NCBI RefSeq assembly: GCF_965363235.1
Contig: NC_134843.1
Span: 94,955,795-95,019,794 of the forward strand
Source of the DNA: Mytilus galloprovincialis
Lineage: Eukaryota; Mollusca; Bivalvia; Mytilida; Mytilidae
Reading direction: 5' to 3'
Length of the DNA: 64,000 bases
In this document: piece by piece, positions 1 to 64,000 of the stretch
Layout: each line of letters begins with the position of its first letter
Numbering within the stretch: the first letter of the stretch is position 1
Notes under the pieces: model-generated
Told to the model about the DNA's origin: nothing
Database searches by the model: none
Seen by the model: only the letters and a program-made list of their open reading frames with translations
Position numbers and translations under genes: made by a program

Positions 1-89
1 CTGTATTTTTTGTATTTTTTTTTTAAATTTTGTTCCTTAATGCTTTTCAACTTCTTACTTTATTTGGCCTTTTTAACCTCTTTGGATTC

Positions 90-136
90 GAGCGTCAATA
101 ATGAGTCTTTTGTAGACAAAACTCGCGTCTGGCGTG
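90..136 (+). ncRNA. Hammerhead ribozyme remnant
   Basis: Same layout as the intact motif at 16729, but the CTGATGA box reads ATAATGA and the GAAA box reads CAAAA. The stem II halves (GTC/GAC) and the cleavage triplet GTC at 127-129 remain. Expected to be inactive. Confidence 0.6.
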
Positions 137-399
137 AATACAAAATTTATTCCTGGTATCTATGATGAGTTTATTTACAACCACTGGGTCGATGCCACTG
201 CTGGTGGAGTTTTAATTTCCCGAGGGTATCACCAGCCCAGTAGTCAGCACTACTGTGCTGACATGAATTATCATTGAGATGGTCATATTTATAAATTAAC
301 TTTTTACAAAACTTTTGAGTTTTTGAAATACTAAGGCTTTTCTTCCTCAGGAATAGATTACCTTAGCTGTATTTGGCAAAACGTTTTAGAATTGGATTC

Positions 400-446
400 G
401 AGTGTCACTGATGAATCTTTTGTAGACGTAACGCGCGTCTGGTGTA
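400..446 (+). ncRNA. Hammerhead ribozyme, near-intact
   Basis: CTGATGA box present, GAAA box changed to GTAA, stem III CGCGCG and the GTC cleavage site kept. It is the second ribozyme of the dimer; the core change should abolish or strongly reduce cleavage. Confidence 0.65.
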
Positions 447-499
447 AATACAAAATTTAATCCTGGTATATATGATGAGTTTATAAGTTGGAAAAGGCA

Positions 500-2815
500 T
501 GTCCTACAGACAGTGTTAGAGATGAACTGAGAAGAAATCAAGAATAGAAATAAGAAGAACGCAAAAATAGAGCGAACTTCATCATGAATCAATTCAACTA
601 CACACAACCCTGTTGGGTGTAGAAAGAACAGGGAATCTTCATTTTAGTAAGGAGGAAGTAGAAATGTATCTGCACGAAATACTCTCAAACAATAAAAGAG
701 AGACACCTTTGGGATATTGCACAAGAACTGAAAAGGGAAAATAAACAACAAGAGAATTTGAAACGAAGGAACTAACGTATAAAGAAGTTTGTGAGGTGGC
801 AAACAAGGATCAGAAACTGAGTAGAGTGGTGTACCATACACATGCAAGATAACTGTGGCAGCTATATATTATGAACACTATGAAAAAAAATTAGACTATT
901 GCTGAAAGCTAGCAGAAGGCGCTTAGGGTGCTTTGTACCGAAGTAAAAAGATTCAAAAGAAATTTCATAGTTTAGGGTAATTTCATTGTTGAGCATAGAG
1001 GGAAAAATCTTGTTGTATGGTTAGTCCAGCAAACAAATCTGGATTAGTACCACACAAATTGATAAAGATGGCCATGGATCACTACTACATTCCAGAACTC
1101 ATCAAGAAGATAGTCCTGAAGTATTTTGGTGGAATACAGCTCCGATTTGCTGTAGATAACAAGACAACATCATCGCAGAAGTAAGAGAAAGGAATACTTA
1201 CGTGTTGTACCATCTCAAGGATACTATTCATTATGAGTATGAACGTCATCAGAAAGGCAGCAGAAAGAGAAACAAAAGGTCAGATTCCGGTTTTTTTTTC
1301 TCCAGCAACAAGAGGTTTCATGGATAACCTTGCAGTAACATCGTCATCCCATATTCAAGCAAGATGGATACTGTTGGCACTAAAAGAGGAAGTCACTTGG
1401 GCCGTGATGACATTTTAGCCAAAGAAGTGAAGATCAATGATACTGAGATAGATACTGAGATAAGGTCAATAACAAAGAAGTTCCAGCTTAAGATCCAACG
1501 GGACGAAATACCAACAATAGTAGATAACCCTATAAAGTGCCTTGGAAATGGTTTCATGAGACCCTTAAAGACTATACCAATGTGAAGATAGTACAAAGAC
1601 ATGTCGCAGAATGTATTGAAGTAGATAAGAGCTGATTGCCTGAGAAGTTTAAGGCTTGTTGGATAAACCAAATTGGTTTGCTACCAAGACTGACATGGCT
1701 TCACATGATCTATTAAATGACAGCAACAACAGTGGAAGCCATAGAAGGAAAGATTAAAAGTCACATCAGGAGTTGACTAGGAGCACCATTAAGTTTTACA
1801 GCAATTGGATTTTACAGTAGATCATCACAACTCCAGCTACCTTTAACATCAGCTTTGGAGCTATACAAAGTATCAATTTGCAAAGAGCAGACTCTTATAA
1901 ACACAAAGGAAAACAAGATCAGTAAAGCTGGAAACCAGACACATACTGGGCAGAAATGGTCAGCGAAAATTGCAGCAGATCAAACAGAAAGTATTCTTAA
2001 CCACATGGCGTAATGGGCAACACCTGTACTGGTAGACAGAGCTTAGGAATGACAGATTTCCAACAGTGGCCAAAGCATTAGGCAACACATAAAGAAAAGA
2101 ACAGCATGGTGCAGTCAGAAATAAGGAAAGTAAAAGAAGAAAAAGAAGGACAAAAATAGTTGAGCTAAGCCGTCACAAGCATAGAGAGTTTGTAAGGTTG
2201 CACTAACACGGGGAAACTATCGATTGCGGCAAGACAGGTAATAAAGCGTAGCTCCTTAGTTCTGAGTGAAAGAAGAAGAGTCCATTCACAACAGATGCAA
2301 AGTCAGATTAGTCAGAAAGGATATACTGGTCATGTAACAAAGTTGTAACAACACTTCATTTCGGACAAGCGCAGTTAATGGAAAATGAAGGCCGATATTG
2401 GCATGAAGCTTGTGTTTCCAAAATGCATACACACATTCCTACGACCAGACATTGTATTTTAGTCACAGATGTCAAAGATGATAAAAGCAATATGTCTAAC
2501 AGTTCCTTGGGAAGAGAGAGGCAAAGAGGCATACCAGCTAAAGAAGGAAAAGTACCCATGCGCTGATGACAACTTGACAAGAGAGAGGTTGGAAAGCATG
2601 GCTGTTCCATGTAGAAGTAGACTGTAGAGGATTCCCTGCACAGTCAGTATGGAGGATGCTACAGGCAACGAGAATAGTCCCAAAGGCTATGGAGACAGCT
2701 GTAATACAGCCAGGAAAAGCAGCAGAACGTTCATCTTGCTGGGTATGGAATCTCCGAGATTATCTGAGCTGGAAGCCGATATGTGTTGACCATACACCAT
2801 ATTAGAAACAACTAA
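500..2815 (+). mobile_element. Decayed LINE with reverse transcriptase, probably restriction-endonuclease type
   Basis: Short stretches in shifting frames match one family that I recognise from bivalves, cnidarians and fish. They come in order: ELTYKEVCEV (about 790-825); KLIKMAMDHYYIPELIKKIV (about 1058-1117); a motif-C region RGFMDNLAVTSSSHIQARW (about 1310-1366) in which the usual FMDD reads FMDN; TTVEAIEGKIKSHIR (about 1725); and a C-terminal stretch VEVDCRGF (about 2615) followed by a Trp-rich end. In intact relatives this end lies next to a restriction-like nuclease domain. Many stops and frameshifts interrupt it, so it is an old copy. The family match is from memory and the exact clade is uncertain. 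No terminal repeats or target duplication were seen. Confidence 0.6.
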
Positions 2816-2954
2816 CTTTAGTATTGATACATTTTAATTCATAGTTACAATATTTCCATTAATGATATGATTTTTTGAATTTTTTCTTGAATATCAATAA
2901 ATACTCATTCATGTAATATAAATTTTGCTGTTTTCTTAAATTCCAAGAAATCCT

Positions 2955-3095
2955 TATTTGTGGAACAGGATCTGCTTACCCTTCCGGAGCACCTGCGATC
3001 ACCCCTAGTTTTTGGTGGGGTTCGTGTTGTTTATACTTTAGTTTTCTATATTATGTCATATGTACTATTGTTTGTCTGTTTGTCTGTTTGTCTTT
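2955..3095 (+). repeat. Dispersed mussel repeat family D
   Basis: The block around CCGGAGCACCTGCGATCACC followed by TTTTGGTGGGGTTCGTG is found again, reverse-complemented, at 31500-31740 and 42225-42440. Non-coding, no terminal structure seen. I know it as a frequent dispersed repeat in mussel sequence. Confidence 0.6.
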
Positions 3096-3102
3096 TTCGT
3101 TT

Positions 3103-4160
3103 TGTCTAGCCTGCAACTTTTGTTGCAGAAAGCTCGACATAGGGATAGTGATCAGGCGACTACGGCGGCGGCGGCGGGGGTGTTAGCTAACTTCTTAAAA
3201 GCTTTATATTTTAGAAGGTAGAAGACCTGGATGCTTCATACTTTGTTTATAGATGTCTCATGTTACAAAGTTTCCGTCAGTCACATGTCCAATATCCTTG
3301 ACCTCATTTTCATGGTTCAGTGATTACTTAAAAAAAAGTTATGATTTTTTTAATGTTAAATTTTCTCTAATTATAAGTAATAGGATACCTATTTATGGTA
3401 TGTGCGTACCTTGTAAGGTCCTAATGCCCGTCAGACAGTTTTAACTTGACCTCAACCTCATTTCATGGATCAGTGAACAAGGTTAAGTTTTGGTTAAGTC
3501 CATACCTCAGATACTTTAAGCAATAGGTCTAGTATATTCGGTGTATAGAAGGGCTGTAAGGTGTACAAGTCCAACTGGCAGGTGTCATCTGACCTTGACC
3601 TCATTTTGATGGTTCTGTGGTTAAAGTTAAGTATTTTGTGTTTTTGTCTGTTTATCATATATTGTGTGCAATAGGTCTACTATATTTGGTGTATGGAATT
3701 ATTGTAAGGTGTACATGTATAGCTGGTAGGTGTCATCTAACTTTGACCTCATTTTCATGGTTTCAGTGGTCAAAGTTAAGTTTTTGAGTTTTGGTCTTAT
3801 TATCTAACACTATTTGCAATACTACAACTATTTTTGGTGTATGGAAGTATTTGATGATCTATATTTCAGTCGCTCAGATTTATTTGACTTTGACCTCATT
3901 TTCATGGTTCATTGCTCAGTGTTAAGTTTTTATGTTTTGGTCTGTTTTTCTTAAACTATAAGCAATAGGTCAACTATATGTGTTGTATGGAAGAATTGTT
4001 AGCTGTACATGTCTGCCTGACATGGTTCATCTGACCTTGACCTCATGGTTCATTGATAAATGTTTAGTTTTCTGGGTTAATGTTAAGTTTATGTGACAGT
4101 TGTAATAAAGCTTTATATTTAGGATTATCAACATAATATCAATGATTAGTAAAGAAGGCT
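3103..4160 (+). repeat. Family C element with internal tandem units and terminal hairpin
   Basis: It begins with a hairpin in which CTGCAAC pairs with GTTGCAG, extended by flanking GTC(G)AGC/GCTCGAC, then a CGG-rich run at 3165-3178. Several degenerate units of about 140 bases follow, each with TGACCTTGACCTCATTTTCATGGTTCA-like wording and a GCAATAGGTC motif. A second copy lies at 19391-20440 and a reversed partial copy near 42620-43110. Internal tandem units, a simple repeat and an end hairpin suggest a non-autonomous Helitron/Helentron-like or pearl-type bivalve element. The class is inferred. Confidence 0.6.
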
Positions 4161-4162
4161 CT

Positions 4163-4250
4163 TGTTTATCCATGGCGTTGTCAGTTTATTTTCGATTTTT
4201 GAGTTTGACTGTCCTGGTATCTTTCGTCCCTCTTTTCTAGATGTACAATG
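4163..4250 (+). repeat. Family D fragment
   Basis: The block with CCATGGCGTTGTCAGTTTAT and CTGGTATCTTTCGTCCCTC is the reverse complement of the repeat at 42225-42330 and matches 31540-31590. Non-coding. Confidence 0.55.
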
Positions 4251-4274
4251 AAATTTTTCCATTAAAGTGTGTGG

Positions 4275-4365
4275 TTAAATTTTTGGACTTTTTATATTTC
4301 ATTAAGTAAATATTTTGTGAAAAAATTATGAAAATTAAAGGAGCCAAATTGATTTTAGTCAAAAT
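4275..4365 (+). repeat. Solo arm of the TTAA fold-back element
   Basis: ATGAAAATTAAAGGAGCCAA with its flanks matches the right arm of the element at 48208-49836 (ATGAAAATTAAACGAGCCAA). Only one arm is seen here. Confidence 0.45.
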
Positions 4366-4579
4366 AAATATGATTTGTTCTCCTTTTGTTCAAAGATCAA
4401 AGCCTGATGCGAGACTTCTCATATATAAAATTGTTTTTGTAAAAAAACAAATACTAAGTTATTTTTTCATGTTAACTATTGAACTAGCTTATAAAAATCT
4501 GCTAGCCTAGTAAAATAATGACAGCCAATTGTCCTAAATTTGCATATGATATTCATCAGTACCCTTTGACATATAATAT

Positions 4580-4745
4580 TGAGAATGGAATTGGGAAAGT
4601 GTCAAAGAGAACAACCCTAACAAAAAACAGAAAACATCCCAACGCCAACAATGGGTGTTCAACATAGCGAGTAAATCCTGCACCGGTAGCGGGCTTGAGC
4701 TGGCTCCAAACTAAAAATGTGCACAAATTCAGTAAACATTTATCT
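4580..4745 (+). repeat. Dispersed mussel repeat family F
   Basis: A block containing GTGTCAAAGAGACAACCC-like wording and AACAATGGGTGTTCAACATA matches, in reverse, the piece at 46000-46125 inside the inositol monophosphatase gene. Non-coding dispersed repeat. Confidence 0.5.
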
Positions 4746-5113
4746 AGAACAGAATATGTAACATCCTATATGACAATTGCTTTTGTGATATCATTCCTGG
4801 CAACATCACAACACATGAAAGGTATACGCGTGCAGGAGTGGGTGGGCTAGAAAAAGGGGGGCTAAGAGTTATACAAGTTCATTCGATTCTAGGTTGATAA
4901 TAAATACATAGTAAGGCAGTTAGATATTAGTTTTATTGTTATGGTACAGTTCCTGAAAAAATTCAATCTGTCGCTCCACTAATCCCCCACACAGCTCTAC
5001 AGTCTGGTTGGTTTTGTCTCTCGGGTGTCTCCATCAGCTTCCAAAGACTCTGAAAGTTTTTAAGAACCTCATAACGTATTCGACTTATACCCAATACTCT
5101 GATATACGCAAAT

Positions 5114-5540
5114 TCATTTTTCTACATTTTTATCTTTCTGTTCGTGGTTTAGCTCTTTGTTGATGGCGTCTGTAGGGGGTACCGACGGGCGATGACAAAA
5201 TTCTGGTACAATTAAAGGCAATATATTATTCTGTTGGACATCATTTTTGTGTCCTAGGAAACCACTTCGAATAAATCTTATATGGCTTCTGTTGTCCACA
5301 ATCACTTTTATATGAATGCAATGTCTGTATCTGTGTCCGGAGTATTTGTTCTTGAGGCTCCGTCTGTGATCTGTATAAATGGCATGAGAGGTTCCATCGA
5401 TTGCAGCTAACGCTGGTGATAATGTATGCCACCCATCGCGTAGTTGGCGCCATTTGTCTTTGGATGGCCAAGATATATTCGGGGCATATATAATTTCCCA
5501 AAGAATGAGAATCAAGGCATTTATTGGTGCACTGAGAGCA
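5114..5540 (-). pseudogene. Harbinger-type (HARBI1-like) transposase remnant
   Basis: An open frame of 133 codons encodes part of a DDE transposase of the PIF/Harbinger kind. Visible marks are the KDKWRQLRDGW stretch, AAIDGTSHAIY with the first catalytic Asp, YSGHRYRHCIHIKVIVDN, and SGFLGHKND with the second catalytic Asp. After this the reading departs from the family, and the third acidic residue and the C-terminal third are missing. No inverted ends were found around it, so it is a stranded fragment. Harbinger transposases cut at TWA targets. A non-autonomous element with Harbinger-like ends lies at 52957-55019, but nothing shows that the two belong together. Confidence 0.65.
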
Positions 5541-6500
5541 TAAACAGAAACGTCAAAGACTTAAGACAGCATTACATAGCATACATAGCAAGGGTAGCTT
5601 CTCAAACACAAAAATGCCATCATTAGACTGTTGATTGGAAGTCGAATTACGCCTAATATTTCCGATAATGTTTATGGTTTCACAAACCTCTTATTGTTCT
5701 GAACATGCATGGAATATTTGCCACTGGATGTTAAGAAACCAACGACCAATCAACCACAAACCCCTTATAAAGAAAAAAAAAACAAATTGAGCTGAAACTG
5801 TTTAAAATTAAGACAAAGTAGGAAGGAAATAATGGAATACAATACATGCCTTTGAAGCTGTATGACCGGGAGTAAAACTATAATGCATTATGTTTTTCAA
5901 GTTGAAATTGTATAAAATCGTGATTTAGGTGTTTTAAGACCCCGTAGATAATAATTTAGGTGGCAAATAACTGATTCCAAAAACATACACTCCTTTGTTT
6001 GCTTTTCATAACTTTATAAAAATGACCATTACATATATATTCACGAGAAGGTATAATACAGATTATAATACTTAAGATTATTTGCAAGGTCTATGAAGGT
6101 TCGCCGAAGAATTAACACATCTATTTACTCCGTGTCTCCGTTGACACACTCATCTACTGCATTTACATGACCCCCCCCCCCCCCCACATGGTTTTTGCAT
6201 TAGAGTTTCTTAAAAATATTATGGATTTTATTAACATTTATTTCTTACGGTACAAATGTTATTGAAAATTCGTTCCATACGGAATTGCTTCTAAAAGGAT
6301 AAATGCAGTTTTTAAATAATATTCAATGTATACACAGGTAATCTTTTTGTGTTTCGACACAGTCCCCATATTTAAAGTGTAATTTGTCAACCTCAGCGTA
6401 GTGACTACAGTCGGAAACCAGGTTGAAATAGAACAAAAGAATCGAAGCTCTTTGTTAGAGAAGGCGATAAATGTTTACTGTATTGTTTACTATAGTGACA
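5541..6500. other. No gene seen
   Basis: AT-rich sequence without a supported open frame. It holds a run of about 16 C at 6171-6186. Confidence 0.4.
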
Positions 6501-6599
6501 AATTTTTTAAAAGTTAATAGAAACAAACAAAATTGCAATTTTCTTCTCAATTACGAGGTGTTTTATTTTAAAAACACCATTTGCATAAGTTTTCAATTT

Positions 6600-7270
6600 A
6601 TTTAGTACATAGTTAGCAGAACAATTAGATATCATGTCGACGACATGGGTATCTTTCAAGTTGGATGACAAAAATGCATAACCTCCGATTTTTTTGAAAA
6701 AAATTACCACGGCCGGAAACCATATCAATCTATTACTTCAGTAATTTTCGTGTCTGCCCTTCCATTGTGTGACTGAAGAAAAAATTCCAAAAATGGGTAA
6801 CAATTGTATCGAAAAGAGAAAATCGAGTGCACCGTTTTATGTTAGGGCGTGTTTGAGTTGAGTATTTTGTCTTGATATCGTACAAAGCAAGAATATTTCA
6901 TACATCGTCTCGCTTCAAATTCTATCATTTTTATACATTAAAGCTACAGGTTGACGTTATAACACAAAAAAATCACAGTACTAAAAGATGAAATATATAG
7001 GTCAAGTGAAATACCTATCTAATGAGTCACAAAAACAGAGAAGGTGTGTTCGAATAGCTATTTTTTTACTGAAAATACTTGACGACAGTCTTTCAAGTTG
7101 GATGATGAAAATGCATATCTTCGAAAAATTCCAATTTTTTGTGTGTGATAACTAGAGTTTATAGTCTTCATACACTAAAGAAATCTAGTCTGCCCTTCCA
7201 CGAAATATTTATTTAGAATTTTTTTAAATGTTTATGAATTTTCGAAAATTCCACCTGACAACCGATCAGA
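6600..7270. repeat. Degenerate direct duplication, period about 440 bases
   Basis: TTTCAAGTTGGATGACAAAA near 6653 recurs as TTTCAAGTTGGATGATGAAA near 7092, and TCTGCCCTTCCA occurs near 6753 and 7190. Between them the copies are diverged. Non-coding. Confidence 0.4.
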
Positions 7271-7614
7271 CAATAGTTTTAAGTTGAATCAATGCAGACA
7301 AGATTATTAACTGATGCTCATTAGCTAGTTGATACATTTGTCTTTAAAAATACAACTGACATATAAGGATCGTAATGGTGCAATATGGATAAATTTATCG
7401 GTTTCCAAGAGCAAAATTGGTAGCGCGTCATCCCTACAATGGCTTCCGTTTCTACGATTGTGAAAATGAACTGGCGTAATGGGGAGATAATTTTGACGAA
7501 GTAGGATCCTGACTGACTATATCTTTGCGTAACATGTCTATAAATATGATAATTTATCATTCACATTTGCATTCTTAGCAACTGTTAAATGGTATCTCGA
7601 TCGACAGTTAGAAC

Positions 7615-9030
7615 TTACTTTAGCCATTTACTACAACTAACAGCCATTTGATCTCGATATCTGAAACCAACAAAAAGGCTCACACAAAGAAATAAACTAA
7701 CAAGCATCACTACTATAATTGGCCCTGTCGGAACATATGAAACAATTTGTAGTTTGGGCTTGCATCCGATTTCGCTAAGTGATAGCTCAGATATAATTCT
7801 CCCCCGTAGTGAAGGTGGATTGTAGCATTTAAGATCATACAGATATTTATAACGAGTTAAAATTGTTTTCTCTCCATGCATATATCTAAAAGAAGATGCA
7901 GTACGATTTATAATGTATTTTTGTAAAAAGTCTTGAAAATGCTTTACTTCACAATCACACCGAAATGGATTATTTCGAATATTAACTGTTAGTTTATCAC
8001 AAATGCTACTGATCAATTTCGTGAATCCAAATAGTCTGAGAGACGATATGTTATTATAACGTAAATCTACAAATCCCTCGGGGCTATCACCGTAACGGTT
8101 GTGGCTATCGTGACAAATTATAGGATATAAATCGTCTATTAAGTTGTGACTTAAATCTAAATATTTCAAATATTTTGATTCTAGTCTCCATTCCTGAACA
8201 TGTTTTGGTGTTTCTATTATACTGGCGGCACTAAAATTGAGGGTTTCAATATTAGGATACATAGATTTATCAATCCGTCTAGTGAATGGTTGAATTATTG
8301 AAAAACTTTTCTGCAAATGTCGAAGATATTTATAGGTACAGGTGCGTTCACGGAAATTAGGTCGCGCTTGAAAGGTTTCTAATCGTGAACGTTTATTCAT
8401 ATTACCAATCCAACAAGATATGTTGTATTCAATTATCTTTACTGCGTTTACATTACCACACTGAAAAGCTTGAGTCAAATGTTTTGCTCCTTGAAACTGT
8501 TGAAAATCATATTGAGACATATATATCACTGAATTGACCAAAGTGAAATATTTCATACTATCAGGTATTGTATCAATAACATCAGATGTTGCTTCGGATG
8601 TAAATCCATTCAAAACACAGTTTGATATTCGTAATGAATGGAGCAGACGTGCTCTGCCAGGGTATGGAAAGAAAACGCTTCCATTATAGCCACACGTTAT
8701 GTCAACAGAGAATGACATATTTTCTTGTATTCTTGATGTGAATCGACGAAAATCAAGAAAGTTTAAAACAGTGTTGTTGATATTGCAGATTATCTCGATA
8801 TAGTATTTACCAGGTTTGTTTTGTTTTGGTAATTCATTCATATAACAATATTGATCCCAGGGTTGTAAGATAGAAAACGAAATATTGTTCAGTACATGTA
8901 CTGACAGTTGAGGTGATTTCTTTGTTGATTGCATCTTGTTTTTGTTTTCAGTCGTCACATGTTGAAAATATAATATACACAGTAGGATTGTTACATAAAA
9001 ACGGTATGTTTGAAGCAAACAAAATCCCAT
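7615..9030 (-). CDS. TIR-less Toll-like LRR receptor (A1)
   Basis: A single open frame of 471 codons for a type I membrane protein. The start at 9030 (MGFCLLQTYR) is preferred over an upstream Met because the paralogue at 28688-30178 starts at the same place. Residues 1-25 form a signal peptide. The ectodomain has many N-glycosylation sites, a Cys-bearing N-terminal part, LRRs (YLDLSHNLID, VDLRYNNISSL) and an LRRCT (NPFRCDCEVKHF to LSLSEIGC). The membrane span is near residues 437-456, followed by only about 15 residues ending KWLK. No TIR domain is encoded or seen downstream. Compared with A2, the tail is cut by a small change that creates a TAA stop, and GTAAGT spans that point, so splicing to another exon is possible. 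The ectodomain is homologous to the TIR-bearing neighbours. Role inferred: cell-surface recognition, decoy or co-receptor. Confidence 0.85.
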   Translation of the reverse strand: MGFCLLQTYRFYVTILLCILYFQHVTTENKNKMQSTKKSPQLSVHVLNNISFSILQPWDQYCYMNELPKQNKPGKYYIEIICNINNTVLNFLDFRRFTSRIQENMSFSVDITCGYNGSVFFPYPGRARLLHSLRISNCVLNGFTSEATSDVIDTIPDSMKYFTLVNSVIYMSQYDFQQFQGAKHLTQAFQCGNVNAVKIIEYNISCWIGNMNKRSRLETFQARPNFRERTCTYKYLRHLQKSFSIIQPFTRRIDKSMYPNIETLNFSAASIIETPKHVQEWRLESKYLKYLDLSHNLIDDLYPIICHDSHNRYGDSPEGFVDLRYNNISSLRLFGFTKLISSICDKLTVNIRNNPFRCDCEVKHFQDFLQKYIINRTASSFRYMHGEKTILTRYKYLYDLKCYNPPSLRGRIISELSLSEIGCKPKLQIVSYVPTGPIIVVMLVSLFLCVSLFVGFRYRDQMAVSCSKWLK

Positions 9031-10260
9031 AGTGTACTCGCCGCTTGTAAACACTTCTATATCTGTATATATTGTTATGATACACAGAGCAGGAACCGTT
9101 CACGATTTTTTTCGCACTGGAAAGTGAGCAGCAGGAATTAGTTCAACTGTTGAAGGGCTTCTTTACAATGTTATTGCTGTCAAACAAAATAAATTGCAAG
9201 TTAAACAGTTTAAATAAACAAGCATATACAATTTTAATTCTATTCCGTCAAGAAAGATAATTAATTCCTTTTAATTCCTTTTGTATTTCCTTATGTTCAA
9301 CAGAGGTACTGTCTTGTTTCTCGCTTTGTGATAATATCTTGTGGGAAAACCCTTTATGGTTCCATGGTCATGTTGCATATATAAAGATCGTAATTTGCCA
9401 TTGTTGACAAAACATTCTGAAAATGTATATCTGACGTCTGACAGACACCGATAGAGGAATTCCTTCAACAGTTCCTCCTAAAATGTTATTCTTTCAATAT
9501 AAAATGTTATTAACATTACTATGCATTCTCTTACACAATACACTTTAAGCATGTGTAAAACATATACTTGGCCCTCTTGTGCTATAATATCTCCATGGAG
9601 GTTTTGAAAAGTTAAAAGGCATGCATTTATTTCAATCGTGTTTATGGAAGCGTTCAACCATTTCGCTCTTCATAACTTTCTCGTGTATTGTGTGGTGTCA
9701 ACTCTGCGCCGTTTGTCTATGGTCCCGTGTTCCTGGGTATTTTTGCTTCGAGCATCACTGAATAATTAAATTGGAATGATAATCTTATGTGTTCTATTCA
9801 ATGTTATTAGTTGTCATATACTTTGAATCGTCTCGGTCGAATTGCCATAGAGGATTACATTTAAAAGATATATACATGCTTAAAGTATAATATGTAAAAG
9901 CTTCAAAACAATTATCAAATAAACTAGCAACTTAAATAATTATACCTACCTTGCTAAATTCGAAAACTCGCATCGAACTAACTAGCATCTTCATTCCTGC
10001 TATGTTAAAATTCAAATCATCCCTAAAATGTTAGAATAAAGTACACAAACAACTAGTTTAATTATACATATACTGGTACAATTCTTGGAATCATCCGTAT
10101 CAAAATCCGGGATAAATATCGTGTTATAAATCATGTTATATAATAGTTCTTTTATCAAGGTCTAGTGCATCCTTCTTTTGTAGAATTACTAAATTGTCAT
10201 TATTATAAGGCAAATTAAGGCCGCTATTAAAGCGATTAAAAGAGAGGCGAAAGATACCAG
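9031..10260 (-). promoter_or_regulatory. Conserved upstream region of A1
   Basis: Patches along this stretch match the region upstream of A2 (30179-31260): GTATTTCCTTATGTTCA near 9283 and 30417, AATCACTGAATTATT-like wording near 9750 and 30833, and TCAAAATCCGGGA near 10098 and 31169. Homology over more than 1 kb outside the coding region shows that promoter and gene were duplicated together. No TATA box or named factor site is assigned. Confidence 0.55.
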
Positions 10261-10399
10261 AAGCACATTCAAACTGATAGAAATTAGAAAGAGACCAACA
10301 AACAACTTGTTTTGAACAAAAAAAGTATAAAACAATCAGAAAACAATCTAACTTATGAAAATACAATGAATTGAATGCAATATCTATGGTACGATTCTT

Positions 10400-11980
10400 C
10401 ACATCAAAACAAATTAGTCCACTCTGGATATTGGATAATTTTATATTATAAGTTTTCCAATAAATAAGGAATTTTTATATTGCTATGTATCAAATTTCAA
10501 TTTTGATTCTTTCATATTTCCATAATTAAGTGAATATGACAGGCAGACTCAGTATCGATAAATTGCCTTCTTCCACCATTCAGGAATATAATTCTAGCTA
10601 TCTTCACTCAACTGCCGAGGTTTTATATCATAATTGGACTGTTATGTACTTGCTTGTATAGATTATTAGTTTAAAACATAGCTTATCAGTTTCCAATCTA
10701 TTAACCCACGAGCATACTTGCGAAGGATGTAATATGAACTCACTCTCTTTCACTGCGTCTATTTCCTTATAAGTTTGTTTTGTTAACGATTTATCAAAAA
10801 AATCATAAAGCCACCCCTAATATGGTCCATTGAATTGTCCTAGATACGAAATGGCTACTATTATTGTAGATTTGTTCATTTAACTCTATTTTTATCATAT
10901 AGTCAGATTGTCCTGCTTAATGTTTGACGATATAAAATAAGAATATGAACAATTCTTATCACATACAACATTAACATTTTCAATTTTATACACATGTTTT
11001 ATCAAAATAACCAAATATCCCCTCAGTCTGTCTTTCTTCCTGTGTGTGTTTATATAGGTTTTTGAAGAAAAAGGCAATGATCTCATTCCTATCAAAATAA
11101 AAAAACATCGCCTGTATTGCACCGTTCACCAGACATTGCTGAGAACTCAGACTTGTTCTGCCTTTTGATTGTTCAGTACAAACAAAATAGTCCATGACTG
11201 CAACGCAATTTTCTGTCGCTGTTCTGTTGATACATAAGTGAACGCATGGATGACAAACAACGTCAGTACCTATAATGCATACTTCAAAACCATCATGTAT
11301 TATTTATGAAGTTGATATTTATCAACAAATTTATATAAAAAGAAGATGTGGTGTGATTACCAATGAGACAACTTTTTACAGGCGAACAAAGGTCTTGGTA
11401 TCTTCCGAATTACTTTTTTTTTAATATAAAAAGGAAAAGACATTATTTCACATAACCCCGGTTCATCAGCTCTATGCTCAGAAACTGGTGACGTTTAATA
11501 AACTCAGTGTAGTAGCTGCAATATCTTGAATACCGATTGAGTTGGGAAATATATATACTACATACAGGTGAAGGTGATATATTGCTGCTAAGGTGAGGGA
11601 AATTTTAATGTCAAAATTAAAATCTTGTCGTCTGATAGAGATTATTGTACTGAAATGGCCGTTTATATTAAATTCGAAATATTCAGCTACACAAATCGGC
11701 TATGTCGATATTATTGGCTTTAATTTATATTTTACAATAACTGCAAATGGTAAATGTCTTATAGCGGCGCTTTTTCTTATTTTTGTCCAGTTTTAGTGGT
11801 GCGTGCTCTGTATGGATCTATTGAGCTTAAACATTTGCAACTGAATTGAATAGTTTGTTATATACCTAAGTCATAAGTTGATGGAGTTTTATAAATTAGG
11901 TCGTTATTTTCATGTATAGGGTTTTAGCAATGTTGATGGCCGTACGATGACCTATGACTGTTTCTCTCTTCTTCATTTGA
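10400..11980. other. No gene seen; one family G fragment
   Basis: AT-rich sequence without a supported gene. At about 11338-11400 lies a fragment of the dispersed mussel repeat G (AGATGTGGTGTGATTACCAA), also present at 16830 and 34125. Confidence 0.4.
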
Positions 11981-11985
11981 AATTT

Positions 11986-13366
11986 CTATACCGTTAGAAT
12001 AAACAACGTTTGTTGCCATACTATTAAAAAATACAACTGTTTTGTCATACCGTTGAAATATACAACTCTTGATGTCATAATGTTAAAATATATAACTCTT
12101 GTTGCCATATCGTAAAAATATACAACTCTTGTTGCAATACCGTTACAATATACAACTCTTGTTGTCATACCGTGAACATGTACCTTGAACTATAATGGTT
12201 TACTTTACTATAAATTGTGACTAGGATGGAGAGTTGTCTCATTGGCACTCATAACCTGTATATATCTACTAACTATTTTGGCCATACCATAACAATATAC
12301 AACTTTTGTTGTTATACTATTACATTATACAACTCTTGTTGCTATATCGTTACACGGTACAACTCTTGTTATCATACCATTATAGTGAACAACCCTTGTT
12401 GCCATACCGTTACAAGATACAACTCTTGTTGTCATACCGTTAAATATATAACTCTCATTGTCATACCGTGTTAATATACAAGTGTTTAGCCATACCGTAA
12501 CAATATACAACTCTTGTTGTCATACCGTTAAAATATACAACTCTTGTTGTCATACTGTTAAAATATACAACTCTTGTTGTCATACCGTTAAAATATATCA
12601 CTCGTGTTGCGACTCTGTTAAAATATACAACTCTTGATGTCATATCGTTACAATATACAACTCTCGTTGAAGTACCGTTACAATATACAACTCTTGTTGT
12701 CATACCGCTGCAATATACAACTCTAGTTGTCATCGTTAAAATATAAAACTCTTGTTGTCATGCCGTTACAATATACAACTATTGTTGCCTTACCGTTAAA
12801 TAATACAACTTGTGTTGCCATACCGTCAAAGTATACAAATCTTGTTGTCATACCGTTAAAATATACAACTCTTGTTCTCATACCGTTAAAATATACAACT
12901 TTTGTTGCTTTACCGTTACAATATACAACTCGTGTTGTCTTACCGTTACAATATACAACTCTTGTTGTCACTCCGTTAAAATATACAACTCTTGTTGCCA
13001 TACTGTTACAATATACAACTCTTGTTGTCATACAGTTATAAGTTACAACTCTTGTTGTCATACCGTTAAATATACAACTCTCATAGTCATACCGTGTTAA
13101 TATACAAGTCTTGTTGTCATACCGTTACACATACAACTATTGTTGTCATACCGTTACAATATACAATTCTCGTTGTCATACCGTTACAATATACAATTCT
13201 TGTTGTCATACCGTTACACTATATAACTGTTGTTGTCATTTAGTTAAAGTTTACAACTTTTGTTGTCATACCGTTAAAATATTAGTTTTCATTCTGTTAA
13301 AATAAACAACACTCGGTCTCATACTGTTGACATATACAACTCTAATTGCCATACCGTTAAATTGTT
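11986..13366. repeat. 30-bp minisatellite, about 42 copies
   Basis: A 30-base unit, plus-strand wording ATATACAACTCTTGTTGTCA followed by TACCGTTAAA, runs through this interval with point changes between copies. About 110 bases at 12175-12287 are foreign and include a reversed piece of repeat G. Because 30 is divisible by 3, several frames stay open across it and give 10-residue repeats such as MTTRVVYFNG on the minus strand. I regard these as a by-product of the period. The array lies between receptor genes A1 and B1 and ends where homology with the other B-gene upstream regions begins. Confidence 0.9.
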
Positions 13367-13953
13367 AAATTCTTATCTGGCTAACATGAAGTGCTTATAA
13401 AAATATTAAATATAATAGTAAAGCAAAACATATGCATACAGACGATAAACAATATTTTCTATCCTAATAATACACGTTGGTTTTATTGCATAGTAAGCTT
13501 TTAATTAGTGATGTGGACATTTTTAAAAGCTTTGATATACAAAAATAAAAATGAAGTCGACCTATGAGAATCTAGTATCCGTGATGATTTGATAATCCTG
13601 GTTTTGTTAGATTTTAATGTTTTCAAATGTAATTTAAATGTTACTTATTTATCATAATGACTACAGATAAAACTGAGATTCAGGAATACATTTACGACTG
13701 TTATTGTAATTGGTTTTAGTACAGTTCAGTAAACTTGTTATTTATTATTATATCAATTTTGTTTAAATCGTCGTTATCCTTATTTTATGAGCTATTTATA
13801 TACTTTATGTATCTGTAACAGATTAAAGTTTTTATTGGCTAAAAAAAAGTAATTCAGTCGTTCAGCTTTTTATATAAATATATCTGCTCATTTTAAAGGG
13901 ACCAAGATAACATCTGGTATCCCATCTGATATATTTGAAGGAAACGGTTCAGA
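13367..13953 (+). promoter_or_regulatory. Conserved upstream region of B1
   Basis: Matches the regions upstream of psi-B2 (20583-21149) and B3 (36450-36950 and on). Shared pieces include TATTTATCATAAT, AGTATCCGT and the start context AAACGGTTCAGAATG. All three B genes have an AG followed by GAAAC just before the start, so a splice acceptor in the 5' leader is possible. Confidence 0.5.
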
Positions 13954-15813
13954 ATGAATAATGCTATCACAATTTCAAATATGTATCCGTTGCTTGGACT
14001 TGGATTTGCACTACACATCTGTTCCGTTACAACAGAAAGGAGTATTGAGTTGGTGGCAACAGAAGAACGGACAAATAGTTCCATAGATACATTTACCAAT
14101 TTTTCTTATGTTATGAATGAGTTTGAAAGCCTTGAGAACTGGAGTAGGCTATGTAATATATCACAAACTGGTCACATTGACTTTGATATTGTGTGTATCG
14201 TTGAGGGTAACTCCAGTATAAAGTTATCAGAATTTAGAAATTTTACGAATCATGTATCGTCACACATCCGATTTGACTTATCCGTTATTTGTAAAGATGG
14301 TATCATTCACTTTCCTTGGCCGTTCAGAGCAGACAAACTACATAGAATCTTCATCAAAGACTGTAGAATTAAAGATTACAGAACTGATTTCAAGAATTCG
14401 TTAATAAACAGCATTCCCGACACAATAAAACATTTACAAATGGACAACGTCACTATTATTCTAAGGATTGGAGAATTATACGACTCATTGTCAAAAGCTA
14501 ACTCGCCTATAACAAGAGCTGCAGAATGTGGACCTGAAAATGCTTTCTCTATTATTCTAAGGGGAACAACGGCGAACATTGAAGATATGCACAACTATTT
14601 TATGTTTGACCTCGAAACTGCAATCGAGCAATATAATCATTATTTTAACATTCAGAAGAGAACCTGTTTGTACAACAACCTTGAAGTTTATGAAATTAGT
14701 GGAATGAAAGATTTAGAAAAAAATGTGGTTAATAAGATTATTCATACAGACGTTGCAGAAAATCTTAAAATATTGAATTTTTCTGGTAACGGGATATTTG
14801 ACACTATCTATAAATTACAAGGCTGGCGACTACGATTCCCAGTGATGGAATATATAGACTTTTCCAATAATAACATTAAAGTTATTCCAATGATACGAGA
14901 TTACGGAATGACTGTGAAAAAGACAAAATCAGTAGGATTAATAGATATTAGGCGTAATAATATTACTTCATTAACAAAAGGTATGATAGACTCGTTCTCA
15001 ACTCACAAATTTGTTAAAGTCGACATCAGTGAAAATCCTTTCTTATGTGATTGTGGAATAATTGAAGTAATGGAATATTTATCTGCAAAGACTATGCCAA
15101 CAGCTTATGATTACCTCAGAACTCTAAAGTGTGGAAATCCCTCAAAAGTCCGTGGACGTCAGATGATAACTCTGTTGTCGACAGAACTAAACTGTAATCA
15201 GGAAACGGTCATCAATTTTCCAGTCGTCGTTATGGGCATCATAACAATTACATTGTTCGTCATAACTTTTTTGACAATATATTTCAGAAATAAGATCAAA
15301 GTAATTTTGTTTACTCGACTCAATATAAACTTACCATGTGAATTCAGAAATGCCACACACGAAGAGAAAGAATATGATGCATTTATCGCCTACAGCGAGA
15401 AAGATGTTGACTGGGTTATACATACAGCTTTACCAAAGTTGGAGTCAGAAGACGCTGGGAGAGCATGTCGACTCTGTCTTCATCATAGAGATTTTATAGT
15501 TGGTAATACTATAGCGGATAACATATTTAACAGTGTTGAAAACAGCTTTCACACCATCTTACTTATATCCAATGATTTCTTGAAGAGTGAATGGTGTATG
15601 ATGGAGTTCAGAACGGCTTTGAGGAAAAGTTTACAGGATGAAGATCGACATTTAATAATTGTGTTGAAGGGTAATATAACTGTAGATAATATTGATCCTG
15701 ATTTGAAAAATTGTCTCAATTCTCAAACCTATCTTAAGATTGGAGATGTGTTATTTTGGGATAAACTGAAATATGGGATATCATTTAGACACAAGAAAAG
15801 TCAAAACAATTAA
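13954..15813 (+). CDS. Short Toll-like receptor with TIR domain (B1)
   Basis: An intact intronless frame of 619 codons for a Toll-like receptor. A hydrophobic signal lies near residues 11-28. The ectodomain of about 390 residues has many NxS/T sites, a Cys-rich N-terminal half, and LRRs at about 271-365 (LKILNFSGNGIF, MEYIDFSNNNIKVIP, LIDIRRNNITSL). An LRRCT follows (NPFLCDCGII, ending ELNC near 414). The membrane span is at about 419-444 and the TIR domain at about 473-612. TIR box 1 is YDAFIAYS (474-481), box 2 LCLHHRDFIVG (507-517) and box 3 FW (601-602). In box 2 the usual Pro before Gly is Val. The ectodomain is much shorter than in typical TLRs. Family role: ligand sensing and signalling through TIR adaptors; the ligand is unknown. 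Its homologues are psi-B2 and B3. Confidence 0.93.
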   Translation: MNNAITISNMYPLLGLGFALHICSVTTERSIELVATEERTNSSIDTFTNFSYVMNEFESLENWSRLCNISQTGHIDFDIVCIVEGNSSIKLSEFRNFTNHVSSHIRFDLSVICKDGIIHFPWPFRADKLHRIFIKDCRIKDYRTDFKNSLINSIPDTIKHLQMDNVTIILRIGELYDSLSKANSPITRAAECGPENAFSIILRGTTANIEDMHNYFMFDLETAIEQYNHYFNIQKRTCLYNNLEVYEISGMKDLEKNVVNKIIHTDVAENLKILNFSGNGIFDTIYKLQGWRLRFPVMEYIDFSNNNIKVIPMIRDYGMTVKKTKSVGLIDIRRNNITSLTKGMIDSFSTHKFVKVDISENPFLCDCGIIEVMEYLSAKTMPTAYDYLRTLKCGNPSKVRGRQMITLLSTELNCNQETVINFPVVVMGIITITLFVITFLTIYFRNKIKVILFTRLNINLPCEFRNATHEEKEYDAFIAYSEKDVDWVIHTALPKLESEDAGRACRLCLHHRDFIVGNTIADNIFNSVENSFHTILLISNDFLKSEWCMMEFRTALRKSLQDEDRHLIIVLKGNITVDNIDPDLKNCLNSQTYLKIGDVLFWDKLKYGISFRHKKSQNN

Positions 15814-15989
15814 CAAAACGGACATTCTGTGTTTGTACATATAACTAAATGCACGTGTTAGTATGTTAGTGTGAATGAGTGTCTATTTGTAGGTTTTTGA
15901 TCAATTTTTAATCAAGTTATTTATGCATTCAAATATAGTCAATGACTTTCTAATTTAGAATGGTTAAAGAAAATGATATTAAATAGTTG

Positions 15990-15996
15990 TTTATAT

Positions 15997-16050
<54 letters not shown>
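15990..16050. repeat. (TA)n microsatellite
   Basis: Nearly pure TA run just downstream of B1. Confidence 0.9.
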
Positions 16051-16051
<1 letters not shown>

Positions 16052-16204
16052 TAATTTTGGATGTAACGCGTTCTGATTGGCTGAAGTTATTTTGTTAACA
16101 GCCCATAGACATAATTTAGTCATGTGACCAGGACGTCATCAACGTTTTCCCATGGTTTTCTACGGTTTAAAATGGAATTTAGAATTAAATTATAAGAAAT
16201 GACT

Positions 16205-16335
16205 GTAATATTTTTTCTGTCAATTCGAAATAACATAAAAAATGTGATGCACACTGTTAAATAACCCGCTACGCGCGTTATTCAGTGTGCACCAAATTTT
16301 TTATGTTATGTCTTCATAGACAGAAAAAATATTAC
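16205..16335. repeat. Long imperfect palindrome
   Basis: The outer arms GTAATATTTTTTCTGTC and GACAGAAAAAATATTAC are exact reverse complements. Inner arms around TAACATAAAAAATGTG and GCACACTG/CAGTGTGC also pair, leaving a core near AATAACCCGC...GCGTTATT. It can form a stem-loop or cruciform of about 130 bases and abuts the retrozyme repeat at 16336. Confidence 0.8.
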
Positions 16336-16385
16336 TCAATGCTCTTCAACTTTGTATTTGTTTGGTTTTGCAACTATTTTGATCT

Positions 16386-16432
16386 GATCGTCACTGATGA
16401 GTCTTATGTAGACGAAACGCACGTCTGGCGTA
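16386..16432 (+). ncRNA. Hammerhead ribozyme, near-intact
   Basis: Has CTGATGA, a GTCT/AGAC stem II, GAAA, and the GTC cleavage site. Stem III reads CGCACG instead of CGCGCG, and stem I is weakened by GATCGTCA. Confidence 0.8.
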
Positions 16433-16728
16433 TAAAATTATAATCCTGGTACTTTTGATAACTATTTACACCACTGGGTCGATGCCACTGCTGGTGGACG
16501 TTTCGTCCCCGAGGGTATCACCAGCCCAGTAGTCAGCATTTCGGTGTTGACATGAATATCAATTATATGGTCATTTTTATACAAAATTTTTGAATTTTTC
16601 GAAAAACTAAGGATTTTCTTACCCCAGGAGTAGATTACCGTAGCCGTATTTGGCACAACTTTTGGGAATTTTGGGTCCTCAATGCTCTTCAACTTTGTAT
16701 TTGTTTGGTTTTTTAACTATTTTGATCT

Positions 16729-16775
16729 GAGCGTCACTGATGAGTCTTATGTAGACGAAACGCGCGTCTGGCGTA
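16729..16775 (+). ncRNA. Hammerhead ribozyme, intact, type I
   Basis: All conserved parts are readable. Stem I pairs GCGTCA with TGGCGT. The CTGATGA box is followed by stem II GTCT/AGAC with a 5-base loop, then GAAA, a minimal stem III CGCGCG, and GTC as the cleavage site. Such very short stem III hammerheads are known from metazoan retroelements and usually act as dimers. Cleavage would fall just after GTC. Confidence 0.9.
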
Positions 16776-16829
16776 TAAAATTATAATCCTGGTACTTTTG
16801 ATAACTATTTACATTCATTCCTTAAAAAA

Positions 16830-16925
16830 AACGAAGATGTGATATCATTACCAATGAGACAACTCTCCACAAGGTCCCGAAATGACAAATGTAAAACAAT
16901 TCAAACGAAAAAAATAACTAGTTTA
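16830..16925 (+). repeat. Family G fragment
   Basis: The block GAAGATGTGATATCATTACC with CAATGAGACAACTCTCCACA matches 34125-34380 and parts of 11338-11400. Non-coding. Confidence 0.55.
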
Positions 16926-18060
16926 GTTTTTTTTAATTTCTTCATCATTATGTCAAACTGGAAAATAAATAGTTGTCTTCAAATTTAAAATGATCTGTTA
17001 TTAAGATCTTCAAAAGGATTGAATCATTATGTTCATTAGAATAAAGCGAATCAATTCTCCCGGGGGGGGGGGGGGAACACATACATGTTTTCTAAAAATA
17101 TCTAATTTGTTGTTTGATACCAATAACAAATTGAAAACAAGTTGAAAATCCCATTGAAGCAGTAGACAATGTTAAAAGTTGTTTAGCATATACAAAAGTG
17201 GACGAAATACATTAAGCATGGAAAGAAATGAATAAAAGTACATTCCTCATAAAATGATTTAAAACATAAACATAAGTTGTCTATGATTCATTCTATAGAA
17301 CGGATTGTTATGTTTACAAATTCCTACAAATATTTAGAGTATCAAGTAAATAAAGCTTTCAAACTCTTATTATAGTACATGTTCATTAATTGCCTTTATC
17401 TGACAATGCCAGTCTGTAACTTTTGAAAGACAAACTTAAAATTTATAAACAAAAGGGAGCTCCGTGCCATCAATCGTAAAAGCAATGTGAAGTTCGAACA
17501 AAATCAATTTACAAATACAAGAGTCAGCTCTGTTAACTTATGACTTCTCCATGGATGCTGCTTTGTAAAGTTAAAGCTAATAATTGGAAATTGAAGTAAT
17601 TTCTATTGTCTTTAAGTACGTGCCTGTCTCAGAGAAGTTCATGCAAAGTCATCCAGAAGCAAGGTTACAAGATCATATTCCCATTCTGTTACAAGGAAGG
17701 TCATATAATGATTTCAGAAAAAATATCATGGTTCACAGAACATTAAAATTTGATAGCAAATTGGGATATGTCTTATGGGGTCACTCAGTCAGGACACATC
17801 TTTTGGTTTACAAATACATGCAAAATATACATATATGTTAGTACAATATTAATGTACATGTCTGGTTGAAAATGCATGTGGTGATTTGACATTGATGGCC
17901 CATTCTAAATGAAATAAACACAATGTAGCTATCTATATAAATGTAGTCTACTAACACTCATTTTGATAAATAGAAATACTGCAGTGTTTGTTACAAATGG
18001 TAAACAAATGGTGAGGCATGATTTGAATACTTTTTTGTATATGCATTAATAAAAATATTG
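16926..18060. other. No gene seen
   Basis: AT-rich, with a G run at about 17061-17074. A short open frame at 17584-17841 shows no recognisable domain. Confidence 0.4.
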
Positions 18061-18163
18061 CAGCCTTTTTTGTAGGCTACAGAAATAAAACAGAGATCTT
18101 GTTGACATATGTGTGAGTAAGGCAAAAAAAGAAAATGAATTACAATTCTCCCATTTTCATTTA

Positions 18164-18319
18164 TATATGGTTAAATTCTAGAGTTATCCTTGATCCAATC
18201 GGCACTAACTATCTGGTATTTAACCACACCTCTTACAAACAGTTGGGTTGGCACCACGGTCTGCTTTGGCTTTACTTCTATCAATGTGGTCTGGATATGT
18301 ACACTGTACGTTCCCTCAT
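18164..18319 (-). other. Possible isolated exon, function unknown
   Basis: On the minus strand a good acceptor (TTGAATTGCAG) precedes an open stretch of about 50 codons. It begins DEGTYSVHIQTTL, if the G of the first codon comes from an upstream exon, and runs through VKYQIVSADWIKDN to a stop. DEGTYSV recalls the end of an Ig-like domain, but no further domain or neighbouring exon was found. It could be an exon fragment or chance. Confidence 0.2.
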
Positions 18320-18427
18320 CTGCAATTCAAAACAAGTTCTGCCTGATGGGATTCACAGATGTTGAGGACCAACGATGTTTTGTCAATTGTAAACATTCCA
18401 CTTCGGAACATTCAAGGTTCTCAAATG

Positions 18428-18680
18428 GCTTTCTTGGAATTCTTTCTGAGGACTTAAGACCAATCAAATGTCTTTCTGTACCCCCTTTCACACTCAAAAA
18501 TGTGTATATGACTTTTCTAGAATTGTGTCTGAGGACCTAAGACCAATCAAATGTCTTTCTGTATTCCTTTCACACTAAAAAAAAATGGGTACATGGCTTT
18601 GCTGGAATTGTTTCTGAGGACGTAAGACCAATCAAATGTCTTTCTGTACTCCTTTCACACTCAAAAATGTGTACATGAGG
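18428..18680. repeat. Tandem repeat, about 3 units of about 100 bases
   Basis: AAGACCAATCAAATGTCTTT occurs three times (near 18459, 18540 and 18626), each with TCTGAGGAC before it and CTTTCACACT after it. Spacing is irregular (about 81 and 86 bases). Confidence 0.7.
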
Positions 18681-18699
18681 GTCCCAATTGTTGCATGGT

Positions 18700-19385
18700 A
18701 CAGTTGAAAATTTATCAAAATCACACACTCTTGCTGGATTTGCTTTCATAATTCTAACAAATCAGTTTTACATCGTCATTGCATTGAGACAGGCATTTTC
18801 TTATGTGAAAAATGATGGATTGAACCCGGTTCTTCAAGCTAGCTAACCGTCTTGTATGACTGTAAATGTTTGAAGCTTATACAGTTTGGCATGAGATCCC
18901 AACACCAGGTTAAAATATACTCCGTATATTATTTTGACATATCAAGATGTATTTTTCCTATCTTTTTATGTTTTTTTTTGGTCACCAAATATATTTGAAA
19001 GTATTATCTGTCGCACTCACAAAAAACACAGTTTAAAGGCCAAACAAAATACAGAGTTGGAGAGTATTGAAGACAGAATGTTTAAAAAAAATCCTAAATC
19101 TTGTTAAAGGTTATATCAGCGTAAAACTTAGTCATTCTTATTATCATGATATTTTTTTATCAGTTCTTCTACACATTTTAACCACATCATGAAAGTTCAT
19201 GTCAGCACTGAACCGTTAAATTCTTGCCTGGAACAGGAACAAAAATTGCTATTTTTCCTTGGATGTCATTTTTACCAGATTTCAGTAGTAACTATGGTTG
19301 TTGATAAGTGCATTCCGTATCTTTGAAATATACAATTCAACAGGACAAACAAAATTTAATTTCCCGTTTTTGTTTTTAACTATTT
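18700..19385. other. No gene seen
   Basis: AT-rich sequence without a supported frame or a repeat I recognise. Confidence 0.4.
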
Positions 19386-19390
19386 GTTTT

Positions 19391-20440
19391 TGTCGAGCCT
19401 GCAACTTTTGTTGCAAAAAGCTCGACATAGGGATGGTGATCTGGCGGCGGCGACAGCGGCGTTACCTAACTTCTTAAAAGCTTTATATTTTAGAAGGTGG
19501 AAGACCTGGATGCTTCATACTTTGTATATAGATGCCTCGTGTCCCGAACTTTCTGTCAGTCACATGTCCACATAACTATATTTGGTATGTACGTACCTTG
19601 CAAGGTCCTTATGCCCGTCAGACAGTTTTCACTTGACCTCGACTTAATTTTATGGATCACTAAACAAGGTTACGTTTTGGTGGTCAAGTCCATATCTCAG
19701 ATACTATAAGCAATAGGTCTTGCATATTCGGTGTATGGAAGGATTGTAAGGTGTACATGTCCAACTGGCAGGTGTCATCTGACCTTGACCTCATTTTCAT
19801 GGTTCAGTGGTTATAGTTTTTGAGTTTTGGTCTATTTTTTTTCTAATACTCTATGCAATAGGTCAACTATATTTGGTGTATGGAAATATTTTATGAACTA
19901 TATGTCAGTCGCGCAGGTTTTGTTTTGGTCTGTTTTTCTTATACTTTATGCAATAGGTCTACTATATTTGGTGTATGGAATGATTGTAAGGTGTACATGT
20001 CTAGCTGACAGAGGTCATCTGACCTTGACCTCTATTTCATGGTTCAGTGGTCAAAGTGAAATTTTTGAGTTTTGGTCTATTTTTTTTCTAATACTTTATG
20101 CAATAGGTCAACTATATTTGGTATATGTCAGTCGCGCAGGTTTTATTTGATCTTGACCTCATTTTCACGATTCATTGCACAGTGTTAAGTATTTGTGTTT
20201 TGGTCTGTTTTTCTTAATTTATAAGCAATAAGTCAACTATATTTGTTGCATGGAAGACTTGTTAGCTGTACATGTCTGCCTGGCATGGTTCATCTGACCT
20301 TGACCTCATTTTCATGGTTCATTGATCAATGTTTAGTTTTCTTGGTTAATGGTTTATTATATTTAGGACTATCAACATAATATCAATGATTAGTAAATAA
20401 GGCGAGACATTTCAGCGTGTGCACTCTTGTGTTTTTTTTT
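19391..20440 (+). repeat. Family C element, second copy
   Basis: Same start hairpin (CTGCAAC/GTTGCAA within GTCGAGC...GCTCGAC), CGGCGG run, and internal units with GCAATAGGTC and CATCTGACCTTGACCTC. It ends near GCGAGACATTTCAGCGTGTG. Direct orientation relative to the copy at 3103. Class as for that copy. Confidence 0.65.
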
Positions 20441-20582
20441 GTACAGTATTCTGCAAACCTGCTAACGTGTTTCTTATAGCATCTCAGGATGATACGGAAT
20501 TATTAAAAATCAATGAAAACTGGAGACAAATCTGGGCTGCAAGCTTCATTTATTGACAATTCAGAAAATATGTTACCGCAAT

Positions 20583-21149
20583 TTTAAATTCTTCTCTGGT
20601 TGACTGGGTATGCAGATGAAAAATACAATATATAATTGTCTAGTAAAAAATATTTATATAGAACGTAACCATAAATTAGCGTGCAACGAAATACCGTATG
20701 GCGCTAGTGCAAATAAAGCTTCAATTTAGTAATTTAGTGACGAAATAAATGTTTTCTCTGCTATGCAAGGGAAGATGCTCATTTAGAATCTAGTATCCGT
20801 AAAGGTCCAACACAGCCTGTTTAGTTATGTTATGAAGTGTTATTTAAATGTCACCTATTTATCATAATTACTCCAGATAAAACTTATATTGCGGAAAAGA
20901 TTTACGATTTGTTGTGTATTATGTCTTAGTAAATGATAGTACATAGTTCCGTAAACGTTTCATTAAAGTTTGTTTTATTTGTTATTTGTATACTTTACGT
21001 ATCAGTTATGTAGAAAACAAACGAATTTAACTATGAGCATTATATTTGCTGAAAAAAATTAGATTTGTTTTGCTTTTCTAGTTCTGTTGATTTTCTAAGA
21101 TCTAGATCATCCGGTATACTATAAAATATTTTCCAGGAAACAGTTCAGA
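20583..21149 (+). promoter_or_regulatory. Conserved upstream region of psi-B2
   Basis: Shares ATAATTGTCTAG, TATTTATCATAATTA, AAATGATAGTACA and AGTTCCGTAA with the region before B3, and less closely with that before B1. It ends with TTTTCCAGGAAACAGTTCAG just before the ATG. Confidence 0.5.
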
Positions 21150-22930
21150 ATGAAAAACTATCTCACGTTTCTTGATATTAATACTTTGCTTGAACTTGGA
21201 CTTGCATTAGATAACTTTACAGTTAAAAAAGAAAAGAATAATGATTTGGTAGCAACACAACCTCAGATGATTGATTCAGTGGATACAATTGCCCATTTTA
21301 CTTACGTTACGAATGAGTTTGAAAGCCTTGAGAACTGGAGTAGCCAATGTAATATATCACAAACTGGTCATACAGACTTTATCATTGTGTGTATCATTAA
21401 ACGTAATTCCATTATAAAATTATCTGAATTAAGAAATTTTACCAATCAAGTATCATCAAATATCAGATTTGACTTATCCGTCACTTGTGAAGACGGTATC
21501 ATCCACTTTCCCTGGCCGTTCAGAACAGACAATATAAATAAAATTGATATTAAAGGCTGCAAAATTAAGGATTACAAATCCGATTACAAGAATCCATTGA
21601 TAAAAAGAATTCCCGACACAATAAAATATCTATATATGGACAACGTTACAATTATTCAAAGGCTTGTAGAAAAATATGACTCAATACCAAAAGCTAACTC
21701 GTCTATAGCAAGAGCTGCAGAATGCGGACCGGAAAATGCTTTTTCCATTATCAGGAGAAGAATAAAGATTATTTTTGAAGACATGCACAAGTATAACTTA
21801 TTTAATTTCAGCACTGCACTAGAGCAGTATAACCATTTTTTTAACACCCAGAAGAGAATCTGTTTGTACAATAACCTTGAGGTTTTTGAAATAAGTGGAA
21901 TGCAGGATTTGAAAAAAAATTATGTTAATAAGATTCTTCATGCAGATGTTGCAAAAAATCTTAAAATTTTGAATTTTTCTGGTAATGGTATATTTGACTC
22001 TTTTTATAAACTACAAGGATGGCGACTACGATTCCCAGAAATGGACTATATAGACTTTTCCGATAATAACATAACAGTCCTCCCAATAATACGAGATAAC
22101 GGAATAAAATCGAAAAGGACAAAATTAGTAGTTATAATAGATTTACGGCGTAAGAAAATCAATTCATTAACAAAAGGTATGATAGACTAGTTCTCAACAC
22201 ACCAATTTGTTAAAGTCGATATCACTGAAAATCCGTTCTTTTGTGTCTGTGGAATAATTGAAGTAATGGAATATTTATCTGCAAAGACTATGCCAAAAGC
22301 TTATGATTACCTAGAGTCGCTTGAGTGTGAAAATCCCTCAAACGTCCGTGGATGACAGATGATAAGTCTGTCTCCAACAGAACTAAACTGTAACAAGGAA
22401 ACTGTCATCCATTTTCCAGTCGTCGTTATGGATATCATAACAATTACATTGTTCGTCAATATCAACTGTCCATGTAAATTCAGAAATGACATTAACGTAG
22501 AGAAAGACTATGATGCATTTTTGCCTACAGCGGGAAAGATGTTGATTGGGTTATACATACAGCTTTACCGAAGTTTGAGTCAGAGGACGCTGGGAAAGCA
22601 TACAGACTCTGTCTTCATCATAGAGATTTTATAGTTGGTAATACCATAGCTGATAATATATACAACAGTGTTGAAAACAGCTATCACACCATCCTACTTA
22701 TAACCAATGAGTTCTTGAAGAGTAAATGGTGCATGATGGAATTCCGAACGGCTTTGAGGAAAAGTTTACGCGATAAAGGTCGTCATTTGATAATTGTGTT
22801 GAAGGGTAATATAACTGTAGATAATATTGATCCTGATTTGAAAAGTTGTCTCAATTCTCAAACCTATCTTAAAATTGGAGATGTGTTATTTTGGGATAGA
22901 CTGAAATATGTAATATCATTACGACAATGA
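21150..22930 (+). pseudogene. Toll-like receptor pseudogene (psi-B2)
   Basis: Collinear with B1 and B3 from start to stop. The first 346 codons are open (signal, N-terminal region, first LRRs). A TAG at 22188-22190 replaces a Ser codon in the LRR region. A TGA at 22353-22355 replaces an Arg codon in the LRRCT. About 60 bases covering half of the membrane span and the juxtamembrane stretch are missing near 22450. One base is missing in TIR box 1 near 22519. The C-terminal TIR part (22715-22930) is again open and very close to B3. Loss of function appears recent. A truncated secreted ectodomain could still be made from the first 346 codons; nothing shows that it is. Confidence 0.9.
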
Positions 22931-23359
22931 AATTAACAAAATGTCTTTATGTACAAATTACTGTGTGTGCGTAGTTTTGTGTGTGGTTGGTTGGTTGTCT
23001 ATTTGAAGGTTTTTATACAGTACAAGATATTTATCATTTTGAAGATAACTTATTTCTTTTTCGTTAAATATGGTACAAAAACCATTATCTCTTAAATTGT
23101 AGTTCAACCTTTATTTATTTCTGCATTATTGTAATAACCTAAGAGACGTGTTGTTTTAGAATAAAATAGTTTGTTATTTATTTCGTCGATTTGATTGATA
23201 AATTATGTGACACATCTAAGACGATTAATTCCAAGATTATATTAAGTGATGTTCTCTCACTAAATGATAAAAAAATGTTGACTTTGTTGAACGTATCTAT
23301 CTCTTGGGACAAAGGATACAACAGATACGGTTAGGCCTGCCTCATATCTTGACTCACAT

Positions 23360-24450
23360 CTTAATCAACTGACAATGAGGGTCGGTTGAAAACTAAATAT
23401 TTACGACAAACGAGATGATGTCAGCTTTCTAATTGTGAACTTTCCATGTTCATGTAGCATCATTCCAGCAGTTCCTACACACGGAGTATATATCATCTCC
23501 TCGTTGATACGACCTTTTAGGCTTTGTATTTCCTATAATGATTTCCTTGATAGAGGATTGCTATTAAACCAAGAGTTCCAAGTGGTGAAGTCATCAATTT
23601 TTTTTGTTGGTTGACCGTTATAAAATATTCGTTTCACAGATGATAACGAATATGTTCGCATGTCGTTACTACAATCCCGTCCTCTTTTCGGAATGTAACC
23701 TACCGAAAGAATTTTCATGAATGGCTGAAAACTTGCAATTTCGTGGATATTTTATTTTGTGGTTTTGCCAATCTCTGTATACAGAGCCTATTGAAAATAT
23801 GTAAGTCGTTGAACATTTGAATTCGTGGTAACCTGTACCAACGAAACCCTCGAAAATTGGTATCCAACGATTAATAATGAATCCACAGTATGCATATGGG
23901 GTATTTATTTCTCAGTTGATTTCATAGCTTGCATTTCCTATAGTAATTTCCACGATAGAGGGTTGCTGCTTAAAAGAAAGACAATAACAATCAAAACCAA
24001 GGAGTAAACAAAGAATCCCCAACCTAAGGGACATTTACATCAACAGTTATAAATAATAAATAAGAAACAACACGATCTCCACTAAAAACTGGGAGTGAAA
24101 TCAGGTGCTCCGGAATTGTAAGCATTTCCTGCACCGTATACGTCACCCGTCGTGTTATTTCTTTAGTCAGCTCGGTAATGATGGAAGGTTATAATGACTG
24201 AGGAAGAATATCAGATATGATATCTGACACACTTTTGTCATAATGGCCAATCAGCTCATGATGGCGACCGTAAAATTTCTTGAGGGAGGACCTTAATTTG
24301 ATTGATTCATAGCCCTGTCTTAGCAACTTTTGAGAAAGCAGTATTCCGCGTTCAACAAAATCAACGTACTTTGAGCTAGCTCTAAAGTAACGTATCAATT
24401 GAGACACATATACTCCATATGCTGGTGCCGCTGAAAGCTATTGAACCAAG
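23360..24450 (-). mobile_element. Family E retroelement fragment, reverse-transcriptase C-terminal region
   Basis: Two minus-strand open pieces match a retroelement protein frequent in bivalve genomes. One is SQLIRYFRASSKYVDFVERG with KLLRQGYESIKLRSSLKKFY and GRHHELI (24189-24407). The other is VGYIPKRGRDCSNDMRTYSL with FTTWNSWFNSNPLS (23533-23718). The stretch between contains repeat-like wording. I recognise the first motif as lying just after the reverse transcriptase in these elements. The family name and clade are uncertain. Broken remnant. Confidence 0.5.
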
Positions 24451-25690
24451 AGTTCTAATTGGTGAAGTTGAAATCATCCTTTTGAAAATTGTCATATCGT
24501 CATTCTATTTAGAAAGAATTTTATGACGATAGATGTTAATTATCACCTTATCTTTTAACAAATAAAAGAACGGTATTCAGATTATCTTTTTAGGGTTATA
24601 AGTAGGGGATGTGCTGCTTCATATTAATATATCTTTAAGGTTATAATCATTCAGATTAACAAAGGTCTTGATATGGTTTTATTACTCGGATTGACAAGAT
24701 TTACTGTAAAGAATGTGAACATAGACTTTCTATTATAACAAATCCTTTGTTTTATCAAATCTTTAAAATGTTAATATATAGAATGCTTTTGTCTTCCCAT
24801 ACTCTAATTCGCATAAAATTTTTTGTACGCAGTGACCTAAACCACGAAAACTATTGTAAGAAAAACGGCCATGTCACAACGCAATTTCGAAGTCAAAAAT
24901 CGTAATGAAAGAAGATTGCATGCTTCATATAAATACATAAACAAGCTGACCAGAAGTGATTCAAAATTCCCATCCATTTGAATATCGACTGCTCTTTAAT
25001 TTCAACAATTTCGAATAAACACAACGGCGATGTAAAGAAGTCAAGCACTTTGGTGATATCGTCTCTGATTGTAAACACTTCATAATAAGACACACTAGAA
25101 GCTTGTATATATGATTCCTTTTTCAGAAGAGCATTGACAAAGCGGATTTAGTCATGCCTTTAATTGAGCCACATGAACAGTGTGTTAGTGTAGACTTTCT
25201 ATTTATGCAACATTATGCTGATTGTGATTGAAAATTTCGGATTTAATCTACAAAAAACAGAGCCAAAATGTAATTAACACTTATACTGCATTTTAAATTG
25301 ATGGCGACTATCTATTACGTAAAACAGAACCATTGTAATAATTTTGGATATATATAGTCAACTATGTAATGTATCGTTTCTTTAATTTTTGTGAAGTTTT
25401 TGGTTAGCGATATACGGAAAAAGACACTTATCCTTTTGTATGTAAAAACAAAGATGAAAGAGAACAAAGGATTTGTGATTTTTAAAAACTTCTCTTTCGT
25501 GATTGATGTAGAATAATGAAATAATACTTACAAATTTGTTGGTTGGTGTAAAATATATTCTCAGATTTTAAATGCTCAAATACATATTTTACCACCAATA
25601 TTATACAGTGAACTTTAAAAGCTGTAGAAAATTATACAGGAAATTATCATGGCTTATAGTAAATATGCATGCTATTTTAATATTTCGATT
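24451..25690. other. No gene seen
   Basis: AT-rich, no supported frame. Confidence 0.4.
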
Positions 25691-26050
25691 AACAAGTTAA
25701 ATCACAAAAATACTGAACTCCGAGGAAAATTCAAAACGGAAAGTCCCTCATCAAATGACAAAATCAAATGATAAAACACAAACACGGTGATAAGTAGGTC
25801 ACCTTTGGGGAAAAGAGGACGGGATTATGGTTACGACAATTAACATACCGTCATCTGTGAAACAGGTCGTCCACAACGCTCAAGAAAGGAATGATTCAAA
25901 TTTCACAAGTTGGAACTCTTGGTTTTATAGCTTCCTTGTGAGCAACAACCTCATATCGAGGAAATAAGAATAGACAAAAAAGCCCTGTAACATCGTGTCA
26001 ACTGGGATATGTATACTCCTTATGCAGGCGCTGCTTGAATGATGCTACAC
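25690..26050 (+). repeat. Family E fragment
   Basis: GAGGACGGGATTATGGTTAC and CATCTGTGAAACAGG resemble the reverse complement of 23600-23700 and the stretch 31780-31850. AACTGGGATATGTATACTCC resembles a stretch near 32000. A piece of the same retroelement family. Confidence 0.45.
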
Positions 26051-26579
26051 AGAAAGGAATTATTTGTTTTATAATCACACATACGTAGTTTATACGTATT
26101 TCATAAGGATAACTTCTAAACAAATTAAAAACTTACCGCCATATAAGACTCATCAATGTATTTTGACAACAGTAATTAAATGTCAAAGGCAAAAGTGCAA
26201 ACACATCAAACGAATGAAAAGCAAGGTCAACTTTGCATCGGGGAGTGCAAACCTTAGTTTCTGATTATTTTGAAGTCAATTAATTTAAGAAATTATTGTA
26301 TAAATCATGTCAGAACCGAAGCATTGATTACTGAGTGGTTAAAACTTTTTTGAAAAACTGTTAATCTTTTAAATGTACGTAGTATTACATCTATAGCAAC
26401 TGTTGCCACTGTACTGAATCGTAGTGAACTAAACCTGCACAATACTCAAATAAATCGTGTCAATAGATTTCCTTAAGCTTTAATTATGTTCACATGAATC
26501 GATCATTTCAAAATATTAAGCAGTTATTGTACACCATGAAAAGAAATTTAATGTTATAAAAAGCAAACACAACATTTAG

Positions 26580-27490
26580 TTCAGATGTGAAAAAGAAGTA
26601 GTCAACTTTTTTTTTATCTGAGTCGTTTAATAGCCTTATGTTACAGTCGAAGTTAATGTTTAAAACTCCAAGCAATATGTAGTTGTTTTAATTTGTCCTT
26701 GATTTTAATTTATATTCAGTTATGTAAATATGTCATGACCCACTGCACCAAATCAAAACAAAACAAGTGTGATGGTGATATTTAGCGTGTTTACATTCAC
26801 GATGGAGAGCAGATGCGAATTTTCGGATTAGGTTTTATTATTTTTATTATTTAATTCCAATTAATACCATATAACCATATCAATCTGCTAAAAATGCAAT
26901 CGATATTTTCATTATTGCATTTGAAGTTAACCGCCTTTTATTTTTTCGATAGGTAAACTTTATCATGTTTATTGGTTTTAAGTTTTGATATTTTTGGATT
27001 GCTTTAATTTGTTTTCGCCTTAAATCTAAACTCGCAAAATGCAAGTAAATAAATCCATCTTGAAAAATTTAATTTATAGTATTTTATGAAAAAGAAGTAC
27101 AAAAGATCATGTTAAAAATATGAAACCTTTTCTACATTCAATGTCAACCGCATGTGTAAGATACATGTAAAATGTGACCTCATATAATACGTGTTGACAC
27201 TTATTGCCCATAATAAGCGATGAATAGGTTAAAACAACTATTACCTTTTGTGTATTACATTATTTAAGTTGCAAAGTTTCAAGTCTGTAGGAAATGCACA
27301 TGTAAAATTTATCTTTGTCACTTTGAATTAATTCCCCGGCATTTTTAGTTCCTTACGCTTGTTCCTTGTTTACAACTTTTGATAAAAGTTTGACATGCAA
27401 CGTATATTTATAATAAAAGTTTCATCTTTTTGATACCCATATTTCATAACTCACGTTTCTTATCAGGATTTCCTTTAAAAAGGGTTGCTG
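26580..27490. repeat. Duplicated non-coding block, copy 1
   Basis: Aligns over about 900 bases with 41090-41990, for example TATATTCAGTTATGT, ATTTAGCGTGTTTA against ATTCAGCGTGTTTA, GGTAGGAAATGCA-like wording, and ATTCCTTGTTTACAA-like wording. It follows psi-B2 as the other copy follows B3, so the B gene and its downstream DNA were duplicated together. No frame is conserved. Confidence 0.75.
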
Positions 27491-28109
27491 TTCATTTAAA
27501 ATATTACATAATGATAGAGAAAAACAAATTTACGTTTTTTCAACACCTGCACAAAAGGTTGCTATATACTATATATCAACAGTGACAATCATCAGATGCA
27601 GGATTTGTTAAATCCTTTTGGATTGATTAATATTTAGTTATTTTATACGTTGTGCTTGATGCTGTTTTATGTGAATAAACATTTCTTATTTTGAAAAATA
27701 ACAAAAAGTCTCCCCCCCCCCCAAAAAAAAAATTGTTTTTCTACCTTAATTGTCCAGTTTTTTCAATCATATATCTTTAAGTTGTAATATGCATCATAGT
27801 GCAGATAAATGAATAGTAAAAAGTTAAATGAACTAAGTGGTAAAGGAGAATTACTGAGCAATTCGTTGAGCTATACTTCGTTACACTTTGACTGGTTGAT
27901 AACTAGTGTCATTTTTACTGTTGTCCTAAAGTAGACGAAATTCATTCAAATTACTACATAATGGGGAATATGCAGAAGTATGTTTCTTTATTTAATTTTA
28001 CCAACACATGTGAATGCCTTTTTTTCCCTTCACGGAGACGCATGTTCGTTTTTACGCTTTATTAAATGTGAGAGTATCTGCTCAATACATGAATTATTTG
28101 CAGCATATT

Positions 28110-28205
28110 TCATATTTGATCTAAGCGTCACCGATGAGTCTTATGTAGACGAAACGCGCGTCTGGCGTATTAAATGATAAGCCTGGTACTTTTGATAACT
28201 ATCAT
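28110..28205 (+). repeat. Solo retrozyme-like repeat piece
   Basis: Only the block around the ribozyme and the following CCTGGTACTTTTGATAACTA is present; the central region is missing. Like a single end left behind. Confidence 0.65.
28123..28169 (+). ncRNA. Hammerhead ribozyme, one core change
   Basis: CTGATGA reads CCGATGA. Stem II GTCT/AGAC, GAAA, CGCGCG and GTC are kept, and stem I GCGTCA/TGGCGT is kept. Confidence 0.75.
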
Positions 28206-28687
28206 CTGACTATAAAGTGTCTGTCATGTAGTAAAATAGGTTGAATAAAAATACCATTCCACTGATGCTATGTTTTGCCGTACCCCGAAAACCTTTTTGA
28301 CAACCTCTTAATGTATCACCAAGAACAGTGTTGATTTGGTAAACTTTTAGAATACGTTGACTAAAAGGATCGATACGTTTACCTGGATCGTATCTCAGTT
28401 CCAGGATCGGTATACAACATCTCCATAGAATTTAGAATATGCTTACATTTTCTATATTGAATTGGTCTTTGGTGTTTTACAGTCGAATAGTGAAATCATA
28501 TCAAGGGTTATGTCCGAGATGATAACTACAGTCAACACTATATGAGACCATTGTTGGCTATGCGGTATAAATATTAGATTGAATATACAGTTTAAACAGT
28601 GAGTATCGATGGTTTTATTATTACAGTAACTGATGTGATTGTGAAGTAGGGCTGAAAGCTCAGGACTCCAATCATTAACATAAACAT

Positions 28688-30178
28688 TTAAAAAGTCATA
28701 TCAGTATAGTTAATTGCATTCACATTGTCATTCTTAGAAACCGTGAAATTATAGCAGGGTCGACAGTACGAACTAAGCCACTTACTACAACTTACAGCAA
28801 TCTGTTCTCTATATCTGATACCAACAAACAGACACACGCATAGAAAAAAGCTAACAAGCATCACTACTATAATTGGACCTGATGGAACATATGTTACTGT
28901 TTGTAATTTAGGCTTGCACCCGATTTCACTAAGTGATAATTTAGAAATTATTCTCCCTCGCAGTGAAGGTGGATTGTAGCATTTAAGATCATGCAAATAT
29001 TTATAACGAGAGATATTATTTTCTCTCACATCATAATAAGATGATGCCACTCGATTGTCTATATATTGGGAAATGTCTTGAAAGTACTTTACACCACAAT
29101 CACACATAAACGGATTATTTCGTATATCAACCGTTAGTTTATGACAAATATCACGTAACCATGTTCTTATTTCGTAAAATGTGAGTGATGATATGTTATT
29201 ATAACGTAAATCTACAAATCCTTGAGGGCTATCACCTTCGTATTTATCATGACATATTATAGGGAAAACATTTTCTATGAAGTTGTGACTAAGATCTAAA
29301 TATTTCAAATCCTTTGCTCCTAGCCTCCAGTCCTGTAAATGTTTTGGTGTTTCAATCATATTAGATGCACTAAAGTTAAGCATTTCAATGTTCGGATACA
29401 TAGATTTATCAATCTGCCGAGTAAACGGTTGTATTATTGAAAAACTTTTATGGAGGTGTCGAAGATATTTGTAGGTGCAGGTGCGATCACGGAAATTAGG
29501 TCGCGCTTGAAAGGTTTCTAATCTTGAACGTTTATTCATATTACCAATCCAACAAGATATATTGTTTTCAATTATTTTTACAGCGTTTACATTACCACAC
29601 TGAAAAGCTTGAGTCAAATGTTTTGCCTTTTGAAACTGTTGAAAATCATTTTGAGTCATATATATCACTGAATTGACCAAAGTGAAATATTTCATACGAT
29701 CAGGTATTGTATCAATATCATCAGATGTTGCTTCGGATGTAAATCCATTCAAAACACAGTTTGATATTCGTAATGAATGGAGGAGACGTGCTCGGCCCGG
29801 GTATGGAAAGAAAACGCGTCCAGTCTGTCCACACGTTATGTCAACGGAAAATAACATATCTGCTTTAATTTTGGATGTGAAACGTCGAAAATCGAGAAAG
29901 TTTAAAACATTGTTGTTGATATTGCAAATAATCTCGATATAGTATTCACCAGATTTGTTTTGTTTTTGTAACTCATTTACCATGTTTACCTTACAAAACT
30001 GTTGCCATGGTTGTAAGATAGAAAACGTATTATTATCCGTTACATACCCTGACAGTTGAGATAATTTCTTTGCTGATTGAATCTTGTTTTTGTTTTCAGT
30101 CGTCACATGATTAGCAAATAATAAAAAGAGTAGGAGATCAACACAGAATCTGAATGATTGATATGAACAAAACCCCAT
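28688..30178 (-). CDS. TIR-less Toll-like LRR receptor (A2)
   Basis: An intact intronless frame of 496 codons, the paralogue of A1. The start MGFCSYQSFR is followed by a signal peptide (to about residue 25) and the conserved VTTENKNK. The ectodomain carries LRRs (LKYLDLSHNFI, FVDLRYNNISSLT) and an LRRCT (NPFMCDCGVKYF to EIGC). The membrane span PIIVVMLVSFFLCVCLFVGI is followed by a 42-residue tail with SSYCRPCYNF and a C-terminal INYTDMTF. YTDM fits a YxxPhi sorting signal and is near an ITIM (I-x-Y-x-x-M); this is inference. There is no TIR domain. It is divergent to the TIR receptor B3 about 7 kb away, as A1 is to B1. Two open paralogues without TIR argue for a selected protein, not a broken TLR. 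Confidence 0.88.
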   Translation of the reverse strand: MGFCSYQSFRFCVDLLLFLLFANHVTTENKNKIQSAKKLSQLSGYVTDNNTFSILQPWQQFCKVNMVNELQKQNKSGEYYIEIICNINNNVLNFLDFRRFTSKIKADMLFSVDITCGQTGRVFFPYPGRARLLHSLRISNCVLNGFTSEATSDDIDTIPDRMKYFTLVNSVIYMTQNDFQQFQKAKHLTQAFQCGNVNAVKIIENNISCWIGNMNKRSRLETFQARPNFRDRTCTYKYLRHLHKSFSIIQPFTRQIDKSMYPNIEMLNFSASNMIETPKHLQDWRLGAKDLKYLDLSHNFIENVFPIICHDKYEGDSPQGFVDLRYNNISSLTFYEIRTWLRDICHKLTVDIRNNPFMCDCGVKYFQDISQYIDNRVASSYYDVRENNISRYKYLHDLKCYNPPSLRGRIISKLSLSEIGCKPKLQTVTYVPSGPIIVVMLVSFFLCVCLFVGIRYREQIAVSCSKWLSSYCRPCYNFTVSKNDNVNAINYTDMTF

Positions 30179-31260
30179 AATGTCCTATTCTATGATTAAA
30201 ACTACTTCTGTATCTGTATCTGTTATGTTACTGAGTTCTGTATCTGTTATGTTACTGAGTTCAGGAACCGTTGTGGTTTTCTTCGCACTGTTAGGAGAGC
30301 AACGGGATTAAATCTAACTGTTACAGGACAAATAAAGAAAACATCTGCAAGTTTGAATATTCATGTTAACACAATGTTTGTTTTTATTTCCTCGACTATT
30401 CAAATTAAGTTCTTTGGTATTTCCTTATGTTCAGCAAAACAGGGTTATACACAGACGGATATTTTGTTCTTTCTTGTACATGGCTACGTAATAAAATTTT
30501 AGGGGACACCCCTAGCTGTTACAATGCCATACTGCACAAATACAGAGCAGAATCTGCTATTGTTGATAAAACAATCGGTAAATTTATACTAAACGCCTTC
30601 AAGACACCGTTTGAGGATAATATTATACACTGTTAACTTACAAAATTTGCAAATTAAATTTATTAAAAAAAAAGTAAAAAAACAAAAGTACTGAACTCCA
30701 AGAAAAATTCTCTGCTTTTGATTAAATCGTGTGATCAATGATTTAAATCGTTATAATTTTGTTAACTTTTCGGTAGCTTCAACTCTGCTACATGTGTTTA
30801 TTGTTTCGGATTCCTGAATATTTTGGCTTCGTGAATCACTGAATTATTTGGTCAGACAGTGATATATTCAATATTACAAGTTATTATTCACTTTAAATCA
30901 TCGCAGCTAAATTACCATACATTCATTTATATAGTTTTATATAGTTTTAAATATGTGTTCAGAACATGTATTAAATCTAAGTACGTACGTAACAATATCA
31001 TCAAATAAACCAACAACTAAACTTAGTATACTCACCATGTTGAAATTATGACCCTTGAATCAAACGAACTAGCAGGTAAACTTTTCATTCCTACAATATT
31101 TACATTCAAATAAACACGCAGCTAGATTAATTATACGTATTTTGTTACAATTCTTAGAATCATCTGTATCAAAATCCGGGAAAACAAACGTGTTATAAAT
31201 CATATTATATAATAGTTCATTTGTCAAGGTCTGTTGCCTCCCTTTTTCTGAGAATTAATT
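30179..31260 (-). promoter_or_regulatory. Conserved upstream region of A2
   Basis: Matches the A1 upstream region in order (see 9031-10260). Right before the gene, TCTGTATCTGTTATGTTACT is present twice in tandem (30213-30260), so the 5' leader has a recent 24-base duplication. Confidence 0.55.
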
Positions 31261-31499
31261 GTATTTTTTAAAAGAAATATTCACGTACTTTTAACGAGAA
31301 TATGGTAACAAACGATCGAACACTATCAGAAAGCAATTCATCTTCTAAAAATGAAAACACAAGAATAAACAAAATAATTAACAAAACGGATAATATTTCT
31401 TTGTAAATATCAATGTATGCTATACGGTGACAAAAGTTTTAAAATGTAATAAAAGTCGTCTAAAACGTCCCAAAAATAACATCCGGCTAAAAAGGTCTT

Positions 31500-31740
31500 A
31501 ACTAAACAAAGATGTCTTTTTTATTTTCCACCAGGCAAACGTTACCAAAGGGACTTTAAAACTAAACTGACAACGCCATGGCTAAAAACGAATAAACCAA
31601 CAGTCAAACACTTGTACACAAAACACAACATAGATAACTAAAGAATGAGTAACACAAACCTGACCAAAAGCTAGGATTGATCTTAGGTTCTGTGGTAGAT
31701 CTGTTCAACATGTAGCACTTGTTTGTAAAAACCCGGTAAT
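31500..31740 (-). repeat. Family D copy
   Basis: Contains CTGACAACGCCATGGCTAAA and ACTAAAGAATGAGTAACACA, matching 42270-42370. Confidence 0.55.
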
Positions 31741-32050
31741 AAGTCTAATTCGGAAGGTCACGTTCGGGAAATGTGGACTTGATTTTAGTTACGACAATAG
31801 TTACATATCCGCTATCATCTGTGAAATGGATATTCAGTAACGGTCAACCAAATTGTGATGGTGTCCGTAAAATTTGCGAAGGTATGATATCAATTTAACC
31901 AGTTTGAACTCGTGGTGTTGTGGCTTTCATAATAGTAGAAACACTCTATCAAGGAAATCACGACATGAAATATAAGCCCTAGAGTATCGTATCAACTGGG
32001 AGATATATAATCCATTTGAAAGCGATGCTGGAATATTGTTACATAAAAAT
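31741..32050 (+). repeat. Family E fragment
   Basis: Contains GTTACGACAATAGTTACAT, CATCTGTGAAATGGATAT and AAAGTTCACAATTGAGAAGC, wording shared with 25800-26050 and, reversed, with 23420-23700. Confidence 0.45.
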
Positions 32051-33880
32051 GTAAAGTTCACAATTGAGAAGCTGCAATAATCTCTATTGTCATAAGCTAA
32101 TATTTATATTTGATTAAATATATGAGTCAGACTTAACTGTATGTGATGTATTCTTTATTCGGTGAGATAGATGTGTTCAACATATATAGTAACTGCATTT
32201 TGAATTAGTTAATATAAGAAAACATTAGATATGTGGCGGAAAGTAAAGCTAAAGGATACTGTTAACTTTTTTTGTCTTCCTAAGAAGTTCCTGTATGACG
32301 TCAGACTCGTGTCAATAAAAGAACACAAAAGAATTTTCTAAAACGGGTAAATTTGAATTAACATGCTTTCATGCCATGTATATAATTTTATTCAAGTTAT
32401 AATAATCTGTCAGGATTTTAATTTTATTTGCATCTAATTTATAGATTTGCAAGTTCTGACAGATCTATTGTGAAGCATTTGTTTTTTTCTCTTGCAAATA
32501 TGGACACAAACTTAACTTTTTTCTTTCAAGTGGTAGTAATTACTTCCCGATAATTGTAATGGGTTAAGCATTTAGTGCATCAGAAAAATTGAAACTGATA
32601 AACATTTCAGCTCAAGAAAGAAACATCGTAATTCCACTCTTTCCGAGTTTGATAAACTGCATATTGTTTTTATTAGGGATGGTATGACATCTGGTGACCT
32701 TGGGAGGGGGTAGAGTTCGTCCAATCTCAGCTCTACTGTTTTTAAGAGCTACCTCTAGTGTTGTTGCCTTTGACACATATATCTTTTAAAAATTAATCAA
32801 GGCAGCCGAATGTGATTGTAGATCAAACTTTACACCAAGAAATTGAAAGTCGCTTCTTTTCGGACTGGAAAAGTTTATCTTCCACAAAAAAAAATGTAAG
32901 AATTACTCTAGTTTCTCGGGAGTTCTATTGTCTACTACCGCCAAAACAAACAAAGGCCATGTATTGCGGTAGACAGGTTGAAAGTATAAGAAAGGATCAG
33001 GGATGTTTTATATTTATAATTGAACTATACAAACTCCTTGGATTTCATCGTCTGTCAATGCTTGCCTGCCATGCATGCAATTTCAAAATGTGTGTTCACA
33101 TATGAAGCCAATGTTTGACTTAAGTGAAAACAAAAGTTTTTTAAAGTCTTAAAACAGTTGTGCAGAGATTTTTCTGATTGAGTTAAATTACAAAATTGTG
33201 GTGTTGATGAATCTTTTTCAATTGCAAGAAAGCTCGTGGCTTTTCTTGATGATCATACGATTAAATTCGAAAGTGTTAACAGTTATCCCTATAAATTACG
33301 TGCAAAAATTGTAACTACAAAAGATGCTTCTCATGCCAAGCTGCTCCCTTGCGATTCAACGTTGTCAACATTTGCTTTGAGTATATGGATGACATCACAA
33401 CTTCCTCAACCACTTCTTATATCTCCGCTAAAGCTTAGATGGATTGATAAGGTTGGTTTCAACTGGTATTTTCTAGGGCCAAATGTCTTCTGACTACCTT
33501 CTTTAAATTGGTTGTACTTGTAAATGAAAATATATGCGCTCAAAAGATTATGTTTGCTTTCAGAATAACCTGTCATGTACAGACCTGAGTCAATGCGATG
33601 CAAGTGAAATGTATGGAGTAAAATATAGGTCATCTGATGATTAAAGAAAATTTGCTGGAGATCAGGCCTGTGTACCTTTTAAAGTATGTGGTGCAATCTG
33701 TGGTATATAACAAGGGAAATGTTTTTGTAGTTTACTTTTTGTGTAATAACTACACTTTTAAGCTTAGAAAACCGCAAACCTTTGATAGGAAAACTGACAA
33801 TCTTATTCAATTAAGATTGGAGTCGAGTGCAGCTGCACAAGTATGGTTCAAACTCACAACTCAGTTTTGACTGGCTAGTA
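32051..33880. other. No gene recognised
   Basis: Short plus-strand frames at 32812-33105, 33236-33493 and 33637-33870 show no domain I recognise and no splice context that joins them. Confidence 0.35.
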
Positions 33881-33884
33881 ATTT

Positions 33885-34010
33885 TAGTAGTAACTCCGGA
33901 ATATGACAGTTGTTTGAGCTTTTGATTTTGCCATTCGATTAGGGATTTTCCATTTTGAATTTTCCTCGGAGGTCCGTTTTTTTGGTGATTTTACTTTTTA
34001 GACCACTCGG
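33885..34010 (+). repeat. Family E end fragment
   Basis: TTCGATTAGGGATTTTCCAT with TTTTCCTCGGAGGTCCG matches 40600-40650 (TTTGATTAGGGACTTTCCGT) and, reversed, 25710-25750. Confidence 0.5.
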
Positions 34011-34124
34011 CCACCGAGACCTCGGTCATGTAATAGTAATAACCCAGCGTAAACAACTGGAATTTTAGATAAATAAACGTAGTTTTGAATTTAATATTTG
34101 AAAACATATTATCTTAAATAAAGT

Positions 34125-34380
34125 ATAAAAAAGATGTGGTATAACTGTCAATAAGGCAACTCTCCACAAGTGACTAAATGACTCAGAAATAAACACTGGT
34201 AGGTCAACGTACGGCCTTCAACAATGAGCAAAGCTTATACCGCATAGTCAACTATAAAAGACCACGAAATGACAATGTAAAACAATTCACACAAGAAAAC
34301 TAACCGCCTAATTTATGTACAAAAAATGAACGAAAAACAAATATGTAGCACACACACACACACGACAACCTCTGAATTAT
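34125..34380 (+). repeat. Dispersed mussel repeat family G
   Basis: The longest copy here. AAAGATGTGGTATAACTGTC, AAGGCAACTCTCCACAAG, GTACGGCCTTCAACAATGAG and AACTATAAAAGACCACGAAA follow in order. It ends in a short CA run near 34351-34362. Confidence 0.65.
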
Positions 34381-35150
34381 AGTATTCCGACATGGGACAA
34401 TAATTTGTGATTAAGGTCATTGATTAATTATGTAATACTTTTTGTTTTGGTATTTTTACGAAATACTACCGACAAAACATTTACATTTTTGTGAGAAATA
34501 ATAACGTGGTATTGATACAATTTTTTTTTGTAAATCCCATTAAAGAAGTAGGCAGTATTTAAAGAATTTTAGCATTAAAAAAACGAAAACATTGAAAAAA
34601 AATTCCCAAAAGTGCGTTTCACATACATTTATAATAAACATGAACTTTTCGCTCGTGATTCTATCTTCTATATATCGCTTCTATACTATGACACGTCATA
34701 ACTTTTTCCAAATCGAACGGTTTGTTATATTTTCAAATTCCAACAACAATGTTAGGTTTAAGGTAAATGAATTTAGGCTAGCTGAAGTTTTGGTACAATA
34801 TGTAAACAACGTAACTGAAATCTGCCAATTGTAATATTGTAACTCTTGAATGACAATGTTCTTTTTAAATCGAACGTAGCTCCCTTCCGTCATTCTGAAA
34901 CTAACGTGGTTTAGAGAAAATCAATCTACGAATATTGGAGTCATCTATGATAATTTGTTACACTTATTTCCTGTTCAAATGCGGTAGGAATGTTGCTTTG
35001 AAAAATTAAATAATAACAATGGGAAGATGAAATCCATTTCTGTCGATTTCAAGTTTAATTTCCTCCCATTTGTGTCGATTTAAACGTCTAAATTAAGATA
35101 TAAATACATTGTTAATCTATATTTGGTATGCTTAATTAGCTGTATTTAGC
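34381..35150. other. No gene seen
   Basis: AT-rich; the short frames have no recognisable content. Confidence 0.4.
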
Positions 35151-35153
35151 AAA

Positions 35154-36022
35154 AGTCCAGTCAATCTAGCATAAATTTGACCTCAACCTTGAAGTAATTG
35201 CAACAGAAACTTTTTAAGCTTTAACCTTTAGAATTATACCCCAAATATACACAGAAAAAGTCCAACAAAAAACAACTTGATTTTATAGTTACTATGGAGA
35301 TTTGCATTGAAGCTCTACTTAAACATGAAAAAGGCAGAAATATCAATAAAAATTGATACAAAATTAGAACTTTACCGCCTCTATTCAACAGAATGCATTG
35401 ATTCTTGATATTGAACCCGTCTTTAGAATGTAACAAACAACTCTAAATGTGTTTTCGTATCTTTTATCAAGCTACAACATAGATTTCATAATTAATTAGT
35501 TGACCATTTATTAGATTTGTCAGCATGTCAATGTAAAGAATCTCATATGAATAAAGTTTCTTTAAACAAGGTAGATGCTGAAGAAATATAATTTACAAAT
35601 ACAACTTATACGAAATATTAATATTATTTTTTGAAAATGATCACAAAGCCATACATTTTTTTTTTATGAAAAATGTGCAAAAAAAATTTAAGAAACCGAT
35701 ATCACTTCGGTTCTTGTACATTTCATGCGCAGAAGATTATATAATATAGCCAAATACGAACTCATAACCCCAGCAAAGCATCATACTTTACATGAATTTT
35801 AAGATAAGCAATCAAAAACTGACAAAAAAATACTAATTCACAGAGTTATCTCCCTTTCCAATGTTAATTTCCATAACAAATTGCAAATGCTGATATTGGT
35901 TTTCCTAAAGGTAGAATTTATGGGACTTTTTCTGTGTATATTTGGGGCTTAATGACATAGAATAAAACTAAAACATTTTCTGTTGCAATTAGTTTGAGGT
36001 TCAAAGTTAGTTTGACTGGACT
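35154..36022. mobile_element. Non-autonomous inverted-repeat DNA element
   Basis: Ends are AGTCCAGTCA and TGACTGGACT. Inside, CCCCAAATATACACAG plus AAAAAGTCC (35239-35263) is mirrored exactly near 35928-35952. The arms are about 110 bases with mismatches. No transposase frame and no clear target duplication were found. A MITE-like fold-back of unknown superfamily. Confidence 0.6.
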
Positions 36023-36039
36023 ACAAAACTTTTAGGATA

Positions 36040-36195
36040 AACTCATCATAAGTACCAGGATTAAAATTTTATTTTTACGCGAGACGCGCGTCTCGTCTAC
36101 ATAAGACTCATCAGTGACGCTCGAATAAAATAATGTTTAAAAAGCCAAATAATAGGAATCATTGGTCTCAATGCTTTTCAAATTCGTACTTTAAT
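36040..36195 (-). repeat. Retrozyme-like repeat piece
   Basis: Minus-strand copy of the ribozyme block with flank; the central region is absent. Confidence 0.6.
36076..36122 (-). ncRNA. Hammerhead ribozyme, core changed
   Basis: CTGATGA and stem II are kept, but GAAA reads GAGA. Stem III CGCGCG and GTC are kept. Likely inactive. Confidence 0.65.
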
Positions 36196-36556
36196 GAATA
36201 ATATTTATGTATTAAGTTCGATTGAAAGTTTAAATGTACAACACATCGTTTAAAACAATTACATTCAGGTTTTACATAAAACCCATAACAAGTAATGTTA
36301 AAAAAAAATGCTAGTAAATTATAAAAATATTAAAGTGTCGTTTCCATATTCAAAAAAGAAATGATGAATCCTTGCTATCTTATGCAAAAGGAAGATTTCT
36401 ATAGGGCAACAGTCTCTCTTTGACATTACAGAACATAAGTTACTAACTTGTTAAATGCTTTTCTGACTAGGTGGATGTGCAGATAAAAAATATTATATAA
36501 TTGTCTAGCAAAAAACATATGCATGCAGAACGTAAACAATAATTTTCTTGTTATAA

Positions 36557-36913
36557 ATAAATTCACCATAGATACCAGTTTAAAATTTTGTACTAACGCC
36601 AGACGCGCGTTTCGTCTACAAAAGACTCATCAGTGACGCTCGAATCCAAAAATGTTTAAAAGGCCAAATAAAGTACGAAGTTGAAGAGCATTGAGGACCG
36701 AAATTCCTAAAGGTTTTGACAAATACAGCTAAGGTAATATATTCCTGAGGTAGAAAAGCCTTAGTATTTCAAAAATTTAAAAGTTTTGGAAACAGTTAAT
36801 TTATAAAAATGACCATATCAATGATAATTCTTGTCAGCACAGAAGTGCTGACTACTGGGCTGGTGATACATTCGATGAATTAAAACTCCACCAGCAGTGG
36901 CATCGACCCAGTG
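36557..36913 (-). repeat. Retrozyme-like repeat, one unit
   Basis: A full single unit on the minus strand: ribozyme block, CAATGCTCTTCAACTTCG-type flank, and the central block with CTGGGTCGATGCCACTGCTG. It lies directly before the upstream region of receptor gene B3. Confidence 0.75.
36596..36642 (-). ncRNA. Hammerhead ribozyme, intact
   Basis: GCGTCA/TGGCGT stem I, CTGATGA, GTCT/AGAC stem II, GAAA, CGCGCG and GTC are all present on the minus strand. Confidence 0.88.
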
Positions 36914-37386
36914 CCATATGGCACAAAATCAAAAACATGCTTTAAAACTGTTTGCAATCAATGTAGTTTTTTTCCAATTTTGAAAATAAAGTATCCGCGA
37001 AGCTTTTAATGCAGACTGGTAATGGTTTTGATTTTGTTTTTGTTTTTGCAGATGTTAATTAAATGATACCTATTTATCATAATTAATTCAGAAAAAAAAC
37101 GTAGTTTGCGGAAATCCTTTAAAAATCTGTCTGTTTATATATTTTACTAAATGATAGTACACAGTTCCGTAAGCATTATTATTTATCATTACTTCAAGTT
37201 TGTTCACAACATTATTATTATCCTTATGTATGTCTTCTGAAATGAAGAAAACAAACGAAATAGACTAGGAGCATTCTATTTGCTGAAAGAAAATAAAGTC
37301 GTTCTGCATTTTTTGTTCAGTTATTTTTTTAAGGACCTAGATACATCCTGTTCCCCATGAAATATATTTCAAGGAAACGGTTCAGA

Positions 37387-39249
37387 ATGAGATACTATAT
37401 CACAATTCGTTATATTTTTCCTTTACTTGGACTTGGACTTGGACTTAATATCGTTACCGTTACAAACGAAAGGAATAATGATTTGGTTGTAAAACAACAG
37501 CAGATGAATAATTCAATAGATACATTTACCAATTTTTCTAATGTGATAAATGAGTTTCAAAGTCTTGAGAACTGGAGTCGGCTATGTAATATATCACAAA
37601 CTGGACACACTTACTTTGACATTGTGTGTATTATTCAAGTTGATTCCAGTATCAAGTTATCAGAATTTAGAAATTTTACAGATAAAGTATCATCAAATAT
37701 CAGATTTGACTTATCCGTCACTTGTGAAGATGGTGTAATATACTTTCCCTGGCCGTTCAGAGCCGACAAACTAAATAAAATTTACATCAAAGACTGTCGA
37801 ATTAAAGATTACAGGACCGATTACAAGAATCAGTTGATAAACAGCATTCCCGACACAATTAAATATCTTCAAATGGACAACGTCACTATAAGTCAAAGGG
37901 TTGAAGAATTATATGACTCAATACCAAAAGCTAACTCGCCTATAACAAGAGCTGCAGAATGTGGACCGGAAAATGCTTTTTCAATTATTCATAGGGGGAC
38001 AATTGTGACATTTGAAGATTTATACAACCATCATTTGTTTGATTTCAATTCTGCAGTCTATCAATATAACCATTATTTTAACACGCAGAAGAGAGCCTGT
38101 TTGTACAACAACCTTGAGGTTTATGAAATGAGTGGGACAAAAAAAAGTTTAAGAAAGAATGACATCAATAAGATAGCTTATACCGACGTTGCAGAAAATC
38201 TCAAAATATTGAATTTTTCTAATAATGGGATGTTTGACTCTTTTTATAAATTACAAGGCTGGCAACGACGCTTCCCAGTGATGGAATATATAGACTTTTC
38301 CAATAATAACATAAAATTCCTTCCTATGATACAAGATTACAGTTTAGCTGTGAAAAAAAACAAATCAGTCGTAACAATAGATTTACGGCGTAATAATATA
38401 ACTTCACTAACAAAACGTATGATAGACTCATTCTCAACTCACGAATTTGTCAAAGTCGACATCAGTGAAAATCCGTTCATATGTGATTGTGGAATACTTG
38501 AAGTAATTGCATATCTATCTTCAAAGACTATGCCAAAAGTTTATGATTACCTTGGGTCGCTAGAGTGTTCAAAACCCTCAAACGTCCGTGGACGTAAGCT
38601 GATAAATATGTCCGCTACAGATCTTAACTGTAACAAGGAGACAGTTGTAAACTTTCAAGTAGTTGTTTTGAGCATCATAACAATAACATTGGTCATCATA
38701 ACTTTATTGACAATCTATTTCAGGAATATGATCAAAGTTATTTTGTTTACTCGACTCAATATAAACTGTCCATGTGAATTCAGAAATGTCACAACCGATG
38801 AAAAAGAATATGATGCATTTATTGCCTACAGCGAGAAAGATGTTGATTGGGTTATACATACAGCTTTACCTAAGTTGGAATCAGAGGACGCTGGGAGAGC
38901 ATGCAGACTCTGTCTTCATCATAGAGATTTTATAGTTGGTAATACCATAGCTGATAATATATACAACAGTGTTGAAAACAGCTATCACACCATCCTACTT
39001 ATAACCAATGAGTTCTTGAAGAGTGAATGGTGCATGATGGAATTCCGAACAGCTTTGAGGAAAAACTTACAGGATAAAGGTCGTCATTTGATAATTGTGT
39101 TGAAGGGAAATATAACTTTGGATAATATTGATCCTGATTTGAAAAGTTGTCTCAATTCTCAAACATATCTTAAAATGGGAGATGTTTTATTTTGGGATAA
39201 ACTGAAATATGCCATATCATTTAGACATAACACTAAACAAAATGATTAA
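37387..39249 (+). CDS. Short Toll-like receptor with TIR domain (B3)
   Basis: An intact intronless frame, 620 codons from the Met at 37387. That start is chosen over the one 10 codons earlier because B1 and psi-B2 start in the same context (GGTTCAGAATG). Architecture as B1: signal with PLLGLGLGLNIV, Cys-containing N-terminal half, LRRs (LKILNFSNNGMF, MEYIDFSNNNIKFLP, TIDLRRNNITSL), LRRCT (NPFICDCGIL), membrane span, TIR domain. TIR boxes are YDAFIAYSEKD, LCLHHRDFIVGNTI and FWDKLKYAI. The TIR domain is nearly identical to that of B1 while the ectodomain differs more, which suggests a conserved signalling output and a varying recognition surface. Ligand unknown. Divergent partner of A2. Confidence 0.93.
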   Translation: MRYYITIRYIFPLLGLGLGLNIVTVTNERNNDLVVKQQQMNNSIDTFTNFSNVINEFQSLENWSRLCNISQTGHTYFDIVCIIQVDSSIKLSEFRNFTDKVSSNIRFDLSVTCEDGVIYFPWPFRADKLNKIYIKDCRIKDYRTDYKNQLINSIPDTIKYLQMDNVTISQRVEELYDSIPKANSPITRAAECGPENAFSIIHRGTIVTFEDLYNHHLFDFNSAVYQYNHYFNTQKRACLYNNLEVYEMSGTKKSLRKNDINKIAYTDVAENLKILNFSNNGMFDSFYKLQGWQRRFPVMEYIDFSNNNIKFLPMIQDYSLAVKKNKSVVTIDLRRNNITSLTKRMIDSFSTHEFVKVDISENPFICDCGILEVIAYLSSKTMPKVYDYLGSLECSKPSNVRGRKLINMSATDLNCNKETVVNFQVVVLSIITITLVIITLLTIYFRNMIKVILFTRLNINCPCEFRNVTTDEKEYDAFIAYSEKDVDWVIHTALPKLESEDAGRACRLCLHHRDFIVGNTIADNIYNSVENSYHTILLITNEFLKSEWCMMEFRTALRKNLQDKGRHLIIVLKGNITLDNIDPDLKSCLNSQTYLKMGDVLFWDKLKYAISFRHNTKQND

Positions 39250-39689
39250 CAAATCGTTGTTGTACTAATAATTGTGTGTGGGGTTTAATTCTGCAACATT
39301 ATGAAAAACTACGAGATGTGTTGTTTTAGAATTAAATAATTTGTTATCAAGTTTGTCAATATGATTGATAAATTATATAAATGCCTAAAGCGATTAATTC
39401 CAAGATTATATTGCAGACTACCTGTGTTATAGAAAACAACAAAAAAATTTCTTAGGGTGTTACTCTCTTGTTACATATGTCGTCACAACTATAGTGAAGG
39501 ATTCATGTCAAGACGTTACAAACTGTCAAAAAGATTGTCAAAAACAGCCGTAGTGGTTCTTATAAACTATATAAACCATTTGAAAGGGATTAATTAAACT
39601 GACGAGGTAGGGAGGAATTCACAATGAATTGTTTAGACTTGTTGACCTAACTGTATTTGTCGTCTTCTTCGTAACAGAATGAGAACAGT

Positions 39690-39870
39690 TCTTGATTTGG
39701 ATTTTTTTTGTTTTATATACATGTACTGTATATTGATAAGTACGATCGAGTGGTCTGGAGCGCTGGACACTGTCTCGAGGACACAGTACAGACGGTGTTG
39801 TCTCAATATCATTATAGCCTGAGTTCGAATTCCAACGAGGGAAGAACAATTTAATATTGTTGTACTGATA
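39690..39870 (+). repeat. tRNA-derived SINE, probable
   Basis: An A-box-like GATCGAGTGG near 39743 and a B-box-like GAGTTCGAATTCC near 39820 are spaced about 75 bases apart with tRNA-like wording between. No polymerase III terminator or tail is clear, and the element could be a longer SINE. Confidence 0.45.
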
Positions 39871-40290
39871 GTTTAAGTAATTATGTACTACATATTGTAT
39901 TTACACATGTACGATGATGCTTACGAGTACACTAAAACTCTTCAAGAATAGGTTCTGTGCGTGTTATTTAAAGTATTCTGAATGAAAGTGTAATGCATGT
40001 ATTGTTTCTCTAAATCGATTTATGACTTTGGAACAGCGATATACTACTGTTGCCTTTATTTATTAAATTGAAGGAATTAATTCGTTTTTGAATATATATG
40101 TTGACCACAAAGGACAACGGATATGTTCCACTTATTGTGGAAAGATTTTGAACAAAGAGTTCAAATTTGTGTTGTTAAAATCGTCCATTCAAAAATTGAC
40201 GGACACCTAACGAATTAGAATTATCACATGGTTTGTATTTACATGAGCAACATGACGTATAGAATGATCCTCTTATCATTCTGTTACACC

Positions 40291-40318
40291 TGAGATCCCC
40301 ATCGGTACTTGATGGGGA
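40291..40318. repeat. Perfect short hairpin
   Basis: GATCCCCATC and GATGGGGATC are exact reverse complements around a 7-base loop. Confidence 0.7.
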
Positions 40319-40349
40319 TCGTTTTGCTCAATCTTTAATTTTCTATTTT

Positions 40350-40680
40350 GTTTTTTTGTGTACTGCTATTTTTCTTTCGGTTGTTGACATGACATTTGTG
40401 AGGATGTCTTATGAGTTTGAATATCCAAATTTGTATCTTTCGCGTATCTTTAATTTGATGCGACTGTCATTCAAGTTAGAGGTTAAGCGCTATAAAACCA
40501 AGTTCAATCCACTATTTTCTGCATTTCAAAATGCCCGTACAAAGTCAGGAATGTGACAGTCGTTGTTCATTCTTTTGATGTGTTTTATCATTTGATTTTG
40601 CAATTTGATTAGGGACTTTCCGTTTTGAGTTTTCCTCGGAGTTCAATGTTTTTGTGATTTTTACTTTTTCTGACATTTAA
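40350..40680 (+). repeat. Family E end fragment
   Basis: TATGAGTTTGAATATCC, AATGCCCGTACAAAGTCAGG and TTTGATTAGGGACTTTCCGT in order match other copies (33885-34010; reversed 25690-25760). Non-coding remnant. Confidence 0.5.
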
Positions 40681-40739
40681 GCTGTATTTGAATTGATATG
40701 TTTTTCTTCAGTGCCCGTCAATGTCGTTATATATTTGGA

Positions 40740-41060
40740 CTCAATATCGTTTTTAATTCGAGTGTCACTGCTGAGTCTTTTGTAGACTAAACCTGTGTCT
40801 GGCGTACACAATTTTGACTTTTTTTTTTTATATATATTGAGTTCATAATTGATACACTCATTTCCTGAAAATTTACAGGGCATATAATGTTAAAATTGGT
40901 AGGAACATTAGTGTTTCTTTTATTATGGGTTTCAATGCTTCTTAACTTAGTTATTGATTTGACCTTCAATTGTTTTTTAATTCATGGACAACTAATGTGT
41001 CTCGTGTAGATGAAACATTAATTTGGCGTACTAGATAATACTTCTGGTATTATTTATCGT
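40740..41060 (+). repeat. Two old retrozyme-like pieces
   Basis: Two degraded ribozyme blocks about 224 bases apart, at 40760-40806 and 40984-41030. They are the oldest-looking copies in the window. Confidence 0.5.
40760..40806 (+). ncRNA. Hammerhead ribozyme remnant
   Basis: CTGATGA reads CTGCTGA, GAAA reads TAAA and stem III is lost (CCTGTG). Stem II and TGGCGT remain. Confidence 0.5.
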
Positions 41061-41089
41061 TTCAAAAGTAAAACAGCATTTTGTTGATA

Positions 41090-41990
41090 TGTGCAAAAGA
41101 AGAAGTCAACTTTTATTAAAATTGATGTACACAAGTATTATTTATCTGATTATTTTTTCGTTATCTTTTATTTTTGAAAACAAACAAAATAGCCAAAAAC
41201 TTTCTTTTAAAACAGTCGACATAAATGTTATCCTTGTAAAATGTGTTATTGTTTTAATTTGACCTTGTTTTTAAATTATATTCAGTTATGTTAGTAGGGC
41301 ATGACCAATTGCACCAAGTCCCAACAAAACAAGTGTTGTGACCTGTGTTTATATTCAGCGTGTTTAAATTTACGGTGAAGAGCAGGTGTCGAATTTCATA
41401 AAAAAAATTACATTTTTATTAAATCCCTTATCTGTTTCTAGTTGATACCATATAAATTTGCTAAAAAGAAAAGGATATATTTATTTTGTAATGAAAAATT
41501 GCTGATCAATTATGTGTCATTTTTCAAACTTAATTGGTATTAGAATATAAAAGTAGGTTCAATTTGACTGGCTTTATTTTTCATCTTGCGAAAGTCAGGT
41601 AGATAAATCAAACGTCACAAATAAGCACCGTTTCGTCTTGCAATGTCAATCACTAGTATAGTGAACGTAAAAATGATACATCATATAATTCGCGTTGAAA
41701 TTCATTGCACAAACTAAGAGATAAAAAGGTTAAAGTACTTATCGCTTCTTTCAGTTTGAAATATTTAAAAACGGTAGGAAATGCATTTGTAATATCTATC
41801 TTTGTCAAGTAAGATTAATTCACCTAGTACATGTTTAGTTCCTTTAGATTATTCCTTGTTTACAAGAAATGATATATGTTTGACATGACATGCAACGTAA
41901 CTTCATAATAAACTTTCATCTTAAGTTGATACTTATATTCCAAAGTTCAAGATTCTTTTAAGGATTTCCTTTAAGAAGGGTTGCTGTTTA
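41090..41990. repeat. Duplicated non-coding block, copy 2
   Basis: Aligns with 26580-27490 (see there). It lies about 1.8 kb after B3, while copy 1 lies about 3.7 kb after psi-B2, with repeats inserted in between. Confidence 0.75.
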
Positions 41991-42224
41991 CAAGGATACT
42001 GATAAATCAAGTGATGTGAATACGCTGTGCATAACACATGTTTCTGATATAGCCCTCATCAGGTACGATAGAGTTCAACCGTTTGGAAAACCAAAATGAA
42101 TCGCATTTTTGAGAATACAAATACCAAGAGATCCTAATGGCTAGCTTAAATACATCATTTTTGGGGGCATGACTTGATCAATCTTTAGGGAAAACCTGTG
42201 TTGCATATATTTTAGGTAAATCCT

Positions 42225-42440
42225 AAAAGAGGGACGAAAGATACCAAAGGGACAGTCAAACTCATAAATCGGAAAATAAACTGACAAAGCCATGGCTAAA
42301 AATGAAAAAGACAAACAGACAAACAAATAGTACACAACATATAAAACTAAAGAATAAGCAACACGAACCCCATCAAAAACTAGGGGTGATTTCATGTGCT
42401 CCGGAAGGTGGCCTGCTCCACATGTGGCACCCGTCGTAAA
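42225..42440 (-). repeat. Family D copy
   Basis: GAGGGACGAAAGATACC, CTGACAAAGCCATGGCTAAA and AGGGGTGATTTCATGTGCTC in order; matches 31500-31740 and, reversed, 2955-3095 and 4163-4250. Confidence 0.6.
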
Positions 42441-42524
42441 AGAGATGGTTCATACAAACTGACAAAATCAATCGTATTAAGCAATGGAACGAGTGGGAAA
42501 CAACTGTCATAGATCTGACTACGT

Positions 42525-42605
42525 ATAGGCATTTCTCCTTGGATGGAGAGTTGTCTCATTAGGACTCATACCACAACTTCTTATATCTATCTACTAGCTA
42601 TAAAA
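42525..42605 (-). repeat. Family G fragment
   Basis: TTGGATGGAGAGTTGTCTCA matches the reversed family G wording and the piece near 12225-12245. Confidence 0.5.
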
Positions 42606-42619
42606 ACATAACATTGACC

Positions 42620-43110
42620 ATTTACTCATCAAATTGAGGTCAGGTAAGATGACCATACAAGGCAGACATATACACATTCCAATCATTATATATACCAAAT
42701 ATATTTGACTAATTGCTTTAAAGTATTTGAGAAAGAAAGAACAATACATGAAAACCTAACATTGAAAAATGATCCATAAAAATAAGGTCATGGTCAAATA
42801 AAACCTCCCGAATGGACATGTATGCCTTAAAATCCTTCCAAACATTGTTTACATATTGATTATGAAATCTGAGATAAGGACTTGATAACAAAATTTAACC
42901 TTGATTTATTTTCTATAAAGTGGATCATGGTCATTTAGACCCTGTTTGTTGAATATGCAAACTTGCAAGGATCCAATATACCAAATTTAAATAATCTATT
43001 TTTTTTTAAATTCACAAGAAAAAATAACTCGTTTTTAAGGAGCTGATGATCCATAAAAATGAGGTCAAGAACAATGGACATATGACACAATTCTCACATG
43101 AGGCATCTGT
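42620..43110 (-). repeat. Family C partial copy
   Basis: Reversed family C units: ATTGAGGTCAGGTAAGATGA, TATACCAAATATATTTGAC, GATCCATAAAAATGAGGTCA. Both ends are missing. Confidence 0.5.
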
Positions 43111-43169
43111 TTAAAGGTATCAAGAATTCACAAAGTCAACCTTCGAAGTATGAAACTTTATATAAAAAT

Positions 43170-43392
43170 ATTTAACACCTCCCTGCTGTTTTATCATCGC
43201 TATGACTGGTGTTCTAAAATTTCCCGTGTTTGGCACAATTTTTTGAAAATTTGGATCCTCAATGCTCTTCATCTTTGTACTTGTTTGGCCCTTTAACTGT
43301 TTTGATATGAGCGTCACTGATGAGTCTTATGTAGACGAAACGCGCGTCTGGCGTATTAAATTATAATCCTGGTACCTTTGATAACTATTTCA
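43170..43392 (+). repeat. Solo retrozyme-like repeat
   Basis: Flank TTTGGCACAATTTTTTG, CAATGCTCTTCATCTTTG, then an intact ribozyme block and TGGTACCTTTGATAACTATT. Confidence 0.7.
43309..43355 (+). ncRNA. Hammerhead ribozyme, intact
   Basis: GCGTCA, CTGATGA, GTCT/AGAC, GAAA, CGCGCG, GTC and TGGCGT are all present; identical in the core to the copy at 16729. Confidence 0.9.
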
Positions 43393-43473
43393 TGACAGGT
43401 TGAGACACAAACAAATAGCATCAATCAATTAATACAATGTCATAATTCTGCAGCGTGCACATGTCTCACTACT

Positions 43474-45154
43474 AAACTAGAGGCTCATAAGAGCCTGTGT
43501 CGCTCACCTTGGTCTATGCACATTTTCAACAAAAGACACAGATGGATTAATGACAAAATTGTGTTTTGGTGATGGTGATGTGTTTGTAGATCTTACTTTA
43601 CTGAACATTCTTGCTACTTACAATTATCTTCATCTTAAATTAACTTGGTGCATTAGTTACAGAGGAAAATATTTTGTTAAAAAACCAAAAATTTACAAAA
43701 TTTATGAAAATTGTTAAAAATTGACTGTAAAGGGCTGTAACTCCTTAAGGGGTCAACTGACCATTTTTCTCAAGTTGACTTATTTGTAGATCTTACTTTG
43801 CTGAACATTATTGCTGTTTACAGTTTATCTAGAGCTATCTACAATAATATTCAAGATAATAACCAAAAACGGCAAAAGTTCCTTAAAAATTACCAATTCA
43901 GGGACAGCAACCCAACAACCGATTGTCCAATTTGTCTGAAAATTTCAGAGTAGCTAGAGCTTGACTTCATAAACAATTTAATCCCAGTCAGATTTGCTCT
44001 AAATGTTTCGGTTTCAGAGTTATAAGCCAAAATCTACATTTTACTCCCTATGTTCTATTTTTAGCCATGGTGGCCATCTTGGTTGGTTGGCCGGTCACGC
44101 CACACATTTTTTAAACTAGATACCCCAATGATGATTGTGTCCAAGTATTGTTAAATTTGTCCCAGTAGTTTCAGAGAATATTTTTGTAAAAGATAACAAA
44201 AATTGACGAAAAATTGGTAAAAAATGACTATAAAGCGCAATAACTCCTTAAGGGGTCAACTGACCATTTTGGTCATTTGACTTATTTGTAGATCTTACTT
44301 TGCTGATCATTATTGCTGTTTACAGTATATCTCTATCTATAATAATATTCAAGATATTAACCAAAAACTGCAAAATTTCCTTAAAATTGACAATTCAGGG
44401 ACAGCAACCCAACAACAGATTGTTCAATTTGTCTGAAAATTTCAGAGTAGCTAGATCTTGACTTGATAAACAATTAAACCTCGTCAGATTTGCTCTAAAT
44501 GGTTTCGGTTTCAGAGTTATAAGCCAAAATCTACATTTTACCCCTATGTTCTATTTTTAGCCATGGTGGCCATCTTGGTTGGTTGGCCGGTCACGCCACA
44601 CATTTTTTAAACTAGATACCCAAATGATGATTGTGTCCAAGTATTGTTGAATTTGGCCAAGTAGTTTCAGAGAAGATTTTTGTAAAAGATAACAAAAATT
44701 GACGAAAAATTGGTAAAAAATGACTATAAAGCGCAATAACTCCTTAAGGGGTCAACTGACCATTTTGTTCATTTGACTTATTTGTAGATCTTACTTTGCT
44801 GATCATTATTGCTGTTTACAGTATATCTCTATCTATAATAATATTCAAGATATTAACCAAAAACTGCAAAATTTCCTTAAAATTGACAATTCAGGGACAG
44901 CAACCCAACAACCTATTGTTCAATTTGTCTGAAAATTTCAGGGTAGCTAGATCTTGACCTGGCCGGATCAACGGACACATTTTTTAAAACAAGATACCCC
45001 AATGATGATTGTGGCCAAGTTTGGTTAAATTAGGCCCAGTAGTTTCAGAGGAGAAGATTTTTGTAAAAGTTAACAACGACGGACGACGATGACGGACGCT
45101 GGATGCCAAGTGATGAGAAAAGCTCACTTGGCCTTTTAGGCCAGGTGAGCTAAA
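43474..45154 (+). mobile_element. Helentron-like element with about 500-bp internal repeats
   Basis: Begins near GAGCCTGTGTCGCTCACC. It contains nearly three copies of a unit of about 500 bases (CTCCTTAAGGGGTCAACTGA at about 43741, 44246 and 44739), then GACGGACGACGATGACGG. It ends in a hairpin GCTCACTTGGCC/GGCCAGGTGAGC followed by TAAAAA. The sub-terminal GCTCACCTTGG at the left mirrors the right end. No protein is encoded. This plan (internal tandem units, GAC-rich run, 3' hairpin) fits non-autonomous Helitron/Helentron or pearl-type elements; the class is inferred. Confidence 0.65.
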
Positions 45155-45814
45155 AATAAAATAACTAATGGTGACTTATTTTTTACTGTTATTTTAATAT
45201 AAAATACCTATCTCTATAAACAAAACGTATACAAAAATGTTGACCAGCAAATATGTAATAAATAGTGATTACTTCTAAAAAATAAAATAGTACATATAAC
45301 ATTAACAACATATATCTATAAAAACAAAAGTGGTAGAAGACTCTCTACATTTATAAAATGTATGAAGAAAATTTTAATTAGACAGCAACCAACCAACATA
45401 GTTCCAAGGCTCCCTAATTAAACACCTAAATACCCACTGTGAAATATACCCACTGTCATTAAACAAGCAATCCTAAAAATGCTGTATTTAACCCATTTTA
45501 GTAATGCTTTATTGAGAAATTTGAACAAGAGTCCCTTTACCTAGCCTTACAATGCTAGTATACAAGGCATCATCCTCACATAAGGCATCTGTTTAAAAGC
45601 TCAGGACAGACATCAAACAATAACCCTGTTGGTCAGCTAAAATTGGATTTCTGCAGATCACTGCATGTCTTTCACTGATTGTAAAGGATGTTAATTTTTA
45701 TTAGAACTTACATGAAAAATCAACTTTAATTTTTCTTCATACTAATGCACTAAGTGTTTATTTGTACTAGAATTAACCAGGAAAACCACCCTTATTATTT
45801 TGCTAAATCTAACA
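45155..45814. other. No gene seen
   Basis: AT-rich DNA between the element and the end of the inositol monophosphatase gene. Confidence 0.4.
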
Positions 45815-45820
45815 TTTATT
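45815..45820 (-). promoter_or_regulatory. Possible polyadenylation signal of the IMPA gene
   Basis: AATAAA on the minus strand, 17 bases after the stop codon. The only canonical hexamer this close; it would give a very short 3' UTR. Confidence 0.35.
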
Positions 45821-45837
45821 GTTTAAGTCTGCCATTT

Positions 45838-45947
45838 TCAGTCTCTCTCCATTTCTATATGTTCTGGGATGGTTGTAGATAACTGGTCTGCTAAAGATTG
45901 TGATGAGGCACATAGAACTCTTCTACTAAGAAAATCTACTGGACCAC
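45838..45947 (-). CDS. IMPA1: IMPA last exon with stop
   Basis: 110 bases, acceptor TTATTTAACAG/GTGG, encoding [20 protein letters not shown] and the C-terminus IEMERD, then TGA at 45838-45840. Confidence 0.92.
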
Positions 45948-48900
45948 CTGTTAAATAAAAACAAAATGTTACATGAATATTAATATCTACAATGCAGGAA
46001 CTCGTCCAATGAGGGATTTTCTCACTGGGATGAAGACCAGTTGGTGGCCTTCTGCTGTTTTCTGCTCTTTGGTTGGGTAGTTGTCTCTCTGACACATTCC
46101 CAATTTCCATTCTCAATTTTAATTAATTAAATAAACTGCTGACACATAGATATGTCTTGTCTATATCTTATTTTGATAGTAAAATACAAATGTTGAAACT
46201 AAAATGACATTACTTTAATAGGTAAACTATACAAAACATTCAAAGTCAATGAACCATGATTGAAGGAGCAAGGCCAAAACATCTAAGTCAATGAACCCTG
46301 ACTGAAGGAGCATGGCCAAAACATCTAAGTCAATCATGACTAAAGGAGCAAGGCCAAAACATCTGTCTTGAAATGAGATATTTGCGACTGCTTAAACAAC
46401 ATGAACAACTGCATACCAAATATCATTGACTTACTATTAAGGGTTCATCCTAAAACAGAAATGGAACAGCCCTTATATGAAAATATTCATAATCTTTGTT
46501 AAATTTTTATCCTTAGTAGATAAATATATCAAAAGACTACCAACATATATAGCTATATTTATATATATGTATGATACTTGTTACAGTAAAAATCATAGAT
46601 AATTAACTCACAGATTAATCAAAGAACTATCAGCCTCTTTAGTATCCCCCCTGATGTAGTAAACAACAGAACCTCACCTGCTGGATCAATCATAGCACCA
46701 CCAGCCTCTAACAGTATCCCCCCTACCGACCTGGTGAGGTTAAGTCCAAGGTACTTACCTGCGGGATCAATCATAGCACCACCAGCCTCTATGAGTATCA
46801 CCCCTGATGCAGCAAAGTCCCAGATATGTAAACCATATTCTACATATGCATCACCACTTCCTTTGGCAACATTTACCATATTCATTGCTGCTGAACCTAA
46901 TGTTCTCGTCCTGTGTAAATTATAAACTGATGTAAAGGATTGATTCAGGTGAATAACTAAAAGGTTTTAATAGAAAACTGTAAATTCTTATTAAGTTAAT
47001 TTATTTAGTAGTTGTTAAAGAATAAAATATCATAGACAGTCTAGGACTGAAGCCAATTGGCAAAAGATTATCTCGAAAAAACCTATTTTCTGAAAAAAGT
47101 GCAAACCAAATTTAATAGAGAAATTAAATTAAAGACCAAAAAGAAAATCTCATTAAACAAGAATGTGTCCACAGTACACGGATGCCCCACTCCGACTATC
47201 ATTTTCTATGTTTAAAGGACTGTGAAATTGGAATAAATTCTCTAATTTGGCATTAAAATTAGAATGATCTTATCAAAGGGAACATGTATACTAAGTTTCA
47301 AGTTGATTGGACTTCTACTTTATCAAAAACTACCTTGACCAAAAACTTTAACCTGAAATTTGCACTATCATTTTCTATGTTCAGTGAACCATAAAATTGG
47401 GGTCAAAACTCTAATTTGGCATTTAAATTAGAAAGATCATATCATAGGGCACATGTATACTAAGTTTCAAGTTGATTGGACTTCAACTTCATCAAAAACT
47501 ACCTTGACCAAAAACTTTAACCTGAAGCCAAAAACTTTAACCTGAAATTTGCACTATCATTTTCTATGTTCAGTGAACCGTAAAATTGGGGTCAAAACTC
47601 TAATTTGGCATTTAAATTAGAAAGATCATATCATAGGGCACATGTATACTAAGTTTCAAGTTGATTGGACTTCAACTTCATCAAAAACTACCTTGACCAA
47701 AAACTTTAACCTGAAGCGGGACAGACGGACGGACGAACGAACAGACGGACGGACGAACAGACAGACGGACGCACAGACCAGAAAACATAATGCCCCTCTA
47801 CTATCGTAGGTGGGGCATAAAAATACCATAGAAGCTGAACATTTACATAAAATTTGCCAAAACAAACTTGTGTACTTTCTTGTTACTATTTTGGTCAAAG
47901 GTTAATGTAATATCATAGTAACCATTAGCAATTCAAATCAAATCAAAGAGTCAAAAATACAGATATTTATGATTTTTAAAAAGTTTGATTTTTTTATATA
48001 TATTTGTAACGCTTGGTTGGTATGTGTGGTTTTTGATTGATTTGTAGTAACTTATAACTATGGTAATAATATAGGTATAGCAAGTATGTGATATCTTGAC
48101 AACATTATCATAACTTTAGCAGTATAGCTTTGAATAAAAAGTTATAACTGTATGAAATATGACCTACATAAAATATCAATGAAACAATGGCAAATCATCA
48201 ATTTACATTAAGGTGGTACCTAACACTACAGGGAGATAACTCTTTAAAATCTGCTAAACATTTTAATGATGATGTGTTGTTAAGGGAATATTATGGTGAC
48301 TTGAATAACACCGGTATCACTCAGATTACAATTCTACCTTGACAGGTAAGTTTGTATTTAGCCTATAAAATACTTATTTAGCCTTGAGAATTGAAAGGTC
48401 AGTTTCCCATTCATACAATAGAGGTTGATAAATCTGGCTTCATGCCATTTACCTTGTCCAAAATTAAGGTCACTTTATTGTTATTGTGATATTGTTAAAG
48501 TACAAAAGAACCCTATATTTTGACCAATACTTAAAACTTTGTGCATCTTGATTTAATTGTTAAAAATCTGTTAATGTTGAATTTTAGGGGTTATTTTAGG
48601 CCTTTTAATTGCATATTTCTTTACATGGTAGTTTTTTTTTCAGATATAAAAAAAACTATCTGCTTGACTGTTATAGAAATAGACTATGCTTGCAGGGTCT
48701 TGTTTTTTGTTTGCACCAAATCTGACAGATTATTATTAAGTTGCAAAATATTTTAAATGAGAGCTGAAATTTTTTCTATCTTTAAATGTGCATTGAACAA
48801 TGTTGAAGGTTAAAATAATCATAATGTGAACAAGAATGAAGAAAAAATCTTGGTCCCAAAAAAAACCATCATCAACCAGGATATAATATTCTAAATTTTA

Positions 48901-50727
48901 ATTTAGTATACATGTACTAATATCAGTTGAAATCTCAAGCCACTATTTTGCATGTTTACAATGTAGGTCATGTCCCAACAGAAAATCAATGAATTTGACA
49001 GTACAATGTACTCTTAGCACAAACACATAAGGTCACTGTGAAATAGACATCTAGGGCAAGAAACAGTCAGTTATACCAAACCAGTTTGACTAGATGTCTA
49101 GTTTAAAACCAGTTTGACTAGATGTGTCCTATATTTTGACAATGTAAATGACATGAGGACCTGCATGGGTTTTTTAATATCTGTATTCTTTAAATTTTTA
49201 GGGCATTTTTCTTTTAATAGCCTTAAAAATAACTCTCATTCTGTAAAGCAAATTCTCATGAAAATGATTTTACTATAGTCTTTCTGTTACAAGATTATTT
49301 ATCAATTATGCACATTGATCATTATATTATCGGTATTGCATTACAGTTACCTAAGTTTCCTTTTTATTTTGCACATTTATTCTTTATACTTTTGCACCGC
49401 ATTATTCTCTATTTATTTTTTGTTGTTCATTTTCTCTATTCTCTATTTTTTGTTGCTATTACATTTATTCTCTATTCTGTAAACCCCATTCTGACCCTTA
49501 CAGGTAAACTTCTATTGTATGAATGGGATAAACTGACCTTTCAATTCTCAAGGCTAAATAAGTATTTTATAGGCTAAATACAAACTTACCTGTCAAGGTA
49601 GAATTGTAATCTGAGTGATACCGGTGTTATTCAAGTCACCATAAGCTTCTTAAAGATCAAAATTAGTGTTTGTCAAAATGCTATATAACCAGTGTATTTT
49701 TCTGATAAAATGGTTGGTTCAATTTTTCTGAAATTTTTATACTTTTCTTAAATGGTCAATGTAAATACTTTGTCAAAATTTTATGAAAATTAAACGAGCC
49801 AAATTAATTTTAGTGAAGGTGTTGGGTACCACCTTAAGTGTTTTCCAAATGGCCAAAGATTTATTTCAGTTATCTTAAGAACATACCCATGAGTAGTCTC
49901 AACAACTTTATGATAAATATTAAATTTTCTTCTTAATACATCTTGTTCTCTTGAGGATCCACCTTCCAAATATATAATAGCTTGTTTGAGGTCTGAAAAG
50001 ATATATTATTTTATTAGATAGATATACATGTATATACATTTTATATTTTAAGTGAACCCATACTGATGTTAAAAAGAGTTGATATATGATTAAGTGGAGA
50101 AATAAAGATGAAACTTATGACAAGATTGTTGATTGAATCATAAGTGTCTGAAACTTATCAGAAGTTTCCTTATACAACACATAGAACTTTCAAGTTTTCG
50201 AAACAAAAAGGAATCATGTCTCTGAATTGTAACTATCATGACTGTATCACAGAAGTATGAAGATATGCCTATTTTTAATAATCAAAGTTCCATAACTCTA
50301 AAATGACTACATGTACAGATGATAGAAAATCTTCAAAATCAAAAGGTAGTTTGTCTTTATAAAACATTTCAATATATTAAAATATTCCAACCAGAGTAAA
50401 CAAAATTTGAGCTTTTTGATAGACAAATGAGTATTGCCTAGGATTTGTGATTAATCAAATGAGTATTGCCTAGGATTTGTGATTAATAACACATTACTCT
50501 CATACAACTACTATGGGAATGGTTAAAATAGAAAAGGGGGCTTACCAGGATATCAGTTATAATTGTATGTAACAGGGATACTTGATGGAATGCCGTACAT
50601 TAAGTAATTTGTTAAAACAGCAAAGAGTGCAATAAAGAATTTATGAATGTTAAAAAAAAAAATAAAAAGGGGGCTTACTGTCAATATTTGTGACATTGAA
50701 AAAATGACTACTCTGATAATCATCTAT

Positions 50728-50803
<76 letters not shown>

Positions 50804-53800
50804 TCTTTATTTAAAGAGGGTAAACTCAGTTAGTTACAATAAACTAATCTTCCCTGAGGCCCTCGCATACAAATTACAATACAATCAAAACAGATATTTA
50901 CACATAGTTAATTTACACATAGTTAATTTACACTCATGTAGTTCAATGTATTGTTATTAACATAAGATATAATGCTGTTTAAGATGTATACATGTAGTCA
51001 AAAAATCAAATGAAAATAAAAAATAAAAAATATACAAATACATTGTAGCAAACATTTCTTATCAGGGTTGTGTTAGGTACTTCTTGATACTTTGCTTAAA
51101 AGTAAAAGTGTTTTGAGCTTTACGCATTGTGTGTGGTAGTCCATTCCATAATACTGATCCAGAATAAGCAAAGGATTTCTTAAATAGTTCAGCTTTTGGC
51201 TTAGGAACTATCAGATTACCTTGAGTGACGCCTCTTAAGGAGTAAGGATTATTATCTGATTTCAGTTTAAACTTTTGAACTAGGTACATTGGTGCTTCCA
51301 TATGCATACATTTATATAGAAGTAAATATTTGTGGTATTTTATTCTATTGTCAACTGTCATCCACCCAAGTTTTTTAGATAAGGGGGCTGAGGGGGATAA
51401 AGGATCTGCATCTAGAATTAATCTTGCTGCCCTTTTTTGGAGTTTTAAATTCTTGTTATCCCTTCATTTTTACATTCACCCCAAATAATACAGCAGTAGT
51501 CAATTAAGGGAAGAATATACCCATTGTAATATGTTTTCCTTGCATTTATATCTAAAAATTTCTTTATTTTAGAAAGAAGGTATATTCTGGATGATATATT
51601 AGCACAAACTTGGTCAATTTGATTTTTCCAGTTAAGTGTGTTGTCTATTTTAACACCTAATAATTTTTCACATGAAGAATTTTGTAATACTTTTGAATTT
51701 ATTATCAAGTTTGGTTGACAGGTCTGAATTGATAGTTTCTGTTTTGTTCCAGTAACCAAACATTTTGTTTTATTTGCATTAATGAACATGTTGTTCATTT
51801 TACACCACTCTTCAACCCGGTATAAATCTTCTTGAACATCATCATGTATGTTTTCTATGTTTTTCCCAGATTTATGAAGAGTGGTGTCATCAGCATATAG
51901 GTCTGTTTCACAATTTTCAATGCATAAGGGAAGGTCATTTATAAATAGTACAAACAATAGGGGACCAAGTATAGAACCTTGGGGGACACCAAATTTTACA
52001 TGTTGTTGTTCAGAATAAACATTACAAATGTTTACCTGCTGTTTTCTGTTATTGAGGTATGACTTGAAAAAACTAACAGAAGCCTCACTAAATCCATAAA
52101 TTTTAAGCTTTAAACAAAGAATATCATGATCTACCAAATCAAAAGCTTTTTTAAAATCTAATAAAATTGCTAGATTCAAATTACCATCATTCATTTCTTG
52201 CAACCATTTGTCAATGATATTGATAAGTGCAGTTTGACAAGAATGTTGCGGCCTGAAACCAGATTGTGTAGGGTGTAAAAGTTTAAGTTTTGATAAATAT
52301 TTGTACATTTTATTAGAAACATGTTTTTCTATTAATTTTGATAAAGTTGGAAGAACAGATATAGGTCTGTAATTTGTTGCTAGAAGCTTGTCACCATCCT
52401 TGAAAACTGGTGTTACCTTAGCATTCTTCAGTAATGAAGGATATATACCAGTATCTATCATTCTGTTAAATATATATGTGAGAGGTGATGCAATAAAAGG
52501 GGCACTTAATCTTAGGATTTTTGGTCCAATATTATCCATACCAGATGCTTTATTTATATCAAGTTTTGCTAATTCATTAAATAGCTCATTCATGTTCACT
52601 GGTGGTATAGAAAATTTTTCATGTTTATGTAATTTATTTTTAACAAATTTACTTAGATTACTAAAATCTGCTTTGTTAACAGGTGTATAATTTCCTTGTT
52701 CTCTTAGTTTTTCAGCACAGGAAGTGAAAAAGTTATTAAAAGTATCAGCTATACATTTTTTACTTTTAGTTGTATTGTTATCTTCTGTGGCTAACTCATA
52801 TGGTGTATTTTTAACTTTTGGGTTCACACTGTGAAGACATTTCCATAAGGTTTTAGGGTCATTCGAGTCTTTTACCATATTTTTATAATAATTCTTTTTT
52901 GAGTTATCTACAATGTGTTTAGTTTTATTTCTCCAAAATTTATACTCACTCCATAATGCCCGCGTCACACTGTCCCGATTTCAATATACGATGGACACCC
53001 GAATGCGAAAATTGTAAGTTCGTACGAAGTTGGTCCCGATCTCGTTAAAATACCAAAAAGTGACCGAAGCAAGTACGATGAATAACGAAGTCTATACGAT
53101 GGTGCCGAAATTATATACGATAGCAAAAGATGGACATACGAAGGTTAACCGAAGACGGGTATTTAAGCTTCATATCTCAGCCGAAGCCTACACGATGGAT
53201 CACGAAGGCTACACGATGGATTACGAAGGCTACACGATGGATTACGATGATGGCGCGATGGCCATACGATGTCTAAAAGATACGAACAGAATTTCGACAA
53301 CATATCGTTTCTGTACAAGTCTACCATGCATGGCGGGAAATCGATCTTTTTGTCTAATTCTTATAAAACTTAGTTTATTATCCCCTCGCCTACTACATGT
53401 AATTTGTGTGTTGATAAAATTGTTATGGACACTCTAGAACCAAAATGCTCAAAACTTGGTATGGTGTTACTCGTTAAGAATATCTTAAGCGCTATTGACT
53501 TTAAAGTTCAAAGGTCAAGGTCACAGTTGCAGTTGTAATACAAGGCAATATCACCCTTGTTGACACTCTAAAACCAATATGCTTCAAAAGATTTTAACCA
53601 CATTTGGTATATTGTTCCTCCTTGTAATGATCTGACATTTTTTACGTTCAAGGCCAAAGGTCAAGGTCATGCAGATGGACTTGTTTTTTCTCCTTGAAAT
53701 AGCATAATACACAGGAAATTGGTTGCTCATATTTTTACCTGTTGGTTCTATGAAGACAATATTAAAGGTATTTCCAGTTACTGAATGTTTTGGTTGATTT

Positions 53801-56800
53801 CTAAAAAAATAGTTAATGTATCAAATATGCATATTCAATTTACCATTTTCTGCATGTGTCATATACAAATATAGTGTCCATATTTGTCCCCAATATGTTA
53901 CATACGAGGGGATGACATGCTCGGCATTGCCTTGTTTGAACTGTAAAAAGTGTGCACTAGTCTGAATAATCACCCATAATTATGCCCAAGTTTACTGATC
54001 TATCTTAAAGGTAAGGTAATGGGTTCGTTGATCCCTTTTATTCAAAAAGAGCTCTTTCCAGGAGAATATCATAATAATATATAGACAAAAGGAAGGATGT
54101 GGGGAAAGCAACAAATGCGGTAAAATATGACATATAGAAAACAAAATGGTTATGGAGTAAACATTCGTGTGACAACAACTCCGACGATACATAAAAAATC
54201 AGAATAATGAATAAAAAGTTGGTTTCCCTATATACGTGTACCTGCAGTGTTGGTGTACGAGGCGCGTTTATGATTTTCATTATGTTACTTGATATGAACA
54301 ATTGACAAAAAATAATATTTTACTTGTAAAAGTAAATCCTGAGCCTGTAATAGCTGCTCTTCTTGTTCCATTTGAATTAATAGAAACAACGCTGTCGCCT
54401 TTCTTGTTTTCATAGAATCATATGATATGAGCTCCATGTTTTGTGAACGTCTTTCTTAACTGTCGTATTAGACTGACCAGTGCATATCGCGCATGGCACT
54501 TTAAATGTATTTTAGCGCGAAAATTAACTTACATTAAGCTGGATTTATTGCCGTCGTAGTTCCATCTTGTCGCCTTCGTACTTTTATTCGATGGCAACAC
54601 GACGGGATTACGAGGTCTTCACGAAGTCGTGTTGCCATCGTAAGACTTTCAGGTATCTTCGTGATTCATTCGTGTAGACATCGTAATGTCAAAACTGCCC
54701 GATGGAAACGATGGAAACACGAATGCAATACGATGTGCAAAGATGCATTCCCGGTGACATTACGATGGTGAGGATGGTGATACGAACTCAATACGAACCC
54801 TCAACATCGGACGCACCTTCGGGGATTTTTTAACATGTTAAAAAATTTAGAACCCTTCCCGAAGTTGTCCCCGAAGGCTAAAAAAAGTGGCCGATGGTTC
54901 TACGATGGTTAAAGATGGCACTACGAATAGCCCGATCTGGATACGATCAGTCCCGATTTTGAAAATTTCCATTATCGTGTTGCCATCGGAGTAAAAATCG
55001 GGACAGTGTGACGCGGGCATAAACCAAGTGCATTATATTTATCTCTCATATTCCTAGCATAAATGATTTCACTGTTATACCATTCAGGCTGCCTGTCTCT
55101 TTTAACTCTCTTTTTAACAACAGGAGCATGTTTATCTAATTAAAAGCCTTGTTCAACATATCATAAAACAATTTTAGACAGTCAGAGGGGTTTTCTTCAA
55201 ATTCAATTTCATGAAAAGGTGTCGATTGCAGATCTAATAAAAAATTGTTTTGGTTGAAATTTTTAAAATTTCTATATGTAATTGTACTGTGTGTATTCTT
55301 TTTGCCTATGTTGACTTCTTTCCTTGTTAAACAGATAGGATAATGGTCACTAATTGCATATCTACACACATGTGATTCCTCTACCATATTTGGATTATTG
55401 ACATAAATATGATCAATCAGTGTACTAGTATCCTTTGTTACCCTTGTGGCTTCTTCAATCAGTTGTTGAAAATTATATGATTCTAAAACATTTAGCCATT
55501 TTTGAGGAGGTTTGTTTGGTACTTTAAAATTAAAATTAAAATCACCCATAATTGTTATATCTGAATTCATGGTCATTGCCATTCTTATTTCTTTTTCAAA
55601 ATCATCAACCCAATCTATCAGTGATTTTGGTGGCCTATAAACAAAACATAATAAAAAGATTTTTTGTAATCTGGTTTAATTTCAAACCACATTGTTTCCC
55701 TACCCCCTATTTCTATGTTGTTTTTTCTTAAAAATTTAATAGTTTCAGAAAAGTAAACAATCAGACCACCCCCACCTTGGGATGTTCTGTCCTTTCTTTC
55801 AAATACATAACCAGGTACTTGTAATTCATTATCAGTTGTGTGTTTTGTTAAAAATGTTTCACACAATCCTAATACATCAGGTTGGTTATCAGAAAACATA
55901 AGGTTATGTTTAATTTCTTCATATTAACTTTCAATCCTATTAACATTATGAGAACAAATCCTGATACCTTTTGATTTACTAAAACCATAAGAATTAAAAA
56001 TCTTATCATTAGCTGTCAGTGCATGGTTTTCTAAATTAATTATATAATATATACAAACACTAATTGCTAAAATAAACACAGAGACATAAGATAATTTCAC
56101 ATCAATTATTAAATTGACCTGAGGGAGAGGTAATAATAAATTATCTACATTAGACTCATTATCAAACATTACACAGTTTGTATCATGCTGTTTAATACCA
56201 AGTAATATATCCTGTCCAGATGTCTGAGATTCAGTGTTAAAATTATCAGAATTAATCAACCCATCATTAGTACTATAAAGTTTGACAGTAGACATTTCCT
56301 GGGTTGTGTCAAGTGAGAAATTACTCTCATTCTTGTCTTTAATTGTTTGTCTAGTGTTTCTAGTTTTCTTTATCTCAGAAATCTGAAGCCCTTGTGACAA
56401 AGAAAATAATTTACACATGCATGGGAATAAATTGCATTCAGAACATAATATTGTCAGTACATCAAATTTGTTTGAAACAGATGTTAAATTGGCATTTCCT
56501 TCTTTGCCATTTTTTCAAGCAGTACAAGATTTTAGTTTGTGTCCATACCTATTGCACTTGAAGCATTTAATTTTCATATTAAATCTACAGAAGGATGTTT
56601 TATGGTTAAGTTCACCACAGTTCTCACAGACAACATGTGAATTGATTATTCCAATTATGTTATCTATTGTTTTGATGTATCTTGATGTTCCTCTTGAATT
56701 GAAATGAATACCATCATGAACATAAAAATGATTGTTTTGATTGAAGCTGTCACGCATATACATTTCATATTGTCTTATAAAAACTAGTCCAAGGTGTTGA

Positions 56801-59800
56801 CATAATCTTTCTAAAGCTACATTTGCCCTGTAAACATCTACATCAATCCTGGGAGGGAGTCCTGAGACTATGATGTTACAGTCAGAGTTACTACAACTAC
56901 GAGCTGCTATAAGTAAACTTTCATATTCAATTTCAAAATCTTTCAAGGATTTTCCACCACTTATGTCGTTTCCACCAATTTGAAGAATAATATTCTTATA
57001 TGCTTTCAGATCCATATTCATAATTTCCTTTGTTATTCTATCAATTTGTGCCCCTCTGAATGTTCTTATGTTGGTTTTTGATAGGCCAGAAGTTCTAATC
57101 CCTTTAAGTATTGATGATCCAATGATTAAATTTTTGTCACCTGATTTTTTAACCTTCTCTGGACTATGGTTGTTCATAGTTTTTTGATTTGGACTTGAGT
57201 TTTTATGTTGGGATTTTGGCTCAAGGACAGGTAGGCATTTATCTTCTGTGAGTTTTAACTTGGACAGTCTTGGAGCTGGAATAGGTCTTGTCTGAGTAGA
57301 TGCATCACAAGTGTTGACATATTGGGATGTTTGGCACTCAACAGAAACAGCTGATAATTCAGTTTGTATTGATTGCTCACTGCATTTTTTCACTGCTAGT
57401 TCAGATTCAAGACGTTTAATGATATTTATTAAGTCCTCTCTACTTTTGCCATCGTATATAGAGTTGTTACATATATAATTTGATTTCAATTCAGTTATTG
57501 AGTCAGTTAGTTATTGAGAACAATAGATAGTCTTTACATTGTATTGTTTGTAACTGTAGGTCAAAGTTCACTTAACAGAAAGACAGACAGACAGCTGAAG
57601 TGAATAGACTGAATAAACCAGAGGATATCATAATGTGTTGGCATATAAAAATGTCCTACTCATATACAGTTAACTCTCGTTGTCTCGAACTCGGTTGACT
57701 CGAAATTTAGGATGAGTCGAAGTTTTCACGTGGTCCTGAACTTTGTCCAATATAAATGTATGTAATTGGATGAGTCGAAATTTCAGTTGAGTCGAACTAA
57801 ATTTACGATCCCAAGGTTAACAAAAACTTTTAAAATTCGTTATTTATCTCGAACTAGTACACATATGTCAAAACATGACCTCCGGCATTTAAATAGATTG
57901 ACGAGTTAATCTGACAACACACGTGTAATTAAATTTCCAGTCACTGACCACTGTATTGATTTAATGACATGCTATTTAAACGAGTGTTAACCTAAGAATT
58001 TCTTTTATAGAATTTTTATAAATGATTAGTGATACGTTGTTAATGTTCATGAACAAGTATTTAAAAAGTTTACAAAACAATTAGTTGTGATTTACACTAA
58101 TGAGCTTGGGTGTGTATAAAGTAAGGATTATGACTTCCGTTGATGATCACCTAAAAACTACTCATTCGTCGTCTTTAATCTTGTACTTTCTTTTGAAAAG
58201 AAAGAGTGAGATAATACAAAATGAAGAAAAATCTAAATTTTCTAAAATATCTTGTATCCGAGAATAAACAATTTTGTCAACTATAAACGACCTGAATAAA
58301 GAAACTTTCGATTGGAAACTACTCTCTGTGATACAATCCACAGGAAAAAAATGTAACTGAAACAATTTAATAAGTGAAAATAATGTTTTTATAATAATGA
58401 AAGACCATAACATACAAATACATCGATTTGATACAAGAATATCGATCCCCTTCCCATATTCACCCGGATTTATTTTAGCTTTACCAAGGTAAGCAAGAGT
58501 TGTTTCCCCTGTTCTGTCAAACTTCCGGTTTTCGTTTGAGTCGAACTATGTGTATCTCGAAATATTTCTCTGGTCCGGCTGACTTCGAGATAACGAGAGT
58601 CGACTGTATATGTAACATGCCATTGAGATAACATAACTGTGATTTAATGCACTAAAATGGCTACACATTTTAATAATTTGGGAAAATAAATTCATTGAAG
58701 AAACTTTTTACCTTTACTTTAAATTTGTGCATCAAATGATAAGTACGCAACTGATCGATAAACCCTTTTATATATCTTTAAACTGATATTTAATAAGTTA
58801 CTTACAATGAAATCTATAAAACAATACCAGGTTTTAGACTTTGGACCTCTAGATCTAGTAAGTTCTTGTGTTCTATGGTCAATAAACAATTTGATGTTGA
58901 TTTTACATACAGTTATTCCCAACATAATTACCATTTTGTTGTGAAGTAGATATCCGTTCACCATTACAGAACGCTCCCTGTCCTTTAGCTCCTGTATACA
59001 TTTCATTTAAAATCGGGGCATAAACCACACCAACTACCATCTAAAGTACAATGTATAGAAATTCTAATTATTATAAATGGAACATTTCCAAATGTAAACA
59101 AATTCCAAATAGTAAGCACCACTCTTGTTAGTGTAAGTGTTAGAGAAATTTGAAAACTTTACATTCATTATCATTTGTGGTTAATAGATTTGTAGATAAG
59201 TGCTCGGGTAATCCACAGATTTAAATGTTCAACAAAGAATATTTTTTTATTAGCTTGTACACAGACTGTCAAACTAATAAAATCAAATCTCCATGCAATA
59301 CAAATGTTACTCAATCCATAAAAATTGGTACTCAAGAAAATAATGAATTGAAAGCAAATGAATCTGCAGTGCACAATTAACATAAATGATATTTGTTTTA
59401 TACAATCACTCTTGTGCAACTTGTGTGCTGTATCTGACGAAAAGGTGAGGGTACATTTTGTGGTGAATTTTCAATTTTCAGCAGCTTTTAAACAACTAAA
59501 TTTGTTTTCTCAGTACCTTGATTGAATATTAATTTCGATCACTTTAAGAACTGATGTGTAAGCTTGTACCTGGTTTTTTTTAAAAGATAGTCCTTTACAC
59601 ACACATGTGGTATTTAATGTACATGTTTAGTTGTTCAAGGTCGTACCTGTTTTTTAATAGAGAGTCCTATACACACATATGTATGTGGTATATGATGTAC
59701 AAAGTTAGTTGTTCAAGGTCGTACCTGGGTTTTTTTAATAGAGAGTTTTATACACACACATTCATGTGATATTTGATGTATAAAGTTCATTGTTCAAGGT

Positions 59801-59956
59801 CGTACCTGTTTTTTAATAGAGAGTCCTATACACACACATGTATGTGGTATTTGATGAACAAAGTTAGTTGTTCCATCTATGGGGTCAATGATCCATGTGG
59901 GGTCATCTGTCCATTCTGTCTTATGGCCACCTGCTACTGATTCCTCACCAATAAAT
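45838..59956 (-). CDS. IMPA1: Inositol monophosphatase, C-terminal five exons
   Basis: Joined exons 59806-59956, 58932-59040, 49887-49992, 46759-46910 and 45838-45947 (minus strand) give about 208 residues collinear with animal IMPA1. The enzyme hydrolyses inositol monophosphates to free inositol in the cytosol, using Mg2+ and inhibited by lithium. Metal-site motifs are all present: [20 protein letters not shown] and HIWDFAASG. Further family marks are [35 protein letters not shown] and the end FLSRRV...ERD. Every junction has GT and AG, and the phases agree (0, 1, 2, 1 in order). The first exons, about 70 residues, were not found and lie upstream, perhaps beyond the window. Introns hold a 6.7-kb LINE and several DNA elements. 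Confidence 0.92.
46000..46125 (-). repeat. Family F piece
   Basis: GTTGTCTCTCTGACACATTC and CCAATTTCCATTCTCA are the reverse of wording at 4590-4610. Lies in the last IMPA intron. Confidence 0.5.
46240..46365. repeat. Tandem repeat, three units of about 45 bases
   Basis: GGCCAAAACATCTAAGTCAA and TGAAGGAGCA recur three times with small changes. Confidence 0.75.
46759..46910 (-). CDS. IMPA1: IMPA exon ([11 protein letters not shown] to [11 protein letters not shown])
   Basis: 152 bases, acceptor TTTACACAG/GACG, donor GCAG/GTAAGT. Contains HIWDFAASG with the catalytic Asp. A second, duplicated donor 81 bases downstream at 46678 would extend the exon in frame by 27 codons (see findings). Confidence 0.92.
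47157..47822 (+). mobile_element. Helentron-like element with about 180-bp internal repeats
   Basis: GGATGCCCCAC near the left end is mirrored by GTGGGGCAT at the right end. Internal units share CACTATCATTTTCTATGTTC and AAGTTTCAAGTTGATTGGAC. A GACGGACG run (47717-47770) comes before a terminal hairpin (ATGCCCCTCTAC/GTAGGTGGGGCAT), then AAAA. Same plan as the element at 43474-45154. Sits in an IMPA intron. Confidence 0.6.
48208..49836. mobile_element. TTAA-flanked fold-back DNA element
   Basis: Flanked by TTAA on both sides. The ends are GGTGGTACCTAACAC and GTGTTGGGTACCACC. Further inside, TTGAGAATTGAAAGGTCAGT near 48384 is mirrored near 49530, and CCCATTCATACAATAGA near 48408 is mirrored near 49512. 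Arms reach about 210 bases or more. The interior of about 1.1 kb has no transposase. TTAA is the piggyBac target, but the end sequence alone does not settle the superfamily. Lies in an IMPA intron, 50 bases from an exon. Confidence 0.7.
49887..49992 (-). CDS. IMPA1: IMPA exon ([20 protein letters not shown])
   Basis: 106 bases, acceptor TCTTTTCAG/ACCTC, donor CATGG/GTATGT. Corresponds to the human segment ending in VHG before the conserved Ser/Gly stretch. Lies just beside the fold-back element at 48208-49836. Confidence 0.9.
50430..50495. repeat. Short tandem duplication
   Basis: AAATGAGTATTGCCTAGGAT with TTGTGATTAAT occurs twice in a row (unit about 33 bases). Confidence 0.8.
50729..50802. 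repeat. (AAT)n microsatellite at the LINE 3' end
   Basis: About 24 AAT units on the plus strand directly after the end of the minus-strand LINE, so it is the (ATT)n tail of the element, possibly expanded later. Confidence 0.9.
52957..55019. mobile_element. Harbinger-like non-autonomous element inserted in the LINE
   Basis: Perfect 25-base inverted ends at 52957-52981 and 54995-55019 (starting TGCCCGCGTCACACTG). The target duplication TAA lies on both sides (52954-52956 and 55020-55022), as PIF/Harbinger elements make at TWA. Joining the LINE flanks with one TAA restores frame ([11 protein letters not shown]), confirming exact boundaries. Subterminal regions are full of ACGATGG and TACGAAGG words, with a unit of about 21 bases three times at 53190-53250, possibly transposase binding sites. 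No transposase. It carries a nested repeat at 53383-53935. Confidence 0.85.
53383..53935 (+). repeat. Repeat nested in the Harbinger-like element
   Basis: Between CCCCTCGCC and CGAGGGGATGACATG lie two diverged units of about 130 bases, each with GACACTCTA(G/A)AACCAA and AAAGGTCAAGGTCA. The plan resembles the other elements with internal tandem units. Confidence 0.5.
56515..57489 (-). CDS. LINE ORF1 protein: SGNH esterase-like domain with two zinc knuckles
   Basis: An intact frame of 324 codons. Residues 1-50 are partly coiled-coil-like, then a low-complexity Pro/Ser/Lys linker to about 118. An SGNH-hydrolase fold follows, with GSS (124-126), GGND (172-175) and DGIH (259-262) as the Ser, Gly/Asn and Asp-His blocks. 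Two CCHC knuckles end the protein: C288-C291-H296-C301 and C309-C312-H317-C322. In this LINE group ORF1 proteins bind RNA and carry an esterase domain of unclear role. Still open although ORF2 is broken. Confidence 0.88.
   Translation of the reverse strand: MKSNYICNNSIYDGKSREDLINIIKRLESELAVKKCSEQSIQTELSAVSVECQTSQYVNTCDASTQTRPIPAPRLSKLKLTEDKCLPVLEPKSQHKNSSPNQKTMNNHSPEKVKKSGDKNLIIGSSILKGIRTSGLSKTNIRTFRGAQIDRITKEIMNMDLKAYKNIILQIGGNDISGGKSLKDFEIEYESLLIAARSCSNSDCNIIVSGLPPRIDVDVYRANVALERLCQHLGLVFIRQYEMYMRDSFNQNNHFYVHDGIHFNSRGTSRYIKTIDNIIGIINSHVVCENCGELNHKTSFCRFNMKIKCFKCNRYGHKLKSCTA
57667..58606. mobile_element. pogo/Tigger-like non-autonomous TIR element
   Basis: Flanked by TA on both sides. The ends are CAGTTAACTCTCGTTGTCTC and, reversed, CAGTCGACTCTCGTTATCTC. 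GAGTCGAA words recur near both ends. TA target and CAGT...CTCG ends fit the pogo/Tigger branch of Tc1/mariner. No transposase in 940 bases. In the same IMPA intron as the LINE, next to its 5' end. Confidence 0.7.
58932..59040 (-). CDS. IMPA1: IMPA exon ([20 protein letters not shown])
   Basis: 109 bases, acceptor TACTTTAG/ATGG, donor AATG/GTAATT. Encodes 36 residues ending ISTSQQN plus the first base of Asp. Starts in phase 0, which fits the preceding exon. Confidence 0.92.
59563..59880. repeat. Tandem copies of an IMPA exon end with splice donor
   Basis: Four units of 77-81 bases; the rightmost is the 3' half of the IMPA exon itself. Each carries AATAGAGAGTCCTATACACA-like wording, GTTAGTTGTTC-like wording, and the donor (plus strand GTACCTG). 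Donor-equivalent positions are 59806 (real), 59725, 59647 and 59570. The unit thus grew out of coding DNA into the intron. Confidence 0.85.
59806..59956 (-). CDS. IMPA1: IMPA exon with FIGEES and DPIDGT motifs
   Basis: 151 bases: one base of a split codon plus 50 codons. The acceptor TTTTCTAG comes before ATTTATTGG and the donor is CAG/GTACGA. It carries the metal-binding Glu pair and the Asp residues of DPIDGT. The 3' part of the exon with its donor is repeated in the following intron (see 59563-59880). Confidence 0.93.
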
Positions 59957-60456
59957 CTAGAAAATAAAGGGGTTATATACCAGAGGCTGTTTAATTCCAG
60001 TGGCAAATATTTCATGTATGTTGAGTAGTATACTGGGGTAATGACAAATATGAAGCAAACATGTAAAATTTACGTCAATCAAAACTTCAAAAGGATTTCA
60101 TATGGCTAAAGATGAAACAGCCTTCTTTAGATATTGACAATGTGATCTACACCAGGGGTTATAAATAGTGTTAATTATTTTACTAAAAGTTAATAGAAAT
60201 ACAATCAGATTTAAATACAAATCATGTGATAAGCTTTGATTACAAGCTAAGGATCTGACAACACTCTGTTACATTCTGTTCTGGTATAAATTATTTCACC
60301 AACCAATGAAATTTCAGCCTTCAAATGTTTGAAAGTATGTATTATTCCAACAAAACCAGACGATCCCAAGAGGTCTTTTAAACATAAAGTAGAATAGACC
60401 TTTTTAGTTCTTTTTTTAGAAAAGCTTGGAAACACATGATCTGAATTAAGATTAAA

Positions 60457-60640
60457 GGGAAATTCCGCGATTTTTTACTTATCATCTAATTATGTTCATC
60501 TTAACATAAAAAACACATTTGCAAAGTTTTAAATTTATATTCCTTCTAATAAAGGAGAAAATCAAGTATTTGTAACTTTTTTGGTTGAATACTCGAGTGG
60601 GTCGTGACGTATTAGCCCGATTTATTGAATTCTGGGAAAA
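60457..60640 (+). repeat. Dispersed repeat piece
   Basis: Begins AAAGGGAAATTCCGCGATTT, wording I know as frequent in bivalve sequence. Also holds GAGTGGGTCGTGACGTATTA. No second end seen. Confidence 0.35.
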
Positions 60641-63600
60641 AATAAAATCTGTTTAACTCTTATAGCTTATCGACAATATACGTAATTAAAAGCTCACAGC
60701 TGACGAATGGTCGAAGTTATTAACCACAATATAAGAATGAACGAAAATAAATATGCATATACCGTTTTGTATTAATTGAATTAAACTCCTATAAAATTAT
60801 CTCTAGTAAATGTTTTTGAATAAATTTAATTAATTATTGTTGAGATTTTTTTCATAAAATATTTATTGAACATTTTTACTGATATTGAACTGAAAATATT
60901 TCAGTTCTATTTACCGTTATTGTTTTGATAATCATTTCAATGCAACTAATGTGTGAGCAGAGTGTGTATATTATTTTGTAAAGGTCCCTGTATATTTCTC
61001 GGCTTGAGGTCAATTCGTTTACCTTGTAGCTATTTAGCCACAGGTCTGAGTTCAAGCGTACACAGGTATAAATGTTGTTATTTGGAAAGGATAAACAGAA
61101 AGGATTAGAAAGAGTATGCTGTCACGATGTTAATACACTAAGATTTAATACACGATGAGAATAAAGATACAATAATTAAATTGTGTAAATTAATTGAAAA
61201 TAAAATTCAGATTCGTAATTCCGAAAGTGTATAAAAATAAAAGGAAACAATTTTTGATTACTTAGCGGCAATTGGCGTAAAGATTCAAATATGAAGCAAA
61301 AAATAGTAGTTTTAATCTTTTATAAAAACTAAATGCAATATTACCCAATTAAATATACCATTGTACATCTGTTTGATATCATTGACTTTACCGGAATTTC
61401 TTAACTTGTATTCAAATCTGGCTGTGTTTAAATGCTAATAAAACTATTGCAATTTTAAAGTTTTTAATTGACAAAAAAATACAACATACAACATGCATGA
61501 TTTTTTTTTAGTTTCTTTTTAACATTTTATTCTTACATAATTAAATTCATTTGACAATCATTTATACGAACATTTTGTGAAAAGAATATCAATTATCTAA
61601 GCTAAGGCATTATTTCTTTTGAGGATTTTTGAGGATTTTTTAAAAAATTCTATGATAATATTTGTGCAATGTTGAACACGATAGCCGTCATTAATCCAAA
61701 TAAGTAATACAGTAATTGTAATAAAAGTTATATTTTAGTCATGCATAACTGATATTGATGAATTTATAATAGTTCGTCCATACATCGTTGTTCTTGAAAC
61801 AATCATTATTAGTATACATGTAAGTTTTCTGACGTATAAGAGCCATTGAGGATGAGCTCCAGAGAAATCAGACTAGTGGCGTTTCGTTCGTTTGTTTGTT
61901 GGGAAAGGAGAGGAAATGCAACCGCTTGTACAGATAAACGACAGAATTACCATACAAGCATTTATAGTCAACACAATCAGAAAGAGTTCCCATCGTTAGA
62001 CGGGGAATATGAAGGCTTCCAAGAATGAACAAGTGACATGTCTAACTCTGAACAGTTAGAAAACAGACTATCGACATCGACCGCTTGTTCTTAATATTTG
62101 AAACTGTATGCATATATATACGTATACGTTTATGATATATATAGTGATGAGTTCTTGCGTCTGACAAAAACTAAATTCCTTCATGGTTATATCTTGCCAT
62201 ACGTTTATATTGGTTTGTAAGGTGATTACTCACAATCGTTATTTGAAAATCCTGTTTGTGAGATGTAGATTCATTTCAATACAGAAATTTCGTCTATATA
62301 TTTCACAAATGTATAACATGGAGAAGCTCTGAAGGTCCATTACTCCCATTTTGTTTGGGTTTGAACCATCGATGTTTACAGCAATATCACAGAATAAGAT
62401 GATGATGGTAGAAAGAACTATGGGCGTCATGTGGCAAATATTACATGCATATCGGACAATGAGTTGTCAATCTGTATGAAAAGATTTCCAATACAACCAT
62501 ATTATTGAGAAGGAATGTTTACATGCTATACTCTCGTACTAGTATTACAGGGTTCTTGTGGCGTTCACCTTAGACACACATCCTTTTAACGATGTTTAAA
62601 AAAAAGACAGAACCAATTTAATGTCATATTTCCCTATTTTTTAAATATAACTAAAAGTCTTTTATCTGACAAGAATACCCCTATTTAGCGAACAAGTAAT
62701 TTATTCTTATTTCTGTTATTGAATACCAAGAAAGAAAATAAATCCTGAAATTAATTTGAAACTTTGATACTCAAAAGTTTCCCAGCAAAATATTCACATT
62801 CCCTGGGGATAATTAGTGTTCGTCCAGTGGCATATATAACAATTGTGATGACGAATTACTTCCTTTGTTCGAGAACAATCTTATTGAAATATAAATCTGT
62901 GATTTTACTAGGTCCACAGCTTCAATGAACCAAAGCAAAAGTTATACATCGACCTGTATTTAAATCAAATTGGTTCTCTTCTTCTTCTGGTATACAATAG
63001 TCTATCGACATTCGATGATTACATACTGTTGGCATATGTGGACTAGTCTATTTACAACACTTTTACCCCTATTTATTCAAAATATATGTTTTTTTCTTAT
63101 GTTCAATGTATACGTGTATATATTTTAAATTGCGCTATAGTTCCGTAACTTTCTATCCAGTCGTATAAACGAATCGTCGGCAAGTGCGTACATTTTTTTA
63201 AATCAATATTTCTGGTCTGTTCCAATCTGTCCTTCACTATTGACAATGACTATATATTACATTTTCCCAAATCCACCCTTGGAAAAAATATTTAAATAGA
63301 TTTTAATTTCATCAAATCTTATTTTTTGGGTATTATTTATATGTTTATGAATTATATTCTTTACACCAGAAATGTTATTTATAAACAAGCGTATGAGTTT
63401 AGTAATGACAAGTAAGACAGTGTTGTATATTATTCATCTGATAGTTCAAAATGGAAAGTTATAAGTTATAAGTTATCAGCCGTGTACACTGATCAATACC
63501 TGCAGAAGTGAAACGATGCATGAACTTGCAAGCCCGACAGGAAATCGCTTGAATACCTGGACGTGTCACCTCACACCCCTCACAATACCTTTGGAAGTAA

Positions 63601-64000
63601 TACCTTTAGCCATGCTGGTGATCAGATGAGGGAAGATCAAAATATATTTGTTTATTACTTTAAAGAATTATGAACAAATTAGATTTTCGAAAACAATTTT
63701 CACGGAACGCTTATTTATGATTTCAACTTTGACTTTTCACCTAATTCCAATATCAACAGTTTAAAAACAACAGACCATGGTAATTTAAAAAAAGTAAGAA
63801 TATTTTTCGTATCAAGTTAGTTAGTCGGATAAAACAACCGTACGATTGACAAGATATCGACACGCAATTACAACTACATCGGTTACTGTAGTTTTGTTTC
63901 TTTGTGGTTTATAGACATATCGTTTTTATTAATCGGGAAAGAAGACAAAATGGCGGATCGCAGAGAATTGATACTCTAAATTTAAAATCGATGGTGATTG
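60641..64000. other. No gene recognised; IMPA 5' exons not found
   Basis: AT-rich. On the minus strand I looked for the N-terminal IMPA exons (LVTxTD-type motif) and saw none. Short frames at 61846-62028 (plus) and 62239-62430 (minus) have no recognisable domain. Confidence 0.35.

Follow-up and report, generated by a model that had tools for sequence, protein, structure and literature searches.

Genomic copies of a mussel hammerhead retrozyme mostly end at a fixed point past the ribozyme cut, consistent with reverse transcription from an internal site on circular RNA

The window analyzed here, a 64-kb stretch (64,000 bp; C6:94955795-95019794) of the 1.385-Gb Mytilus galloprovincialis genome, contains copies and remnants of a repeat that carries hammerhead ribozymes, together with a LINE-like retroelement (Table 1). 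A cluster of five receptor-like genes or gene fragments that look alike by eye lies at 7615-9054 (minus strand), 13954-15813 (plus), 21150-22190 (plus), 28688-30178 (minus), and 37357-39249 (plus). Two of the five frames include a TIR domain (Pfam PF01582, Toll-like), and the other three had no Pfam match. One of these genes ends ~500 bp before the start of the repeat copy at 16337, and a palindromic element recognized by eye (window positions ~16217 to 16328; arms TTCTGTC... and ...GACAGAA) directly precedes that copy. Positions within the repeat unit are given as circle positions, where position 1 is the first base after the predicted ribozyme cut.

Table 1. Retrozyme copies, their parts, and the LINE-like element in the 64-kb window
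Feature	Coordinates	Strand	Remarks
Decayed partial dimer, second retrozyme family, period 310	26-484	+	Ends ...GATGAGTTTAT at ~484
Degenerate hammerheads within the 26-484 dimer	near 90-134 and 400-444	+	
Retrozyme insertion, ~1.4 units, period 343, two hammerheads	16337-16812	+	
Hammerhead 1 of the 343-period dimer	16388-16431	+	26.8 bits; stems I and III contain mismatches; predicted cut after 16425
Internal TATT of dimer unit 1 (circle 38-41)	16463-16466	+	Usual genomic end point; putative start of reverse transcription (RT)
GC-rich conserved two-hairpin RNA module (circle 48-126)	16473-16551	+	Directly beyond the putative start site
Hammerhead 2 of the 343-period dimer, complete core	16731-16774	+	33.0 bits; passes structural test; predicted cut after 16768
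Terminal TATT, 3' end of the 16337-16812 insertion	16806-16809	+	Further TACA match perhaps due to chance
Short retrozyme-like fragment, 45 bp	19030-19074	-	82% identity; without ribozyme
5'-truncated retrozyme copy	28115-28202	+	Hammerhead 28125-28168, 29.8 bits, CCGATGA core; ends GATAACTAT
5'-truncated copy, second-family tail	36045-36152	-	Hammerhead 36120-36077, 24.3 bits; GAGA replaces GAAA
Near-complete single unit, second family	36573-36913	-	Complete hammerhead 36639-36596, 32.5 bits; decayed tail to ~36558
Decayed hammerhead remnant	40751-40813	+	
Very decayed hammerhead remnant	40978-41054	+	Recognized by eye only
5'-truncated retrozyme copy	43224-43390	+	Complete hammerhead 43311-43354, 33.0 bits; ends GATAACTATT at 43389
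LINE-like retroelement	51445-57489	-	Reverse transcriptase; weak endonuclease match; one frame containing a GDSL-lipase-like domain and a zinc knuckle

A preliminary description of the window listed ten readable hammerhead motifs, and all ten are legible in the sequence. The Rfam covariance-model search that it had proposed, run over the whole window at an E value of ≤1, matched six of them to Hammerhead_1 (RF00163), with scores of 24.3 to 33.0 bits that are all under the gathering score of 34 bits; the motifs near 90, 400, 40760, and 40984 had no Rfam match at this threshold and were read from the sequence, the badly decayed one at 40984 by eye alone. For the motifs at 16729, 36596 (minus strand), and 43309, the Rfam alignments agree with the complete core, stems I and II, and GTC cleavage site previously ascribed to them. 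A structural test (CTGANGA, stem II, GAA, the ends of stem III, the cut site, and 5 of 6 stem I pairs) was passed by four window copies, with core starts at 16394, 16737, and 43317 on the plus strand and 36633 on the minus strand, and found no full hammerhead in 40 first-order Markov windows of equal size. The term "intact" carries the caveat that stem III is a palindrome, ACGCGCGU, whose full pairing leaves no room for a loop. Free-energy folds of isolated copies differed from the hammerhead fold in all four cases tested. Loop II is variable (TTATGTA and TTTTGTA), and the type of tail is not strictly matched by it. The periods of 310 and 343 bp described for two dimeric copies were both recovered; the copies themselves span only ~1.3 to 1.4 units rather than two full ones, each being composed of two ribozymes and one internal part.

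An exact 35-base ribozyme core occurs 8,066 times in the genome (3,892 + 4,174), with no occurrence of the backward control. In a genome-wide Rfam search, 29 of 37 listed places were above the gathering score (scoring covered 74 of the 224,653 initial candidates). A natural unit taken from one genomic locus (L002:1590-1945) is 356 bp long with a GC content of 39%. Its longest stop-free stretch, when the unit is tripled, is 61 codons, and it has no protein-coding frame; no long terminal repeat (LTR), tRNA primer site, or purine tract was noticed on reading the 356-bp unit. The unit and its arrays fall within the short tandem repeats (150 to 450 bp, dimers to multimers) that characterize retrozymes, the GC content lies below the 45 to 50% limit for metazoan non-LTR retrozymes, and the ribozymes are of type I, as in that class, with the window copies scoring just below the Rfam cutoff. 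The retrozyme reading of the preliminary description is thus supported by the type I hammerheads, the noncoding ~350-bp tandem units, the low GC content, and the thousands of copies. These repeats are a large family of nonautonomous metazoan (non-LTR) retrozymes, a kind that is already known.

In the literature, the family is not anonymous. The available text of the 2020 study of M. galloprovincialis by Cervera and de la Peña (PMC7229834) already contains both the element and this interpretation: it reports two families of repeats, 350 to 390 bp long, with ~5000 type I hammerheads between them, self-cleavage in vitro at ~0.1 per minute, and circular retrozyme RNAs on Northern blots of several tissues. 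The window repeats resemble those elements in the hammerhead type, the ~350- to 390-bp unit, the two families of similar sequence, the thousands of copies, the low GC content, the tandem arrangement, and the lack of coding capacity, a likeness of description rather than a letter-by-letter match of sequence. The suggestion that the window repeats give rise to circular RNAs agrees with the data in that text. Plant LTR retrozymes, as far as they are covered in the text of PMC7761336, are likewise nonautonomous, with a self-cleaving RNA and a circular intermediate, but differ in having LTRs, a tRNA primer site, a purine tract, and 4-bp duplications, which were not seen here; their hammerhead is of type III (PMC7229834, available text), whereas that of the mussel repeats is of type I.

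Two kinds of tail were found in the window (GATAACTAT and GATGAGTTTAT), and the copies ending near 484, 16809, 28202, 36045, and 43389 all halt at TAT(T). The same end point was evaluated at 62 loci on C1 (up to 17.4 Mb), picked by the exact ribozyme core from 100 listed places, a selection that makes the sample blind to copies shorter than ~80 bp. BLAST yielded 82 spans at these loci, of which the 62 with at least 85% identity and at least 80 bp were kept. Sixty of the 62 end at circle positions 34 to 47, the exceptions being L015 (position 20) and L035 (position 107); among the 20 short or diverged spans that were dropped, 7 end at positions 30 to 50 and 13 outside that range. For base-by-base analysis, 59 of the 60 elements were used, L016 being cut by the edge of its locus. 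Identity to the circle (58 of the 59 elements) was 1.00, 0.95, 0.88, and 0.81 at positions 38 to 41, fell to 0.48, 0.47, and 0.24 at positions 42, 43, and 44, and was 0.60 again at position 45. Genome-wide, 3,783 of 14,717 tails (26%) extend 14 nt beyond the site, versus 4,043 of 7,544 (54%) that continue over a comparison step of equal length inside the unit, a difference that puts the share of such genomic tails stopping at the site at about one-half.

Twelve further tails, a nonrandom set selected for having no exact core beside them (tails 558668, 559028, 1921507, and 1933000 were left out), gave a similar picture: nine end at the site (eight by BLAST and L086 by eye) and three run into the next unit. 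In two of the nine, the match to the circle is no longer than 29 bp. L086 was considered as a copy beginning at the ribozyme cut and was rejected, because the element extends further upstream in decayed form. The 5' ends, by contrast with the 3' ends, are scattered around the whole circle, and copy lengths range from 83 to 1,199 bp, with 22 of the 59 elements longer than one unit. They are denser at circle positions 260 to 320 (21/59), perhaps because of a pause site upstream of the ribozyme, with a contribution from the selection for whole ribozymes. Most genomic copies examined thus end at one fixed point, ~41 bases past the ribozyme cut, an observation that appears to be new.

The sequence on the other side of the cut bears on the template. 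Of the sequences of one variant that reach circle position 2 genome-wide, 5,581 of 6,065 (92%) read through the cut, about what mutation alone leaves at the measured rate of decay. An enzyme starting at position 41 of a cut linear monomer would run off the template at position 1, and the 92% read-through argues that such a monomer was not copied. Eleven arrays, each containing two or more full units, were compared internally, and in nine of them the variants common to all units outnumber the varying sites (for example, 19 versus 4 in L013 and 15 versus 0 in L063); the arrays that run against a single-template pattern are L029 (14 shared versus 50 varying) and L006 (7 versus 14). Units within an array are 97.5 to 100% identical in five of six arrays tested (91 to 93% in L029), and the mean identity between arrays is 93.6%. 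A circular template appears to be the best explanation of the read-through and array homogeneity taken together; a homogeneous array transcribed into an uncut multimer would look the same and is a possible alternative template. As observations on the arrays themselves, three of similar size and with a period of ~357 bp lie within 0.7 Mb (C1:28984481-28989166, 29329473-29333438, and 29639657-29642555), as if a block had been duplicated, and ribozyme spacings of 225 bp (L039) and 193 bp (L077) mark shorter units, possibly deletion variants.

Circle positions 48 to 126 are predicted to fold into two hairpins. A 111-nt piece with this module had a z score of -3.54 (none of 200 shuffled sequences was as stable), versus an unremarkable -1.43 for the fold of the whole unit, and the GC content is 60% at positions 46 to 126 versus 33% in the rest of the unit. 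In an alignment of 35 sequences (L002 and 34 of the 53 distinct sequences recovered), 95.2% of the cells were paired, versus 92.7% in shuffled alignments. Double-change cells numbered 25, versus a shuffled mean of 4.7 and with none of 500 shuffles as high, a type of count that kinship among sequences inflates; swaps in the second hairpin include U-A to C-G and C-G to U-A. The covariation score was 0.113, versus at most 0.052 when pairing partners were slid, which lowered pairing to 36 to 44%. Other measures discriminated less: a slide of -2 gave 6 pairs with double changes, equal to the real structure, and the count of further pair types was matched by 24 of 500 shuffles. These comparisons point to a conserved, covarying two-hairpin module that adjoins the putative RT start on its 3' side.

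Insertion sites were evaluated for target-site duplications, which in the available text on metazoan retrozymes are described as longer than 4 bp "when present" (PMC7229834). Words of at least 8 bp shared between flanks within 30 bp were found in 4 of 59 elements, versus 4.0% of shuffled pairs. One of them, an apparent 25-bp duplication at L072, was rejected as a local tandem repeat; without L072, the count is 3 of 58, versus 2.3 expected. The mean shared flank word is then 5.64, versus 5.30 by shuffling (16 of 2,000 permutations as high), and 5.16 versus 4.91 for the flanks alone (87 of 2,000). Paralogous uninterrupted sites were available for six insertions among the sequences compared, with L035, L072, and self-matches left aside. 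For L024, an empty-site paralog in L080 matches at 97.7% without a gap (the differences are 2 and 11 for two less closely related copies); for L044, one in the window matches at 92.6% with one gap; for L019, ten matches at 69 to 79% mostly lack one base; and for L061, the paralogs (77 to 80%) indicate one extra base. Judged by these sites, none of the four insertions has a duplication. Weaker paralogs indicate that 5 to 10 bases were lost at the L042 site (72 to 77%) and that the L068 site has 10 extra bases (74 to 78%). The insertions thus generally lack long target-site duplications; short ones may be present. No strong target motif was found in the retrozyme 3' flanks, in which only an A at position 45 is enriched (35/58), and no (AT)n target was seen in the 59 flanks.

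Reverse transcription of this nonautonomous retrozyme from a fixed internal site on circular RNA is, in our view, likely. The type I hammerhead would cleave its own transcript, perhaps as one of a pair given the weak, palindromic stem III, and ligation would close the ~356-nt monomer into a circle, a form known in the mussel. An enzyme from another retroelement would start RT at a fixed internal site ~41 nt past the cut (GATAACTAT/T), adjoining the conserved two-hairpin module, possibly with nicked target DNA as the primer. From there, RT would proceed back across the joined cut site of a template that would be truly circular and not merely uncut, over a distance that could be as short as a few dozen nucleotides or as long as several turns, and integration of the cDNA would duplicate little or none of the target site. 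A fixed start on a circle followed by a run of variable length would give the copies the same 3' end, spread their 5' ends around the unit, and produce tandem arrays of like units.

The enzyme could come from a Penelope-like element. In the available text on PAc, such an element of the anole (Frangieh 2024, PMC11167929), RT starts inside the RNA rather than at its 3' end, 111 to 118 nt into the frame, with the hammerhead cut at 26; the protein needs RNA further 3' of the start; and hammerhead mutants left insertion in vitro unchanged. The retrozyme ends suggest an internal RT start past the hammerhead, as in Penelope-like elements, and the same order as in PAc, i.e., hammerhead, internal start, and conserved or needed RNA beyond. 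The distance from cut to start is ~85 to 92 nt in PAc (computed from the published numbers), versus 41 nt in the retrozyme; PAc encodes its own protein, whereas the retrozyme is noncoding; and two start sites (the "tail") are described for PAc, versus a single one seen in the retrozyme (PMC11167929, same text). Penelope-like elements can mobilize unrelated sequence between their repeats, and one Penelope-like insertion without a duplication has been described, according to the text available from PMC3846280.

Two local Penelope-like families, L079 and L080, were compared with the retrozyme. L080 resembles it in having a sharp internal 3' end (34 of the 45 matches listed end at query position 366), which suggested L080 as a partner; its copies, however, insert into (AT)n (20 of 20 read), which argues against this. 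Its sequence showed no convincing likeness to the retrozyme (best E value, 0.03), and a ribozyme-like motif in L080 was recognized by eye only, without an Rfam match. L079 had only a weak match to the retrozyme (best E value, 0.66), and most 3' matches of its family break off within or close to an AT repeat. The L079 family matches often form close pairs in opposite orientation. Neither of the two families examined shares its 3' end or target with the retrozyme, and no Penelope or LINE carrying the retrozyme tail was found among L079, L080, and the window LINE. Copying of retrozymes by a Penelope-type enzyme is suggested by the analogy with PAc and is quite possible, though we would not presume it.

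Mobilization in the manner of a SINE is an alternative in which a LINE enzyme recognizes the ribozyme plus the 41-nt tail and carries out target-primed RT on a circle or on a transcript ending near the tail. Copies that share a fixed 3' end and are truncated at the 5' end are what LINEs and SINEs produce, both retrozyme families of the window have a similar tail, the window contains a LINE, and short duplications could underlie the slight surplus of short words common to both flanks. Clear target-site duplications are nevertheless lacking, the existence of 356-bp arrays implies that transcripts extend past the tail, the conserved module sits 3' of the start site and hence outside the inserted tail, and BLAST of the element at 16337-16812 found no match in the LINE at 51445-57489; we regard this explanation as somewhat unlikely. 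It is improbable, in turn, that cDNA primed at a fixed internal site was made elsewhere and captured at double-strand breaks without an element endonuclease. The missing duplications at L024, L044, L019, and L061, the small loss or gain at L042 and L068, and the lack of a strong target motif would all fit such capture, but the enriched A at position 45 is a possible target motif and a specific RNA primer would be required. A tRNA primer site would begin with TGG, and the sequence after the end point, TACACCAC, does not.

Expansion at the DNA level, by unequal exchange or through extrachromosomal DNA circles that enlarge arrays with the ribozyme as a passenger, could account for large arrays, such as the matches ~357 bp apart at the first of the three C1 arrays listed above, and for the likeness of units within most arrays tested. 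The many short, scattered single insertions with one end fixed and the other variable are not a product of exchange and make a satellite origin very improbable, although unequal exchange may have enlarged some arrays after insertion.

No description of animal retrozymes with a fixed internal start, with copies reading through the cut, or with a covarying module was found in the open-access literature searched, and the fixed 3' end, the absence of clear duplications, and the two-hairpin module do not appear in the available text of the 2020 mussel study (PMC7229834). Together, the fixed end, the read-through, and the module suggest how, and on what template, retrozymes return to DNA, and with the end located 41 nt past the cut they make the question of copying testable with purified enzymes. 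That metazoan retrozymes in general are circles copied by a Penelope-type reverse transcriptase from position 41, guided by the module and over multiple turns, is a tentative proposal. A start at position 41 on a cut linear monomer would yield only 41 nt of cDNA, which suggests why a circle made by the ribozyme helps. If the proposal of a Penelope-type enzyme copying circles is true, the role of the ribozyme would be to make the circle that gives a long tandem cDNA rather than a 41-nt runoff product.
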